From Oscillospiraceae bacterium (GTDB lineage Bacteria > Bacillota_A > Clostridia > Oscillospirales > Oscillospiraceae), in NCBI GenBank assembly GCA_017381835.1, contig JAFOBK010000018.1:1-48829 (forward strand): a stretch of 48,829 bases of DNA. Reading direction: 5' to 3'. A program made the translations under genes and the position numbers. Numbering within the stretch: the first letter of the stretch is position 1; each line of letters starts with the position of its first letter. This document shows positions 1 to 48,829 of this stretch, piece after piece. The notes beneath the pieces were generated by a model that worked only from the letters and a program-made list of their open reading frames with translations, searched no databases and was not told the DNA's origin.

Positions 1-1
1 G

Positions 2-751
2 AATGAAGAAGCTGTGCAGAAGCTGGCTGCTGAACTGACCGCAGAAGGCTTCACCTGCATCGGCTACAAGGCAAACGTATTGGACGCTGAGGCTCTGGAG
101 GAAGTCCACCAGGCAGTTCTGCGTGACCTGGGTCCCTGTGATATTCTGGAGACCATGGGTGCCTGCACCATTCTCATCAACGGTGCCGGCGGCAACAATC
201 CCCGCGCCACCACCGCCCATGAATTCTTCGAAGAGGGCGACGAAACCCGCGAAGATATCAAGACTTTCTTTAATCTGGACAAGTCGGGCTTCAACTTTGT
301 GTTTGATCTGAATATCATGGGAACCCTGCTGCCCACCCAGGTATTTGCCAAGGATATGGTCGAGCGCAAGTGCGGTAACATTCTGAATATCTCTTCCATG
401 AATGCCTACACTCCTCTGACCAAGATCCCCGCTTACTCCGGCGCAAAGGCTGGTATCTCCAACTTCACTCAGTGGCTGGCTACCCACTTTGCAGGCACCG
501 GCATCCGCTGCAACGCGATTGCTCCCGGCTTCCTGGTTTCCAACCAGAACCGCGCTCTGCTGTTCAACGAAGACGGCACTCCCACTGCTCGCTCCAACAA
601 GATTCTGAACGGCACCCCCATGGGCCGCTTTGCTGAGTCCGAAGAGCTGCTGGGCGGCATGTTCTTCCTGACCGATGACAAGGCTGCTTCCGCTGTTACC
701 GGCGTGATCCTGCCCATCGACTGCGGCTTCGCAGCTTACTCCGGCGTGTAA
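2..751 (+). CDS. uxuB: SDR-family D-mannonate oxidoreductase (fructuronate reductase), 5' end outside window
   Basis: Open from the first bases of the window, so the N-terminus with the GxxxGxG cofactor motif is missing; an apparent GTG start at 14 is internal. The visible part is a classical short-chain dehydrogenase: NGAGGNNPRATT resembles the YjmF-type mannonate oxidoreductases, followed by the catalytic Ser in NISSMNAYTP and the YSGAK Tyr/Lys pair, then IRCNAIAPGF and a C-terminal GVILPIDCGF. It would interconvert D-fructuronate and D-mannonate with NAD(P)H in the cytoplasm. The assignment over a generic SDR rests on the next two genes, eda and kdgK, which complete hexuronate breakdown; the gap to eda is 19 bp, so one operon. 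Codon use is strongly biased (GCT, GGC, CGC), as in well-expressed genes. Confidence 0.8.
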   Translation, partial: NEEAVQKLAAELTAEGFTCIGYKANVLDAEALEEVHQAVLRDLGPCDILETMGACTILINGAGGNNPRATTAHEFFEEGDETREDIKTFFNLDKSGFNFVFDLNIMGTLLPTQVFAKDMVERKCGNILNISSMNAYTPLTKIPAYSGAKAGISNFTQWLATHFAGTGIRCNAIAPGFLVSNQNRALLFNEDGTPTARSNKILNGTPMGRFAESEELLGGMFFLTDDKAASAVTGVILPIDCGFAAYSGV

Positions 752-770
752 TCATAGGAGGATACCAATC

Positions 771-1397
771 ATGACTGTAATGGAAAGACTGGCAAATTCC
801 GTGGTTGTTCCCGTAGTCGTTCTGGACAAGGTCGAGGATGCTGTTCCCACCGCTAAGGCTATGGCTGCCGGCGGCGTGGATACCATGGAGATCACCTTCC
901 GTACTGCTTGCGCTCCCGAGGCAATCAAGGCTGTTGCTGAAAACTGCCCCGAGGTGCTGGTCGGTGCCGGTACCATCATCAATGTGGAGCAGGCAAAGCT
1001 GGCTGTTGAGATGGGCGCAAAGTTCATCGTTTCCCCCGGCTTCAGCGATGAGGTGGTTGGCTGGTGCGTGGAAAACAATATTCCCGTAGCTCCCGGCTGC
1101 GTTACTCCCACCGAGATCATGGCTGCACTGAAGCACGGCCTGAAGATGGTCAAGTTCTTCCCCGCCAATGTTTACGGCGGCCTGAACGCTATGAAGAACC
1201 TGTCCGCTCCCTTCGTGGGCCTGAAGTTCCTGCCTACCGGCGGTGTGAACACTGCAAACATCAAGGAATACATTGACGCACCCTTTATTCATGCTGTGGG
1301 CGGCTCCTGGGTTTGCCCCAAGGCTGACATTGCAGCAGGCAACTGGGAGAAGATCACCCAGCTGTGCAAGGAAGCACGTGCTGCTGCTAAGGGTTAA
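771..1397 (+). CDS. eda: KDPG / 4-hydroxy-2-oxoglutarate aldolase
   Basis: Class I aldolase of 208 residues, the usual Eda length, splitting 2-keto-3-deoxy-6-phosphogluconate into pyruvate and glyceraldehyde 3-phosphate. Visible motifs: EITFRT (Glu40 as general base, Arg44), VGAGTI at 64-69, SPGF at 88-91, PGCVTPTE at 108-115 and VKFFPAN at 127-133 whose Lys128 should form the Schiff base. AGGAGG at 757-762 sets the ATG start. It lies between the mannonate oxidoreductase and kdgK and receives the product of KdgK, closing the hexuronate pathway. Biased codon use matches its neighbours. Very sure of the family. Confidence 0.95.
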   Translation: MTVMERLANSVVVPVVVLDKVEDAVPTAKAMAAGGVDTMEITFRTACAPEAIKAVAENCPEVLVGAGTIINVEQAKLAVEMGAKFIVSPGFSDEVVGWCVENNIPVAPGCVTPTEIMAALKHGLKMVKFFPANVYGGLNAMKNLSAPFVGLKFLPTGGVNTANIKEYIDAPFIHAVGGSWVCPKADIAAGNWEKITQLCKEARAAAKG

Positions 1398-1419
1398 TTG
1401 AGGAAGGAAGGATAAAGAT

Positions 1420-2442
1420 ATGGCAAGAATTATTACTTTCGGCGAACTGATGCTGCGTCTGCAGCCCTTCAACTATGAGCGTTTTGTTCAGGCTCAGAGT
1501 GTAGAATTCACCTTCGGCGGCGGCGAAGCTAACGTTGCTGTTTCTCTGGCTAACTACGGCATGGATGCTGCTTTTGTTTCCAAGCTGCCCGCACACTCCA
1601 TCGGCCAGGCTGCTGTCAATTCCCTGCGCCGCTATGGCGTTGATACCTCTCTGATCGTCCGCGGCGGCGACCGTGTTGGTATCTACTATAACGAGAAGGG
1701 CGCTTCTCAGCGCGGCTCTGTTTGCATCTATGACCGTGCAAACTCCGCTATCCAGCTGGCTAAGCCCGAAGACTTCGACTGGGACAAGATCTTCGAAGGC
1801 GCTGACTGGTTCCACTTCACCGGCATCACTCCCGCTCTGGGCGCTAACTGCGTTGAGATCTGCAAGCAGGCATGTATCGCAGCAAAGGCTAAGGGCATCA
1901 AGATCTCCTGCGACCTGAACTACCGCGGCAAACTGTGGACCCGTGCACAGGCTAACGAGGCTATGACGGAGCTTGCCAAGTACATCGACGTCTGCATCTC
2001 CAACGAAGAGGATGCAAAGGACGTCTTCGGCATCGAGGCTGAGGCTACCGACATCTACGGCGGCACTCTGAACCACGAGGGCTACAAGTCCGTTGCTAAG
2101 CAGCTGGCTGACAAGTTCGGCTTCGAGAAGGTTGCTATCACCCTGCGTGAGTCCCATTCCGCATTCGACAACGGCTGGTCTGCAATGCTCTACGACGGCG
2201 AGAACTACTGCTTCTCCAAGAAGTACGACCTGCACATCATTGACCGCGTTGGCGGCGGTGACTCCTTCGGCGGCGGCCTGATCTACTCCCTGCTGAGCGG
2301 CAAGTCCACTCAGGAAGCTGTTGAGTTCGCAGTTGCTGCATCCGCTCTGAAGCACTCCATCGGCGGTGACTACAATATGGTCAGCGTCGCTGAGGTTGAG
2401 AAGCTGGCAGGCGGCGACGGCTCCGGCCGTATCCAGAGATAA
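1420..2442 (+). CDS. kdgK: 2-keto-3-deoxygluconate kinase (PfkB family)
   Basis: Ribokinase/PfkB-fold sugar kinase of 340 residues. The N-terminal GGGEANVAVSLANYG signature starts near residue 33, and the C-terminal PfkB signature DRVGGGDSFGGG starts at 275, with Asp281 as the predicted catalytic base. It phosphorylates 2-keto-3-deoxygluconate with ATP to give KDPG, the substrate of the aldolase encoded just upstream (22 bp gap, GGAAGG-type ribosome site). The gene is last in the operon and is followed directly by an intrinsic terminator. The specificity for KDG over another sugar is inferred from the operon. Confidence 0.9.
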   Translation: MARIITFGELMLRLQPFNYERFVQAQSVEFTFGGGEANVAVSLANYGMDAAFVSKLPAHSIGQAAVNSLRRYGVDTSLIVRGGDRVGIYYNEKGASQRGSVCIYDRANSAIQLAKPEDFDWDKIFEGADWFHFTGITPALGANCVEICKQACIAAKAKGIKISCDLNYRGKLWTRAQANEAMTELAKYIDVCISNEEDAKDVFGIEAEATDIYGGTLNHEGYKSVAKQLADKFGFEKVAITLRESHSAFDNGWSAMLYDGENYCFSKKYDLHIIDRVGGGDSFGGGLIYSLLSGKSTQEAVEFAVAASALKHSIGGDYNMVSVAEVEKLAGGDGSGRIQR

Positions 2443-2460
2443 TCTGATCGGATAAATGAA

Positions 2461-2491
2461 ACATCCCCGTCCTTTTGGACGGGGATGTTTT
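2461..2491 (+). terminator. Intrinsic terminator of the hexuronate operon
   Basis: A 12-bp perfect stem (2461-2472 with 2477-2488, loop TTTT) followed by a T run, 18 bp after the kdgK stop codon. Confidence 0.9.
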
Positions 2492-2585
2492 GATTGGCAG
2501 GTGCTTTGCGCGGTTCTCACTTATAAAAGAAAAAAGCTGTATCTTTTGAGGCATGTTCTTAACGAGCAATCGACACCATCATACC

Positions 2586-2612
2586 GTAGGGCGGGGGCTT
2601 GCTCCCGCCGCT
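2586..2612 (+). repeat. Interspersed GC-rich hairpin repeat, copy A
   Basis: A 27-nt unit with core GCGGGGGCTTGCTCCCGC, partly self-complementary. An identical 27-nt copy lies at 39814-39840, and an inverted copy at 3832-3856. All three are intergenic. Copies A and B face each other around the GNAT gene. Confidence 0.85.
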
Positions 2613-2624
2613 AACCCCAATAAA

Positions 2625-2657
2625 TTACCGCAGCACCTATGATGGATGCTGCGGTAA
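2625..2657. repeat. Perfect 11-bp hairpin in the GNAT-flanking region
   Basis: TTACCGCAGCA at 2625-2635 pairs exactly with TGCTGCGGTAA at 2647-2657 around an 11-nt loop. No T run follows on the plus strand, so it is not a convincing terminator; it lies between repeat copy A and the inner repeat. Confidence 0.6.
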
Positions 2658-2669
2658 AGTATTAGGTAA

Positions 2670-2790
2670 ATTGGAATTTGGCGGCGAGTTGCCGCTGACA
2701 ATGCGTGCAAGGTGCATTTGTTTTCGTTACTGCCCTAACCCACTCGGTATCGTTACTGCAGATCAGTTAGACAAATTGGAATTTGTAAAC
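2670..2790 (-). repeat. Hairpin repeat of the 45883-46440 family, inverted divergent copy left of GNAT
   Basis: Read on the minus strand it begins with AATTCCAATTTGTC and ends with TTGTCAGCGGC, a GCGGC/GCCGC hairpin (2681-2695) and CCAAATTCCAATTT, as do the units of the tandem array at 45883-46440. The middle is diverged. It is inverted relative to the copy at 3674-3785 on the other side of the GNAT gene. Together with copy A and the 2625 hairpin it fills the 2492-2795 intergenic stretch. Confidence 0.7.
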
Positions 2791-2795
2791 CTAAA

Positions 2796-3605
2796 TTAAA
2801 TAGTTCTTGCCATTTCGTATTGCTTTGTGATTTCAACAAAGCCGATGTCTATAAGCATTTGTATGACATCGCAACAAGCACAATCAATATTTTTTGCCAT
2901 AGCAGAGGGGTATCGATTGATTAACGCAGAAACAACATCCTTTAATGCGTCCAATTCATTATAATGCATCTGTATAATTTCTCCATGCCTTTTTGCATAA
3001 ATACAGTATGCTTGGTCATTAAGATAGAGAACCTCAAAAAGCTGGGGATTTTGGTTTATTGTGTATGATGTGTGTTCGAACGAAGGTTCAACTGAAAATC
3101 TTGTTGAGAAAGAGGTAAAATCCTGATAAGGGATAACAGCAATATGATTATTCCATCCCTGCCCAGGCCCAGATGCTGTGAGTACAGAGTATTCACGCTG
3201 GACAGAAAAGCCTTTTTTACTATAAATTGACACAGCATGATGGTTGGATTGCAAAACCTCCAAATAGTATCTTTCAATGTTGTGACGCTTCAACTGTTGG
3301 ATAGTATATTCAAATAACGCTGAAAATACTTTTTTATTACGGTGTTCGGGAACAACACCAGTACCAGCATCGAACACAACGCTTTGATGCATATAAACGC
3401 CTACAGAATTGAGAATAACGGCAATAAGTTGTTCGTTGCAGAATGCACCATAAGATAACGAAAGATTTACAGCACTTGCTGTAAGATAATGTTCCAGTGA
3501 TTCCGTTGTGAAGCAAATGGGTTGTTCATAATCTGAAAAAGCCAAATTAAAGCATTCGGCTAATTGTTGCAGGCTTACTTTGTCCAATGCTCGAAAATGG
3601 TACAT
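2796..3605 (-). CDS. GNAT-family N-acetyltransferase, AT-rich probable cargo gene
   Basis: A 269-residue protein. The GNAT core is in the first ~150 residues: acetyl-CoA-binding motif A as GTGVVPEHRNKKVFSAL (about 81-97) and motif B as NHHAVSIYSKKGF (about 121-133). The remaining ~110 residues form a second part without a motif I recognise. The acceptor is unknown. Base and codon use are clearly more AT-rich than neighbouring genes (many ATT, AAA, TTA-type codons), indicating recent arrival. It is bracketed by two nested pairs of inverted repeats (2586/3832 and 2670/3674). A weak promoter (ATGCAA box at 3662-3667, ACAATA at 3639-3644 on the plus strand, 17-bp spacer) and CTCCTTG at 3613 as ribosome site precede the ATG. 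Confidence 0.85.
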   Translation of the reverse strand: MYHFRALDKVSLQQLAECFNLAFSDYEQPICFTTESLEHYLTASAVNLSLSYGAFCNEQLIAVILNSVGVYMHQSVVFDAGTGVVPEHRNKKVFSALFEYTIQQLKRHNIERYYLEVLQSNHHAVSIYSKKGFSVQREYSVLTASGPGQGWNNHIAVIPYQDFTSFSTRFSVEPSFEHTSYTINQNPQLFEVLYLNDQAYCIYAKRHGEIIQMHYNELDALKDVVSALINRYPSAMAKNIDCACCDVIQMLIDIGFVEITKQYEMARTI

Positions 3606-3673
3606 ATCTATACTCCTTGTTGCTAATATACTTAGGCGACAATAAAAGTGCAGTTCGTATTATGCAAATTCAA

Positions 3674-3785
3674 GTTTATCGAATTCCATACGCCAAGCGG
3701 ATCATAGCGACCGGTCGAGGGGCCCAAAGGATGTCGTTTGACCGACGCAGTCCGTGACGCATTGTCAGCGGCCACTGGCCGCATT
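3674..3785 (+). repeat. Hairpin repeat of the 45883-46440 family, copy right of GNAT
   Basis: Starts with ATCGAATTCCATACGC, carries CATAGCGACCGG like the tandem units, and ends with ATTGTCAGCGGCCACTGGCC, whose GCGGCC/GGCCGC stem lies at 3768-3782. It is in direct orientation to the tandem array and inverted relative to 2670-2790. The stretch 3606-4034 holds no gene I can support: it contains this copy, repeat copy B and a terminator. Confidence 0.75.
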
Positions 3786-3831
3786 ATATCATAGGCACCA
3801 TGTTTTTTCAACGTCCCGGCGTGAAGGCTTT

Positions 3832-3856
3832 CGGCGGGAGCAAGCCCCCGCCCTAC
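3832..3856 (-). repeat. Interspersed GC-rich hairpin repeat, copy B (inverted)
   Basis: Exact reverse complement of the first 25 nt of copy A (2586-2610) and of copy C (39814-39838). With copy A it forms the outer inverted pair around the GNAT gene. Confidence 0.85.
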
Positions 3857-3941
3857 GATTTGCACACATGGCAAGCGGAGCATCCGGCTGTTCACCGGGC
3901 ACAGGCAACCGGGCAGTTGCCCAGACCCACAAAAACAGGAA

Positions 3942-3976
3942 AACTGGCAGGTCAAAACGACCTGCCAGTTGTTTTG
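3942..3976 (-). terminator. Intrinsic terminator downstream of the cupin gene (bidirectional)
   Basis: A 12-bp perfect stem (3942-3953 with 3959-3970, loop AAAAC). On the minus strand it is followed by TTTTCCTGTTTTT, placing it as the end of the cupin transcript; the plus side also has a short T run. Confidence 0.75.
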
Positions 3977-4034
3977 TGCTATTTCTCCGCTAAGAACATC
4001 ACGCTTTTGATACAGAGTTTTTCTAAACAAGAAA

Positions 4035-4382
4035 TCAGATATAAACAATAACAGCGCAAAGCTCTACATCTTCCTGGCCGTTGTTGGCAACGGAGTGACC
4101 GGTACCTGCGGGGCAGAGCATCACATCGCCGGCACTGACCACAGACTCAACACCGTTGTCATTGTAGAGGGCTTCACCCTTCATAACATAGAACAGTTCA
4201 CTGTCCTTTTCGTGTACATGGTAGCCGATGCTGCAACCGGGCTTCAGGGTGATGTTGGCAAACAGGCGGCCCTTATCATTCAGCTCTTCGGGAGTTGCAA
4301 AGTGGGTGATCTCCACGGTGCCGTTGCCGTCACGCATTTTCTCATTGTACACTTTTTTGCAATCTGCTGCTTTTCTGATCAT
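4035..4382 (-). CDS. Cupin-domain protein
   Basis: Small single-domain cupin of 115 residues. Cupin motif 1 is GYHVHEKDSELFYVMKG with metal ligands His55, His57 and Glu62; motif 2 is PAGTGHSVANN with His96. All four metal ligands are present, so a metal-binding beta-barrel enzyme or sensor is expected; the ligand is unknown. Start set by AAGGAGGTC (read on the minus strand, plus 4389-4397). It is a monocistronic gene with its own promoter, divergent from the alcohol dehydrogenase. Confidence 0.85.
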   Translation of the reverse strand: MIRKAADCKKVYNEKMRDGNGTVEITHFATPEELNDKGRLFANITLKPGCSIGYHVHEKDSELFYVMKGEALYNDNGVESVVSAGDVMLCPAGTGHSVANNGQEDVELCAVIVYI

Positions 4383-4410
4383 TTGAATGACCTCCTTATG
4401 TTTTTTCTTT

Positions 4411-4440
4411 ATTATAGCATTGGGTTGCAGGAAAAAACAA
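4411..4440 (-). promoter_or_regulatory. Promoter of the cupin gene
   Basis: On the minus strand TTGTTT (plus 4435-4440), 18-bp spacer, TATAAT (plus 4411-4416), 29 bp upstream of the start codon. Confidence 0.65.
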
Positions 4441-4510
4441 GGACTTTTCTTATGGAGGAAAGGAGAAAAATATGTTATGATAAAGCAAAGACAACAAGGG
4501 AGGAAGCAGA

Positions 4511-5626
4511 ATGAATCTCAATTCTTTTATGCCGGTGAAACTGGTGACCGGTGCAGGCTGCGTGCGGGCCGGTGCAAAGGAACTTTCCAAACTGGGAAAA
4601 TGCTGTTTGGTCGTTACCGGCAAAACATCTGCAAAGGCAAGCGGTGCGCTGCAGGATCTTACCGACACATTGGATGCTAACGGCCAAAAATGGAGCCTCT
4701 TTGATGAAATTGGACAAAATCCCAAGCTCACCGACTGCATGAGAGCGGCAGAGCAGGCAATTGCGGCGGGTGCAGATTTTGTGGTGGGCATCGGCGGCGG
4801 TTCTGCCCTGGATGCGGCTAAGTGTATCGCTGTCCTGGCGGCAAATCCCGGCATGACCCAGACCCAGCTCTATGCCTTTGACTGGGCGAATGCGCCCCTT
4901 AAGATGGTCGGGATAGGCACGACTGCAGGAACCGGCAGTGAAGTCACAAAGGTTTCTGTTATCACCACGCCTGACGGCCGCAAAAAGAGTTTTCATCATG
5001 AGGCAATCTTCCCGGTACTGTCCCTGGGCGATCCTACCTACACCATGTCGGTACCTCCTATGGTAACCCGCAGCACCATGATCGATGTGCTGGCCCACTG
5101 CGCGGAAAGCTTTTTCAGCCGGGCAGCAAATCATATTTCTCAGGCCTATGCGGTGGAAGGTATCCGTCTGTTGCTGCCGGTATTCAGGATGATGGCGGAA
5201 AAGGGCTGTGAGAACCTTAGCTATGAAACCCGGGAAGCGCTCTACTGCGCCTCTATTTACGGCGGCCTGGCCATCAATGTGACCGGCACCTGCTTCCCGC
5301 ACACCATGGGCTATCTGCTGACAGAATCTTTCGGCATTCCCCACGGAACTGCCTGCGCGGTATTCCAGAAAGATTTTTATGAGTATAATAAAGCGGTTGT
5401 TCCGGTGCTTGCGGCAGAGTATCTGGAAAGAATCGGCTGCAGTGAGGAAGAATATTTCCACCTTTTGAAGGAACTGACACCCCCTTGCGAAATTACCATG
5501 AGTGAAGCTCTCATTGCCGAATCCCATAGCCGCTGGGTCAATAACGGAAGCATGGCCAAATGTCAGGGCGTCTTCAGCGCAGACATGGCCGATGAGATTC
5601 TCCGCAGAAAATACCTGAAAAAATAA
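4511..5626 (+). CDS. Iron-containing alcohol dehydrogenase
   Basis: Group III (Fe-dependent) alcohol dehydrogenase of 371 residues. GGGSALDAAK at 95-104 binds the NAD(P) phosphates, TTAGTGSEVT starts at 137, and the four metal ligands expected for the FucO/glycerol dehydrogenase fold can be placed: Asp192 and His196 in IDVLAH, His264 in FPHTMG, His278 in IPHGTA. It would reduce an aldehyde or oxidise an alcohol in the cytoplasm; the substrate cannot be told. GGGAGGAAG at 4498-4506 sets the start. A TATGAT box at 4476-4481 may be its -10 but no good -35 is seen. Confidence 0.9.
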   Translation: MNLNSFMPVKLVTGAGCVRAGAKELSKLGKCCLVVTGKTSAKASGALQDLTDTLDANGQKWSLFDEIGQNPKLTDCMRAAEQAIAAGADFVVGIGGGSALDAAKCIAVLAANPGMTQTQLYAFDWANAPLKMVGIGTTAGTGSEVTKVSVITTPDGRKKSFHHEAIFPVLSLGDPTYTMSVPPMVTRSTMIDVLAHCAESFFSRAANHISQAYAVEGIRLLLPVFRMMAEKGCENLSYETREALYCASIYGGLAINVTGTCFPHTMGYLLTESFGIPHGTACAVFQKDFYEYNKAVVPVLAAEYLERIGCSEEEYFHLLKELTPPCEITMSEALIAESHSRWVNNGSMAKCQGVFSADMADEILRRKYLKK

Positions 5627-5633
5627 AGGGAAA

Positions 5634-5680
5634 CAGCCGCTGACCGTTTGTCGGCGGCTGCTTCTGCATCTTGATTTTTG
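5634..5680 (+). terminator. Probable terminator after the alcohol dehydrogenase
   Basis: CAGCCGC at 5634-5640 pairs with GCGGCTG at 5654-5660; the T-rich tract is delayed to about 5671-5679, so this is a weaker candidate. Confidence 0.45.
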
Positions 5681-5737
5681 GTGTGCGATATGATAATGTC
5701 AAGGTAAGAAAATGCCTGCAGAAAGGAAAGAATCGCC

Positions 5738-6412
5738 ATGAAGGTTTATGATATTACCGGCCCTATCCGGGACGGCATGTGGAACTATGAGCCGCCTTTT
5801 CCCACCTTTCATTTAAAACCCCTGCCCCAGCCGGAATGGGTGAATTCCAGAGTGTACTGCGAGATTTTTGAGGGGATCCATTCCCAGACCGGCACTTACC
5901 TGGAAACGCCTGCTCACTTTTTCGGCAACGACAACTGCTATCTGATGAGCAATGTCCCCGTGGAGAAGCTGGTTTCCATTCCCTGCACCATTCTGATGCT
6001 GCCGGGGCTGGATAAGCCCGGTGAAACCCGCCCCGCCATCACTGCCGAAATGCTGGCAGCCTGCCCCGGTGCGGAGAATATCCAAACCGGCGATGCCATT
6101 TTGGTAGGCACGGGATGGGGAAAATACTGGATGGATGACTGTTATCTGGATGCATCCCCCTATTTTACTTACGATGCCATGAAGTACCTGATGGATAAGA
6201 AGCCTTTCCTTTTGGGTACGGACTTCCCCCGCTGGGAGAGTTTTGAACATCCTCAGAATTTGTTCCCGCTGTTTTACGAAAGCGATGCGCTGATGCTGGC
6301 GCCCCTGGTGAATTTGGAAACCATTCCTGCCAACCGTGCCAAGCTGACGGCGCTGCCCCTGAATATTCCCGGCACCAGCTGCATCCCCTGCCGTGCGGTT
6401 GTTTCGGTGTAA
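5738..6412 (+). CDS. Cyclase-family (kynurenine formamidase-like) protein with altered metal motif
   Basis: A 224-residue member of the cyclase/KynB superfamily (PF04199). The family's metal motif HxGTHxDxPxHF is recognisable at SQTGTYLETPAHFF (about residues 50-63), but the three usual metal ligands His, His, Asp read Gln, Tyr, Glu here, while the last His is kept. It may bind a different metal set or have a new activity. Other family features (DAILVGTGWGKYW; LLGTDFPRWE) are present. First gene of a three-gene operon with an AAC(3)-like protein (15 bp gap) and a TIM-barrel protein. GAAAGGAAAG at 5719-5728 is the ribosome site; a TATGAT box at 5689-5694 may be the -10. Confidence 0.8.
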   Translation: MKVYDITGPIRDGMWNYEPPFPTFHLKPLPQPEWVNSRVYCEIFEGIHSQTGTYLETPAHFFGNDNCYLMSNVPVEKLVSIPCTILMLPGLDKPGETRPAITAEMLAACPGAENIQTGDAILVGTGWGKYWMDDCYLDASPYFTYDAMKYLMDKKPFLLGTDFPRWESFEHPQNLFPLFYESDALMLAPLVNLETIPANRAKLTALPLNIPGTSCIPCRAVVSV

Positions 6413-6427
6413 GAAAGGAAGGAAACC

Positions 6428-7270
6428 ATGATTACAAAACAGGAAATCAAACGCTCCCTGGGACTGATGGGCATTGTTCCCGGCGATACGCTGCTGCTGC
6501 ATAGCGCAATGACCGCCATCGGCGGTGTGGAAGGCAGCGCCGATACGGTGATCGATGCCTTCCTGGAGACCATTGGAGAAGAAGGCACCCTGGTCATGTC
6601 TACCCTGACCGGCTGGTTTGCGCCCTTTGACGCGGCAACTTCCCCCAGCGCTGTGGGTTACTTATCGGAAGTATTTCGCTGCAGACCCGGTGTGCTGCGC
6701 AGCCTGCATCCCGTCCACTCTGTCTGCGCTTACGGCAAGAACGCAGCCTTCATTACAGAAGGCCATGAACACTGCAAAACCGGCTGCGGAGAAGGTACAC
6801 CTTATCTGAAAATCCGGGATTTGGGCGGCAAGGCATTGCTGCTGGGTGTGGATATGGATAGAAATACCGTGATGCACTCCCTGGAAGAGGCCATCGACGC
6901 AAAATACTTGCGCACATTGGAGATCGTGGCTCCTACTTATCTGGAAAACTATCAGGATAGAACCTTCACACTGGAAAAATTCCCTCCCGGCCACAGAGAT
7001 TTTATGATGATTACTCCCTATTTGCGCCGCGCCGGTGCAATAACGGAGGGTAAAATCGGCAAGGCAGTCACCAAATGCATCGATATGCAGAAACTGTTCC
7101 AGGTTGTGATGCCGATGCTGGAGCAGGATCCTCTGCTGTTTATCTGCCACAATGACCATTGCAACTCCTGCCATTGGTCCAGACTCCTTTATACGGATCA
7201 GGAGATCAATATGGATAAGTATAAGGAAAATTGCTGCACCGATGAAACCTGCGAGATCTGCGTGATCTGA
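6428..7270 (+). CDS. AAC(3)-like antibiotic N-acetyltransferase family protein
   Basis: A 280-residue protein of the aminoglycoside 3-N-acetyltransferase fold (PF02522). Recognisable family segments: LLLHSAMTAIGGVEG near residue 22, EGTLVMSTLTGWF, RSLHPVHSVCAYG near 95, GTPYLKI, and DRNTVMHSLEEAID near 143-156 with the His/Glu expected at the active site. The C-terminal ~45 residues are Cys-rich (CHNDHCNSCHW, then CCTDETCEIC), which is unusual for the family and could bind metal. Chromosomal position between a cyclase and a TIM-barrel isomerase argues for a metabolic acyltransfer rather than drug resistance; this is inference. AGGAAGG ribosome site at 6416-6422. Confidence 0.85.
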   Translation: MITKQEIKRSLGLMGIVPGDTLLLHSAMTAIGGVEGSADTVIDAFLETIGEEGTLVMSTLTGWFAPFDAATSPSAVGYLSEVFRCRPGVLRSLHPVHSVCAYGKNAAFITEGHEHCKTGCGEGTPYLKIRDLGGKALLLGVDMDRNTVMHSLEEAIDAKYLRTLEIVAPTYLENYQDRTFTLEKFPPGHRDFMMITPYLRRAGAITEGKIGKAVTKCIDMQKLFQVVMPMLEQDPLLFICHNDHCNSCHWSRLLYTDQEINMDKYKENCCTDETCEICVI

Positions 7271-7291
7271 AGCCGAAAGGAGTTGTGAGCT

Positions 7292-8047
7292 ATGTATCAA
7301 TTCAGTATTGCACCGTCGGATTTTCTGGCACTTGGCTTTGAGCAGAAGCTTGCCCTGTGTGAGGAAACCCGTTGCGGTTATGTGGAGCTTTCCGACATCA
7401 TTGAGGGAACGTTCATCGGTGATATGGACGGGGATGCAATCGAAACCATGCGCGGTCTTCTGATCGACTATGGCAAGATTATCAGCCTGGTTACCTACAC
7501 CGGAAAAATCTCCGATTATGGCCGGTTCCGGGCGCTGCTGCGCAATGCCCATCTGCTGGGTGTGAAGGCCATCAAGGTCAGCTGCGACGGATATGACAGC
7601 CTTCAGGATGCGGCAGCAGATATCACCGAGTGCGCCCAGGATGCAAAGTGCTATGGCATCCGTCTGTGCGTGGAAAACTGCCATGATTCCATTCTCTCCC
7701 GCAATAAGGACATGGAACTGCTGGTAAAGAGCGCAGGTGAGAATGTGTATACCATTTTTAATCCCCTCTGCTATGCCTATATGCGCGCCCATCCCTTCTT
7801 CCATGAATTCTATGGAAGCAAGCTGAAGAATAATATTACATTTCTGCGGGTCAATGACGGCCTGTTTTGCGAGCGCAGACCGGAGCTTCCCGGTCGGGGC
7901 AACGCGGAAATTAAGGAGCTGGCATCCATCCTGCTTTCCCGCTCCTTTGACGGCTGGTTCTCGTTTACCGACTATTTCGGCCAGATGAGCAGGGAGGAAG
8001 TAAAAGAATACATTGCAGCCTTCAAAACCCTGCTGAAGCAAATGTAA
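7292..8047 (+). CDS. Sugar phosphate isomerase/epimerase-like TIM-barrel protein
   Basis: A 251-residue protein of the xylose isomerase-like TIM barrel family (AP endonuclease 2 superfamily, PF01261). Acidic and His residues at the ends of strands are visible: GYVELSD near 28-34, KVSCDGYD, RLCVENCHDS near 127-136, TIFNPLCYAY, FLRVNDG, and a late SFTDYFGQ. The second and fifth are at positions where the family binds divalent metal. Substrate unknown; it is the last gene of the operon beginning at 5738 and ends at a terminator. Start set by AAAGGAG at 7276-7282. Confidence 0.8.
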   Translation: MYQFSIAPSDFLALGFEQKLALCEETRCGYVELSDIIEGTFIGDMDGDAIETMRGLLIDYGKIISLVTYTGKISDYGRFRALLRNAHLLGVKAIKVSCDGYDSLQDAAADITECAQDAKCYGIRLCVENCHDSILSRNKDMELLVKSAGENVYTIFNPLCYAYMRAHPFFHEFYGSKLKNNITFLRVNDGLFCERRPELPGRGNAEIKELASILLSRSFDGWFSFTDYFGQMSREEVKEYIAAFKTLLKQM

Positions 8048-8061
8048 GCACATCAATGATA

Positions 8062-8104
8062 AAAGCCCTGACCACCGCTTGCCGGTAGTCAGGGCTTTGA
8101 CATT
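8062..8104 (+). terminator. Terminator between two convergent operons
   Basis: AAAGCCCTGAC at 8062-8072 pairs with GTCAGGGCTTT at 8088-8098. It follows the TIM-barrel gene and, on the other strand, the FmdE-like gene, and has A/T runs on both sides, so probably serves both. Confidence 0.75.
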
Positions 8105-8106
8105 AT

Positions 8107-8628
8107 TTAGACTTGGAAGCGATCGTAACGGTCAATGCAATCCAGGCACAGCTTCTTGTCGCCTGCCAGGCGGATCCAGTTGGCACCGGTGGATTCACCG
8201 CAGCAATCGCAGGTGTAAGAATCGAACAGCCGTGCCTTTTCAGGCAGCCGGATGGTGGTTTCCTTTACTTCGAACATCTCTTCCGGTTTGCAGGCCTGAT
8301 AGTAGGCAAAGGACTCTGCTTTGGTCATGCCTTCAGGTCTGGGCTTCAGCACCAGCCGGACGGATTTTCCGGTCTTGCGGTTATAGAAGGAGAATGCCTG
8401 CTTGCCCCGCATATGGAACAGAAGGTTGCCCTTGCCGATGCTGCAGCCCAGCAGCACCTGGATGCCGTCAATGCCGCAGGCATCATTTTCTGCGATACAG
8501 ACCACCTGCTCGTCATCGGAAAACTCCAGATTCAGAAGCTCGATGGCATACAGACTTGCCTTATATCCAATGGTGAGACCGCCGCATTCGTGGCCGTGAA
8601 AAGCCACGCAATCCTGCCAGGTTTTCAT
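8107..8628 (-). CDS. FmdE-family protein with C-terminal zinc finger
   Basis: A 173-residue FmdE-like protein (PF02663), named after subunit E of formylmethanofuran dehydrogenase although the organism is not a methanogen. HGHECGG at residues 11-17 gives His/Cys ligands, ENDACGIDGIQ and LLGCSIGKGN follow, and the C-terminus carries a four-Cys zinc finger (CDCC ... CLDC). The biochemical role of bacterial FmdE homologues is not settled; they often sit beside FecBCD-type importers, as here, suggesting handling of the imported metal or metal cofactor. Last gene of the minus-strand operon; 11 bp from the ATPase gene, AGGAGG-type site at plus 8635-8640. Confidence 0.85.
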   Translation of the reverse strand: MKTWQDCVAFHGHECGGLTIGYKASLYAIELLNLEFSDDEQVVCIAENDACGIDGIQVLLGCSIGKGNLLFHMRGKQAFSFYNRKTGKSVRLVLKPRPEGMTKAESFAYYQACKPEEMFEVKETTIRLPEKARLFDSYTCDCCGESTGANWIRLAGDKKLCLDCIDRYDRFQV

Positions 8629-8639
8629 AGACTTCCTCC

Positions 8640-9395
8640 TTATTCTTCCACCAGCACCATGTGCCGGCCTTCAATTTCTACAACTTTTGCATCCACACCG
8701 TAAATGTCTTTCGATGCGGTGCTGTCCAAAATACTGCGGTCACCGTGACGGTAGACCTGACCGTCTTTGAGCAGCAGGAAGCGGTCACAGAAGCGCAGCG
8801 CCAGGTTCAAATCGTGGATCACTACTACAGCGATCATATTGTCCTTATGGCAAAATTCACGCACCATCTTTAATACCTGGTACTGATTCTGAATATCCAG
8901 GGCGCTGGTGGGTTCGTCCAGCAGCAATACCTTTGGCTGCTGTGCCAAAGCTCTTGCCAGCATGACTTTCTGCTTTTCGCCGCCGGAGAGCTGATTTAAG
9001 AATCTTCCCCGCATATCTTCCACATCCAACCGGTGCATGGCATCGTGGACGATTTTGTGATCTTCTTCCGTGAATCCCCATTTCATATAGGGTCTGCGGC
9101 CCAGCATCACCGCATCGTGAACGGTCATCTGCGTGCTGGGAACGCTTTGGGAAACAAAGGCCACGCGTTTGGCAACTTCCCGGGATGACTTCTTTAAAAG
9201 ATCCGCACCGTCCAGAAACACTTCGCCTGCATCGGGTTTCAGAATGTGGTTCAGACATTTCAGAAGGGTACTCTTGCCCACACCGTTGTTGCCTAAAATT
9301 GCCAGGAATGTGCCGGGTTCTACGTCAAAAGACACATCCTTCAGCAGTTCCGGGCAGCCTTTGTAGTGATAGCTGAGATGTTTGATTTGCATCAT
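8640..9395 (-). CDS. ABC importer ATPase, FecE/BtuD type
   Basis: Cytoplasmic ATPase of 251 residues for a type II metal-chelate/vitamin importer. Walker A GNNGVGKST near 35-43, Q-loop in FVSQSVP, signature LSGGEKQKVMLARAL near 137-151, Walker B VLLLDEP near 159-165 and the switch His in VIHDLN. Its start codon overlaps the permease stop by 4 nt, indicating translational coupling. The imported ligand could be a ferric siderophore, a corrinoid or an oxyanion such as molybdate/tungstate; the sequence does not decide. Confidence 0.93.
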   Translation of the reverse strand: MMQIKHLSYHYKGCPELLKDVSFDVEPGTFLAILGNNGVGKSTLLKCLNHILKPDAGEVFLDGADLLKKSSREVAKRVAFVSQSVPSTQMTVHDAVMLGRRPYMKWGFTEEDHKIVHDAMHRLDVEDMRGRFLNQLSGGEKQKVMLARALAQQPKVLLLDEPTSALDIQNQYQVLKMVREFCHKDNMIAVVVIHDLNLALRFCDRFLLLKDGQVYRHGDRSILDSTASKDIYGVDAKVVEIEGRHMVLVEE

Positions 9396-10447
9396 TGCTT
9401 TTTACCTCCTTTGAACAGAAGGTAGAGAAACAGAGGACCACCCAGGAAAGAGGTGATGGCGCCTATGGGCAGAATCACCGGACTGATGACGGTTCTTGCA
9501 AACAGATCACCCAGCAGAAGCAGAGTGGCACCGCCTAAAATTGAGCCGGGGATCAGATACAGATGATTGTTGCCTACCACCATTCGGACGATATGAGGGG
9601 CAACCAAACCGATAAAACTGATCAGACCCACATTGGAAACTACAACGGAGCTGCACAGGCAGCACAGCACCATGCCAACAAGGGTCAGCTGTTTCACATT
9701 GATACCAAGACTGATGGCGGTTTCCTCGCCACTCAAGAGCGCATTATAATCCCACCGGTGGGCAAAGCAGTATACACACAGAATGACAACGATCAATGCC
9801 AAACCGCCAAGGTCATCCCATCCTGTGCTGCCAAGATCGCCAAAGGTCCAAAATACCAGGGTGGAAAGCTGGACTTCATCGGCAAAATACTGGATGAGGG
9901 TGGTGGCACCGGTGAACATGGAACTGATGGCAACACCTGCCAGCACGATGCCCTCCGGAGATACTTGCCGGAATTTGCTTAGTCCCAGGATCACCAGAGC
10001 CACGGCGATGGAACCGAGGAATGCGCACAGAGGAATACCAAAGCGGTCGGTAGCGCCCAGCCCCAGCACCACAATGGCAAAGGCAGCGCCGAAGGTAGCG
10101 CCCTGGGAGACACCCAGGGTAGAGGAGGAGGCCAGGGGATTGCGCAGAACCGCCTGCAGAATGCAGCCGGAAAGACCCAAACCACCGCCGGCAAGGATTG
10201 CCGTGAGGATCCGGGGCAGACGGTTATTGCGTACTACCAGGTTGATTTTCTTGTCAGCGGATATGCCGAAGATGCCTTTCACCAATTCGCCCACGGGGGT
10301 TTCATAGGAGCCGGCACGAAGGCTCAGCAGAATGGTCAGCAGCAGAACACTGCCTAAAATAATGAGAAAACTAACGCTTTTTACCTGGTTTTTTCTGTAT
10401 AGCGGGTCAAAACCCTTATTCTCCAATTTGGATGGGACGGAATTCAT
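9392..10447 (-). CDS. ABC importer permease, FecCD family
   Basis: Polytopic membrane protein of 351 residues with the ten-helix pattern of FecCD/BtuC permeases: first helix around 25-45, family segments NRLPRILTAILAGGGLGLSG and LRNPLASSSTLGVSQGA near 85-125, and the coupling/GLISFIGLVAPHIVR motif near 270-285. Its start overlaps the 3' end of the substrate-binding protein gene by 32 bp; no better internal start was found. Middle gene of the binding protein - permease - ATPase - FmdE operon. Confidence 0.92.
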   Translation of the reverse strand: MNSVPSKLENKGFDPLYRKNQVKSVSFLIILGSVLLLTILLSLRAGSYETPVGELVKGIFGISADKKINLVVRNNRLPRILTAILAGGGLGLSGCILQAVLRNPLASSSTLGVSQGATFGAAFAIVVLGLGATDRFGIPLCAFLGSIAVALVILGLSKFRQVSPEGIVLAGVAISSMFTGATTLIQYFADEVQLSTLVFWTFGDLGSTGWDDLGGLALIVVILCVYCFAHRWDYNALLSGEETAISLGINVKQLTLVGMVLCCLCSSVVVSNVGLISFIGLVAPHIVRMVVGNNHLYLIPGSILGGATLLLLGDLFARTVISPVILPIGAITSFLGGPLFLYLLFKGGKKQ

Positions 10448-11498
10448 AACCGGACTCCTTTAAATCTTCGTAGGGGTTTGCGCCCAGCAGCGTTTCAAAA
10501 ATTTCTCCTGCCTTTGCCACCGGGTCCACATCTGCAAACTGCTGGGGATACAGAATGCAGGCAGCATAATAAGCATCTGCCAATGCGGTGTCCAGGTTGG
10601 AAGCATAGGAACGGAAAGAAATCTGAGAGTATACCTTTCTTTCCTGAACTGCCGTAAGGGCGTGATAATAGTCGGGATTCTTGGCATAGTCTTCGTTGAT
10701 AAGATCCATGCCGTTAAAATCCAGGAAAATGATATCCGGATCCCAGGAAAGCACCTGCTCCAGATCAATGTCAAATGCGCCGCTTTGGCCGGTAGTATCG
10801 GCAAGGTTATTGGCATGGATCAGCTCGAAAGGACCGTATCCGGCCTCTGTGCCTTCAAAACCATGCAGGCCTCGGAAAGAAACACCTGCCACATAAACTG
10901 ACGGCTTGTCGCTATCAGGGATGTTCCCGGTTCTGCTATCCAAGTCTTTCTGAACTGCCTTTAAGTAGGCGGTCAGCTCGTTTGCCCGGTCCTCCATGCT
11001 GTAAAGCTCACCCAGAATGCGGATGGTCTCATAGGCATTGGCATCCAAAGCCTTATCGCTGCCCGGAATCACCACAACCGGTGTGCCGGTCTGTGTCTGC
11101 AGATCATCGGCATCGACATTGGCAGACTTACTCATGACAATTACCTGGGGTGCCACAGCGATGATCTCCTCCGCATAGGGTACTCCGTTGGTACCGGTAA
11201 TGGGAAGATCCTTAAACTTTTCATGGTTCACATAGTTATACAGCCGGTCGATGCCTTTGGTTGCCTCATGCTCTTCTACACCGGCTACCAGATCCGCGGC
11301 ACCCATATAGCAGGTGTAGCGCAGCGCGCCAACACCAACGCAAACAATGGACTCCACTGTTTGCGGCACTTCCACCTGACGGCCTGCGCCATCGGTGATG
11401 ACTTTTCCTTCCGGCGCATTGACTTCCTTTGCACCGCAGCCTGCCAGCAGACCGATACAGATAACGGCTGCCATAATTAAAGCGATTCTTTTCTTCAT
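10416..11498 (-). CDS. ABC importer substrate-binding lipoprotein (FecB/BtuF-like)
   Basis: A 360-residue periplasmic-binding-fold protein anchored as a lipoprotein: MKKRIALIMAAVICIGLLAGC with the lipobox Cys at 21. The body shows the class III binding protein layout: GRQVEVPQTVESIVCVG near 40, a central helix-linked second lobe, and segments such as EEIIAVAPQVIVMS, SWDPDIIFLDFNG near 245-258. The region FRGLHGFEGTEAGYGPFELI probably contributes to the pocket. Ligand not determinable. First gene of the operon, with its own promoter, separated from the cobalamin-riboswitch gene by a terminator, so it need not be B12-regulated despite its location. Confidence 0.88.
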   Translation of the reverse strand: MKKRIALIMAAVICIGLLAGCGAKEVNAPEGKVITDGAGRQVEVPQTVESIVCVGVGALRYTCYMGAADLVAGVEEHEATKGIDRLYNYVNHEKFKDLPITGTNGVPYAEEIIAVAPQVIVMSKSANVDADDLQTQTGTPVVVIPGSDKALDANAYETIRILGELYSMEDRANELTAYLKAVQKDLDSRTGNIPDSDKPSVYVAGVSFRGLHGFEGTEAGYGPFELIHANNLADTTGQSGAFDIDLEQVLSWDPDIIFLDFNGMDLINEDYAKNPDYYHALTAVQERKVYSQISFRSYASNLDTALADAYYAACILYPQQFADVDPVAKAGEIFETLLGANPYEDLKESGYEFRPIQIGE

Positions 11499-11527
11499 AG
11501 TGTTTCTCCCGTATTCTTTATGAGTGC

Positions 11528-11556
11528 ATTATAAAATACAGCAGGAGCGGCCACAA
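11528..11556 (-). promoter_or_regulatory. Promoter of the FecBCD/FmdE operon
   Basis: On the minus strand TTGTGG (plus 11551-11556), 17-bp spacer, TATAAT (plus 11528-11533), 30 bp before the start codon. The leader is too short for a riboswitch. Confidence 0.7.
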
Positions 11557-11583
11557 GCCGGGTGGGGGGATATTTTTTGAAAT

Positions 11584-11622
11584 AAAAAGCCGCTGATGCA
11601 TTACGCACCAGCGGCTTAATAT
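11584..11622 (-). terminator. Terminator after the solo DUF4430 gene
   Basis: On the minus strand AAGCCGCTG, a 13-nt loop, CAGCGGCTTTTTATTT. It separates the cobalamin-riboswitch gene from the ABC operon. Confidence 0.85.
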
Positions 11623-11630
11623 GGGGTTTC

Positions 11631-11996
11631 TTATTCGGGCTTAAAGGTGTAAACAGCGCCTTCTTCCACATTGATGGTATCTACGCCGGTCATGGCATAT
11701 TCACCGTTGACATACACAGCCCAGTACTTGCCGTCGGTGTCCCAATCCAGGGGGATGCCGTTGACGGACTTGATGTACAGACCGTAGTCACCCTGCTCAC
11801 CTTCCAGCAGGCCTTCTGCCTGCAGCGCTTCGCCGACGGTGGCAGCAGTGGTTTTGATCTTATGGGTGGTTTCCACACCGTCCAGGTCTACAGTAATGAC
11901 GGTGAAGGAGGTCTTCTTTGCGCCGCAGGCAGTCATACCGAAAGCCAGGGTGAAGATCAGAAGAAGGGACAGTGCGATTGCGATGATTCTTTTCAT
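11631..11996 (-). CDS. DUF4430 (transcobalamin C-terminal-like) lipoprotein, riboswitch-controlled
   Basis: Start placed at 11996 rather than the longer 12047 because AAGGAGC lies just upstream and the product then begins with a normal signal, MKRIIAIALSLLLIFTLAF, with a lipobox ending in TAC (Cys at about 24). The 121-residue product has a DUF4430 domain (PF14478), the fold of the C-terminal beta domain of eukaryotic transcobalamin and intrinsic factor: TVGEALQAEGLL, then VNGIPLDWDTDGKYWAVYVN, a late VEEGAVYTF. It should be an extracellular, membrane-anchored ligand-capture protein. A cobalamin riboswitch in its leader supports a B12 role (inference). The gene is the only one between its promoter and terminator. 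Confidence 0.85.
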   Translation of the reverse strand: MKRIIAIALSLLLIFTLAFGMTACGAKKTSFTVITVDLDGVETTHKIKTTAATVGEALQAEGLLEGEQGDYGLYIKSVNGIPLDWDTDGKYWAVYVNGEYAMTGVDTINVEEGAVYTFKPE

Positions 11997-12111
11997 TTGG
12001 GATACGCTCCTTTTTATAGAATAGTCCCGTTTGCGGGGGATATCCATGGCGCAGTATTGCCCCGGAGGGGCAATCGCGGAAGAGGGGGACTTCCGGCAAC
12101 CGAAGCAATAA

Positions 12112-12147
12112 AAGCTGCGGTGATCTTAAAAAATCACCGCAGCCGTT
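12112..12147 (-). terminator. Expression-platform terminator of the minus-strand cobalamin riboswitch
   Basis: On the minus strand GGCTGCGGTGAT, loop, ATCACCGCAGC, then TTTTATT. It lies between the aptamer and the gene start at 11996, as expected for a transcription-attenuating B12 riboswitch. Confidence 0.85.
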
Positions 12148-12195
12148 TTTCTGCGTCATAGACCACCAAGTCTGTACGGGCAGAACGGTGTGATT

Positions 12196-12394
12196 ACATA
12201 GTTTAAGCAGTTCTCCTGACTTGCAGATCAGCAGCTCTGTGCAGCCTTCTCGGGACTTGCCCAATGGCTGGCTTTCACCTGACACAGAACCTCATTGCAT
12301 ACAGTGGCGGTACCGTTCGTGATTCTCACACGATTCTCTATTCTCCCATGGGGCTGTGACCGCACCCATAGGCACTTAAACCTATATGAACTTA
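12196..12394 (-). promoter_or_regulatory. Cobalamin riboswitch aptamer (minus strand)
   Basis: Read on the minus strand the conserved B12-riboswitch blocks appear in order: GGTACCGCCACTGTATG (plus 12297-12312), a GCCATTGG block (plus 12261-12268), GAGAAGGC (plus 12244-12251) and AAGTCAGGAGAACTGC (plus about 12203-12223). It is preceded by a promoter and followed by a terminator hairpin before the DUF4430 gene. Boundaries are approximate. Confidence 0.9.
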
Positions 12395-12399
12395 CTGAT

Positions 12400-12428
12400 A
12401 TGGTAGCACCGACATGCTGCGGTGTCAA
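12400..12428 (-). promoter_or_regulatory. Promoter of the minus-strand cobalamin riboswitch
   Basis: On the minus strand TTGACA (plus 12423-12428), 17-bp spacer, TACCAT (plus 12400-12405). Its -35 lies only 10 bp from the -35 of the divergent promoter. Confidence 0.75.
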
Positions 12429-12438
12429 GAAAAAAAGA

Positions 12439-12467
12439 TTGCGGTTTTTACATGAGTGTGATAGTAT
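12439..12467 (+). promoter_or_regulatory. Promoter of the plus-strand cobalamin riboswitch and ECF operon
   Basis: TTGCGG at 12439-12444, 17-bp spacer, TAGTAT at 12462-12467 (an overlapping TATATT at 12465 is an alternative -10). Back to back with the minus-strand promoter. Confidence 0.6.
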
Positions 12468-12479
12468 ATTAAAAAGAGC

Positions 12480-12700
12480 GAAAGCTCATGATATAGCAAA
12501 CAGGATCGTTAGTTTTTGGAATGGGCAGCGCAGGAATTGCGTGTTATCCCAACGGTACCAAGCCGCCGTAGACGGACAAAAAGCCGCTTTTGCCATTGGC
12601 GCAAGCTGAGAAGGCAGAAGCAAGAGGGCGTCCGGAGTCGGAATACGGACTAGCGGTCTGTACGCGGGGCTCTTGGGGGCTGCCTTGCGGATTCTTTGTG
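12480..12700 (+). promoter_or_regulatory. Cobalamin riboswitch aptamer (plus strand)
   Basis: A leader of about 300 nt without a gene holds, in the same order and spacing as the minus-strand riboswitch, ACGGTACCAAGCCGCCGTA (12552-12570), GCCATTGG (12592-12599), GAGAAGGC (12608-12615) and GAGTCGGAATACGGACT (12635-12651). The first block departs from the common GCCACTG. The pattern and the terminator that follows make a cobalamin-class riboswitch likely. Boundaries are approximate. Confidence 0.8.
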
Positions 12701-12733
12701 CTCAGAATCAGCTGAGTCGGTTTTGTGGTTTTG

Positions 12734-12762
12734 AAGCTCCCGGATTCCGGGAGCTTTTTTAT
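12734..12762 (+). terminator. Expression-platform terminator of the plus-strand cobalamin riboswitch
   Basis: AAGCTCCCGGA at 12734-12744 pairs with TCCGGGAGCTT at 12746-12756 (the innermost pairs open to make the loop), followed by TTTTTT. It ends 16 bp before the first gene of the operon. Confidence 0.88.
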
Positions 12763-12777
12763 TTGCAGGAGAGAGCG

Positions 12778-13746
12778 ATGAAAGAACGAAAGAATAGAAT
12801 GTATCGGCTGAGCCTGATTTTCAGTGTGTTTCTACTCTTCTTCACCCTTTGCATGACAGCATGCGCAGGGGACAGCGGAAAACCTACGGAAGCACTTGCG
12901 GCGAAAACAGCCAAAGCGCTAATGAAAAAGGCAGAACCTGCCGGCTCCGATTGGGTGGCCTTTGGCCTTGCCCGGTGGGAAGGCGCGGCTTTGGAAAACT
13001 GGATGGATACCTATCTTTCCGATGCCGAAGCAAGAAGCGCGGACTGCCAGGGTGTATTTCATGAACGCAAATACACGGAAAATGCCAAAGTGATTCTTGC
13101 CTTGACGGCCTTGGGAAAGGATCCCCGGGATGTGGCAGGATTCAATCTGCTGGTACCCCTGGCGGATTTTGAACAGACGGTGTTTCAGGGTGTCAACGGC
13201 GCAGCCTATGCACTGCTGGCCCTGGATAGCGGCAGTTATGAAATCCCTGCCAATGGAGCAGACAGCACCCAGGCGACCCGGGAAATGTATGTGGATTATA
13301 TTCTCAGCAGCCAGTACCCTGACGGAGGTTGGGCACTGTCGGGAGATACTTCCGAAGCGGATCTGACCGCAATGGCGCTGCAGGCTTTGGCCAAGTATCG
13401 GGATCGGGCAGATGTGGAAGAAGCCATCAAGCGGGGTGTGGCATTCTTGTCCGAAAATCAGAATGAAGATGGCGGCTTTACCTATTTTAACGCCCAAACC
13501 TGCGAATCGGTTTCTCAGACGATTCTTGCGCTGACAGAACTGGGGATCTCCCTGGAGGATCCGCGCTTTATCAAAGAAGGAAATACCTTGCAGGATGCCC
13601 TTTTGCGGTTTCGTCAGAAGGACGGCACCTTTGCCCATTTGCTGGATGGGGGGTCGGATATGATTGCCACCGAGCAGGCATTTCTTGCCCTGGTTGCTGC
13701 CGATAGAGCGGAGCAGGGAGAATCTTCTGTATATTGCATGCATTAA
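12778..13746 (+). CDS. Lipoprotein with terpene-cyclase-like alpha-toroid, transcobalamin N-domain-like
   Basis: Start placed at 12778 because AGGAGAG precedes it, the upstream in-frame stretch lies over the riboswitch terminator, and the product then starts with a signal ending in the lipobox TAC (Cys about 23). The 322-residue mature part carries alpha-alpha toroid repeats of the prenyltransferase/squalene oxidase type: SQYPDGGW near 183, NQNEDGGF near 228, RFRQKDGTF near 283, each followed by helices. Intrinsic factor and transcobalamin use this toroid as their N-terminal cobalamin-binding domain; here the next gene supplies the matching C-terminal domain. It likely captures corrinoid at the cell surface for the ECF transporter downstream; function is inferred. 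Confidence 0.8.
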   Translation: MKERKNRMYRLSLIFSVFLLFFTLCMTACAGDSGKPTEALAAKTAKALMKKAEPAGSDWVAFGLARWEGAALENWMDTYLSDAEARSADCQGVFHERKYTENAKVILALTALGKDPRDVAGFNLLVPLADFEQTVFQGVNGAAYALLALDSGSYEIPANGADSTQATREMYVDYILSSQYPDGGWALSGDTSEADLTAMALQALAKYRDRADVEEAIKRGVAFLSENQNEDGGFTYFNAQTCESVSQTILALTELGISLEDPRFIKEGNTLQDALLRFRQKDGTFAHLLDGGSDMIATEQAFLALVAADRAEQGESSVYCMH

Positions 13747-13765
13747 CAATATTTGGAGGCTTTTT

Positions 13766-14281
13766 ATGAAGCGGATTGCAAAGATGATCATTTTGGTGCT
13801 GGCGCTGACCCTGCTCTGGGGCTGCGCAAAGGCAGGCGGCGAGGAGGTTTCCGATACCAATGGTGACGGAAAGCTCAGCTGCACCCTGGAAATCCGGTGC
13901 GATGTGCTTCTGGACAAGCTGGATCAGATGGCGGAAGGAAAGGCTGCTCTGGTGCCGGAAGACGGTGTGCTGCTGCCGGTAACAGAAGTAGCGTTTGAAG
14001 GCGGCGAATCCGTATTTGATGTGTTTCGGAAAGTTCTTCGGGAAGAAAAGATCCATTTTGAATATGTGGATGCCACGGCCTACAGCACAGCCTATGTGGA
14101 AGGCATCGGAAATCTATACGAGTTTGACTGCGGTTCCCGCTCCGGCTGGGTATTCAGCGTCAACGGTGTCCATCAGGGAATCGGCTGTTCTGCCTATACC
14201 CTGGCAGACGGCGATGTGATCGTATTTAACTACACCTGCGACCTGGGCGCCGATGCAGGCGCGGAGACAGTTTATGAATAA
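13766..14281 (+). CDS. DUF4430 lipoprotein, transcobalamin C-domain-like
   Basis: Start at 13766 is set by TTGGAGGC; an upstream in-frame start would overlap the toroid gene without a ribosome site. The 171-residue product begins with MKRIAKMIILVLALTLLWGC (lipobox Cys20). The C-terminal ~100 residues are DUF4430: SVFDVFRKVLREEKI, YEFDCGSRSGWVFSVNGVHQ, TLADGDVIVFNY. It is the second half of a split transcobalamin-like pair and a paralogue of the solo DUF4430 gene at 11631. Its stop overlaps the EcfT start by 8 bp, so it is coupled to the transporter. Confidence 0.85.
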   Translation: MKRIAKMIILVLALTLLWGCAKAGGEEVSDTNGDGKLSCTLEIRCDVLLDKLDQMAEGKAALVPEDGVLLPVTEVAFEGGESVFDVFRKVLREEKIHFEYVDATAYSTAYVEGIGNLYEFDCGSRSGWVFSVNGVHQGIGCSAYTLADGDVIVFNYTCDLGADAGAETVYE

Positions 14282-15158
14282 GGATACCTTTTCCGGATTT
14301 CACCCGGCGGTGAATCTGGCCTTTTTCGCAGCAGCCCTGGGCATGACCATGTTCATACTGCAGCCGGTGTACCTGCTGATCTCTTTTGTCAGCGCCTGCG
14401 CTTACTTGCTTTATTTGCAGGGGAAAAAGGGCATGCTGCGGCAGGTGGGATATCTGGTGCCGCTGCTCATTCTGATGGCAATCTTGAACCCGCTGTTCAA
14501 TCATGAGGGTACGACGGTGCTGTGGTATCTTCCTAACGATAACCCCATTACACTGGAAGCGGTTTGCTTTGGCCTGGCTTCTGCTGCGATGATGGGCGCA
14601 TCCATTGTGTGGTTTAACTGCTGCAATACGGTCTTTACTTCCGATAAGATCATCTACCTCTTTGGACGGGTGATTCCGGCGCTGTCGCTGCTGGTTTCCA
14701 TGACAATGCGGTTTGTGCCCCGGTTCAAGAACTTCCTGCAGAGTGTGCTGCAGACCCAGAAAGCGATGCACAAGCCGGAGAATGCAAAAGAAAAATTGCA
14801 GCAGGCGCTGTCTGCCTTTTCGGCTACCGTCAGCTGGGCAATGGAGCAATCCATTGTATCCGCAGATTCTATGAAAAGCCGTGGCTATGGCATGGGCGGA
14901 AGAACGGCATTTTCTATTTATCTTTTTGAAAAACGGGACGGTATCGTTCTGGGACTGCTGGCGCTGCTGTGCTTAGGTGCAGCGGTTCCCAATCTTATGG
15001 GCCTGATAGAGTGGAATTACTATCCCGGCATGACCGGCCAGCTGCTTGGCCCGGTGCAGATTTTGGCATACATTTGCTATGGCGGTATGTGCAGCCTGCC
15101 GTTGATCATCGATTTCGTGGAGGATCGTAAATGGAACGCATTAAGATCCAAAATTTAA
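14274..15158 (+). CDS. ECF transporter transmembrane component (EcfT/CbiQ family)
   Basis: Integral membrane scaffold of 294 residues that links ATPases to the substrate-binding S component. Hydrophobic helices at about 13-50, 62-80, 96-118 and near the C-terminus. The conserved coupling region is visible as SADSMKSRGYGMGGRTAF near residues 197-214, matching the S-x-x-A/S-R-G pattern of EcfT. Start at 14274 (overlapping the previous stop) preferred over 14253, which has no ribosome site. It overlaps the fused ATPase gene by 28 bp. Co-transcribed with transcobalamin-like lipoproteins behind a cobalamin riboswitch, so a corrinoid importer. Confidence 0.88.
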   Translation: MNKDTFSGFHPAVNLAFFAAALGMTMFILQPVYLLISFVSACAYLLYLQGKKGMLRQVGYLVPLLILMAILNPLFNHEGTTVLWYLPNDNPITLEAVCFGLASAAMMGASIVWFNCCNTVFTSDKIIYLFGRVIPALSLLVSMTMRFVPRFKNFLQSVLQTQKAMHKPENAKEKLQQALSAFSATVSWAMEQSIVSADSMKSRGYGMGGRTAFSIYLFEKRDGIVLGLLALLCLGAAVPNLMGLIEWNYYPGMTGQLLGPVQILAYICYGGMCSLPLIIDFVEDRKWNALRSKI

Positions 15159-17746
15159 CATTTACTTACCCGGAGCAGGAAATTCCCGCCCTCCGGGGCG
15201 TTTCCATGGCATTACATCCCGGTGATTTCGCTGTGCTGGCAGGCCCTTCCGGCTGCGGTAAGTCCACCATGCTGCGGCAGCTGAAAACGGTGCTTGCGCC
15301 CCATGGCAAAAAGGAGGGCACGATCCTTTTTAACGGTACTCCCCTGGAGGAAGTGGACAACCGTACCCAGTCTGCCAAGATCGGTTTTGTGCTGCAGGAT
15401 CCCGACAGTCAGATCGTCACCGACAAGGTGTGGCACGAACTGGCTTTCGGCCTGGAAAGCCTGGGTGTGGACAATACCACCATTCGGGGCAGAGTCGCGG
15501 AGATGGCCAGCTTTTTTGGTATTCAGACCTGGTTCCACAAGTCGGTGGACCAGCTCTCCGGCGGTCAGAAACAGCTGCTGAATTTGGCATCCATTATGGT
15601 GCTGCAGCCGGATATGCTGATCCTGGATGAACCCACCAGCCAGCTGGATCCCATTGCGGCTACGGACTTTTTGCAGACCCTGGGCCGTATCAATCGGGAA
15701 CTGGGTACTACCATCCTGATCTGTGAGCACCGGCTGGAGGATGTGATCCCTATGGCAAACCGGCTGCTGATTCTGGATCATGGTGTGCTGATTGCCGACA
15801 ATCCTCCGGTGGAAACCTTTGAAATCCTGAGAAACCGGAAGCACCCCATGCTCCATGCGATGCCCACACCCATGCGGATTTGGAGTACGCTCAACTGGAG
15901 TACAGCCTGCCCTATGACGGTCAGCGACGGAAGAAATCAGCTGACCCAGTGGGCAGAATGCAATAGCCTTACCCAACCCCCGGAGCGGCCTGCCAAGGAA
16001 CCGGAGAATGATCCCATTATTATGCTGGATGAGGTGTGGTTCCGGTACGAAAAGGATGCACCGGATGTTTTGAAGGGTGTGTCTATGAAGGCCTATCCCG
16101 GAGAACTGCTGTGTATTTTGGGCGGTAACGGTACCGGCAAAAGTACCACCCTTTCTGTCCTCAGCGGCATTCGGAAACCCTATCGGGGCAAGATGCTCTG
16201 CAAGACGAAAAAAGTCACAGCCCTGCCCCAAAATCCCCAGATGCTGCTGGTGAAGAAAAATGTAAGAGAAGAACTGTGTTCTGCATTCCCCGGCAAAAAG
16301 CTTGCTGAAGCGGCGGACAGAATCGGGGAAATGGCAGCCCTCTGCCGGTTGGAAGGTCTGCTGGACCGTCATCCTTATGATCTGTCCGGCGGTGAGCAGC
16401 AGCGGGCAGCCTTGGCAAAGGTATTGCTCCAGGATCCTGAAGTGCTGCTGCTGGACGAACCCACCAAGGGCCTGGACAGCGATTTCAAGATCACCTTTGC
16501 GGGGATTTTAAAAGAACTGACAGACCGGGGCGTGTGTGTCATCATGGTCAGCCATGATGTGGAGTTCTGCGCCCGGTATGCAGACCGCTGCGGTCTGTTC
16601 TTTGACGGCGGCATTGTCACCATGGATGCCCCGCAGCCTTTCTTTGCGGGCAAGAGCTTCTATACAACTGCCGCGAACCGAATGGCAAGACATCTGCTGC
16701 CCAATGCGGTAACGCCGGAGGATGTGATCCTTGCCTGCGGTGGGGAAGTGCCTGAGCAGGAAGCACCTAAGCGCCCTGATAAGATCAATATTGAACCGCC
16801 GGAAGAGAGAAAACCGCAAAAATTGCCGCTGTGGCGAAAGCTTTTGGGTATGGTTAGCGGTTTGACTTTCTTCGGTATGCTTCTTTATACCTCCCTGGCT
16901 CTGGATTTAAGCACTCTCTACAAGGGTGGCAACTTTATGAAGGAGTACGGCTGGCTGTATATTGTGATGTTCCTGTCCTTTGGAATTTTCACGGCTTGCA
17001 TCAGCCGAAAATCCTCTGTGCGGGAGCAGAAGCTGATGTCAGGGAAACTCAGCACCCGTACCAAAATTATGTTGGTTCTTTCTTTACTGTTGATCCCTCT
17101 GACTATTTGGGCAGGACTCCAATGGGACGGCGGCCGGAAGTACATGGTTATTTCTTTGGCCATCATTTTTGAAACCATGCTGCCTTTCTTCCTGATTTTT
17201 GAGGGAAGAAAACCCCAGGCAAGAGAACTGGTGATTCTGTCGGTTCTCAGCGCTCTGGCCATCGGCGGCAGAGCGGTCTTCTTTGCGCTGCCGGGCTTCA
17301 AACCGGTGGCGGCGATGGTGATTCTGACCGGTGTTGCCTTTGGCCCGGAAGCGGGCTTTATGGTGGGCACCATGACCATGTTCTGCTCCAATGTGCTCTT
17401 TGGACAAGGCCCCTGGACACCCTGGCAGATGTTTGCCATCGGAATCATTGGTCTGCTTTCCGGTGTTTTGTTCCGCAAAGGCCTTTTGCACCGTGACCGT
17501 TTCTCATTGTGCGCCTTTGGCGGGTTGGCCATCTTTCTGATCTATGGCGGCATTATGAATCCGGCATCGATTCTGATGTATCAGCCGAATCCCACCTGGA
17601 AGATGATCCTCACGGCCTGCATTACCGGTGTACCCGCCGACGCGATTCATGCCCTGGCGACGGTGCTGTTTCTGTGGTTCCTGTCGGAACCTATGCTGGA
17701 AAAACTGGACAGAGTGAAAGTCAAATACGGCCTGATGGAGAAATGA
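15131..17746 (+). CDS. Fused EcfA-EcfA ATPases plus membrane S component, probable cobalamin ECF importer
   Basis: One polypeptide of 871 residues holding three ECF modules. ATPase 1: Walker A GPSGCGKST 38-46, Q89, LSGGQ 142-146, DE 166-167. ATPase 2: GGNGTGKST 331-339, Q367, LSGGE 418-422, DE 442-443. A Pro/Glu/Lys linker (about 535-568) leads to a membrane part of roughly ten helices (about 572-855). Its second half (ARELVILSVLSALAIGG at 697-713, GFKPVAAMVILTG, SNVLFGQGPWTPWQM at 753-767) is typical of S components of the CbrT-like group. Most ECF systems encode these as separate proteins. GGAGG at 15118-15122 precedes the ATG. Cobalamin as substrate is inferred from the riboswitch and lipoproteins. 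Confidence 0.88.
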   Translation: MERIKIQNLTFTYPEQEIPALRGVSMALHPGDFAVLAGPSGCGKSTMLRQLKTVLAPHGKKEGTILFNGTPLEEVDNRTQSAKIGFVLQDPDSQIVTDKVWHELAFGLESLGVDNTTIRGRVAEMASFFGIQTWFHKSVDQLSGGQKQLLNLASIMVLQPDMLILDEPTSQLDPIAATDFLQTLGRINRELGTTILICEHRLEDVIPMANRLLILDHGVLIADNPPVETFEILRNRKHPMLHAMPTPMRIWSTLNWSTACPMTVSDGRNQLTQWAECNSLTQPPERPAKEPENDPIIMLDEVWFRYEKDAPDVLKGVSMKAYPGELLCILGGNGTGKSTTLSVLSGIRKPYRGKMLCKTKKVTALPQNPQMLLVKKNVREELCSAFPGKKLAEAADRIGEMAALCRLEGLLDRHPYDLSGGEQQRAALAKVLLQDPEVLLLDEPTKGLDSDFKITFAGILKELTDRGVCVIMVSHDVEFCARYADRCGLFFDGGIVTMDAPQPFFAGKSFYTTAANRMARHLLPNAVTPEDVILACGGEVPEQEAPKRPDKINIEPPEERKPQKLPLWRKLLGMVSGLTFFGMLLYTSLALDLSTLYKGGNFMKEYGWLYIVMFLSFGIFTACISRKSSVREQKLMSGKLSTRTKIMLVLSLLLIPLTIWAGLQWDGGRKYMVISLAIIFETMLPFFLIFEGRKPQARELVILSVLSALAIGGRAVFFALPGFKPVAAMVILTGVAFGPEAGFMVGTMTMFCSNVLFGQGPWTPWQMFAIGIIGLLSGVLFRKGLLHRDRFSLCAFGGLAIFLIYGGIMNPASILMYQPNPTWKMILTACITGVPADAIHALATVLFLWFLSEPMLEKLDRVKVKYGLMEK

Positions 17747-17755
17747 TAAACTATG

Positions 17756-17784
17756 CCCCTGATTGCATTTGCAATCAGGGGTTT
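17756..17784 (+). terminator. Terminator of the cobalamin ECF operon
   Basis: CCCCTGATTGC at 17756-17766 pairs with GCAATCAGGGG at 17771-17781, then TTT. Confidence 0.85.
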
Positions 17785-17829
17785 CAGCAATGCTGCCGGA
17801 AAAACCTGCAGATTCTTACCAATGTGGAA

Positions 17830-17858
17830 TTGTGTTCTGCGGCAGTTTTTGCTATGAT
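17830..17858 (+). promoter_or_regulatory. Promoter of the HAD-Crp operon
   Basis: TTGTGT at 17830-17835, 17-bp spacer, TATGAT at 17853-17858, about 55 bp before the HAD start codon. Confidence 0.65.
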
Positions 17859-17912
17859 AATAAAAATACGGATGCGCAGCGGAATGGGGCGCTTAAGATA
17901 CGGAGGTAACAT

Positions 17913-18743
17913 ATGAAAAAGAGACTGCTGTTTTTGGATTTGGACGGAACCCTTCTGAACGATGCCAAGGAGATCACCCAGGGTAATCGGGAGGCATTGG
18001 AGAGAACGCTGCAGCGGGGACACGGTGTGATCATCACCACCGGCAGACCCCTGAAAAGCGCCTTGGCTCAGGCAAGAAGACTCGGCCTGGATCAGCCGGG
18101 CTGCTATACCATTGCCTACAACGGCGCCATGGTCTATGACTGGGGCAAGCAGGGAAATGTGTTCACCCGTGCCCTGGACATTCCCTCTGTCATTCGGGTT
18201 TTTGAAAAGGCCAATGAGATTGGCGAGCATATTCAGACCTACGATTCTTTCGATGTGCTGGTGGAACCCAGAGGTGACGATGAGGCGGTGCGCCGTTACT
18301 GCAAAATGGTCAGCATGACCCATCGGGTGATCGGGGATGTTCATACAGATCTGCAGGAAGACCCTGTGAAGTGCCTGGTGATCAACTATGAGAAGAAGGA
18401 CGGCCTTCTGAAAATGCAGGATTGGATCCGGGCCAATATGGAGGGCATGGACTGCTTCTTCTCCTGCGAGCAGTTTTTGGAAGTGGTGCCCAAGGGCATG
18501 AACAAGGGTGAAGCGGTAAAAATGCTCTGCAAGCTGCTGGGTGTGGAGATTGAAGACGCGGTTGCCTGCGGTGACGCTGCCAATGACCTGGCTATGCTGA
18601 AAGCAGCCGGCATCGGTGTTGCGATGATCAACGGCTCTGACGAGGTGAAAGCGGTAGCGGATTATATCACCACCCGGGATAATAATCACGACGGTGTAGC
18701 CGAGGCAGCAGATAAATTCTTCTATGAAGCTGCGGAGATTTGA
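17913..18743 (+). CDS. Cof-type HAD-IIB phosphatase
   Basis: Haloacid dehalogenase-fold phosphatase of 276 residues, the normal Cof length. Nucleophile and acid/base are Asp9 and Asp11 in FLDLDGTL, motif II is ITTGRP near 45, motif III Lys is in KGMNKGEAV near 195 and motif IV is CGDAANDLAML near 213-223. A C2B cap lies between motifs II and III. These enzymes remove phosphate from small sugar or cofactor phosphates; the substrate is unknown. GGAGGT at 17901-17906 sets the start. The Crp-type regulator gene starts 2 bp after its stop, so both share a transcript. Confidence 0.93.
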   Translation: MKKRLLFLDLDGTLLNDAKEITQGNREALERTLQRGHGVIITTGRPLKSALAQARRLGLDQPGCYTIAYNGAMVYDWGKQGNVFTRALDIPSVIRVFEKANEIGEHIQTYDSFDVLVEPRGDDEAVRRYCKMVSMTHRVIGDVHTDLQEDPVKCLVINYEKKDGLLKMQDWIRANMEGMDCFFSCEQFLEVVPKGMNKGEAVKMLCKLLGVEIEDAVACGDAANDLAMLKAAGIGVAMINGSDEVKAVADYITTRDNNHDGVAEAADKFFYEAAEI

Positions 18744-18744
18744 A

Positions 18745-19401
18745 ATGGACAGTGGAGTGAAAAATTTCAAATCCCCTCTGTTTGCGGGCATTGTACCTGG
18801 GGAAATGGAAGCCATGCTGGGCTGTATCGGCTATCATGTCCGGGAATTTCAGAAAGGGGATATCATCGCCTTTGAGGAGGAGAGTATCAACCATGTAGGC
18901 GTGGTGCTCTCCGGCGCGGTGGATATGATCAAAGAAGATGTTTGGGGCAACCGCACCATGCTGCTGCGGTGCTATCCGGAGGACATTTTCGGTGAGACCT
19001 TCGCCTGCGGAGAGGATTCTGCATCGGTAGTGACCTTTATGGCCGTCCAGGACAGCAAAGTGCTCTATCTGCCCTTTGGCCGGGTGATGCACACCTGCAG
19101 CCATGCCTGCGTTTTCCATCAGACCCTGGTTGAGAATATGGTGAGACTGATTGCCCGGAAGAACCGGGAACTGATGCGGAAAGTGGAAGTAGTATCGAAA
19201 AAGACCCTGCGGGAGAAGATCCTGGCCTATCTGTCCATTCAGGCACAGAGCCAGGGGAAGAAGCAATTTGAGATTCCTTTGGGGCGGCTCGAATGGGCGG
19301 AGTATCTATGCGCTGACCGTAGCGCTTTGACCAGAGAACTTGCCAAAATGAAAGAGGAAGGTCTCATCGACTACCATAGAAATTCCTTTAAAATCCTATA
19401 A
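18745..19401 (+). CDS. Crp/Fnr-family transcriptional regulator
   Basis: A 218-residue regulator. N-terminal cyclic-nucleotide-binding-type beta barrel (about 15-125; GDIIAFEEESINHVGVVLSG, then GNRTMLLRCYPEDIFGE), a long dimer helix, and a C-terminal winged helix-turn-helix (WAEYLCADRSALTRELAKM near 187-205). No N-terminal Cys cluster like Fnr, so the signal is not an obvious Fe-S cluster. Start at 18745 preferred over 18724, which lies inside the HAD gene without ribosome site. The next genes encode a zinc ribbon and a ferredoxin; regulators of this kind commonly sit beside hybrid-cluster (Hcp) redox genes in Clostridia, so a nitrosative or redox stress role is a fair guess. Confidence 0.9.
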   Translation: MDSGVKNFKSPLFAGIVPGEMEAMLGCIGYHVREFQKGDIIAFEEESINHVGVVLSGAVDMIKEDVWGNRTMLLRCYPEDIFGETFACGEDSASVVTFMAVQDSKVLYLPFGRVMHTCSHACVFHQTLVENMVRLIARKNRELMRKVEVVSKKTLREKILAYLSIQAQSQGKKQFEIPLGRLEWAEYLCADRSALTRELAKMKEEGLIDYHRNSFKIL

Positions 19402-19440
19402 AATGTGACCTGTGCAACATCATAGACCCGATTCCTCCGA

Positions 19441-19446
19441 TATAAT
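19441..19446 (+). promoter_or_regulatory. -10 box of the zinc ribbon-ferredoxin operon
   Basis: TATAAT 26 bp before the start at 19472. No good -35 is seen at the right distance, which fits an activator-dependent promoter, possibly driven by the adjacent Crp/Fnr protein; no clear palindromic site was found. Confidence 0.45.
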
Positions 19447-19471
19447 AAAGATACAAAAAGGAGGGATCACG

Positions 19472-19756
19472 ATGATTATTGAAGGATGCCAGGGGAAACC
19501 CCGTACCCCCACCATTATTGAGAAGATCTGCCCCAATTGCGGCTATGAGATCGAGATGTTTTCCATTGATACCCAGATGCCCTGCGAGCATTGCGGCTTT
19601 GTTGCCTATAATGACACCTTAAGCTGTGTTCAGTGGTGTGAATATGCCCGGCAGTGCGTGGGCGATGAGATGTATGAGCAGATGATGGAAATCGCCAGAC
19701 GGCAAAAAGAAGAGGCCGCTTTGGAGCGGAAGAAGAAAAAGGAGGCAGCAGCATGA
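19472..19756 (+). CDS. Small zinc-ribbon protein
   Basis: A 94-residue protein. CPNCG (about 20-24) and CEHCG (about 41-45) form a two-knuckle zinc ribbon; a second Cys-rich segment CVQWCEYARQCVG (about 56-68) follows, and the C-terminus is a charged helix of Lys/Glu/Ala. Start at 19472 because of AAAGGAGGG at 19458-19466; the longer in-frame start lacks one. It overlaps the ferredoxin gene by 4 bp. No enzymatic motif. Small proteins with this CxxWCEYARxC segment occur beside Hcp/ferredoxin genes in anaerobes (recollection, moderate certainty), so an electron-transfer accessory role is possible. Confidence 0.8.
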   Translation: MIIEGCQGKPRTPTIIEKICPNCGYEIEMFSIDTQMPCEHCGFVAYNDTLSCVQWCEYARQCVGDEMYEQMMEIARRQKEEAALERKKKKEAAA

Positions 19757-20406
19757 TTCGTAAAATCATTACCATTGATGAAGCAAAGTGCAACGGCTGC
19801 GGCCTGTGTGCAAAAGCTTGCCATGAGGGTGCCATCGGCATGGTGGAAGGAAAAGCCAAACTGCTGCGTGAGGACTATTGCGACGGCTTGGGTGATTGCC
19901 TGCCCGCCTGCCCTATGAATGCCATTTCCTTTGAGGAAAGAGAAGCGCCTGCTTATAATGAAGCAGCAGTGCTGGCGGCGAAAAAAGCTAAGGAAGCAGC
20001 ACAGAATCCCTGCGCTGTCTGTACCGGCGGCTGCGGCGGACTGGAAAGCCAGCTGCGGAATTTCCCGGTGCAGATCAAACTGGCGCCGCCCAATGCTCCT
20101 TATTTTCAGGGTGCGGATCTGCTGATCGCGGCGGACTGTACTGCCTTTGCCTACGGCAATTTCCATAATGACTTCATGAAGGGAAAAGTGACGCTGGTGG
20201 GCTGCCCCAAGCTGGACGCAGTAAACTATGCCGACAAGCTGACGCGGATTTTTGAAACTAACAATATCCGCTCCGTGACTGTAGCCCGGATGACCGTGCC
20301 CTGCTGCGGCGGTTTGCCCTTTGCGGTGAAAACCGCGGTGGAAGCCAGCGGCAAGAGAATTCCGGTGTATGTGGCTACCATCAATCCCAAAGGTGAAATC
20401 GTATAA
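19753..20406 (+). CDS. 4Fe-4S ferredoxin-domain protein with Cys-rich C-terminal domain
   Basis: A 217-residue iron-sulfur protein. The N-terminal ferredoxin part has CNGCGLCAKACH (about 13-24), where the usual Pro after the fourth Cys is His, and CDGLGDCLPACP (about 43-54), which lacks the middle Cys pair of a normal CxxCxxC; so at least one and probably two clusters. The C-terminal domain carries CAVCTGGCGG, AADCTAF, VGCPKLDA and VPCCGGLPF, suggesting a further metal site. Located after a Crp/Fnr regulator and a zinc ribbon; likely an electron carrier. A hybrid-cluster protein gene, a frequent neighbour, is absent here. Confidence 0.85.
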   Translation: MIRKIITIDEAKCNGCGLCAKACHEGAIGMVEGKAKLLREDYCDGLGDCLPACPMNAISFEEREAPAYNEAAVLAAKKAKEAAQNPCAVCTGGCGGLESQLRNFPVQIKLAPPNAPYFQGADLLIAADCTAFAYGNFHNDFMKGKVTLVGCPKLDAVNYADKLTRIFETNNIRSVTVARMTVPCCGGLPFAVKTAVEASGKRIPVYVATINPKGEIV

Positions 20407-20410
20407 TCGA

Positions 20411-20435
20411 AAGGCACTCGTAAGAGTGCCTTTTT
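20411..20435 (+). terminator. Terminator of the ferredoxin operon
   Basis: AAGGCACTC at 20411-20419, GTAA loop, GAGTGCCTT at 20424-20432, T run. Confidence 0.9.
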
Positions 20436-20436
20436 C

Positions 20437-20464
20437 TTGCAAATTTCCTGGTGTTTGGTATAAT
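20437..20464 (+). promoter_or_regulatory. Promoter of the MFS gene
   Basis: TTGCAA at 20437-20442, 16-bp spacer, TATAAT at 20459-20464; starts right after the preceding terminator. Confidence 0.75.
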
Positions 20465-20491
20465 AAAACCAATCATCGGGAGGACTTTGCC

Positions 20492-21676
20492 ATGAGAAAG
20501 AATTATAAACTCACCATGCTCAGCTGCTTTGGCAGTTACTTGGTGCAGGCTACCGTTATCAACTTTTTGCCGCTGCTGTTTATTACCTTTCACGATTCCT
20601 TTGGAATCCCGCTGCAGCAGATCACTTTGCTGGTCACCGTCAACTTTATTGTGCAGCTTGCAGCAGACCTTGTTGCGGCAATTTTTATTGACCGGGTGGG
20701 TTACCGGGTCGGTGCGGTGGGATCTCAGATATTCTGCTCAGTGGGCTTGATCCTGCTGACCTTCCTGCCGGATCTGATGCCCACACCTTTTATGGGAATC
20801 ATGATCAGCGTGATCGTCTACTCTGTGGGCGCAGGCCTCATTGAGGCATTGATCAGTCCCATCGTGGAGAGTACACCTTCTGATAATAAGGAAACTGCCA
20901 TGAGCTTGCTCCACTCCTTCTATTGCTGGGGTCATGTGATGGTGGTGCTGGTGTCGACCCTGTTCTTTTGGGTGTTCGGCATTGAGAACTGGCGAAAGAT
21001 GGCGCTGATTTGGGCCATTCTTCCCACTGTGGTGGCCATTGCGTTCAGCATTGTTCCTCTGTGCCCTCTGATCAAAGAGGGAGAAAAGCGCATGAGCTGG
21101 AAGGAACTGGCCAGCAGCAAACTGTTTTGGCTGATGGTGCTGATGATGATCTGCTCCGGCGCCAGCGAACATGCAGTAGGACAATGGGCATCCGCCTTTG
21201 CCGAACGGGGATTGGGTGTGTCCAAAACCATCGGCGATCTGGCCGGCCCCATGGCCTTTGCTGCCACTATGGGTATCTGCAGAATGCTCCACGGTACAGT
21301 GGGTAGAAAGTGGAATCTGCGGAAGATTCTTATTTTCAGCGCGCTGCTGTGCCTGGCATCTTATATGCTGATCACTCTGGTGCCGAATCCTGTGGTGAAT
21401 CTGCTTGGCTGCGCTATTTGCGGTTTTGCCATTTCTATTCTGTGGCCCGGCACTTTGAGCATTGCCGGAAAGATGCTGCCCTTGGGCGGCACGGCCATGT
21501 ATGCGATTTTGGCTTTGGCCGGCGATATCGGCTGCTCCTCCGGCCCTACCCTGGTAGGCTTTGTGTCCGGTGCCTTTGGGGACAATTTAAAGGTAGGCAT
21601 CATTGCTGCCTGCATTTTCCCAATTGCGATTTTGGTATGTTTGCTGAAGGGCAATTTGGGGAAAGAAGAATACTAA
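20492..21676 (+). CDS. Major facilitator superfamily transporter
   Basis: A 394-residue membrane protein with two sets of six predicted helices. The loop between helices 2 and 3 has the MFS pattern as FIDRVGYRVGAVGSQ (near 65-79), and the second half repeats it as LHGTVGRKWNLRKI (near 265-278). A helix-rich ESTPSDNKETAMSLLHSFYCWG segment around 130-150 is like sugar/H+ symporters of the FHS type, but the substrate is not clear. Start at 20492 because of GGGAGGA just upstream; the longer in-frame start runs over the promoter. Single-gene unit with its own promoter and terminator. Confidence 0.88.
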   Translation: MRKNYKLTMLSCFGSYLVQATVINFLPLLFITFHDSFGIPLQQITLLVTVNFIVQLAADLVAAIFIDRVGYRVGAVGSQIFCSVGLILLTFLPDLMPTPFMGIMISVIVYSVGAGLIEALISPIVESTPSDNKETAMSLLHSFYCWGHVMVVLVSTLFFWVFGIENWRKMALIWAILPTVVAIAFSIVPLCPLIKEGEKRMSWKELASSKLFWLMVLMMICSGASEHAVGQWASAFAERGLGVSKTIGDLAGPMAFAATMGICRMLHGTVGRKWNLRKILIFSALLCLASYMLITLVPNPVVNLLGCAICGFAISILWPGTLSIAGKMLPLGGTAMYAILALAGDIGCSSGPTLVGFVSGAFGDNLKVGIIAACIFPIAILVCLLKGNLGKEEY

Positions 21677-21678
21677 AG

Positions 21679-21710
21679 AAGAGCGTGCTGGGAGCAGCAC
21701 GCTCTTCTTT
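21679..21710 (+). terminator. Terminator of the MFS gene
   Basis: AAGAGCGTGCTG at 21679-21690, GGAG loop, CAGCACGCTCTT at 21695-21706, then CTTTG. Confidence 0.85.
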
Positions 21711-21725
21711 GTTCCTATAAATATC

Positions 21726-21754
21726 TTGCAAAGAATCCGGGAAAGGCATATAAT
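21726..21754 (+). promoter_or_regulatory. Promoter of the carbohydrate ABC operon
   Basis: TTGCAA at 21726-21731, 17-bp spacer, TATAAT at 21749-21754, 37 bp before the first start codon. It shares its TTGCAA -35 with the MFS promoter. Confidence 0.8.
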
Positions 21755-21791
21755 AAACCCAATAAAATCCATAAAAGGACGGTTGAAACCC

Positions 21792-22883
21792 ATGAAAGTT
21801 GTACTTCAGAATCTGACCAAACAGTTTCCCGGCAGAGGCAAGGGAAATCCCCCGGTTATTGCGGTGAATGATTTTAATTTTGAGATCCCCGACGGTAAGC
21901 TGATCGGCCTGCTGGGTCCTTCCGGCTGCGGCAAGAGTACAGCGCTGAATCTGATTTCCGGCCTGCTGGAGCCTACATCCGGTAAAGTTTTCTTCGGCGA
22001 TGAGGATGTGACCGAGATTCCTGCGGAAAAGCGCGGTGTGGGTCTGGTGTTTCAGAATTATGCCCTCTATCCCCATCTGACAGTGCGGCAGAATATTCTC
22101 TTCCCTCTGCAGAATCTGCGGGGCAAGGATAAGCTTCCTAAGGAAGTCATGGAGGAAAAAGCGCTGGAAGCAGCCAAGCTGGTGCAGATCGAGAACCTTA
22201 TGGATCGCAAGCCCAGCGAGATGTCCGGCGGTCAGCAGCAGCGTGTTGCCATTGCAAGAGCGCTGGTGAAGATGCCCAAGGTGCTGCTGCTGGATGAGCC
22301 CCTCTCTAACCTGGATGCCAGACTGCGTCTGCAGACCAGAGAAGAACTGAAGCGGATCCAGCAGGAAACGGGAATCACCACCATTTTTGTCACCCATGAC
22401 CAGGAAGAGGCTATGAGCATTTCTGACCTGATTGTGGTGATGAAAGACGGTGTGCTGCAGCAGATGGATCTGCCCCAGCGGGTCTATGACGATCCTGTGA
22501 ATCTGTTTGTGGCAAAGTTCCTGGGCACACCTCCTATCAATGTGTTTGACGGTTATTTTATGAATGGAAAGCTCTGTATCGGCGATACACCGGTGCTGGA
22601 TGCAGATTGTGATTACGATGGTCATGTGGAAGTGGCTGTTCGCCCGGAAGGCTTTGTGCCTTGTGAAGACGGCCCGTTGGAATGCAGTTTAAAGCGTGTG
22701 GAAGTCATGGGACGGGATATCAGTGTGGTCTGTGACCATCCCGCGTTCACGGGAGAAAGCTTCCGCGCGATTGTGGACGGCGATGACCTTCCCAAGCTTA
22801 CCGGCACCACTGTCCGCTTTGCCCTGAAGCCCAATAAGGTATTTGCGTTCCGGGAAGACAGCGGTGAACGGATCCAGTTCTGA
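21792..22883 (+). CDS. Carbohydrate ABC importer ATPase (UgpC/MsmX type)
   Basis: A 363-residue ATPase of the CUT1 group, which energises sugar or glycerol-phosphate uptake. Walker A GPSGCGKST near 43-51, Q-loop VFQNYALYPH, signature MSGGQQQRVAIARAL near 145-159, Walker B VLLLDEPLSNLDARLR near 166-181, switch VTHDQEEAM. The C-terminal ~120 residues are a TOBE/OB-fold regulatory domain (VEVAVRPEGF). Start at 21792: the longer in-frame start would cover the promoter. Unusually the ATPase comes first, before the two permeases and the binding protein. A gap of 10 bp to the first permease. Confidence 0.92.
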   Translation: MKVVLQNLTKQFPGRGKGNPPVIAVNDFNFEIPDGKLIGLLGPSGCGKSTALNLISGLLEPTSGKVFFGDEDVTEIPAEKRGVGLVFQNYALYPHLTVRQNILFPLQNLRGKDKLPKEVMEEKALEAAKLVQIENLMDRKPSEMSGGQQQRVAIARALVKMPKVLLLDEPLSNLDARLRLQTREELKRIQQETGITTIFVTHDQEEAMSISDLIVVMKDGVLQQMDLPQRVYDDPVNLFVAKFLGTPPINVFDGYFMNGKLCIGDTPVLDADCDYDGHVEVAVRPEGFVPCEDGPLECSLKRVEVMGRDISVVCDHPAFTGESFRAIVDGDDLPKLTGTTVRFALKPNKVFAFREDSGERIQF

Positions 22884-22893
22884 GGAGGCCCTT

Positions 22894-23784
22894 ATGGAAA
22901 GACAAAACCGAAAAGGCTGGCTCTACTTATTGCCGGCGATTGCGTTCCTGGGTGCCTTTATGGTCTATCCCCTGGTGGACGTATTCATCTACTCTCTGGA
23001 AGAAGGTTTTAACTTTGCTTCCCAGTCCTTCTCCGGCGTGGGCCTTTATAATTATTCCTATGTGCTCCACGATCCCTATTTCCTCCAGGCGGTGAAGAAT
23101 ACCTTCATCCTGGTTATGATCACGGTGCCGCTGTCTACCGGCCTGGCTCTGCTGATCTCTGTGGGTCTGAGCTCCATTCAGAAACTGCGGGAGTGGTTTC
23201 AGACCATCTACTTCCTGCCCTATGTGACCAATACTTTGGCAGTAGGCCTGGTGTTTATGATCCTCTTTAAGAAGACCCCCTACACCGATGGCCTGGCCAA
23301 TCTGATCCTGGGTTGGTTTGGCGCTGCGCCCATTGATTTTATTGACGGCCCCTACTGGGCAAAGATGTTCGTGCTGTGTTTCTACACGGTTTGGGTGGTT
23401 ATGCCCTTCAAGGTGCTGATCCTCACCAGCGCTCTGGCCTCTGTCAACGAGCAGTACTACCAGGCGGCTAAGATCGACGGCACTTCCAAGTGGCGTACCT
23501 TTGCAAGAATCACACTGCCCATGATCTCTCCCACGCTGTTTTATCTGATCATCACCGGCTTCATCGGCGCTTTCAAAGCCTATTCCGATGCAGTGGCACT
23601 CTTTGGCACGGATCTTAACAGCGCAGGTATGAATACCATTGTAGGCTATGTCTATGATATGCTCTACGGAAGCTCCGGCGGTTATCCCAGCTATGCTTCC
23701 GCAGCGGCGATCATTCTGTTCGCAATCGTTTTGACCATCACTTGCATCAATCTGATGGTCAGCAAGAAGCATGTGCATTATTGA
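22894..23784 (+). CDS. Carbohydrate ABC importer permease 1 (MalF/UgpA type)
   Basis: A 296-residue inner-membrane permease with six helices (first about 10-32: YLLPAIAFLGAFMVYPLVDVF). The EAA loop that contacts the ATPase is QAAKIDGTSKWRTFARITLP near 192-211. Start at 22894 is preferred to 22843, which lies inside the ATPase gene; GAGGAGG at 22882-22888 is the ribosome site. Partner of the permease that starts 10 bp later. Confidence 0.93.
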   Translation: MERQNRKGWLYLLPAIAFLGAFMVYPLVDVFIYSLEEGFNFASQSFSGVGLYNYSYVLHDPYFLQAVKNTFILVMITVPLSTGLALLISVGLSSIQKLREWFQTIYFLPYVTNTLAVGLVFMILFKKTPYTDGLANLILGWFGAAPIDFIDGPYWAKMFVLCFYTVWVVMPFKVLILTSALASVNEQYYQAAKIDGTSKWRTFARITLPMISPTLFYLIITGFIGAFKAYSDAVALFGTDLNSAGMNTIVGYVYDMLYGSSGGYPSYASAAAIILFAIVLTITCINLMVSKKHVHY

Positions 23785-23794
23785 GGTGGCAGTT

Positions 23795-24646
23795 ATGGAA
23801 AACAAACAACTCAAAACCAAAGCTGCCATGGGGAAGGGTGTAGTCTATGCCCTGCTGGGTCTTTGGGCGCTGATCGTGCTGTTTCCCTTCTACTGGATGA
23901 TTTTGACTTCCGTAAAGAGCTACAGTTCTTACAACTCCGAGTTTATCCCCCAGTTGTTCACCCTGAGCCCCACCCTGCAGAACTATCTGGATGCTTTTAC
24001 CCAGGTACCTTTGGCGGACTATTTTCTGAACACCCTGATCTTTACCCTGGCAACCACCGCTGTGATGCTGGTGGTGACGGTGCTGGCGGCCTTTGCCTTC
24101 TCCCGCATGAATTTTAAGGGCAGAGACCTGGTGTTTACCCTGTTTTTATCTCTCATGATGATCCCCAGCGAACTGGTGGTCATTACCAATTTTGTCACCA
24201 TCACGGAAATGAACCTGCGTAATTCCTTTATGGGTCTGATCTTGCCTTCCGTGACCTCTGTATTCTATATTTATCTGCTGAAAGAGAACTTTGCGCAGAT
24301 TCCTGATGAGCTGTACTACGCAGCCAAGGTGGACGGTACTTCCGACTTCCGGTATCTAACCAAGGTGCTGATCCCCATCTGCCGTCCTACCATTATTACC
24401 ATCACCATTTTGAAGGTGATCGAGTGCTGGAACTCCTATGTGTGGCCCAGGCTCATCACCGACGATCCCAATTACTATCTGGTGTCCAACGGCATCCAGT
24501 TTATCCGGGAAAACGGCTTTGGCCGTGAGAACATCCCGGCAATGATGGCGGCGGTGGTGGTCATTTCCCTTCCTTTGATCATTCTGTTTCTGATTTTTAG
24601 AAAGAAGATCATGGAGGGCGTGGCAAGAGGAGGTACCAAGGGATGA
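23795..24646 (+). CDS. Carbohydrate ABC importer permease 2 (MalG/UgpE type)
   Basis: A 283-residue permease with six helices; the N-terminal LIVLFPFYWMILTSVKS segment is typical of the MalG group. EAA loop: AAKVDGTSDFRYLTKVLIP near 182-200. Start at 23795, with TGAGGTGG at 23783-23790 as the ribosome site. Its last 4 nt overlap the start of the binding protein gene, which shows translational coupling. Substrate is set by the binding protein and is unknown. Confidence 0.93.
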   Translation: MENKQLKTKAAMGKGVVYALLGLWALIVLFPFYWMILTSVKSYSSYNSEFIPQLFTLSPTLQNYLDAFTQVPLADYFLNTLIFTLATTAVMLVVTVLAAFAFSRMNFKGRDLVFTLFLSLMMIPSELVVITNFVTITEMNLRNSFMGLILPSVTSVFYIYLLKENFAQIPDELYYAAKVDGTSDFRYLTKVLIPICRPTIITITILKVIECWNSYVWPRLITDDPNYYLVSNGIQFIRENGFGRENIPAMMAAVVVISLPLIILFLIFRKKIMEGVARGGTKG

Positions 24647-26226
24647 AAAAAGTACTTTCTTTGATCCTGCTGCTGGCAATGGTCATTACCATGGGCGGCT
24701 GCCATGGCGCGGAAGTGCGCAATACCTTTGCTGTTCCTGAGGAATTTGATACTTCCCGCAATTACGAGATCTCTTTCTGGGCTAAGAACGATACCAATAT
24801 GACCCAGGTGGCCATCTACGAGAAGACCGTAGCGGATTTTGAGGCACTCTACCCCAATATCAAGGTAAACCTGCGGCTTTACACCGACTACGGCAAGATC
24901 TATAACGATGTGATCACCAATATTGCTACCGATACCACCCCTAATGTGTGTATCACCTATCCTGACCACATTGCTACCTATCTGATGGGTGCCAATTCTG
25001 TGGTTCCGTTGGATACGCTGTTTGACGATCCCAAGTATGGCCTGGGTGGCAGCGAAGTTCGGTTTGACGCGCCCACGGAAAAGGAGATCGTTCCCAAATT
25101 CCTGGAGGAGTGTCTGGTGAACGGCTACCACTATGCCATTCCCTATATGCGCTCCACGGAAGCATGTTATGTAAACAAGACTTTCGTAGAAAAGTTGGGT
25201 TATACCCTGCCGGAGACCCTGACATGGGACTTTGTGTGGGAAGTGTCCCAGGCAGCTACAGAGAAAAATCCTGATGGCACCTATAAGGTTAACGGGCAGA
25301 ATGTGCTGATTCCCTTCCTTTATAAGTCCACGGATAATATGATGATCCAGATGCTGCGGCAGCAGGAGGCAGGCTATTCCACGCCTAACGGTGAAATTGA
25401 GATCTTCAATGACACCACCAAGGAAATTCTCTACGATGTGGCCGCAGGTGCGGAAACCGGCGCCTTTTCTACCTTTAAGATCTCCAGCTACCCGGCAAAC
25501 TTCCTGAACGCAGGTCAGTGCATCTTCGCTGTGGACTCCACAGCTGGTGCTACCTGGATGGGCAGCGAAGCGCCGCTGATTGATATTGCGGAAGATAAGC
25601 TGGTGCATTTTGAAACGGAAGTTATGACGATCCCCCAGTACGATCCCCGGAATCCCCAGATGATCTCCCAGGGACCTTCCGTCTGTGTTTTTAATAAGGA
25701 AGATCCCCAGGAAGTGCTGGCATCCTGGCTCTTTGCCCAGTTCCTGCTGACCAATGCGGTGCAGATTGCCTACGCCCAGACCGAGGGCTACTGCCCCGTA
25801 ACCCTGAAAGCACAGAATACGGATGTGTATCAGGATTACCTGGCCCGGGAGGGTGAGGACAATGATCTGCATTATGAGGTGAAGCTGCAGGCCACCAAGC
25901 TGCTGCTTGATAATGTGGATAATACCTTCGTAACTCCGGTTTTCAACGGCTCTGCCTCTCTGCGTGATGCTGCCGGCGGCATGATCGAGAGCGTGACAAA
26001 GGCGATCAGGCGGAAAAAGGATGTCAATGAGGCCTTTCTCGCAGACCTGTTCCAGGAGATGACGGCACTGCATCATTTGGATGAAGCCGGTGCGGAAAAA
26101 ATGGCTGGCGGCGACCTTGGCCCGCTGCCTCCTACGGCGGTTGCCCTGCTCAGTGTCCTGGGCGGAAGTTGGGTGATTCTTGGAAGTTGCTTCCTTTATG
26201 GTAAATTAAAAAAGAAAAAACCGTGA
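24643..26226 (+). CDS. Extracellular solute-binding lipoprotein with C-terminal membrane helix
   Basis: A 527-residue family 1 solute-binding protein (usual length about 420-450). N-terminal lipoprotein signal MKKVLSLILLLAMVITMGGC with lipobox Cys20. Sugar-binding features: YEISFWAKNDTNMTQ near 42, FEALYPNIKVNLRLY near 67, PYMRSTEACYVNKTF near 165, WDFVWEVSQAATEKN. Anomalously it ends with a hydrophobic helix of about 20 residues (AVALLSVLGGSWVILGSCFL) and a KLKKKKP tail, i.e. a second membrane anchor with the tail predicted inside. It ends the ATPase-permease-permease-binding protein operon. Confidence 0.9.
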   Translation: MKKVLSLILLLAMVITMGGCHGAEVRNTFAVPEEFDTSRNYEISFWAKNDTNMTQVAIYEKTVADFEALYPNIKVNLRLYTDYGKIYNDVITNIATDTTPNVCITYPDHIATYLMGANSVVPLDTLFDDPKYGLGGSEVRFDAPTEKEIVPKFLEECLVNGYHYAIPYMRSTEACYVNKTFVEKLGYTLPETLTWDFVWEVSQAATEKNPDGTYKVNGQNVLIPFLYKSTDNMMIQMLRQQEAGYSTPNGEIEIFNDTTKEILYDVAAGAETGAFSTFKISSYPANFLNAGQCIFAVDSTAGATWMGSEAPLIDIAEDKLVHFETEVMTIPQYDPRNPQMISQGPSVCVFNKEDPQEVLASWLFAQFLLTNAVQIAYAQTEGYCPVTLKAQNTDVYQDYLAREGEDNDLHYEVKLQATKLLLDNVDNTFVTPVFNGSASLRDAAGGMIESVTKAIRRKKDVNEAFLADLFQEMTALHHLDEAGAEKMAGGDLGPLPPTAVALLSVLGGSWVILGSCFLYGKLKKKKP

Positions 26227-26243
26227 AATTTCCGTAAAAACCA

Positions 26244-26271
26244 TTGATTTTCCCAGAATGCGGAGTATAAT
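26244..26271 (+). promoter_or_regulatory. Promoter of the 26336 lipoprotein gene
   Basis: TTGATT at 26244-26249, 16-bp spacer, TATAAT at 26266-26271; the leader to the start codon is about 58 nt. Confidence 0.75.
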
Positions 26272-26335
26272 GTATTCATTCGTAAGGCAAAGGAAACTTT
26301 GCACCAATATAACGAAAAATAAGGAGAATTTAAAA

Positions 26336-27124
26336 ATGAAAAAGCTGATTGCTATGCTGCTGGCTCTGGTCATGGTTTGTGGCCTGGTTGCTTGCGGCCA
26401 GAAGGCACCTGAGGCTGCCCCCGAGACTCAGCCCGCTACTGAGGCTCCCACCGAAGCTCCCACTGAGGAAGCTACCGAGGCTCCCACTGAGGCAGAGGTC
26501 GAAGAGCCCGCTGCGGTGGTTGTTATGAACCATGAGGAGTACATGGCTGCTGAGCTGGATTCCGAAGTTGTCATCGAGACCTTCGTTCAGGGTCACCAGT
26601 CCTGGTGGGACAACAAGATCACCGTTTACTGCCAGAGCCCCGACGGCGCTTACTTCCTGTATGAGCTGGCTTGCTCCGAGGAAGACGCTGCTAAGATGGT
26701 TCCCGGCACCAAGATCCGCGTCACCGGCTACAAGGGCGAGTGGGCAGGCGAAGTTGAAGTTATGGACGGCACCTTCGAGTTCGTTGATGACGGCGAGACC
26801 TTCATCGCTGAGGCTCTGGATGTTACCGACCTGCTGACTTCCGAAGAGCTGATCGCTCATCAGAACGAGTTCGTTGCTTTCAAGGGCATGACCGTCAAGG
26901 CTATCGAGTACAAGAACGGCGAACCCGGCGATGACATCTACCTGACCCTGGAGAAGGACGGCGCTGAGTACAGCTTTTGCGTAGAAGTTTACCTGACCGG
27001 TCCCGACACCGCAGTTTACACCACTGTTGGTGAGCTGGCTGAGGGCGACGTTGTTGATGTTGAGGGCTTCCTGTACTGGTACGAGGGCATGAACCCCCAC
27101 ATTACCGCTATCGCAAAGATCTGA
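26336..27124 (+). CDS. Abundant lipoprotein with PTEA-rich linker, function unknown
   Basis: A 262-residue protein. Signal peptide MKKLIAMLLALVMVCGLVAC gives a lipobox Cys20. Residues about 24-60 are a low-complexity Pro/Thr/Glu/Ala linker built of APTEAPTEE-type repeats, as seen in surface lipoproteins. The rest is acidic and beta-rich, with MNHEEYMAAELDSEVVIETF, then GTKIRVTGYKGEWAGEVEV and a repeat-like EGDVVDVEGFLYWYEG; this resembles bacterial OB-fold (stress-associated or nucleic-acid-independent) lipoproteins but I cannot name it. Codon use is very biased (GCT, ACC, GAG), pointing to high expression. AAGGAG at 26321-26326 sets the start. It has its own promoter and terminator. Confidence 0.85.
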   Translation: MKKLIAMLLALVMVCGLVACGQKAPEAAPETQPATEAPTEAPTEEATEAPTEAEVEEPAAVVVMNHEEYMAAELDSEVVIETFVQGHQSWWDNKITVYCQSPDGAYFLYELACSEEDAAKMVPGTKIRVTGYKGEWAGEVEVMDGTFEFVDDGETFIAEALDVTDLLTSEELIAHQNEFVAFKGMTVKAIEYKNGEPGDDIYLTLEKDGAEYSFCVEVYLTGPDTAVYTTVGELAEGDVVDVEGFLYWYEGMNPHITAIAKI

Positions 27125-27129
27125 TAAAC

Positions 27130-27162
27130 AAATCCCACCTGCTTTGGTAGGTGGGATTTTAT
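27130..27162 (+). terminator. Terminator of the 26336 lipoprotein gene
   Basis: AAATCCCACCT at 27130-27140 pairs with AGGTGGGATTT at 27149-27159, then TATTT. Confidence 0.88.
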
Positions 27163-27172
27163 TTGCAAAGAA

Positions 27173-27201
27173 AAATCCCGGATGGAAGCCATCCGGGATT
27201 T
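27173..27201 (-). terminator. Terminator of the TRAP transporter operon
   Basis: A 13-bp perfect stem (27173-27185 with 27189-27201); on the minus strand it is followed by TTTTTCTTTG. Confidence 0.88.
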
Positions 27202-27206
27202 GTTAT

Positions 27207-29162
27207 TTAGACAGTTGCGATTTTGTTGTCGCGGAGCTTTTCCAACAGCTGGATCACAGCCACCAGAGCGACCAGCACAAGGCCGATCACATCGGTAACC
27301 AGACCGGGATAGATCAGAAGCAGACCGCCGGCAACGGAGAGGAGTCTTTCCCACCAGGAGGCCTTGCGGAACATGTAGCCTTCCAAACCGGAAGATACGC
27401 CGAACATACCGATGAGGGATGTGATGACGATCAGAATGACTTCGCCTGCAGTGGTATCAACAAACAGCATTGCAGGATTCAGCGCGAATACATAGGGAAC
27501 AATGAAGGCACCGATGGCCAGCTTGGTGGCCTGCAGAGCCGTCTTCATGGGATTGGCACCGGCAATAGCAGCGCCTGCATAGGCAGCCAGCGCAACGGGG
27601 GGAGTCAGGTCAGCAACGATGCCAAAATAGAATACAAAGAAGTGAGCAGCTACCATGGGAACACCCATACGCACCAAAATGGGAGCGCAGGTGGCAGCCA
27701 TAATGCAGTAGTTGGCAGTGGTGGGAACACCCATACCCAGGACGATGCAGCACAGCATAGTCAGAACCAGCGCAATGAACACCTTGCCGTTTGCCAGGGC
27801 AACAATGCCGTTGATCAGTACGTTGGCAAGACCGGTCATGGTGATGGTGCCGGCGATGATACCTGCAATACCGCAGGCGGCAGCTACGGTGATCATACCC
27901 TGACCGCCGGCAGCCAGTGCCTCCAGGAAGCGCTTGGGAGTCAGGCGGTTGTCCTTGTTGATAAGGCTTACCAAAATTGCCACAACGATGGCGATGGCTG
28001 CAGCGTAAGCAATGGAGCGGGCACTGGTGGATACCAGGTAAACCAGCAGGATCAGAGGCAGCAGCAGATAGACCTTTTTCAGAAGCGGCTTCAGCCGGGG
28101 CAGTTCTTCTTTGCTAAGACCCCGCAGACCCAGCTTCTTGGCCTCCAGATGGACGGTGATGAATACACCGGCAAAATACAGAACAGCAGGCAGAATGGCC
28201 TTCAGGGCAATCTGCGCATAGGGGATCTGCACATAGTCTGCCATCAGGAAGGCGGCAGCACCCAGAATGGGGGGCATGATCTGACCGCCGGTGGAAGCGG
28301 ATGCTTCCGCAGCGGCTGCAAACTCGGGCTTGTAGCCGGTCTTCTTCATCAGGGGAATGGTGACGGAACCGGAACCGACGGTATTGGCAACAGAAGAACC
28401 GGAAACCATGCCCTCAAAAGCGGAAGCCACAACAGCCACCTTAGCGGGACCACCGGAGAAGCGGCCAACCACGGCATTGGAGATCTGAATGAAGAAATCA
28501 CCGATGCCGGTACGCTCCAGGAACGCACCGAAGATGATGAAGACGCCGATGAACTTGGAGCAGACATTGACGGGAGTGGAGAAGATGCCTTCCTTGGTGT
28601 AGAAGATGGTTCTAACCAGCATGTTCAGGCGTCTGCCAAAGTTGGGATTGGACAGACCCCAAATCAGGGCATACAGCACGAAACAGCCAGCAACGATCAG
28701 AATGGGAAGACCCACACTGCGGCGGCAGACTTCAGCCAGGGCCAGAATGCCCACAATGCCGATAATGATCTGATACCATTCAAAATTGCTGCCCTGCTGG
28801 ATGATGTTGTAGGCATTGAAGGTGAAGTACAGGAATGCACCGGTACCCAAAATCATAGCGACAAAATCATACCAGGGCATGCAGTTGGTTTTCTGCGTGC
28901 CCTTCTTTGCAGGGAACACCAGGAAACCGACGAATACGATGCAGGCCATAAAAGAGGTCAGTCGAATCTCTTCCAGCCAGCTGGTCCACAGAGTGACATA
29001 GATAACGAACAGGGAAAACATTGCCAGGAGAAGGTTTACCACCAAACGGGGGGTGCCTTCCCAGACACGGGTGTTGGATTCCCGGTCATATTTTTTCATG
29101 ACCGCATCCAGGTCCATAGGCTCTGCCGTTTCCGGCGCAGCCTTTTTCTTAAAAAGTGCCAC
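27207..29162 (-). CDS. TRAP transporter fused permease (4TM/12TM type)
   Basis: A 651-residue membrane protein fusing the small DctQ-like (4 helices) and large DctM-like (about 12 helices) subunits, as usual with TAXI-type binding proteins. Motifs of the large subunit include ERTGIGDFFIQISNAVVGRFSGGPAKVAVVAS in two adjoining parts near 215-245, VANTVGSGSVTIPLMKKTGY, and GGQIMPPILGAAAFLMADY near 290. Uses an ion gradient instead of ATP. The C-terminus has three extra hydrophobic segments (about 545-640). It follows the TAXI binding protein gene with an 87-bp gap holding a large hairpin. AGGAGGG (minus strand, plus 29168-29174) is the ribosome site. Confidence 0.93.
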   Translation of the reverse strand: MALFKKKAAPETAEPMDLDAVMKKYDRESNTRVWEGTPRLVVNLLLAMFSLFVIYVTLWTSWLEEIRLTSFMACIVFVGFLVFPAKKGTQKTNCMPWYDFVAMILGTGAFLYFTFNAYNIIQQGSNFEWYQIIIGIVGILALAEVCRRSVGLPILIVAGCFVLYALIWGLSNPNFGRRLNMLVRTIFYTKEGIFSTPVNVCSKFIGVFIIFGAFLERTGIGDFFIQISNAVVGRFSGGPAKVAVVASAFEGMVSGSSVANTVGSGSVTIPLMKKTGYKPEFAAAAEASASTGGQIMPPILGAAAFLMADYVQIPYAQIALKAILPAVLYFAGVFITVHLEAKKLGLRGLSKEELPRLKPLLKKVYLLLPLILLVYLVSTSARSIAYAAAIAIVVAILVSLINKDNRLTPKRFLEALAAGGQGMITVAAACGIAGIIAGTITMTGLANVLINGIVALANGKVFIALVLTMLCCIVLGMGVPTTANYCIMAATCAPILVRMGVPMVAAHFFVFYFGIVADLTPPVALAAYAGAAIAGANPMKTALQATKLAIGAFIVPYVFALNPAMLFVDTTAGEVILIVITSLIGMFGVSSGLEGYMFRKASWWERLLSVAGGLLLIYPGLVTDVIGLVLVALVAVIQLLEKLRDNKIATV

Positions 29163-29196
29163 AGAAGCCCTCCTTTTTAGAAGAATGAAAAACTAT

Positions 29197-29230
29197 CAAT
29201 GGCTGCGGCGAGAAATCGCCGCAGCCATTG
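29197..29230 (-). promoter_or_regulatory. Intercistronic hairpin between TAXI binding protein and TRAP permease
   Basis: A 15-bp perfect stem (29197-29211 with 29216-29230, loop GAAA). On the minus strand it is followed by ATAGTTTTTC rather than a clean T run. It likely protects the upstream message or partly terminates it, giving more binding protein than permease. Confidence 0.75.
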
Positions 29231-29249
29231 TGTCAGACAGGGAAAAGAA

Positions 29250-30206
29250 TCAGCCTACGTTAACGGTAGCACCCTTTTCTGCGAAGTACTTAGCAGCACC
29301 TGCGTGGAAGGGAGCAGCCATACCACTGACAGCGTTCTCAATGCTCAGCTCGTTGCCCTTTGCGTTCTCAGCAGCGATATCGGCAGCATTGTCGAAGATA
29401 GCCTTGGTCAGGTTGTAGACATCATCCTCGGAAGCAGCAGCGTCAACAATCAGGGTAGCCTTAACAGTGACAGTGGTCACATCAGCATCCTGGCCGGGGT
29501 AGGTGCCAGCGGGGATGGAGTAAGTGGTGTAGAAGGGGCAGTCAGCCATGATTCTCTCAGCGATCTCGCCGTCGATGGGAACCAGGTATGCATCGTTGGT
29601 GGTGCACAGCTCGGTGATAGCGGGGGTGGGAGCGCCTGCAACGATGAATGCAGCATCAATCTTGCCGTCCTTCAGAGCGTCGGTGGAGTCAGCGAAGCTC
29701 TGGTACTGTGCGTTGATGTCGTTCTCGGTCAGGCCGGCAGCGGCCAGAACGTCAACAGCGTTGAAGTAAACACCGGAACCGGGAGCGCCGATGGAAACGG
29801 ACTTGCCTGCCAGGTCAGCGACAGACTTGATCTCGGGATCCATGGTGATCAGCTGAACAGCTTCTGCGTACAGACCGGCAACAACACGGAAGGAGTCGAT
29901 CTTGCCTTCGGACTCGAAGGAACGGGTGCCTTCCCAAGCGTAAGCCAGAACGTCGGACTGAACAGTACCCAGCTGGTAGTCACCGGCAGCGATGGACTGG
30001 ATGTTAGCCTTGGAGCCGTCGGTAGAAACGACAACGACGTCGATACCGGCATGGTTCTTAATGTACTGGCCCAGAACACCGCCGTAAGCATAGTAAGTAC
30101 CTGCAGTGCCGCCGGTGCCCATGGTCATTTTGGAAGCACCGCCGCCACATGCGGCCAGAGACAGCGCCAGAACCAGCGCCAAAATAATTGCAATCAACTT
30201 TTTCAT
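29250..30206 (-). CDS. TAXI-family TRAP transporter binding lipoprotein
   Basis: A 318-residue TAXI-type solute receptor. Lipoprotein signal MKKLIAIILALVLALSLAAC, then the typical opening MGTGGTAGTYYAYGGVLGQY, and GDYQLGTVQSDVLAYAWEG, DLAGKSVSIGAPGSGVYFNA, KDGKIDAAFIVAGAPTPAI. Binds an organic acid or amino acid outside the cell and passes it to the TRAP permease. Start at 30206, not 30269, because AGGAGG (plus 30215-30220) lies at the right distance. Very biased codon use indicates strong expression. Preceded by a promoter and an unusual inverted repeat. Confidence 0.93.
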   Translation of the reverse strand: MKKLIAIILALVLALSLAACGGGASKMTMGTGGTAGTYYAYGGVLGQYIKNHAGIDVVVVSTDGSKANIQSIAAGDYQLGTVQSDVLAYAWEGTRSFESEGKIDSFRVVAGLYAEAVQLITMDPEIKSVADLAGKSVSIGAPGSGVYFNAVDVLAAAGLTENDINAQYQSFADSTDALKDGKIDAAFIVAGAPTPAITELCTTNDAYLVPIDGEIAERIMADCPFYTTYSIPAGTYPGQDADVTTVTVKATLIVDAAASEDDVYNLTKAIFDNAADIAAENAKGNELSIENAVSGMAAPFHAGAAKYFAEKGATVNVG

Positions 30207-30227
30207 TTTCTTATCCTCCTTAGGTCT

Positions 30228-30248
30228 ATTTATCGCGAGACGATAAAT
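30228..30248 (-). promoter_or_regulatory. Inverted repeat between promoter and start of the TAXI gene, possible operator
   Basis: ATTTATCG-CGAGA-CGATAAAT, an 8-bp-arm perfect dyad, placed about 10 bp downstream of the -10 box and 8 bp upstream of the ribosome site. The position suits a repressor operator or a 5' mRNA hairpin. Confidence 0.6.
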
Positions 30249-30257
30249 AATGTCCCC

Positions 30258-30286
30258 ATTATACTGCAATCGTTTTGTAAAAGCAA
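30258..30286 (-). promoter_or_regulatory. Promoter of the TAXI-TRAP operon
   Basis: On the minus strand TTGCTT (plus 30281-30286), 17-bp spacer, TATAAT (plus 30258-30263). The 270 bp upstream, to the divergent SLH gene at 30559, are AT-rich, hold no gene I can support, and contain no convincing plus-strand promoter. Confidence 0.72.
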
Positions 30287-30558
30287 GAGGAAATTTTTAA
30301 TTTTTGCGGTATAAAGTGAATAAAAAAAGAAAAATACAAAAATACAATAGGAAAAAGTTCGATTTTCTCGCGAAAACGAGGAAAAGGCCTTTGTTTGGCA
30401 CAAAAAGATTTTCCACATATTGCGGACAAGTGTATGCGCACTATGCGCAAAATGGACATTTTGTGTCCTCAGACAGGCGAAAGAAGAGAGTGTTCTGTGC
30501 ATAATTTTGCACACCTTGGCAAACAATACCTGCGAACACAAAAACAGGAGGACGCAAT

Positions 30559-31743
30559 ATGCGAAAAGTTCGATACCTTTGTCTGGCTTTGGCCTGCACG
30601 ATTCTGCTGGGGCAGGCAATTCCGGCGATGGCAGCGGAAGTGGAATGCGACGCTGCCTACTGCTTTTCTGCCGGCGATTTTACCCAGGGAGAAGAACATC
30701 TGGCAGGCATTTGCATTACCGGTCTGCCTGCGGGCAGTACCGGCACGGTGATGCTGGGCAGCCGGGTGCTGAAAGAGGGCGATATTCTCACTGCCGACCA
30801 GGTAGCCCAGATGACCTTCCATCCACTGCAGACCCGGGAGGATAAGGTGGCAGAGGTAGTGTATCTGCCCATTTTTGAAAACCGTGTGGAACCTGCGGCA
30901 GTGATGGCACTGTCGATCCGGGGCAAGGAAAATAAGGCCCCCGTTGCCCAGGACAGCGCTTTGGAAACCTATAAAAACCTTAGCAATGAGGGAAAATTGA
31001 TGGCAATGGACCCGGAAGGTGAAATGCTCACCTATACCCTGGTGCGGCAGCCCCGTCGGGGTGCTGTGGAACTGGGTGAGGACGGAGGCTTCACCTATAC
31101 ACCCAAGAAAAACAAAGTAGGTGTGGATTCTTTCACTTATACGGCTACAGATCCTGCGGGAAATGTATCCCGGGAGGCTACGGTGACCGTGCAGATTCTG
31201 AAGCCTTCTGACGGGAAGCTGTATAAAGATACCCAGGGAATGGATTGCCGCTTCAGCGCCCAGTGGCTGCGCAGTACGGGACTGTTTTCCGGGGAACAGA
31301 TTGGTGGAGAGCCCTGCTTCTTCCCGGAGAAAACGGTGAGCCGGGGTGAGTTTCTCTCCATGCTGGTGAATTTACTGGAGATTCCCGTGGAAGAGGCAGA
31401 CGCACCTGCCTGGGTGCAGCCTTATTTGGATGCGGCGATCCGATCCGGCCTGGTATCCGGCTGGCAGCAGGAGAGCTTTAATATGAGCGAGCCCATTACC
31501 GGTGCGGAAACAGCGGTGGCGCTTCAGAATGCGCTGGATCTGCCCGCCGGACATGAGGAAATGGCCTATGGTGAGGAGGTACCTGCCTGGGCAGCCACTT
31601 CGCTGGCGGTGATGGCGCAAAACGGTGTGGAACTGGAAGCATTTGAAGCGATGACCCGGGGGGAGATTGCAAATATTCTCTATCAGACCAGCCGTATGGC
31701 CGTCGGCGCACCCGGTATGATGGTTTTCAATATGCAGGAATAA
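30559..31743 (+). CDS. Secreted surface protein with cadherin-like/Ig-like repeat and SLH region
   Basis: A 394-residue exported protein. Signal peptide of about 26 residues ending AIPAMA-A. Residues 35-125 look like a degenerate cadherin/VCBS-type module. Residues about 130-215 form a clear one: LSNEGKLMAMDPEGEMLTYT, then GAVELGEDGGFTYTPKKNK, VGVDSFTYTATDPAGNVS. The C-terminal ~170 residues read as three S-layer homology repeats (VSRGEFLSMLVNLLEI, ITGAETAVALQNALDLP, MTRGEIANILYQTSR), which would tether the protein to cell-wall polysaccharide. CAGGAGG at 30546-30552 sets the start. Function beyond wall attachment unknown. Confidence 0.82.
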   Translation: MRKVRYLCLALACTILLGQAIPAMAAEVECDAAYCFSAGDFTQGEEHLAGICITGLPAGSTGTVMLGSRVLKEGDILTADQVAQMTFHPLQTREDKVAEVVYLPIFENRVEPAAVMALSIRGKENKAPVAQDSALETYKNLSNEGKLMAMDPEGEMLTYTLVRQPRRGAVELGEDGGFTYTPKKNKVGVDSFTYTATDPAGNVSREATVTVQILKPSDGKLYKDTQGMDCRFSAQWLRSTGLFSGEQIGGEPCFFPEKTVSRGEFLSMLVNLLEIPVEEADAPAWVQPYLDAAIRSGLVSGWQQESFNMSEPITGAETAVALQNALDLPAGHEEMAYGEEVPAWAATSLAVMAQNGVELEAFEAMTRGEIANILYQTSRMAVGAPGMMVFNMQE

Positions 31744-31749
31744 AAAATG

Positions 31750-31772
31750 CCCCCAACCTTTCGGTTGGGGGA
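31750..31772. terminator. Bidirectional terminator between the SLH gene and thiT
   Basis: CCCCCAACC at 31750-31758 and GGTTGGGGG at 31763-31771. T run on the minus strand (plus AAAAAA at 31742-31747) ends thiT; the plus side is weaker. Confidence 0.8.
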
Positions 31773-31777
31773 AATTC

Positions 31778-32353
31778 TTATTTCAGAAGGTCCTGACCTG
31801 CGTAGTACCGCTTCAGAGGTACATACAGTACACCTGCCAGCAGGATCGCAAGGAGCATATTGGGGAGCATATAGCTGCCGTTGTAGACCAGGGAGTAAAG
31901 CTGCGCGTTATCAAAAGTTCCCAAACCGGGGATGGAAGTGGGATCGATGATCCGGTAGATGGTGACACCGGAGATATAGTGGACGATGAAGCGGCCCAGG
32001 CAACCGATGACAGTGCCGGGGAAGATGCCCCAGGCCTTGCCCTTAAAAATGCCTGCCAAACCCAGAGGAGTAAAGGCCACCAAATAGTCCAGCAGCATGG
32101 ACTGCCAGCCCCAGGCATAAGCGCCGTCAAAGATCATCTGCAGCAGACCGAAGACGAAGCCTGCCAGCAGACCGCGGCCAAGGCCAAAACGCAGGGCAAA
32201 CAGCAGAATGGGGAACATAGCGGGCGTCAGAGATCCACCGTTGGGAAGCTGATAGAGCTTCACGAAGCTCAGGACGAATGCCAGCGCCACCAAAATAGCG
32301 CCTTCGCACAGAGCACGGATCCGAAGATGAGATCGGGTTACATTGTTTTGCAT
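31778..32353 (-). CDS. thiT: ECF transporter S component for thiamine (ThiT)
   Basis: A 191-residue six-helix membrane protein of the ThiT family. Diagnostic segments: KLYQLPNGGSLTPAMFPI near 33-50, GAYAWGWQSMLLDYLVAFTP near 82-101, GRFIVHYISGVTIY near 125-138, YNGSYMLPN near 162; Trp, Tyr and Glu/Asp residues of these loops line the thiamine pocket in known ThiT proteins. It captures thiamine and uses the shared EcfT/EcfA module, which is not encoded here. A TPP riboswitch with terminator precedes it. Start at 32353 with GGAAGG (plus 32361-32366). Confidence 0.93.
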   Translation of the reverse strand: MQNNVTRSHLRIRALCEGAILVALAFVLSFVKLYQLPNGGSLTPAMFPILLFALRFGLGRGLLAGFVFGLLQMIFDGAYAWGWQSMLLDYLVAFTPLGLAGIFKGKAWGIFPGTVIGCLGRFIVHYISGVTIYRIIDPTSIPGLGTFDNAQLYSLVYNGSYMLPNMLLAILLAGVLYVPLKRYYAGQDLLK

Positions 32354-32433
32354 AAGATACCTTCCTTTCTGTGGCAGATTATGCCACCTGTGGCTTGTCC
32401 GAATATCCTTATAGGATTTATTTTTTTCGGCAA

Positions 32434-32479
32434 GCCGAAAAAATATCGCATTGCAAACCCGTCTAGGTGCAATGCGATA
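32434..32479 (-). terminator. Expression-platform terminator of the TPP riboswitch
   Basis: On the minus strand TATCGCATTGCA, a 12-nt loop, TGCAATGCGATA, followed by TTTTTTC. Confidence 0.88.
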
Positions 32480-32495
32480 CTTGGTATCTCATTTG

Positions 32496-32596
32496 TGCAT
32501 CTTTTCCTACGACGGTACTGACCGTATCAGGTTCGCGGGTCAAGGCTACAAAGCCCAATCTCAGCCGAATGCATCCGGCCCCCCGAAGATGGATCT
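32496..32596 (-). promoter_or_regulatory. TPP riboswitch (THI element) of thiT
   Basis: On the minus strand the conserved blocks are in order: GGGGGGCC, GGCTGAGATTGGGC, ACCCGCGAACCTGATACGG (P4/P5 region), AGTACCGTCGTAGGAAA. These match the thiamine pyrophosphate aptamer. Located between promoter and terminator in front of thiT, so thiamine uptake is shut off when TPP is plentiful. Confidence 0.95.
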
Positions 32597-32613
32597 GTTT
32601 TGCGAATAACTAA

Positions 32614-32642
32614 ATTATAGTGGCGCGGGAAGAAAATGTCAA
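32614..32642 (-). promoter_or_regulatory. Promoter of the TPP riboswitch-thiT unit
   Basis: On the minus strand a consensus TTGACA (plus 32637-32642), 17-bp spacer, TATAAT (plus 32614-32619). The -35 overlaps the stop codon of the upstream HIT gene. Confidence 0.88.
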
Positions 32643-32980
32643 GCCATTTTCAGGTCCATGGCCTTGCCGCCCAGAATGTGGAAATGCAGGTGAGGAACGG
32701 TCTGACCGGAGTCAGCACCGCAGTTAGTGACCACACGGTAGCCGTTTACCAGGCCTTCTGCCTTGGCAATCTGAGGAATGACCTCAAAAATATGGGCGAT
32801 GACAGCGCTGTTTTCCGCACTTACGTCGTTGGTGTCCACCAGGTGTGCCTTGGGAACTACCAGCACATGGGTGGGAGCCTGGGGCGCGATGTCCCGGAAA
32901 GCCAGGATGGTCTCATCCTCATAGACCTTGGTAGAGGGGATGGAACCTGCGATGATCTTACAGAAAATGCAATCAGACAT
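32639..32980 (-). CDS. HIT-family nucleotide hydrolase
   Basis: A 113-residue histidine triad protein of the Hint/PKCI type. The triad HLHFH at 97-101 (nucleophile His99) and an N-terminal CIFC zinc pair (Cys4, Cys7) are present. It hydrolyses nucleoside phosphoramidates or similar adenylated compounds. Start at 32980 because GGAGGT lies 8 nt upstream; the longer in-frame start runs into the exporter gene. Second gene after the small exporter (17 bp gap). Its last codon is embedded in the thiT promoter. Confidence 0.93.
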   Translation of the reverse strand: MSDCIFCKIIAGSIPSTKVYEDETILAFRDIAPQAPTHVLVVPKAHLVDTNDVSAENSAVIAHIFEVIPQIAKAEGLVNGYRVVTNCGADSGQTVPHLHFHILGGKAMDLKMA

Positions 32981-32997
32981 AATCGTTACCTCCAATT

Positions 32998-33468
32998 TTA
33001 TAATCCAACAATATGAAATACGCTGCCGCTGGCTACGGCCATAATGACACCTGCCATGATCACACCCAGAGAAACCGCAGCCGCGGTGGTCTTGGGACCC
33101 AGATCCAAAAGGCTGGCAGCCAGAGTGCCGGTCCATGCGCCGGTGCCGGGAACAGGGATGCCCACAAAGAGCATCAGTGCCAGGAAAGTACCGCCCCGAC
33201 CGGTAGCGGCAACAATTTTTCGACCGGCCTTTTCGCCCTTCTCCAGGAACTTTGCACAGAATTTACCGATATATTTCTGCTTTGCGCCCCAAATCAGGAA
33301 TTTACGGGCAAACAGATAAATAAAGGGAACGGGGACCATGTTGCCGATGACACAGGTGATCAGGGCCGGGATATAGGGAAGATCCATGCCCACCGCAAAG
33401 GGAACCGCAAAGCGCAATTCCAGGATGGGAACCATGGAAAGGAAAAATACAATGAGATATTTGCTCAT
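32998..33468 (-). CDS. COG2426-type small multidrug export protein
   Basis: A 156-residue membrane protein with about four or five helices, recognised by SMVPILELRFAVPFAVG at 11-27, the GNMVPVPFIYLFARKFL segment near 42-58 and a LFVGIPVPGTGAWTGTLAA re-entrant-like segment near 100-118. The family is annotated as small multidrug export proteins, but transport has hardly been tested; the two conserved P-rich segments look like an inverted pair, as in DedA-like proteins. First gene of the unit with HIT. Confidence 0.85.
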   Translation of the reverse strand: MSKYLIVFFLSMVPILELRFAVPFAVGMDLPYIPALITCVIGNMVPVPFIYLFARKFLIWGAKQKYIGKFCAKFLEKGEKAGRKIVAATGRGGTFLALMLFVGIPVPGTGAWTGTLAASLLDLGPKTTAAAVSLGVIMAGVIMAVASGSVFHIVGL

Positions 33469-33495
33469 ACAGACTCCTACGGGAAAATTTCCCCT

Positions 33496-33524
33496 ATTGT
33501 ACCATGGGAAAAAGGAAAAAGCAA
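33496..33524 (-). promoter_or_regulatory. Promoter of the small exporter-HIT unit
   Basis: On the minus strand TTGCTT (plus 33519-33524), 17-bp spacer, TACAAT (plus 33496-33501). Confidence 0.7.
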
Positions 33525-33546
33525 CAGAGGAAAGCCTAAGAAACCA

Positions 33547-34893
33547 TTAACTTTCCCTGGAAATAGAGCGAAGAATATACAATTGCAGGGGAATTGCGCA
33601 CAGCAGGGTACAAAGGTCAGAAATGGCCTGGGCCATCTGAATGCCCAGTACATCAAAAGCCAGGGGCAGGAACAAAACCAGGGGGATGAAGAAGATGCCT
33701 TGCCGGGCAATGGCCATAAAAGTGGCGGGGCCGGTTTTGCCGGTGACCTGCTGCATCATATTGCTCATAACGATGAAACTTTGGAAGGGGAAGGAGCAGC
33801 ACTGCAGCCGCAGCGCCAATGTGCCGCAGGCAATGACCTCTGGATCATCCCGGAAAAGACTGACCAACTGGGGGGCAAAGGCAAAGACCAATATGGCCAC
33901 CAGGCACAGAAATCCGAAGGAGCCTTTTACGCAGAACCAAAAACCCTTCTTCACCCGGTCTATCAGCTTGGCGCCGTAGTTGAAGCCGCAGAAGGGCTGA
34001 AAACCCTGACCGAAACCGATCATGGCAGAAGCGCCGAACTGCATGATCCGCTGCACCACACCCATGGCGGCGATGACCACATCACCATAGGGACGGGCAG
34101 CATTGTTAAGACTTATGGTGGCAATGGAGGCGATGCTCTGCCGGGCCAGGGAGGGCAGGCCACCCCGGAGGATTTGGAGAAGGTAATAGCCGTTCAGCTT
34201 TAGATTGCGGATAGAGATATGGATATTGCTGCCTTTGTTGCAGCCGATCAGCAAAATCACAAAGCTGACAAACTGGCTGATGATGGTGGCAAGACCGGCA
34301 CCGGCCACACCCATATCAAAGACGAAAATCAGCAGCGGATCCAAGGCAATGTTCAGCACAGCGCCGCAGGTAATACCTACCATAGCGTAGGAAGCACTGC
34401 CCTGAAACCGGAGCTGATTATTCAGCACCAAAGAGGCAGTCATCCAGGGTGCACCGAAAAGGATGATCCGCAGATAATCCTTGGTATAGGGCAGGATCGT
34501 TTCTGTGGAGCCCAGCAAATAGGAAAGGGGCTCCAAAAAGATTTGTCCCAAAATGCAAATGAGAACACCTGCGCCGATGGCGGAAAAGAATCCGTTGGCA
34601 GCCATTGTCCGGGCTTCCGCGTAGTGCTTCTGCCCCAACATTCGGGAAATATAGTTGCCGCTGCCCTGGCCGAAGAAGAAACCCACAGCCTGGATGATGG
34701 CCATCATGGAGAACACAACACCCACTGCACCGGTGGCGGCATTGCTTTTGAGCATGCCGACAAAGAAGGTGTCGGCCATATTGTAAAAAGCGGTGACCAG
34801 CATGCTGATAATACAGGGTACAGCCAACCGACAGATAATGCCGCCTACCGGCGGCTGGGTCATGGCTATAAATTTGCGCTCCTGTTCATCCAT
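33547..34893 (-). CDS. MATE-family efflux transporter
   Basis: A 448-residue protein with 12 predicted helices in two similar halves, as in NorM/DinF-type MATE exporters. N-terminal LAVPCIISMLVTAFYNMADTFFVG (two adjoining parts, near 24-47) and the second-half counterpart LPSLARQSIASIATISLNNAA near 240-260 are typical, as is GFGQGFQPFCGFNYGA near 290. It exports cationic compounds by an Na+ or H+ gradient; substrate unknown. The gene lies alone with a strong promoter. No clear terminator was found in the 78 bp after it. Confidence 0.92.
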   Translation of the reverse strand: MDEQERKFIAMTQPPVGGIICRLAVPCIISMLVTAFYNMADTFFVGMLKSNAATGAVGVVFSMMAIIQAVGFFFGQGSGNYISRMLGQKHYAEARTMAANGFFSAIGAGVLICILGQIFLEPLSYLLGSTETILPYTKDYLRIILFGAPWMTASLVLNNQLRFQGSASYAMVGITCGAVLNIALDPLLIFVFDMGVAGAGLATIISQFVSFVILLIGCNKGSNIHISIRNLKLNGYYLLQILRGGLPSLARQSIASIATISLNNAARPYGDVVIAAMGVVQRIMQFGASAMIGFGQGFQPFCGFNYGAKLIDRVKKGFWFCVKGSFGFLCLVAILVFAFAPQLVSLFRDDPEVIACGTLALRLQCCSFPFQSFIVMSNMMQQVTGKTGPATFMAIARQGIFFIPLVLFLPLAFDVLGIQMAQAISDLCTLLCAIPLQLYILRSISRES

Positions 34894-34923
34894 AAGTATC
34901 GCCTCGAAATGTAAGATATTCTT

Positions 34924-34951
34924 ATTATAGCACCTATGGGGAAAATGTCAA
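34924..34951 (-). promoter_or_regulatory. Promoter of the MATE gene
   Basis: On the minus strand TTGACA (plus 34946-34951), 16-bp spacer, TATAAT (plus 34924-34929). The last base of the -35 box overlaps the terminator stem of the upstream CooT gene. Confidence 0.85.
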
Positions 34952-34982
34952 AAGCGTGCTGTGGAATTCACAGCACGCTTTG
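34951..34982 (-). terminator. Terminator of the His-rich protein-CooT operon
   Basis: A 13-bp perfect stem (34951-34963 with 34969-34981, loop GAATT), followed on the minus strand by TTGAC and a later T run. Confidence 0.75.
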
Positions 34983-34986
34983 CTTA

Positions 34987-35178
34987 TTATTCGGAAGCGC
35001 GGACAACAACGAAACCGTCCACCAGGTTGGCGGTCTCCAGGGTGCCCTCGATGGAAACGGTGCGCTCCATCAGGTCGGTCAGAATCACGCAGCCGTCTTT
35101 GCAGTCGATGCGCATAACATTGCGCATGACCACTGCCTCAGGGGCCATGGTGTTCTTATAAACGGTAGAAAGACACAT
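34987..35178 (-). CDS. CooT-family nickel-binding protein
   Basis: A 63-residue protein starting MCLSTVY, the signature of the CooT family, whose Cys2 binds nickel in the characterised Rhodospirillum protein used for CO dehydrogenase maturation. The rest, with VMRNVMRIDCKDGCVILTDL and VDGFVVVRASE, is a small beta-barrel. Cysteines at 2, 27 and 30 are present. It is translated after a His-rich metal-binding protein (12 bp gap). No CO dehydrogenase or hydrogenase gene is in the window, so the client nickel enzyme is elsewhere or different. Confidence 0.88.
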   Translation of the reverse strand: MCLSTVYKNTMAPEAVVMRNVMRIDCKDGCVILTDLMERTVSIEGTLETANLVDGFVVVRASE

Positions 35179-35190
35179 AGCGGTTCCTCC

Positions 35191-35547
35191 TTAGTGGATA
35201 TCCAGAGCGGCCAGCACCATGCTCAGACGCATATTGCCCTTCTCAAAGTCAGACACAGCGGCCATAACCTGCTCGTAAGCAGTGGGGCTGCCGGCCTGCT
35301 GCAGCTGAGCAGCCAGGTTAGCCAGCTCTCTGGCATGGCCGGCATTGTGGCCAACCATATACTTCATCAGGGCAACCAGCTCTTCCATGGGGGTGTGCTC
35401 GCAGCCACCGCCGCAGCCGCTGCAGCCGCAGGAACAGTCATGGTCGTGATGATGGTCGTGATGATGGTCGTGGTCGTGGTGGTGATGATCGTGCTCGTGG
35501 CAATGATCATGATCGTGATGATGGTGATGATCGTGGTCGTGATGCAT
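35191..35547 (-). CDS. Histidine-rich metal-binding protein next to CooT
   Basis: A 118-residue protein whose first 37 residues contain 24 His mixed with Asp, followed by a Cys/Gly cluster (CSCGCSGCGGGC) and then an unrelated helical domain of about 65 residues (MEELVALMKYMVGHNAGHA and on). The N-terminus is like nickel/zinc storage tails of HypB or SlyD. The helical domain is seen in small clostridial proteins of unknown function. Start at the ATG 35547, eight bases from AAGGAG, rather than a GTG at 35556. Likely a nickel reservoir or chaperone working with CooT; inference. Confidence 0.85.
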   Translation of the reverse strand: MHHDHDHHHHHDHDHCHEHDHHHHDHDHHHDHHHDHDCSCGCSGCGGGCEHTPMEELVALMKYMVGHNAGHARELANLAAQLQQAGSPTAYEQVMAAVSDFEKGNMRLSMVLAALDIH

Positions 35548-35575
35548 AGATAGCACTCCTTTTCGTTTTTCTTTT

Positions 35576-35603
35576 ATTATACCGAAAACGGAATGTTTGT
35601 CAA
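35576..35603 (-). promoter_or_regulatory. Promoter of the His-rich protein-CooT operon
   Basis: On the minus strand TTGACA (plus 35598-35603), 16-bp spacer, TATAAT (plus 35576-35581). Confidence 0.85.
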
Positions 35604-35605
35604 CG

Positions 35606-35630
35606 AAAAGGGAGGGGCATTGCCCCTCCC
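35606..35630 (-). terminator. Terminator of folT
   Basis: GGGAGGGGC at 35610-35618 pairs with GCCCCTCCC at 35622-35630; on the minus strand TTTTCG follows. Confidence 0.7.
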
Positions 35631-35642
35631 AATTTGTAAACT

Positions 35643-36701
35643 TTATGCGACCGGTTCGCTTTCGTAAGACAGAACATCGCCGGTTTTATTGTCGGTCACA
35701 ATGGTGACGGTAGCCACACGCTCCAGGGTTTCGTCCTTGGAAGCAGGTGTCTTCTTATAGCTCCACATCTTCTCGGTGATGGAAGCGCCTTCCTTTGCCT
35801 GGTACAGAGCCACAGTGTAGGTGGTATCCTTGCCGAAGAAAGGCTTAGCGGCATACTCGATAACAGCCAGGGTGTTGTCAGTGGGAACTTCCGGCTCTTC
35901 ATCGGTAATGATATCGTGCACCAGGTGATTCATCTCAATGACTTCTTCAGCGGAGTAATCCTTGGTGACGGAGTTGTTGTTATAGTAGTAGTTCAGATAG
36001 CCGATGGAGCTGCCGATACCCACAGCCAGCAGTACAACCAGGGCAATGACCTGCTTTTTGGTGAACTCCAGTCCTGTGGAGCCACCATAGGTCAGGTGGG
36101 CACGGGTGGTAACGGGGAGGAGCATCTTTAAAAACAGGGTCAGAACAATGGACTCAATGGGGAAGAAGAACAGGTTCTTGGACAGGCGAGCAGTGGTCAT
36201 GATGCCCAAAATAGCATTCTTAGCACCGTCGGGGTTGCCCATGTAGGTATACTGCCATGCGAAGATGAACTGCTGCAGCACCACATTGACGAAGAAGCAG
36301 ATCAGGAAGCGGGCAATAATTACGCGGGTGGCAGAGGGCTTTGCCCGGTACAGACACAGCGCGTAGATCATGGTGGAGGCGATCTCTGTCAGCATAAAGG
36401 GCAGGAAGTAATCGCCGGTGGGGAAGATCATGAATCCGATGGTGTCGGAGATCATGGCAGCGGGAATGGCAACCACAGGTCCGAAGATCATGGCGCCCAG
36501 GGCGGTGGCCAGCATAGCGGTCTGAATGCTCAGCTGGGGACCCAGGGGAATAGCCAGGGGCTTCAGGGCAATACGCAGGGCGATCATCAGCGCGGTGACG
36601 ACCAGCATCTTAATGCTCTTCAGCTCAGCGGCAGCGTCTTTCCAATAAGCCTTGGAAAAAGGATGGGGGTAAAGCGCGGTGGATCTTTGGGTTTTTGTCA
36701 T
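35643..36701 (-). CDS. folT: ECF transporter S component, probably folate (FolT), with C-terminal extracytoplasmic extension
   Basis: A 352-residue protein, twice the usual S-component length. Residues about 25-200 are the six-helix S component: MLVVTALMIALRIALKPLAI, LGAMIFGPVVAIPAAMISDT, FPTGDYFLPFMLTEIASTM; the RxxLKPLxIPLG and FPTG motifs suit FolT/PanT-like proteins. After another helix (about 228-245) comes a ~105-residue hydrophilic domain (YSAEEVIEMNHLVHDIITDE to YESEPVA) that I do not recognise and that should lie outside the cell. A tetrahydrofolate riboswitch in the leader supports folate. Start at 36701 (AAGGAGG at plus 36710-36716) rather than 36785, which lies over the riboswitch terminator. 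Confidence 0.85.
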   Translation of the reverse strand: MTKTQRSTALYPHPFSKAYWKDAAAELKSIKMLVVTALMIALRIALKPLAIPLGPQLSIQTAMLATALGAMIFGPVVAIPAAMISDTIGFMIFPTGDYFLPFMLTEIASTMIYALCLYRAKPSATRVIIARFLICFFVNVVLQQFIFAWQYTYMGNPDGAKNAILGIMTTARLSKNLFFFPIESIVLTLFLKMLLPVTTRAHLTYGGSTGLEFTKKQVIALVVLLAVGIGSSIGYLNYYYNNNSVTKDYSAEEVIEMNHLVHDIITDEEPEVPTDNTLAVIEYAAKPFFGKDTTYTVALYQAKEGASITEKMWSYKKTPASKDETLERVATVTIVTDNKTGDVLSYESEPVA

Positions 36702-36760
36702 AAAAATAACCTCCTTGTATTTGGGCGACGACGAACCGTATGAACTGGCCCTCAGGGTGA

Positions 36761-36788
36761 AAAAAAGCCCATGCCGCGCAGGCATGGG
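36761..36788 (-). terminator. Expression-platform terminator of the THF riboswitch
   Basis: On the minus strand CCCATGCC, a 5-nt loop, GGCATGGG, then CTTTTTTTC. Lies between aptamer and folT. Confidence 0.88.
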
Positions 36789-36883
36789 GAGAAAGTATTT
36801 TCACCGACGGGATAAGGGCAGCACAAACTGGCAGGCCACATGCCCGACCGAGTATCGCTTTCCATAAAGGAAGTTTCCATTAT

Positions 36884-36980
36884 GTGCAGCGGGTGCGGAT
36901 ACCTCATCGCGGGCAAGGCCCTTCGTCTGTCACACAACTCCCCATCTTGACAGCACTTCACGCGAGGTCTCCTACTCTGT
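36884..36980 (-). promoter_or_regulatory. Tetrahydrofolate (THF) riboswitch of folT
   Basis: Read on the minus strand: AGAGTAGGAGACCTCGCGTG (5' strand of P1/P2), AAGTG, GGGGAGTTGTGTGACAGACG, GCCCGCGATGAGGTATCC and GCACCCGCTGC. The GAGTAG start, GCG-AAGTG core and closing ATCCGC segment match the THF class I aptamer. It is followed by a terminator and a FolT-like gene, which agrees with the known regulon. Confidence 0.88.
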
Positions 36981-36988
36981 TCCCCTTT

Positions 36989-37017
36989 ATCATACACGAA
37001 AGAAGCATAAATGTAAA
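36989..37017 (-). promoter_or_regulatory. Promoter of the THF riboswitch-folT unit
   Basis: On the minus strand TTTACA (plus 37012-37017), 17-bp spacer, TATGAT (plus 36989-36994). Confidence 0.75.
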
Positions 37018-37153
37018 TCCCTATTTCCATATTTTTCATAAAGTAGCAGAAAAGAAAGGGGGAACCTGCGGATAAAGACAGAAGGAAAGAAGAAATGTGC
37101 AGGAGCATTTGGTCATTTTGATGAAAAAACTTTAAAATAATAGGGAAATACTC

Positions 37154-37182
37154 TTGCGTTTTGTGCGTTATTGCTTTATAAT
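37154..37182 (+). promoter_or_regulatory. Promoter of the minD-like/mgsA-like unit
   Basis: TTGCGT at 37154-37159, 17-bp spacer, TATAAT at 37177-37182, 32 bp before the GTG start. Confidence 0.78.
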
Positions 37183-37213
37183 AATGCTAATCTGTTAGAA
37201 AGGGGAACTGGGT

Positions 37214-37942
37214 GTGGGCGAATTGATCGCAATCGTATCCGGCAAGGGCGGCACCGGTAAGACCAGCCTTTGCGCCGGCATTGCCCAGGCTCTTGCGCAG
37301 AGCGGAGAAAAACTTCTTTGCATCGATTGTGATGTGGGTTTGCGGAATTTGGATATTGCACTGGGTATCAGCGATTTGGACGCCCTTTCCTTTCAGGAAG
37401 TGCTGAACTACGGCCTGGACCGTACCACAAAACATCCGGAGTTTCCCCAGCTGCATTTTCTCACTGCACCTATGAATTGTCCCGCAGGCGATATTGATGA
37501 ACATGATTTCCGGGATCTGCTGGAGCAGGCCAGAGAACGCTTTGATTACATCCTGCTGGATGCCCCTGCAGGTATTGAAGCCGGATTCCACCTGGCGGCA
37601 AAATTTGCAGACCGGGTTGTTGTCGTAACCGGTGCGGATCCTGCCAGTATCCGGGATGCTGCCCGCTCCGGACAGCTGCTGCAAGGCATGGGCAAGCAGA
37701 ATGTGCGTATCATTGTCAACCGTATTTCCGCCAAGATGGTAAAAGCCATGGGGTTGACAGTGGATGATATTATGGATCGTGCGGGATTGCCGCTGCTTGG
37801 CATTGTGCCGGAGGATCCTGAGGTGGTGCTGGCTGCCGCATTTGAGAAACCTCTGCTGAAACAGACAAGAAAAGGCGCTGCAGCTGCCTGCTGCAGAATC
37901 GCAAAGAGAATTCAGGGACGGCGGGTGCCGGTTTCCCTATAA
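37214..37942 (+). CDS. minD: MinD/ParA-type ATPase
   Basis: A 242-residue deviant-Walker ATPase. KGGTGKT at 11-17 has both signature lysines, CIDCDVGLRNLDIALG near 36-51 matches the MinD Walker A' region, and DYILLDAPAGIE near 114-125 is the Walker B/switch. The C-terminal AACCRIAKRIQGRRVP could be an amphipathic membrane-targeting helix. MinD recruits MinC to membranes to place the division septum, but no minC or minE is nearby, so a related positioning role is possible. GTG start with AAAGGGG at 37199-37205. Followed after 28 bp by the methylglyoxal synthase-like gene. Confidence 0.88.
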   Translation: MGELIAIVSGKGGTGKTSLCAGIAQALAQSGEKLLCIDCDVGLRNLDIALGISDLDALSFQEVLNYGLDRTTKHPEFPQLHFLTAPMNCPAGDIDEHDFRDLLEQARERFDYILLDAPAGIEAGFHLAAKFADRVVVVTGADPASIRDAARSGQLLQGMGKQNVRIIVNRISAKMVKAMGLTVDDIMDRAGLPLLGIVPEDPEVVLAAAFEKPLLKQTRKGAAAACCRIAKRIQGRRVPVSL

Positions 37943-37970
37943 TTATAGATGATTTTAAGGAGTGAAAGCA

Positions 37971-38384
37971 GTGAACATTGCATTTTTAGCTCATGATAAG
38001 AAAAAAGAACTGATGGTACAGTTCTGCACTGCATACAAGAGTGTGCTCAGCAAGCATAATCTGTTTGCCACTGCCACCACCGGCCGTTTGATCGCCGACC
38101 ATACGGGTCTGCCCATCACCCTCCTGCTGTCCCATAAGCAGGGTGGCCACCAGCAGATCAATGCCCGTATTGCATATAACGAAATTGACCTGGTACTGCT
38201 GTTTACCGATCCCAATAACACCGACCCCTGGGATGACAACCAGATGATCGAGACGATCCGCCATTGCGATAAGCATAATGTGCCCATTGCTACCAACCTG
38301 GGCAGTGCGGAAATGTTTGTCATGGGTCTGCAGAGAGGCGACCTGGATTGGCGTGAAATGTACCACACTAAGCCCAAATACTAA
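37971..38384 (+). CDS. mgsA: Methylglyoxal synthase family protein with substituted catalytic residues
   Basis: A 137-residue protein clearly of the MgsA fold: N-terminal IAFLAHDKKKELMVQF, TATTGRLIADHTG, IDLVLLFTDP, NVPIATNLGSAEMF. But key positions differ from E. coli MgsA: Asp71 of GGDQQ is His60 (GGHQQ), His98 is Trp87 and Asp101 is Asn90; only the Asp91 counterpart (Asp80) and the N-terminal His-Asp remain. It may be a methylglyoxal synthase with shifted chemistry or a different lyase or binding protein. GTG at 37971 chosen since AAGGAG (37957-37962) overlaps the alternative GTG at 37962. Ends at a terminator. Confidence 0.8.
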   Translation: MNIAFLAHDKKKELMVQFCTAYKSVLSKHNLFATATTGRLIADHTGLPITLLLSHKQGGHQQINARIAYNEIDLVLLFTDPNNTDPWDDNQMIETIRHCDKHNVPIATNLGSAEMFVMGLQRGDLDWREMYHTKPKY

Positions 38385-38404
38385 TGTAATTATGAAACAA
38401 CCAG

Positions 38405-38433
38405 CCGCCCGACCATCGGTTGGGCGGTTTTTG
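38405..38433 (+). terminator. Terminator between the mgsA-like gene and hisS
   Basis: CCGCCC at 38405-38410 with GGGCGG at 38422-38427, extended by ACC/GGT pairs inside, then TTTTT. No T-box leader is visible before hisS. Confidence 0.75.
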
Positions 38434-38451
38434 CGAAAGGAAGAGATACTT

Positions 38452-39804
38452 ATGGAGAGAATCAGACCCCGGACACTGTCCGGTTTTATGGAACTGCTGC
38501 CTCAGAAGCAGGCAAAGATGGAGCGCATGATGCAGGTGCTGCGGGATACCTATTCCCTGTATGGCTTTGCGCCTTTGGATATCCCCGTTATTGAAGATGC
38601 TCAGATTTTGCTTGCCAAGGGCGGCGGCGAGACCGAGAAGCAGATTTACCGTTTCCAGAAGGGCGACAGCGATATCGCTCTGCGCTTTGACCTGACTGTG
38701 CCTCTGGCAAAGTATGTGGCGCTGCACTACAATGACCTGGCATTCCCCTTCCGCCGCTATCAGATCAGCAAGGTCTACCGCGGCGAGCGTGCCCAGCGCG
38801 GCCGTTTCCGTGAGTTCTACCAGGCTGATATCGATATCATCGGCGACGGTAAGCTGGATATCCTGAACGAAGCTGAAATTCCCGCAATTATTTACCGTGT
38901 ATTCCGCGGTTTCGGCCTGACCCGGTTCCAGATCCGTGTCAACAACCGTAAGATCCTCAACGGTTTCTATGCCATGATGGAGCTGGCTGACAAGAGCGGC
39001 GATATTATGCGCACCGTGGATAAGCTGGACAAGATCGGCGCTGAGAAGGTGGCCAAGATCCTGGTGGAGGATTGCGGTCTGACTGCTGAGCAGGCTGACG
39101 AAATTCTGAAGTTCATTGCTATCCGCGGCACCAATGCAGAAGTCCTGGCTGCCCTGGAAGGCTATGCCGGCAGAAATGAGATTTTCGACAAGGGCCTTGC
39201 TGAACTGACCGCTGTTGTCAGCAATCTGGGCGCATTCGGCGTGCCCGAGTCTAACTTTGCTGTTGACCTGACTATCGCAAGAGGCCTGGACTACTACACC
39301 GGTACCGTTTACGAGACCACTCTGCTGGATCATCCCGAGATCGGCTCTGTCTGTTCCGGCGGCCGCTATGATGACCTGGCCGGTTACTATACCGATAAGC
39401 AGCTGCCCGGTGTTGGCATCTCCATCGGCCTGACCCGTCTGTTCTATGTGCTGGACGAGCAGGGTCTGCTGAACCCCGAGCTGCCCAGCGCTCCTGCGGA
39501 TGCTCTGGTGCTGCCCATGACCCAGGATACCGCCGCAGCGGTTGCCCTGGCAGAGGCTCTCAGAAGCGAGGGTGTGAGAGTGCAGCTGTACGGTGAGCAG
39601 AAGAAGTTCAAGCAGAAGATGAGCTACGCCGACAAGCTGGGTGTGCCCTATGCGGTTCTGCTGGGTGAAGACGAGATCGCAGCGGGCAAGTGTAGCGTCA
39701 AGGACATGCGCACCGGTGAGCAGATCACTGTGACTCCCGCCGAGGCTGCTGCACATATTAAGGCAGGCCTTGCCAATAACGGCCCCATCATTCTGGAGAA
39801 ATAA
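38452..39804 (+). CDS. hisS: Histidyl-tRNA synthetase
   Basis: Class II aminoacyl-tRNA synthetase of 450 residues. Motif 2 region YRGERAQRGRFREFYQADID near 107-126, histidine-A motif ARGLDYYTGTVYE near 270-282 and GGRYDDLAGYY near 300-310, motif 3 GVGISIGLTRLF near 318-329, and a C-terminal anticodon-binding domain from about 345. This set fits HisS; HisZ paralogues are shorter and usually sit with his biosynthesis genes, which are absent. ATG at 38452 with AAAGGAAG at 38436-38443; the longer in-frame start covers the terminator. Codon use is strongly biased as expected for a housekeeping synthetase. Confidence 0.93.
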   Translation: MERIRPRTLSGFMELLPQKQAKMERMMQVLRDTYSLYGFAPLDIPVIEDAQILLAKGGGETEKQIYRFQKGDSDIALRFDLTVPLAKYVALHYNDLAFPFRRYQISKVYRGERAQRGRFREFYQADIDIIGDGKLDILNEAEIPAIIYRVFRGFGLTRFQIRVNNRKILNGFYAMMELADKSGDIMRTVDKLDKIGAEKVAKILVEDCGLTAEQADEILKFIAIRGTNAEVLAALEGYAGRNEIFDKGLAELTAVVSNLGAFGVPESNFAVDLTIARGLDYYTGTVYETTLLDHPEIGSVCSGGRYDDLAGYYTDKQLPGVGISIGLTRLFYVLDEQGLLNPELPSAPADALVLPMTQDTAAAVALAEALRSEGVRVQLYGEQKKFKQKMSYADKLGVPYAVLLGEDEIAAGKCSVKDMRTGEQITVTPAEAAAHIKAGLANNGPIILEK

Positions 39805-39813
39805 AATGGCTGT

Positions 39814-39840
39814 GTAGGGCGGGGGCTTGCTCCCGCCGCT
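39814..39840 (+). repeat. Interspersed GC-rich hairpin repeat, copy C
   Basis: Identical over 27 nt to copy A at 2586-2612, 37 kb away. It sits in the short gap between hisS and the small unknown gene, and ends 21 bp before the start codon of the latter. Confidence 0.88.
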
Positions 39841-39860
39841 ACTGATTTTGGAGATTGTTT

Positions 39861-40133
39861 ATGGAAGAAAAATTCCTGTTTGCGCTGGAAGCCAACAGAC
39901 AAAAGGCAGAAGCTTTGGGTGCTAGAATCCGTCCCATCACCGATCTGCAGCAGGCCCACCGCTGTCTTTCCGGTAATCGGGAGAGCGATGGCTTCAATTT
40001 CCTGGCACAGAAGGGTCGGTTGGACCTGAGCCTGGAAGCCCTGGCGGTAAAGAAGCAGTATACCGCGCTCTTTACCGACGAGGAGGCCAATAATGCCCTC
40101 ATGCGTCTGCTGGATGCAGGTTATAAGTTTTAA
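39861..40133 (+). CDS. Small protein of unknown function
   Basis: A 90-residue soluble protein, rich in Ala, Leu, Arg and Lys and predicted mostly helical (LFALEANRQKAEALGARI; DLSLEALAVKKQYTALFTDE). No signal, Cys motif or membrane segment. TTGGAGA at 39848-39854 gives a ribosome site for the ATG at 39861, and a terminator follows closely, which supports a real gene. It may be transcribed with hisS, although a hairpin repeat lies between them. I do not recognise the family. Confidence 0.7.
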   Translation: MEEKFLFALEANRQKAEALGARIRPITDLQQAHRCLSGNRESDGFNFLAQKGRLDLSLEALAVKKQYTALFTDEEANNALMRLLDAGYKF

Positions 40134-40139
40134 AGAATA

Positions 40140-40166
40140 AAGGCACCCCCACGGGGTGCCTTTTTA
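40140..40166 (+). terminator. Terminator after the small unknown gene
   Basis: AAGGCACCCC at 40140-40149, ACG, GGGGTGCCTT at 40153-40162, T run. Confidence 0.9.
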
Positions 40167-40177
40167 TTATGGTAGGG

Positions 40178-40301
40178 TACGGGAGTCGATTTGCATTTTT
40201 CTTCCTCTCAGCGAGGAAGAAAAATATAGGTAGCAATCAGTTTTTAAACTGATTGCAGCAGGTGTCCACCGGACACCTGCATTTAGATGGGTTCGACTCC
40301 C
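40178..40301. repeat. Three consecutive perfect hairpins between inverted tRNA T-arm-like ends
   Basis: Left end TACGGGAGTCGA (40178-40189) is identical to 40362-40373 in the tRNA-Gly gene. Then come three perfect stems: 13 bp (40195-40207/40213-40225), 11 bp (40233-40243/40246-40256) and 10 bp (40258-40267/40271-40280). The right end GGGTTCGACTCCC (40289-40301) is a T-arm sequence, the exact reverse complement of plus 40365-40377 in the tRNA gene. No open frame of note. It looks like a small palindromic element or an insertion product linked to the tRNA. Confidence 0.75.
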
Positions 40302-40321
40302 TTTCTCATGTCCAAATAAAA

Positions 40322-40350
40322 AAGAGGTGCCGTTGGCACCTCTTTTTTAT
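40322..40350 (-). terminator. Terminator of the tRNA-Gly transcript (bidirectional)
   Basis: AAGAGGTGCC and GGCACCTCTT around GTT, with A and T runs on both sides, right after the 3' end of the minus-strand tRNA. Confidence 0.8.
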
Positions 40351-40354
40351 TTGG

Positions 40355-40425
40355 AGCAGGATACGGGAGTCGAACCCGCCTTCACGGCTTGGGAAGCCGT
40401 TGTATTACCGATATACGAATCCTGC
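40355..40425 (-). tRNA. tRNA-Gly, anticodon CCC
   Basis: On the minus strand the acceptor stem GCAGGAT pairs with ATCCTGC (discriminator T), the anticodon arm is ACGGC-TTCCCAA-GCCGT with anticodon CCC, and the T arm is CGGGTTCGACTCCCG with the normal TTCGA loop. The D arm is short (GTATATCGGTAATAC). The CCA end is not encoded. Length 71 nt suits a glycine tRNA. Confidence 0.92.
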
Positions 40426-40540
40426 GTTGTGTGGGTATTATAGCAAAGGGAAGTGGAAAATTCAACCTATTTTTGTCGCATAGGTGTAACCTATCGCTGC
40501 AAAAATCCCTTATATAGGGTGAGAGAAGTAATAGCGGATC

Positions 40541-40569
40541 TTTACCGGCAGGAAACTTTTTGATAGAAT
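40541..40569 (+). promoter_or_regulatory. Promoter of the 40595 lipoprotein gene
   Basis: TTTACC at 40541-40546, 17-bp spacer, TAGAAT at 40564-40569. Confidence 0.6.
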
Positions 40570-40594
40570 AAACTTAGTGAAAAGGGGTGTACAT

Positions 40595-41407
40595 ATGAAA
40601 AGAGGAACTGCGCTTGCATTGGCACTGGCTTGTTTGATTTGTTTGTTCGGTTGCGGAAAAGAAACGGATCAAGCAGATGTGGTTGTTGGCGGTGACCTAA
40701 TTCCTCAGGTTATGGTGGACGGGGTAATTTACGTTGACATGAATACAGAAAGTACTGCCACAGACCGGGCAGACGGTTTTGATGGTGAAATTATCTCAGC
40801 AGTGGTCCAAAGTCAACAGCCTACAGAAAATGACCAATCCAATTTTGGAACGGGATATGGTTATCAGTTTGGAGAAAGAGAAGGAACGCTGGAACTGTAT
40901 ATGAATGGTAAGTGGTGGCTCTTCGCAACGGAAGAAGTTCGCCATCAGATACAGTTCCCGGAGCAGCATATGGTGGTTGATTGTCCGCCTGACCTGATCG
41001 TAAACTATGGCGATCAAAGCGTCAAAGCCAGACACTGTCTGACAAACTGGGAATTTACTATGGAAGACGGCATGATAAGTGCCCTCATGGGAGACGGCCT
41101 GCATCCTCTGATGGCAAAGCATACCTCGCCGTTTGTCACCCTGGATCCGGCTGAACCTATGGAGATTTGGCTTTCTTGGGATATTATGCCGGACAGTGTG
41201 GAAGTGAACTGTTGGGGTGAAGAAGCCTGGGAAGAACTGAAGACAGAACCGCAGGAGTCCTATCGGATCATGGAGGGAAACGAAGCGGGAGACAGCTATC
41301 TCCTCCGACCGGAGAACGGAAACTATATTTACGAAATCATTGCCACCTGGCAGAATGCACCCAATTTTGGCGGCACTGTGCGCTATAGCTTCCACACAGA
41401 GAAATAA
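40595..41407 (+). CDS. Lipoprotein of unknown function
   Basis: A 270-residue exported protein. Signal MKRGTALALALACLICLFGC gives a lipobox Cys20. The mature part is acidic with many Trp and Tyr (LELYMNGKWWLFATEE, EPMEIWLSWDIMPDSVEVNC) and probably beta-rich; the C-terminus NGNYIYEIIATWQN, then GGTVRYSFHTE, looks like the last strands of an Ig-like or YhfM-like sandwich. I cannot assign a family with certainty. ATG at 40595 preferred (AAAAGGGG at 40579-40586) over a GTG at 40577 that overlaps it. It is a single-gene unit. Confidence 0.8.
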   Translation: MKRGTALALALACLICLFGCGKETDQADVVVGGDLIPQVMVDGVIYVDMNTESTATDRADGFDGEIISAVVQSQQPTENDQSNFGTGYGYQFGEREGTLELYMNGKWWLFATEEVRHQIQFPEQHMVVDCPPDLIVNYGDQSVKARHCLTNWEFTMEDGMISALMGDGLHPLMAKHTSPFVTLDPAEPMEIWLSWDIMPDSVEVNCWGEEAWEELKTEPQESYRIMEGNEAGDSYLLRPENGNYIYEIIATWQNAPNFGGTVRYSFHTEK

Positions 41408-41440
41408 AAACAGCCCCGGCAAGGCTTTCCTTGCCGGGGT
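41407..41440 (-). terminator. Terminator of trxA (bidirectional)
   Basis: CCCCGGCAAGG at 41414-41424 pairs with CCTTGCCGGGG at 41429-41439; on the minus strand CTGTTTTTATTT follows. Confidence 0.85.
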
Positions 41441-41446
41441 GAGTTC

Positions 41447-41752
41447 TTATACCATTGCCAAGATCTGATGCTTGGGTTTTGCACCGATGGACTGGTCTAC
41501 GATGTTGCCATCTTTCAGAACCATCAGCGTGGGAACGCTCATGATGCGGAAGCGGCTGGCCAGCTCCGGCTGCTCATCGATATCCACCTTGCAGACCTTG
41601 ATGTCCTCCCGTTCCTCAGCGATCTCGTCCAGGATTGGGCCTACCATCCGGCAGGGACCGCACCAGCTGGCGAAGAAGTCCAGCAGAACGGGCTTTTCGG
41701 AATTTAATACCTCATTATGGAAATTATCCTTGTTAACATGCAGAACCTTCAT
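41447..41752 (-). CDS. trxA: Thioredoxin
   Basis: A 101-residue thioredoxin with the WCGPC active site (Cys31 and Cys34) after PVLLDFFAS, the buried Asp, and the cis-Pro loop MSVPTLMVLKDG. Reduces protein disulfides in the cytoplasm with electrons from thioredoxin reductase, whose gene is not here. Start at 41752, set by AAGGAGG on the minus strand (plus 41761-41767); the longer in-frame start is inside the next terminator region. The sequence ends slightly short (KPKHQILAMV), as in minimal clostridial thioredoxins. Confidence 0.95.
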   Translation of the reverse strand: MKVLHVNKDNFHNEVLNSEKPVLLDFFASWCGPCRMVGPILDEIAEEREDIKVCKVDIDEQPELASRFRIMSVPTLMVLKDGNIVDQSIGAKPKHQILAMV

Positions 41753-41853
41753 TGTGTTTTCCTCCTTAGATGTGAGTTGTTTTTCTTTTGTGACTTCAGT
41801 ATACCCTGTAAGAAGAAAACTTTCCGTGACAAAATCACATAGCAGAAAAAATG

Positions 41854-41887
41854 ATCCCCATCGTATTTCACGATGGGGATGTTTTTT
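41854..41887 (-). terminator. Hairpin terminator downstream of the TPR-like lipoprotein gene (bidirectional)
   Basis: ATCCCCATCG at 41854-41863 pairs with CGATGGGGAT at 41871-41880. A/T runs on both flanks; on the minus strand ATTTTTTCTG follows. Confidence 0.8.
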
Positions 41888-42830
41888 ATAACGCGTAAAA
41901 ACCGATATCCTGCAAGGTGACGGTGATTCCGTTTTCTGCAAGGAGTTCCGGAATGACGGTGAGAAGATCGTGAAGATTTTCTGCCATGGCATCGTTCAGA
42001 TTGCTTTGCTCCGGGTCGGTTGTGTGGGAATGATTTCCCCGGTTGTCGTCTACATCCTTTTCATAGGTTTCTATTACCAATCTGGTTTCGGGAGTGCAGG
42101 TGGTGATGTCGATTTTGCCGGTGGCTGTTTGGCTGGAACCGATGCTTGTGTCCAGATAGTCCATGCCAAAGCCACGGCCAAAATAGAATTGCGCAACAGT
42201 ACTGTCCTGGGTCAGCGTGATTTTGAGACCGTCTGAAATGTTGTAATCATCATTTCTTCCCTGGAACACTTCCAATTCCAGATCACCTATGCCGCCGAAT
42301 CCATGGACGGCGGAAATGATATAGGTTTTGCCGTCATATTCTGCTTCAATTGCGGAAGCGCTGATCTGATCAACACCCTTTTGGAGGATCTCCTCAAACA
42401 GAGATTCCCAGGCGATTCTGCGTAGGTATTCCTGGGTGTTCTTATAGTCGGGAGTTTCTGCAAAATAATTGCGGGCATCCTCCCAGCGCTCCTCGTTGAA
42501 AGCGGTCACGGCCATTTGATATTTGCACTCGATGACCCACTGGTCACTGTTTTCGTAATTGCCCAGTTCTTCAAAACGGGGCAGCGCCTCTTCAAAATCG
42601 CCCTGCTCAGCTAAGGTGGCAGCGATCCAATACTGGCAATCGGTATACAGAGCGGGGCAGTCCTCATACTCACCCAGGGAATCAAACAGCTCTCCGGCGG
42701 CTTCGAATTTTCCTGCGTTGTACAGTTCAATTGCCCGCCGATAGTCCAGTTTCTCGCAGCCGGTCATGGAGAACGCAAGGGTGCAGACAAGAAGAACCGA
42801 CACTAGGGCGCGAAAAATACGGGTTTTCAT
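41886..42830 (-). CDS. Lipoprotein with degenerate TPR repeats
   Basis: A 314-residue exported protein. Signal ends in FSMTGC (lipobox Cys about 25). Residues about 28-150 are TPR-like helices spaced about 34 residues apart: AIELYNAGKFEAAGELFDSL, CQYWIAATLAEQGDFEEALP, CKYQMAVTAFNEERWEDARN. The following ~160 residues are beta-rich with a GFGGIGDLELEVF strand pair and no family I recognise. Likely a surface-located scaffold. It starts 12 bp after the stop of the IMPase-HAD fusion, so they are probably one transcript. Confidence 0.82.
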   Translation of the reverse strand: MKTRIFRALVSVLLVCTLAFSMTGCEKLDYRRAIELYNAGKFEAAGELFDSLGEYEDCPALYTDCQYWIAATLAEQGDFEEALPRFEELGNYENSDQWVIECKYQMAVTAFNEERWEDARNYFAETPDYKNTQEYLRRIAWESLFEEILQKGVDQISASAIEAEYDGKTYIISAVHGFGGIGDLELEVFQGRNDDYNISDGLKITLTQDSTVAQFYFGRGFGMDYLDTSIGSSQTATGKIDITTCTPETRLVIETYEKDVDDNRGNHSHTTDPEQSNLNDAMAENLHDLLTVIPELLAENGITVTLQDIGFYAL

Positions 42831-42842
42831 AGCAGTTTCCTC

Positions 42843-44276
42843 TTAGCCGAAGAAATTGCGGATATCCCGGAAATCCTGGATGTGCAGAACGGCCTTGTCG
42901 GAGCGGATGCCGCCCACAGCCACCACCGGCATACCGGCATTGACGGCGGCCTGGATGCCTGCCAGGGAATCCTCGAATACGATGCAGTCCTTAGGCTCTA
43001 CGCCCAGCATCTTGGCAGCCAGAAGGAAGGTGTCGGGAGCGGGCTTGCGGGGCAATTTCATATTGCCGTCGATGACCACACCAAAGTGCTTGGTCAGATC
43101 GAAGCGATTGGCAAGACCGGAGGAGGTGTTGCTGGAAGAAGCCACGGCGGTTCTGACACCCTGCGCATTCAGCCAGGTGAGGAAGTCCCGGATGCCGGGC
43201 AGCACGTCCTTTTCGGAGAGGTCTTTCACCAGCTCATCTAAGGAGGTCAGCTTGGTCTGCCGCATGATCTGAAACAGTTCCTCAGAAACATCCTTGCCGG
43301 AGTGGTCGCACAGATACTGGGTGATCTCGGTGTTGCCGGTGCTCTTCAGAGGCAGATATTCCTCCCAGCTCAGATCATAGCCCACATGGGCAGCAGACTG
43401 ACACCAGGACAGATAATGGTATTTTTCGGTGTCCACAACCACACCGTCAAAGTCAAAAATAAAGGCTTTCAGATTTCTTTTGTCACCCATGTGCATGGGG
43501 ATGGTAGGATTAAATGCATCCTGCATCAGCTTTGCGATGTCTTCATTGGCAGCCAGCATAATGCCCTCCTTGCTGTAGTCGTAAGGTTTTCCGTCCAGAC
43601 CCATGAGGATCGCTCCGGCTTCCCGGCTCAGCAGAATACCGGGGGCAACATCCCAAAGGTTGCGGGTGGTGAAGATGGTAGCGGCCAGACGGCCGGACAC
43701 GAACCAGGCATAGTCTACGCTGGCAGCGCCGTACATTCTCAGCTTTGCCACCCGGGGGTAGAGATATCCCACCGCCTTATACTGCAGCGCAGCCAGCCGG
43801 TCGGACTTGTGGGTAAAATCGCCGATGCTGATAACGGCGGTATCGGCGGTAACGGTCTTGTCCACGGTGACTTTCTTGCTGTTCAGATAACAGCCCTGAC
43901 CCTCAATGGCAGTATACAGTTCATCCTGGCAGGGCAGCCAAATCACAGCCATCCGGGGTTCGCCGCCATCGAACAGACAGCACTGGATGCCGAAGGTGGG
44001 AATGTCGTGAGCGAAATTATTGGTGCCGTCGATGGGGTCAATGACCCAGGTTCTGCCGGTGATCTCCTGGGTGCTGCTCATTTCCTCGGCATGGATCTTA
44101 TCCCCGGGGAAGGCAGCCAGGATGGCATCGGTGAGAAATTTTTCAATATTCACATCCACTTCCGTCACCAGGTCGAAGGCAGACTTGCTGCGGACATCCT
44201 GGGGGCCGGAAACGGCATAAAGGCTGTAGGCCTCTTTGATTTTTTCGGTGATGAAATTCAGTTCCTTTGTATACAT
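42843..44276 (-). CDS. Inositol monophosphatase-like / HAD hydrolase fusion protein
   Basis: A 477-residue fusion. N-terminal (about 1-255) Mg2+-dependent IMPase/FIG fold: Glu64-Glu65, DPIDGTNNFAH at 80-90 (metal ligands Asp80, Asp83) and LWDVAPG with Asp209. C-terminal (about 268-477) HAD phosphatase of the beta-phosphoglucomutase group: FDFDGVVVDT at 274-283 with nucleophile Asp275 and acid Asp277, then ASSSNTSSG, KPAPDTF and FEDSLAGIQAA. All key residues are intact in both halves, so two phosphatase activities are expected in one protein. The join (LMQDAFNPTIPMHMGDKRN) is in frame with no sign of a sequencing frameshift. Possible promoter TTTTCA-17-TACTAT (plus 44307-44335). Confidence 0.9.
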   Translation of the reverse strand: MYTKELNFITEKIKEAYSLYAVSGPQDVRSKSAFDLVTEVDVNIEKFLTDAILAAFPGDKIHAEEMSSTQEITGRTWVIDPIDGTNNFAHDIPTFGIQCCLFDGGEPRMAVIWLPCQDELYTAIEGQGCYLNSKKVTVDKTVTADTAVISIGDFTHKSDRLAALQYKAVGYLYPRVAKLRMYGAASVDYAWFVSGRLAATIFTTRNLWDVAPGILLSREAGAILMGLDGKPYDYSKEGIMLAANEDIAKLMQDAFNPTIPMHMGDKRNLKAFIFDFDGVVVDTEKYHYLSWCQSAAHVGYDLSWEEYLPLKSTGNTEITQYLCDHSGKDVSEELFQIMRQTKLTSLDELVKDLSEKDVLPGIRDFLTWLNAQGVRTAVASSSNTSSGLANRFDLTKHFGVVIDGNMKLPRKPAPDTFLLAAKMLGVEPKDCIVFEDSLAGIQAAVNAGMPVVAVGGIRSDKAVLHIQDFRDIRNFFG

Positions 44277-44345
44277 GGGATTTCCCCCTTTAATTTATCT
44301 TTTGTAATAGTACCACAGAAGAGGATGCTTGAAAAGGGAAAAAAC

Positions 44346-44374
44346 TTGCGTCCGGTGTAATTTACGGGTACAAT
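44346..44374 (+). promoter_or_regulatory. Promoter of the NuoE-like gene
   Basis: TTGCGT at 44346-44351, 17-bp spacer, TACAAT at 44369-44374, 20 bp before the start codon. Confidence 0.7.
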
Positions 44375-44394
44375 AGAAAAAAGGAGTGATGAGT

Positions 44395-44802
44395 ATGAAA
44401 GAAATGCTGGACTATTACCGCAGACAAGGCGCCCCCGGCGACCAGACCGCCCTGGTGGGTCTTCTGAAAGAACTGCAGCAGACTTACGGCGCTGTGCCCA
44501 AGTGGGCAGTGGGAGAGATCGCGGAAGAATATAAAGTAAAAGAGAGCTTTATTCTTGCAGTTGTAAAGCGAATTCCCAGTCTGCGGCTGCAGGATACCCA
44601 CCTGCTGCAGATGTGCGCCGGCCCCAACTGCGGCAAGCATACCGCTTTGGCAGCGGAAGCAGAGAAATTATGTAAACTTAAGGGCGTCGAACTGAAATAC
44701 ATGGGCTGCCAGCGGATGTGCGGCAAAGGCCCCAATATCCGTTTCGACGGAAAGCTCTACCATAAAGCCACCGTAGAACTCCTGCAGGAACTGCTGAAAT
44801 AA
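44395..44802 (+). CDS. NuoE/HydC-like thioredoxin-fold [2Fe-2S] protein
   Basis: A 135-residue protein of the 24-kDa NADH dehydrogenase subunit family. N-terminal helices (LVGLLKELQQTYGAVP, IAEEYKV) precede the thioredoxin-like ferredoxin domain, whose cluster ligands are Cys74 and Cys79 (CAGPNC) and Cys105 and Cys109 (CQRMC), the spacing expected for NuoE. It would pass electrons between NADH and a partner, but no NuoF/NuoG or hydrogenase subunit is encoded beside it, so it is a solo gene. Start at 44395, eight bases after AAGGAG; earlier GTG and ATG codons overlap that site. Confidence 0.88.
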   Translation: MKEMLDYYRRQGAPGDQTALVGLLKELQQTYGAVPKWAVGEIAEEYKVKESFILAVVKRIPSLRLQDTHLLQMCAGPNCGKHTALAAEAEKLCKLKGVELKYMGCQRMCGKGPNIRFDGKLYHKATVELLQELLK

Positions 44803-44841
44803 GTCAGTTCGATAAACTGCTGCGATGGCGCGGGAGCGCCT

Positions 44842-45015
44842 AAGGCTCCCTTGTGTAAAGGGAGCTGTCAAAAATCTATTTGATTTTTGACTGAGGGATT
44901 GTATTGTGGCATCTGTCGAATTCGCTGAAAACCAGCGTAAGTACATGGCTTCTTTCTGTATCAATCCCTCCGTCAGCCTGCTCGGCTGACACCTCCCTTT
45001 ACACAAGGGAGGCTT
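44842..45015. mobile_element. MITE-like element with 55-60-bp imperfect inverted ends
   Basis: A 174-bp element without coding capacity. Left end AAGGCTCCCTTGTGTAAAGG and right end (reverse complement) AAGCCTCCCTTGTGTAAAGG match, and both inner ends reach GAGGGATTG. Each end folds into two hairpins: left CTCCCTT/AAGGGAG and GTCAAAAATC/GATTTTTGAC; right GTCAGCC/GGCTGAC and CTCCCTT/AAGGGAG. The second stem differs in sequence between ends but pairs perfectly in both. No target duplication is clear. It lies just upstream of an AT-rich hydrolase gene. Confidence 0.8.
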
Positions 45016-45066
45016 TGGTGCGGTGCATCACTGAAAGACAAACTTGAATTTGGAGGTGTAATACTT

Positions 45067-45864
45067 ATGCTGTACAATGCCAAAGAATTAAAGCTAAATG
45101 TTCAGAATATGCAGCTTGATTATATTACATTCGGCAACGGAACGAAGCCATTGGTTATGATACAGGGGCTTAATACACGTAGAATAAAAGGTGCTGCGCT
45201 GTCCCTTGCGTATATGTACCGTATTTTTGCAAAGGATTACAAAGTTTATCTGTTTGACAGAAGACCGGTTGTTCAAGAAGGTATTACTGTAAGAGATATG
45301 GCTTTGGATATTGCTATGGCCATGGACATATTAGGCATCAAAAATGCTGATGTATTTGGTGTGTCGCAAGGAGGAATGATTGCACAATACCTTGCAATCG
45401 ACAGGCCTGAATTGGTAAGAAAACTGGTTCTTGCCGTAACACTTTCCCAGAATAATGATACAGTAAAGCAAGTTATCAACAACTGGATTGAAATGGCGGA
45501 ACTGGGAGCCATGAAGGCGCTTGTTGCAGATATGGCTGAAAAAATGTATTCTGATGCCTATGTAAAAAGGTATCGTCCGTTTATGCCGCTGCTGACGATT
45601 CTGCAAAAGCCGAAGGATGTGAGACGATTTGTGATACTGGCTAAAGCCTGCCTTACTTGCAATGCGTACGAAGCTCTGGATAAACTCAAATGCCCTGTGC
45701 TTGTCTTGGGTGGCAGGCAGGATAAAGTCGTTACAGGCAGTGCTTCCGAAGAGATCGCAGCAAAACTCGGATGTAAAATACATATGTATGATGGCTTAGG
45801 GCATGCTGCGTACGAAGAAGCGAGGGACTTTAATCAAATTGTATTTGAATTCTTTATAGGGTAG
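45067..45864 (+). CDS. Alpha/beta hydrolase, AT-rich probable cargo gene
   Basis: A 265-residue alpha/beta-hydrolase. The nucleophile elbow is GVSQGG with Ser100; Asp219 (LGGRQDK) and His246 (GLGHAAY) complete the triad. An oxyanion-hole segment IQGLNT lies near 32. A cap domain of about 70 residues separates strands 6 and 7. Substrate unknown (esterase, lactonase or C-C hydrolase). Codons are markedly AT-rich compared with the genes on both sides, and the gene is framed by a MITE-like element and a tandem repeat block, suggesting acquisition. TTGGAGGTG at 45050-45058 sets the start; no clear promoter was found after the MITE. Confidence 0.9.
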   Translation: MLYNAKELKLNVQNMQLDYITFGNGTKPLVMIQGLNTRRIKGAALSLAYMYRIFAKDYKVYLFDRRPVVQEGITVRDMALDIAMAMDILGIKNADVFGVSQGGMIAQYLAIDRPELVRKLVLAVTLSQNNDTVKQVINNWIEMAELGAMKALVADMAEKMYSDAYVKRYRPFMPLLTILQKPKDVRRFVILAKACLTCNAYEALDKLKCPVLVLGGRQDKVVTGSASEEIAAKLGCKIHMYDGLGHAAYEEARDFNQIVFEFFIG

Positions 45865-45882
45865 ACAATTTTCAATTTGTCG

Positions 45883-46437
45883 AATTCCATAAGCAGAGCG
45901 GAAACTAGCGACCGAATCGGGTGATACCCAATGGCCTTATTTGATTGCTGGCCTACCAGTCACGAAACTGTCAGCGGCGACTCGCCGCCAAATCCCAATT
46001 TGTCGAGTTCCATAAGCAGAGCGGATACTAGCGAGCGAATCGGGTGATGCCCAATGGCCTTATTTGCTTGCCGGCTTACTAGTCACGAAATTGTCAGCGG
46101 CCACTGGCCGCCAAATTCCATACGCAGAGCGGAAGCTAGCGAGCGAATCGGGCGATACCCAATGGCCTCATTTACTTGCCGGCCTACTAGTCACGAAATT
46201 GTCAGCGGCCACTGGCCGCCAAATTCCATACGCAGAGCGGAAGCTAGCGACCGAATCGGGTGATGCCCAATGGCCTTATTTGATTGCCGGCCTACCAGTC
46301 ACGAAATTGTCAGTGGCCACTGGCCACCAAATTCCATAAGCAGAGCGGAAGCTAGCGACCGAATCGGGTGACACCCAATGGCCTTATTTGATTGCCGGCC
46401 TATCAGTCACGAAACTGTCCGCGGGCACTGCCCGCAA
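45883..46437 (+). repeat. Tandem array of five hairpin repeat units (period 108 bp)
   Basis: Units start with AATTCCATA at 45883, 46006, 46114, 46222 and 46330: the first spacing is 123 bp and the others 108. Each holds CAGAGCGGAAGCTAGCGA, CGAATCGGGTGA, CCCAATGGCCTTATTTG, CAGTCACGAAATTGTC, and ends with a perfect hairpin: 45974-45988, 46097-46111, 46205-46219, 46313-46327, 46421-46435. Stem sequences vary but stay paired: GCGGCG/CGCCGC, GCGGCC/GGCCGC, GTGGCC/GGCCAC, GCGGGC/GCCCGC. Single related copies lie at 2670-2790 and 3674-3785. Nothing else is seen between 45865 and the terminator. Confidence 0.92.
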
Positions 46438-46471
46438 AAAACGGCGATACACGAACACGTGTATCGCCGTT
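46438..46471 (-). terminator. Terminator of the GDPD gene
   Basis: A 13-bp perfect stem (46441-46453 with 46458-46470); on the minus strand TTTTTT follows. Confidence 0.88.
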
Positions 46472-46478
46472 ATCTGTT

Positions 46479-47312
46479 TTACTGCATTGCAAAACCTTCG
46501 AAGGTATAGAGGTCAAATTCGCCCTTGACCTGCTCGTAGTGGGAAGGGTCTTTCAAAGTCCAGGTGGAGGTGGGAGCGCCCATCATGCGGCACAGCTTCA
46601 AAGAGAAGTAGTCGGCATCCTGCCAGTCAAAGGCAATGAAGTCGGGATAACCAATGACGTTAAGCATCAGATTGGTGGTGAGGAAGTCGATGATATCGGA
46701 CTTCTCGCCCTTTTCCTTGTTGTCCCGGATGAAATTCTTTGCAAGGATACCTCTGGGAATGTCCTTGGCATTCTGGCGGTACCAGAACAGAGCAAAGGGA
46801 TGGAAGGACTGAACGGCATAGGGGCCTTCATAGTCCTTCAGCAGTTCGTGGGAATAGGCGCACACATCGGTGTCCACCTTGTCCATCTTGTACTCCACCA
46901 GGATCGGCACCTGGGAGTCGATCAGCGCCAGGGCTTCTGCCAGGGTGGGGATGGTCTCCTGGGTGTCAAAGAGCTTCATCTGCTGAAGCTCGGCGCAGGT
47001 GTAATCCCAAATCTTACCTTCCACACCGCAAATCCGCATCAGGTCTGCATCGTGGAATACCATGGGAACCTTATCGGAGCTCAGCTGGATATCCAGTTCG
47101 ATACCGTAGCCGGCATCAATGGCTGCCTGGAAAGAGGGCAGGGAATTTTCCGGGACTGCCACATTGCCGTCATGGTAGCCACGGTGGGCATAATGATAGC
47201 CTGCCATATGGTCAAGACTTGCGCTGCCGATGGTGCGGGGCGCGATCAGCACGGTGAAGAGCACAGCCAAAACGATCAGAATGATCAGCAAAACTTTGCC
47301 GAGTTTTTTCAT
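46479..47312 (-). CDS. Membrane-anchored glycerophosphodiester phosphodiesterase
   Basis: A 277-residue GDPD-family TIM barrel (PF03009) behind an N-terminal membrane anchor (MKKLGKVLLIILIVLAVLF), so acting outside the membrane. Catalytic and metal residues are present: HRG at 43-45, ENS near 55, Glu72 and Asp74 in ELDIQ, His87 in FHDAD and a later VEYK. It cleaves glycerophosphodiesters from membrane lipids or teichoic acid to glycerol 3-phosphate. Start at 47312 since GGAGG is at plus 47319-47323 and the longer start overlaps the next terminator. It probably forms its own unit. Confidence 0.9.
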   Translation of the reverse strand: MKKLGKVLLIILIVLAVLFTVLIAPRTIGSASLDHMAGYHYAHRGYHDGNVAVPENSLPSFQAAIDAGYGIELDIQLSSDKVPMVFHDADLMRICGVEGKIWDYTCAELQQMKLFDTQETIPTLAEALALIDSQVPILVEYKMDKVDTDVCAYSHELLKDYEGPYAVQSFHPFALFWYRQNAKDIPRGILAKNFIRDNKEKGEKSDIIDFLTTNLMLNVIGYPDFIAFDWQDADYFSLKLCRMMGAPTSTWTLKDPSHYEQVKGEFDLYTFEGFAMQ

Positions 47313-47331
47313 AAATAACCTCCAAATGGGG

Positions 47332-47362
47332 AAAATGTGCATCCTTGGGGATGCACATTTTA
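47332..47362 (-). terminator. Terminator of the alr - ATP-grasp unit
   Basis: A 13-bp stem (47332-47344 with 47349-47361, loop TTGG), followed on the minus strand by TTTTCCCC. Confidence 0.8.
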
Positions 47363-47364
47363 CA

Positions 47365-48384
47365 TTAGAACTTGAATTCGGGAACCAGCTTCTTCAGAGT
47401 GGGCAGCATACCGATCTTATCGGGAGTGTGGGGAGGCAGCTGCCAGAAGTCATGGGCGCAGTAGGTATTGCCTTCGATGATGATGGGGCCGTTGGGGGTA
47501 ACAGCCACGTCCCAGCCAACATAACGAACCTGGGGAACCACCAGTGCGGCCTTCTTGACCATCTCAATGGCTTCCTTTACGCAGGGCAGCTGATAGCCCT
47601 GGATGGTGTGGCCGGTGTTGGGATGAACCTCGTAGACGATACCCAGGGGGGTGTCGCCTGCGTGAGCGGGATACTTGATCTTGCCGGTCTCGGGGTCAAC
47701 GGGGGAGAACATGCAGTTGTTGTCGATGATGCTGCCGTTGAGGCCGATCTTCTGCACCATGTACAGAATGTGGACTTCCTTGTTGGCATCCAGCAGGGTG
47801 ATGATGCGCATGCTGTTGACAGCATTGTCATAGAGCTTGCGGACATCGGGGTGGTTGACGATCACATCTTCGATGGTGTAGATGTCATTGTCCTTCAGAT
47901 GCTGGAACAGAGCCTCAGCGCTCTCAAAGTCAGCCACATTCAGACGCATGCAGCCGATGCCGCAGGTCTTGCTGCGGGGCTTGCAGAAGATCCGCTCCTT
48001 GCCCTCACAGAACTTGGCAACATCTTCTACGGTAGCCTTGGACAGATCCAGGAAGCTTCTGCCGGTGAACTCAGCAAAACGCTCATAGAACTCGTCCTTG
48101 TTGTCGAACAGATCGCAGTAGTTCACATCGTTCATGTACATGTTGAACTTCTTGCTGATGAAACGGGTCACATAGGTCTTGCGCTGTGCGTGGGTCAGGT
48201 CGTAGAAACGGAAGATCAGATAGTCATAGTAACCTGCACCGTAGCGAGCCAGGGACCAGCACATATCCAGGAAAATGCCCACCTTGCTCTTGCCGGAACG
48301 CTCATGAGCGGCATTGATGGTGTAGCTCAGCTTTTCCAGGCTGGCATTCTTGATAACTCTGCGAATATAGCCTTTTTCTGCCAT
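47365..48384 (-). CDS. ATP-grasp protein of the sugar-transfer-associated type
   Basis: A 339-residue protein that resembles ATPgrasp_ST (PF14397). The ATP-grasp core can be traced: IFCKPRSKTCGIGCMRLN near 131-148 (Lys binding phosphate), YTIEDVIVNHPDV near 169, NSMRIITLLD near 189, and the metal-binding end YVGWDVAVTPNGPIIIEGN near 295-313. Members ligate a carboxylate to an amine or similar and often sit with cell-envelope genes. Here it follows the alanine racemase gene by 15 bp, so it could use D-Ala or act on wall precursors; this is only inferred. GGAG (plus 48391-48394) precedes the ATG. Confidence 0.83.
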   Translation of the reverse strand: MAEKGYIRRVIKNASLEKLSYTINAAHERSGKSKVGIFLDMCWSLARYGAGYYDYLIFRFYDLTHAQRKTYVTRFISKKFNMYMNDVNYCDLFDNKDEFYERFAEFTGRSFLDLSKATVEDVAKFCEGKERIFCKPRSKTCGIGCMRLNVADFESAEALFQHLKDNDIYTIEDVIVNHPDVRKLYDNAVNSMRIITLLDANKEVHILYMVQKIGLNGSIIDNNCMFSPVDPETGKIKYPAHAGDTPLGIVYEVHPNTGHTIQGYQLPCVKEAIEMVKKAALVVPQVRYVGWDVAVTPNGPIIIEGNTYCAHDFWQLPPHTPDKIGMLPTLKKLVPEFKF

Positions 48385-48399
48385 TATGAATACTCCTTT

Positions 48400-48829
48400 T
48401 TATTCTTCGTAAACTCTGGGAACCCGCTTGGAGATCCCGCATACAATTTCATCCACATTTACATCCAGCAGATTTGCCATCCAAAGGATGCTTACGTGGT
48501 CATCCAGCAGCGCGACGGTGTCGCCCCGCTGTACATTCGGAATGTCAGTTACATCTACCATGAACTGATCCATACAGACACGGCCGATGATGGGGGCATC
48601 CATATCATGGATGCGGACTTTGCCGCGGTTCGACAGCTTCCGGTTGTAGCCGTCAGCAAAGCCAATGGGAATGGTGGCGATTTTGGTGGGGCGGGTGGTG
48701 GTGTAGGTGCCGCCGTAACCGACCTGCGTACCTGCAGGCACTTCTTTTACCAAAGCTACCTGGGTGTACCAGTGCATCACCTGCTGAAAATCCTCTTTTT
48801 CCCACAGATCGTCATCCACAGGATTCAGA
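48400..48829 (-). CDS. alr: Alanine racemase, C-terminal part, cut by window end
   Basis: The frame stays open to the last base, so the N-terminal PLP barrel lies outside. The visible 143 residues are the C-terminal beta domain: the catalytic base Tyr in VGYGGTYTT, IGFADGYNRKLSN, GRVCMDQFMVDVTD (contacts the substrate carboxylate) and the closing EIVCGISKRVPRVY. Makes D-alanine for peptidoglycan and teichoic acids. Upstream partner of the ATP-grasp gene. Confidence 0.93.
   Translation of the reverse strand, partial: LNPVDDDLWEKEDFQQVMHWYTQVALVKEVPAGTQVGYGGTYTTTRPTKIATIPIGFADGYNRKLSNRGKVRIHDMDAPIIGRVCMDQFMVDVTDIPNVQRGDTVALLDDHVSILWMANLLDVNVDEIVCGISKRVPRVYEE

Follow-up and report, generated by a model that had tools for sequence, protein, structure and literature searches.

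Split toroid/DUF4430 lipoprotein pair and ATPase-fused CbrT-like ECF transporter in a putative corrinoid uptake operon

The window, i.e. the whole stretch of 48,829 nucleotides of Oscillospiraceae DNA that was analysed, likely encodes a clamp-fed, CbrT-like ECF system for corrinoid uptake that is riboswitch-controlled and lies beside a divergent BtuFCD-type operon. Within this picture, the assignment of the plus-strand ECF operon to corrinoid uptake is well supported at the level of sequence. A previous sequence-only reading had proposed that two lipoprotein genes, the first for a toroid and the second for a DUF4430 domain, are followed in this operon by EcfT and an EcfA-EcfA-S fusion, that a second DUF4430 lipoprotein is encoded divergently, and that both transcripts begin with riboswitches of the cobalamin class. 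Pfam recovered all four plus-strand genes in the proposed order, the second DUF4430 gene was located on the minus strand, and the transcripts were found to be headed by a canonical RF00174 riboswitch (minus strand) and a short variant (plus strand; Table 1).

The central prediction of B12 scavenging is not new. In the available part of Burroughs et al. 2007 (PMC1796856), toroid/SLBB (DUF4430) surface proteins beside CbiO/CbiQ were predicted to scavenge B12 or its precursors, and fused toroid-SLBB proteins were described together with SLBB proteins on their own and a second SLBB paralogue; these proteins have the same domains as those of the window, and likewise a CbiO-like ATPase and a CbiQ-like protein as operon partners. 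Relative to that part of the account, the window adds a split lipoprotein pair, an ATPase-fused CbrT-like S domain and riboswitch control. The split into two lipoproteins, the fusion of a CbrT-like S domain to the ATPases and the covarying riboswitch variant look new, and no description of the split pair or of the variant riboswitch was found in the open-licence literature searched.

Table 1. Features of the two divergent operons, with positions in the window.
Feature	Position	Strand	Basis
FmdE-family protein, last of gene row	8107..8628	-	PF02663 4.5e-32
ABC ATPase (BtuD/heme type)	8640..9395	-	PF00005 3.4e-37
FecCD/BtuC-type permease	9392..10447	-	PF01032 8.1e-90; NCBIfam best = BtuC, below cut-off
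BtuF-type substrate-binding lipoprotein	10416..11498	-	Peripla_BP_2 3.4e-17
Solo DUF4430 lipoprotein, 121 aa	11631..11996	-	PF14478 7.4e-10; PDB 3u7z 7.4e-10
Canonical cobalamin riboswitch (RF00174)	12190..12394	-	89.2 bits vs gathering threshold 31.5
Variant cobalamin-class riboswitch before ECF operon	12501..12659	+	R1, R2, covariation, folding z -2.98
Terminator-like hairpin and T run ahead of toroid gene	12733..12757	+	sequence
Alpha/alpha-toroid lipoprotein, 322 aa	12778..13746	+	SQHop_cyclase_C 1.8e-9, Prenyltrans 1.5e-7 (Pfam)
DUF4430 (beta-grasp) lipoprotein, 171 aa	13766..14281	+	PF14478 1.1e-15
EcfT (CbiQ-type) membrane component	14274..15158	+	CbiQ 9e-7; ORF open from 14253
EcfA-EcfA-S fusion, 871 aa	15131..17746	+	two ABC domains; S 16811-17746 (from about residue 560)

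The gene order was surveyed in DUF4430 loci of species genomes (best 80 of 136). A toroid ORF lies directly upstream of the DUF4430 gene in 69 of these 80 loci and is fused to it in one, five loci have no toroid that could be found upstream, and EcfT follows directly in 64/80 when overlapping genes are counted. Because this adjacency of toroid, DUF4430 and EcfT recurs across the 80 loci, the layout is not a matter of chance.

Animal intrinsic factor and transcobalamin consist of a toroid and a DUF4430-type beta domain in a single chain, with B12 clamped between the two. The window encodes the N-terminal alpha/alpha toroid of this family, and in both its DUF4430 proteins PF14478 scored above the cut-off. 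The toroid-first arrangement within one chain is absent from the window and present in at least 120 protein clusters as well as in one of the surveyed loci (L008), where a natural toroid-DUF4430 fusion without a second signal peptide directly precedes EcfT and EcfA-A-S. Since the two domains are encoded by separate genes, the window pair was not filed in the transcobalamin/intrinsic factor family. The sequence-only reading had cast the two lipoproteins as halves of a clamp. Of this proposal, the cooperation of toroid and DUF4430 proteins as two halves is supported by the single-chain fusions and by modelling, and the domain arrangement of transcobalamin was not reproduced. A fused relative has 425 residues, and the fused-chain model reached a pLDDT of 91.2 and a pTM of 0.75. 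When this model was compared by Foldseek with 350,542 PDB chains, the ten best matches all belonged to transcobalamin, intrinsic factor and haptocorrin, with E values between 4e-10 and 2e-7, and the one after them was at 6e-4. Both domains align with transcobalamin at TM-scores of 0.32-0.44, with a whole rmsd of 23-24.5 A for the ligand-free model. VIA-align returned only toroid matches and no transcobalamin among the 50 matches listed, most of which cover residues 22-283. Kinship at the sequence level was also considered and rejected, as searches of the PDB with the DUF4430, toroid and fusion profiles, taken up to E 10, retrieved neither transcobalamin nor intrinsic factor. The bacterial fused relatives share the order of toroid and beta-grasp domain with transcobalamin, intrinsic factor and haptocorrin, whereas the window has two separate lipoproteins, and the bacterial proteins differ from the animal ones in lacking a sequence-profile match, in modelled orientation and in having a ligand that is predicted.

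These differences bear on an alternative in which corrinoid uptake is right and each lipoprotein binds alone, or the toroid is docked to the transporter by DUF4430; the likeness to transcobalamin would then concern the domains only. The deviating orientation in the model fits this explanation, as do DUF4430 genes without a neighbouring toroid (the solo gene of the window and the five loci among the best 80 of 136) and the leading position of DUF4430 in 8 of 44 operons preceded by the variant riboswitch. However, the two genes are neighbours in 69 of the best 80 of 136 loci and the fusions keep the domain order of transcobalamin, and we regard this alternative as unlikely.

The ECF unit is complete, comprising EcfT, two EcfA domains with visible P-loop and signature motifs, and an S-component. 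EcfT probably starts at the ATG at 14274, which gives an overlap of 8 bases with the preceding DUF4430 gene. Corrinoid specificity, as proposed from the sequence, is supported by the CbrT-like S domain, the riboswitches and cob genes beside the operon in relatives. A profile of the S domain retrieved CbrT (6fnp_A) first among PDB entries (1e-16, 64 bits), followed by RibU (1.7e-3, 21 bits) and 4hzu_S (3.4e-3). ECF-CbrT of Lactobacillus delbrueckii is, according to the available part of its description (PMC5997447; PDB 6FNP), a transporter of cobalamin and cobinamide, and its S domain is akin to that of the window; CbrT shares its ECF module with other S-components, whereas the S domain of the window forms one chain with its two ATPases and comes with an EcfT and surface proteins of its own. 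In relatives, cobT-U-S-C (L003, L004, L009) or cobT, cobS and cobC (L005) adjoin the ECF operon; no cob gene is visible beside the plus-strand operon within the window itself. Furthermore, a consistent association of the lipoprotein pair with a non-corrinoid transporter, which would speak against the proposal, was not seen: among the best 80 of 136 loci, 14 have room downstream and no adjacent EcfT (first few downstream ORFs inspected by eye), and in ten of these a cobalamin riboswitch precedes the pair.

Import of another corrinoid-linked substrate, such as a lower-ligand base, alpha-ribazole, cobalt or, going by the Pfam label, riboflavin, would agree with Pfam's classification of 28/28 S domains as ECF-ribofla_trS, and the cobT neighbours would fit a lower-ligand precursor too. 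This is nevertheless decidedly improbable in our judgement, given the 64 bits of the S profile to CbrT versus 21 to RibU and a toroid with a transcobalamin-like partner, which would suit a large ligand.

The toroid lipoprotein has the lipobox MTAC at Cys29, and its AlphaFold2 model (pLDDT 91.8, pTM 0.85) retrieved toroid folds, with class II terpene cyclases outranking transcobalamin, which first appears at rank 16. A lipobox is present in 109/120 of the toroid homologues listed, and its pattern in 13/69 toroid-only and 17/103 DUF4430-only ORFs of the best 80 of 136 loci, where starts are uncurated. Several distant toroid or DUF4430 ORFs have a plain N-terminal membrane segment. That the toroid is a secreted terpene cyclase or polysaccharide-active enzyme with incidental DUF4430 and ECF neighbours would accord with squalene/drimenyl cyclases as its best Pfam, sequence and fold matches, but is very hard to reconcile with that lipobox frequency, with the riboswitches and gene order, and with the near-absence of DxDD, the motif that marks class II cyclases, found in 0/120 of the homologues listed and 1/69 toroid-only ORFs (best 80 of 136).

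The plus-strand riboswitch was not called by Rfam, neither at the gathering threshold nor up to E 5, and its assignment to RF00174 was rejected at that threshold. Since Rfam missed the element, a covariance model (R1) was built from 11 cobalamin riboswitches, namely the minus-strand one of the window and ten leaders of related operons, so that its score on the plus strand is independent of that strand's sequence. R1 detected the element at 12523-12656 (34 bits, E 2.5e-7 for the whole window) and, unfiltered, at 12508-12656 (36 bits). The model R2 scores it at 141 bits, a value that is not independent because the window is among its five training sequences. In an alignment of 42 relatives, 71% of the cells in the outer stem and 82% in helix 7 are paired, with a structure read from the aligned sequence L113, which favours that structure; these are 42 of 44 variants, without the near-duplicates L177 and L180, and the duplicate places G396:C52 and G435:C26 are also absent. 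Among the relatives' variants, 18/20 are below the Rfam threshold, and R1 finds the variants. The variant shares core alignment and fold with RF00174; its hairpin, however, has a loop of 4-5 bases (NAAA) where the canonical riboswitches of relatives have GUGAGAAU. It precedes ECF or cobT operons in all 43 readable places. A class-wide search with R2 gave only weak matches in 8/291 genomes (best 39 bits), and the variant thus looks restricted to one group.

By direct scans, without L073, where the carried-over riboswitch position failed to align, a cobalamin riboswitch (RF00174 or R1) stands at the operon start in 36 of 62 relatives' loci whose start is not cut off; RF00174 itself was found there in 7/7 loci rescanned in their own coordinates and in 7/8 further loci. 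In the remaining 26/62 the operon start is without a riboswitch, and the six closest loci scanned (L001-L004, L007, L009) are all among these. In the closest relatives, L001-L005, L007 and L009, a long dockerin-like ORF precedes the toroid/DUF4430 pair; a canonical riboswitch directly before the pair was sought in these seven and not detected by Rfam or R1 up to E 0.1.

On the minus strand, the transcript continues past the solo DUF4430 gene through a stretch (8107-11498) that the sequence-only reading had not mentioned; it encodes a BtuF-FecCD-ABC importer, with binding protein, FecCD permease and ABC ATPase in one row, and an FmdE-like protein. The substrate of this BtuFCD-type importer is assigned by the riboswitch, because no NCBIfam equivalog cut-off was reached. 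The sequence-only reading had suggested that the solo DUF4430 protein may be an alternative lid of the clamp. Kin of the solo DUF4430 protein are often divergent from ECF operons, the nearest match being divergent in 15/44 places led by the variant.

Taken as a mechanism, the plus-strand operon would take up a corrinoid, either vitamin B12 or a precursor. On the external side of the membrane, the toroid and DUF4430 lipoproteins would pair up as a clamp of the transcobalamin kind, one half each, with the toroid as cup and DUF4430 closing over the corrinoid. The clamp would hand its cargo to the S domain, whose kinship to CbrT is observed and whose role in the transfer we infer, and this domain, covalently joined to two ATPases, would import it together with EcfT. 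Synthesis of these proteins would be controlled by the variant riboswitch and the terminator; the RNA and its covariation are evident, the ligand and the sign of regulation presumed. The divergent operon under the canonical cobalamin riboswitch would supply a BtuFCD-type importer and the solo beta-grasp lipoprotein.

If this holds, a transcobalamin-type surface clamp with its ECF transporter constitutes a testable set of proteins and, as postulated in the available part of Burroughs et al. 2007 (PMC1796856), a bacterial equivalent of the B12 carriers of animals. Split and fused forms occur in close relatives, so that the clamp can easily be tested half by half, and the variant riboswitch is a compact covarying RNA with a measurable ligand.

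A more specific reading, which we hold to be possible though rather doubtful, is a salvage line for incomplete corrinoids. Here, the two-piece clamp would feed the ATPase-fused CbrT-like S domain, a truncated-L5 riboswitch subclass on ECF and cobTUSC operons would sense, e.g., cobinamide, perhaps switching expression on, and the canonical riboswitch and BtuFCD would serve finished cobamides. According to the available part of its description (PMC10653944), the cobT corrinoid riboswitch of Alkalihalobacillus halodurans responds to cobinamide; it precedes cobT, as the variant does in part, and keeps its kissing loop, the likeness being drawn from that description. Cys 39, 45 and 122 of DUF4430 and His287 of the toroid are invariant and His97 of DUF4430 is near-invariant; under the salvage reading, these DUF4430 residues or the toroid histidine might serve as axial cobalt ligands.

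Two divergent transcripts lie between 11.6 and 17.7 kb of the window. In the plus-strand row, the toroid lipoprotein (alpha/alpha toroid), the DUF4430 lipoprotein, EcfT and the EcfA-EcfA-S fusion are separated by a gap of 19 bases and then by overlaps of 8 and 28 bases. The minus strand encodes a solo DUF4430 lipoprotein of 121 residues; the genes after it specify a BtuF-type binding protein, a FecCD permease, an ABC ATPase and an FmdE-family protein. All domains named in the sequence-only reading were backed by Pfam.

Coordinates of the main genes of the two divergent transcripts
Feature	Position	Strand	Basis or context
Toroid lipoprotein	12778-13746	+	Pfam
DUF4430 lipoprotein	13766-14281	+	Pfam
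EcfT	ORF 14253-15158	+	Pfam
EcfA-EcfA-S, single protein of 871 residues	15131-17746	+	Pfam
FmdE-family gene	8107-8628	-	last in BtuFCD row under canonical cobalamin riboswitch

Rfam detected a canonical cobalamin riboswitch in the minus-strand leader (89.2 bits); its scan of the window gave no call in the plus-strand leader. R1, a covariance model trained on 11 cobalamin riboswitches (ten taken from the leaders of related operons), matched 12523-12656 on the plus strand with 34 bits and an E-value of 2.5e-7 across the whole window (runner-up 1.2). This stretch folds better than its shuffled versions (z -2.98; 3 of 200 shuffles equally good), and a terminator-like hairpin separates the element from the toroid gene. 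Taken together, the Rfam call on the minus strand and the R1 match, fold score and hairpin on the plus strand indicate that both transcripts start with cobalamin-class elements, as the sequence-only reading had claimed.

Conservation of the gene set was assessed by searching species genomes once with the DUF4430 protein as query and keeping the best 80 of 136 relatives. Among these 80 loci, a toroid ORF was located immediately upstream in 69, fused in one and farther off in three; it was not found in seven, two of them at a contig start. EcfT followed directly downstream in 64 of the 80, and EcfT, EcfA and S were all downstream in 55. EcfA-A-S formed a single ORF in 50 of 55 loci with both ends readable and was separate in five. 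Some relatives encode far longer proteins, farther upstream in the row, with toroid and DUF4430 in one chain. Translations read by eye suggest MoxR ATPase, DUF58 and transglutaminase-like ORFs upstream of the toroid gene in the related loci L001, L003, L004 and L007 (about 1-8900), followed by a surface protein of 1515-1531 residues with dockerin-like repeats.

A profile of 28 S domains searched against all PDB sequences ranked CbrT first (6fnp_A, 1e-16, 64 bits), followed by RibU (1.7e-3) and 4hzu_S (3.4e-3); Pfam labels all 28 as riboflavin-type. CbrT is the S-component of ECF-CbrT, a characterised B12 transporter according to passages of PMC5997447. Moreover, cobT, cobU, cobS and cobC adjoin the operon in L003, L004 and L009, as do cobT, cobS and cobC in L005. 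An Rfam cobalamin riboswitch precedes the first toroid/DUF4430 ORF in 7/7 rescanned loci and in 7/8 more. Counting elements within -150 to +600 bases, a cobalamin riboswitch (Rfam or R1) was present at the operon start in 36 of 62 loci with uncut start, 18 further loci being left out because a contig end cut the start; ten of the 36 are R1 training members first found with RF00174. All 35 R1 matches in relatives' leaders were on the sense strand, and 10 of 14 loci with downstream room but without adjacent EcfT carried a riboswitch. The remaining 26 of the 62 loci showed neither an Rfam nor an R1 element at the operon start, which counts against the corrinoid link; these 26 include the loci whose proteins are closest to those of the window (L001-L004, L007 and L009). 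In the genome of L003, locus L088 (1-11000) has a 74%-identical BtuF next to a strong cobalamin riboswitch and to a second, paralogous DUF4430-EcfT-EcfA-EcfA-S row. Genomes of close relatives contain two or three tandem cobalamin riboswitches on one strand within about 1.6 kb (L081 10826-12193, L082 4170-5714, L083 9800-11308).

Passages of Burroughs et al. 2007 (PMC1796856) name the superfamily, describe bacterial toroid-SLBB fusions whose operons also contain second SLBB proteins and CbiO/CbiQ genes, and propose B12 scavenging, with the animal proteins derived from such bacteria. Members of the transcobalamin family are single chains, whereas the window pair consists of two proteins and is therefore not placed in that family; nonetheless, it probably works like a member. 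We found no report in the open-licence literature of such a pair split into two lipoproteins and accompanied by a CbrT-like S domain that is fused to its ATPases. The gene set, its conservation, the kinship to CbrT, the riboswitches, the natural fusion and the domain folds are computationally established. In the mechanism we propose, the toroid and DUF4430 lipoproteins would come together around a corrinoid on the outer side of the membrane, and the closed clamp would hand it to the S domain, with import powered by EcfT and the two ATPases and expression rising at low corrinoid. Cysteines 39, 45 and 122 of the DUF4430 lipoprotein are kept in 17/17 aligned relatives, cysteines 141 and 158 and His97 in 16/17, and toroid His287 in 21/21; these residues possibly form disulfides or axial cobalt ligands.

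The plus-strand element represents a short variant riboswitch, for which we found no report in the open-licence literature. R2, a covariance model built from five variants, gave 45 matches of at least 94 bits in 42 of 199 genomes related to one training variant, and below these nothing above 32 bits; a search from another centre returned the same match set. Rfam calls two of 20 variants checked (L139, L142). In 15 of the 20 it also detects a separate cobalamin riboswitch at the locus, and in 14 this second element points away from the variant. The 44 variants, with that of the window counted, are followed by an ECF gene row in 40 cases, immediately by cobT-U-S(-C) in three and by a contig end in one; only in the window does the toroid gene come first. 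In an alignment of 42 of the 44, the structure read from L113 left 90.2% of cells paired, against 28.9-47.4% when it was slid along; both partners had changed in 22 of the 38 pairs, and the covariation score was 0.333, which none of 500 shuffles reached (their mean was 0.128). The sequence core of the variants is nearly invariant. The hairpin that bears L5 in canonical elements ends in variants in an NAAA-type loop of 4-5 bases, where canonical relatives have GUGAGAAU; the window variant has an 18-base insertion at this end. Because canonical elements signal via an L5-L13 kissing loop, as stated in parts of PMC9600662 and PMC10653944, the variant may differ from them in signalling or ligand choice. 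A section of PMC10653944 describes a corrinoid riboswitch before cobT in Alkalihalobacillus halodurans that is activated by cobinamide. In a bolder alternative to induction at low corrinoid, an incomplete corrinoid would turn expression on.

Two back-to-back riboswitches in the same layout as in the window were found in L111, L113, L115 and L117, the canonical type before the solo DUF4430 gene and the short variant before EcfT. The nearest divergent match was a solo DUF4430 in 15 of the 44 variant places. Of 60 related genomes, 43 contain a homologue of the solo DUF4430 protein, and seven of 12 loci examined have an EcfT match nearby on the opposite strand; its gene is first in the BtuFCD row in the window and divergent from ECF rows elsewhere. 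In the relatives L105 and L106, a single open frame contains two or three consecutive DUF4430 domains of the solo type. Elsewhere in the window, Rfam detected THF (35643-36981) and TPP (31778-32595) riboswitches on the minus strand, each ahead of a gene reading like a solitary ECF S-component.
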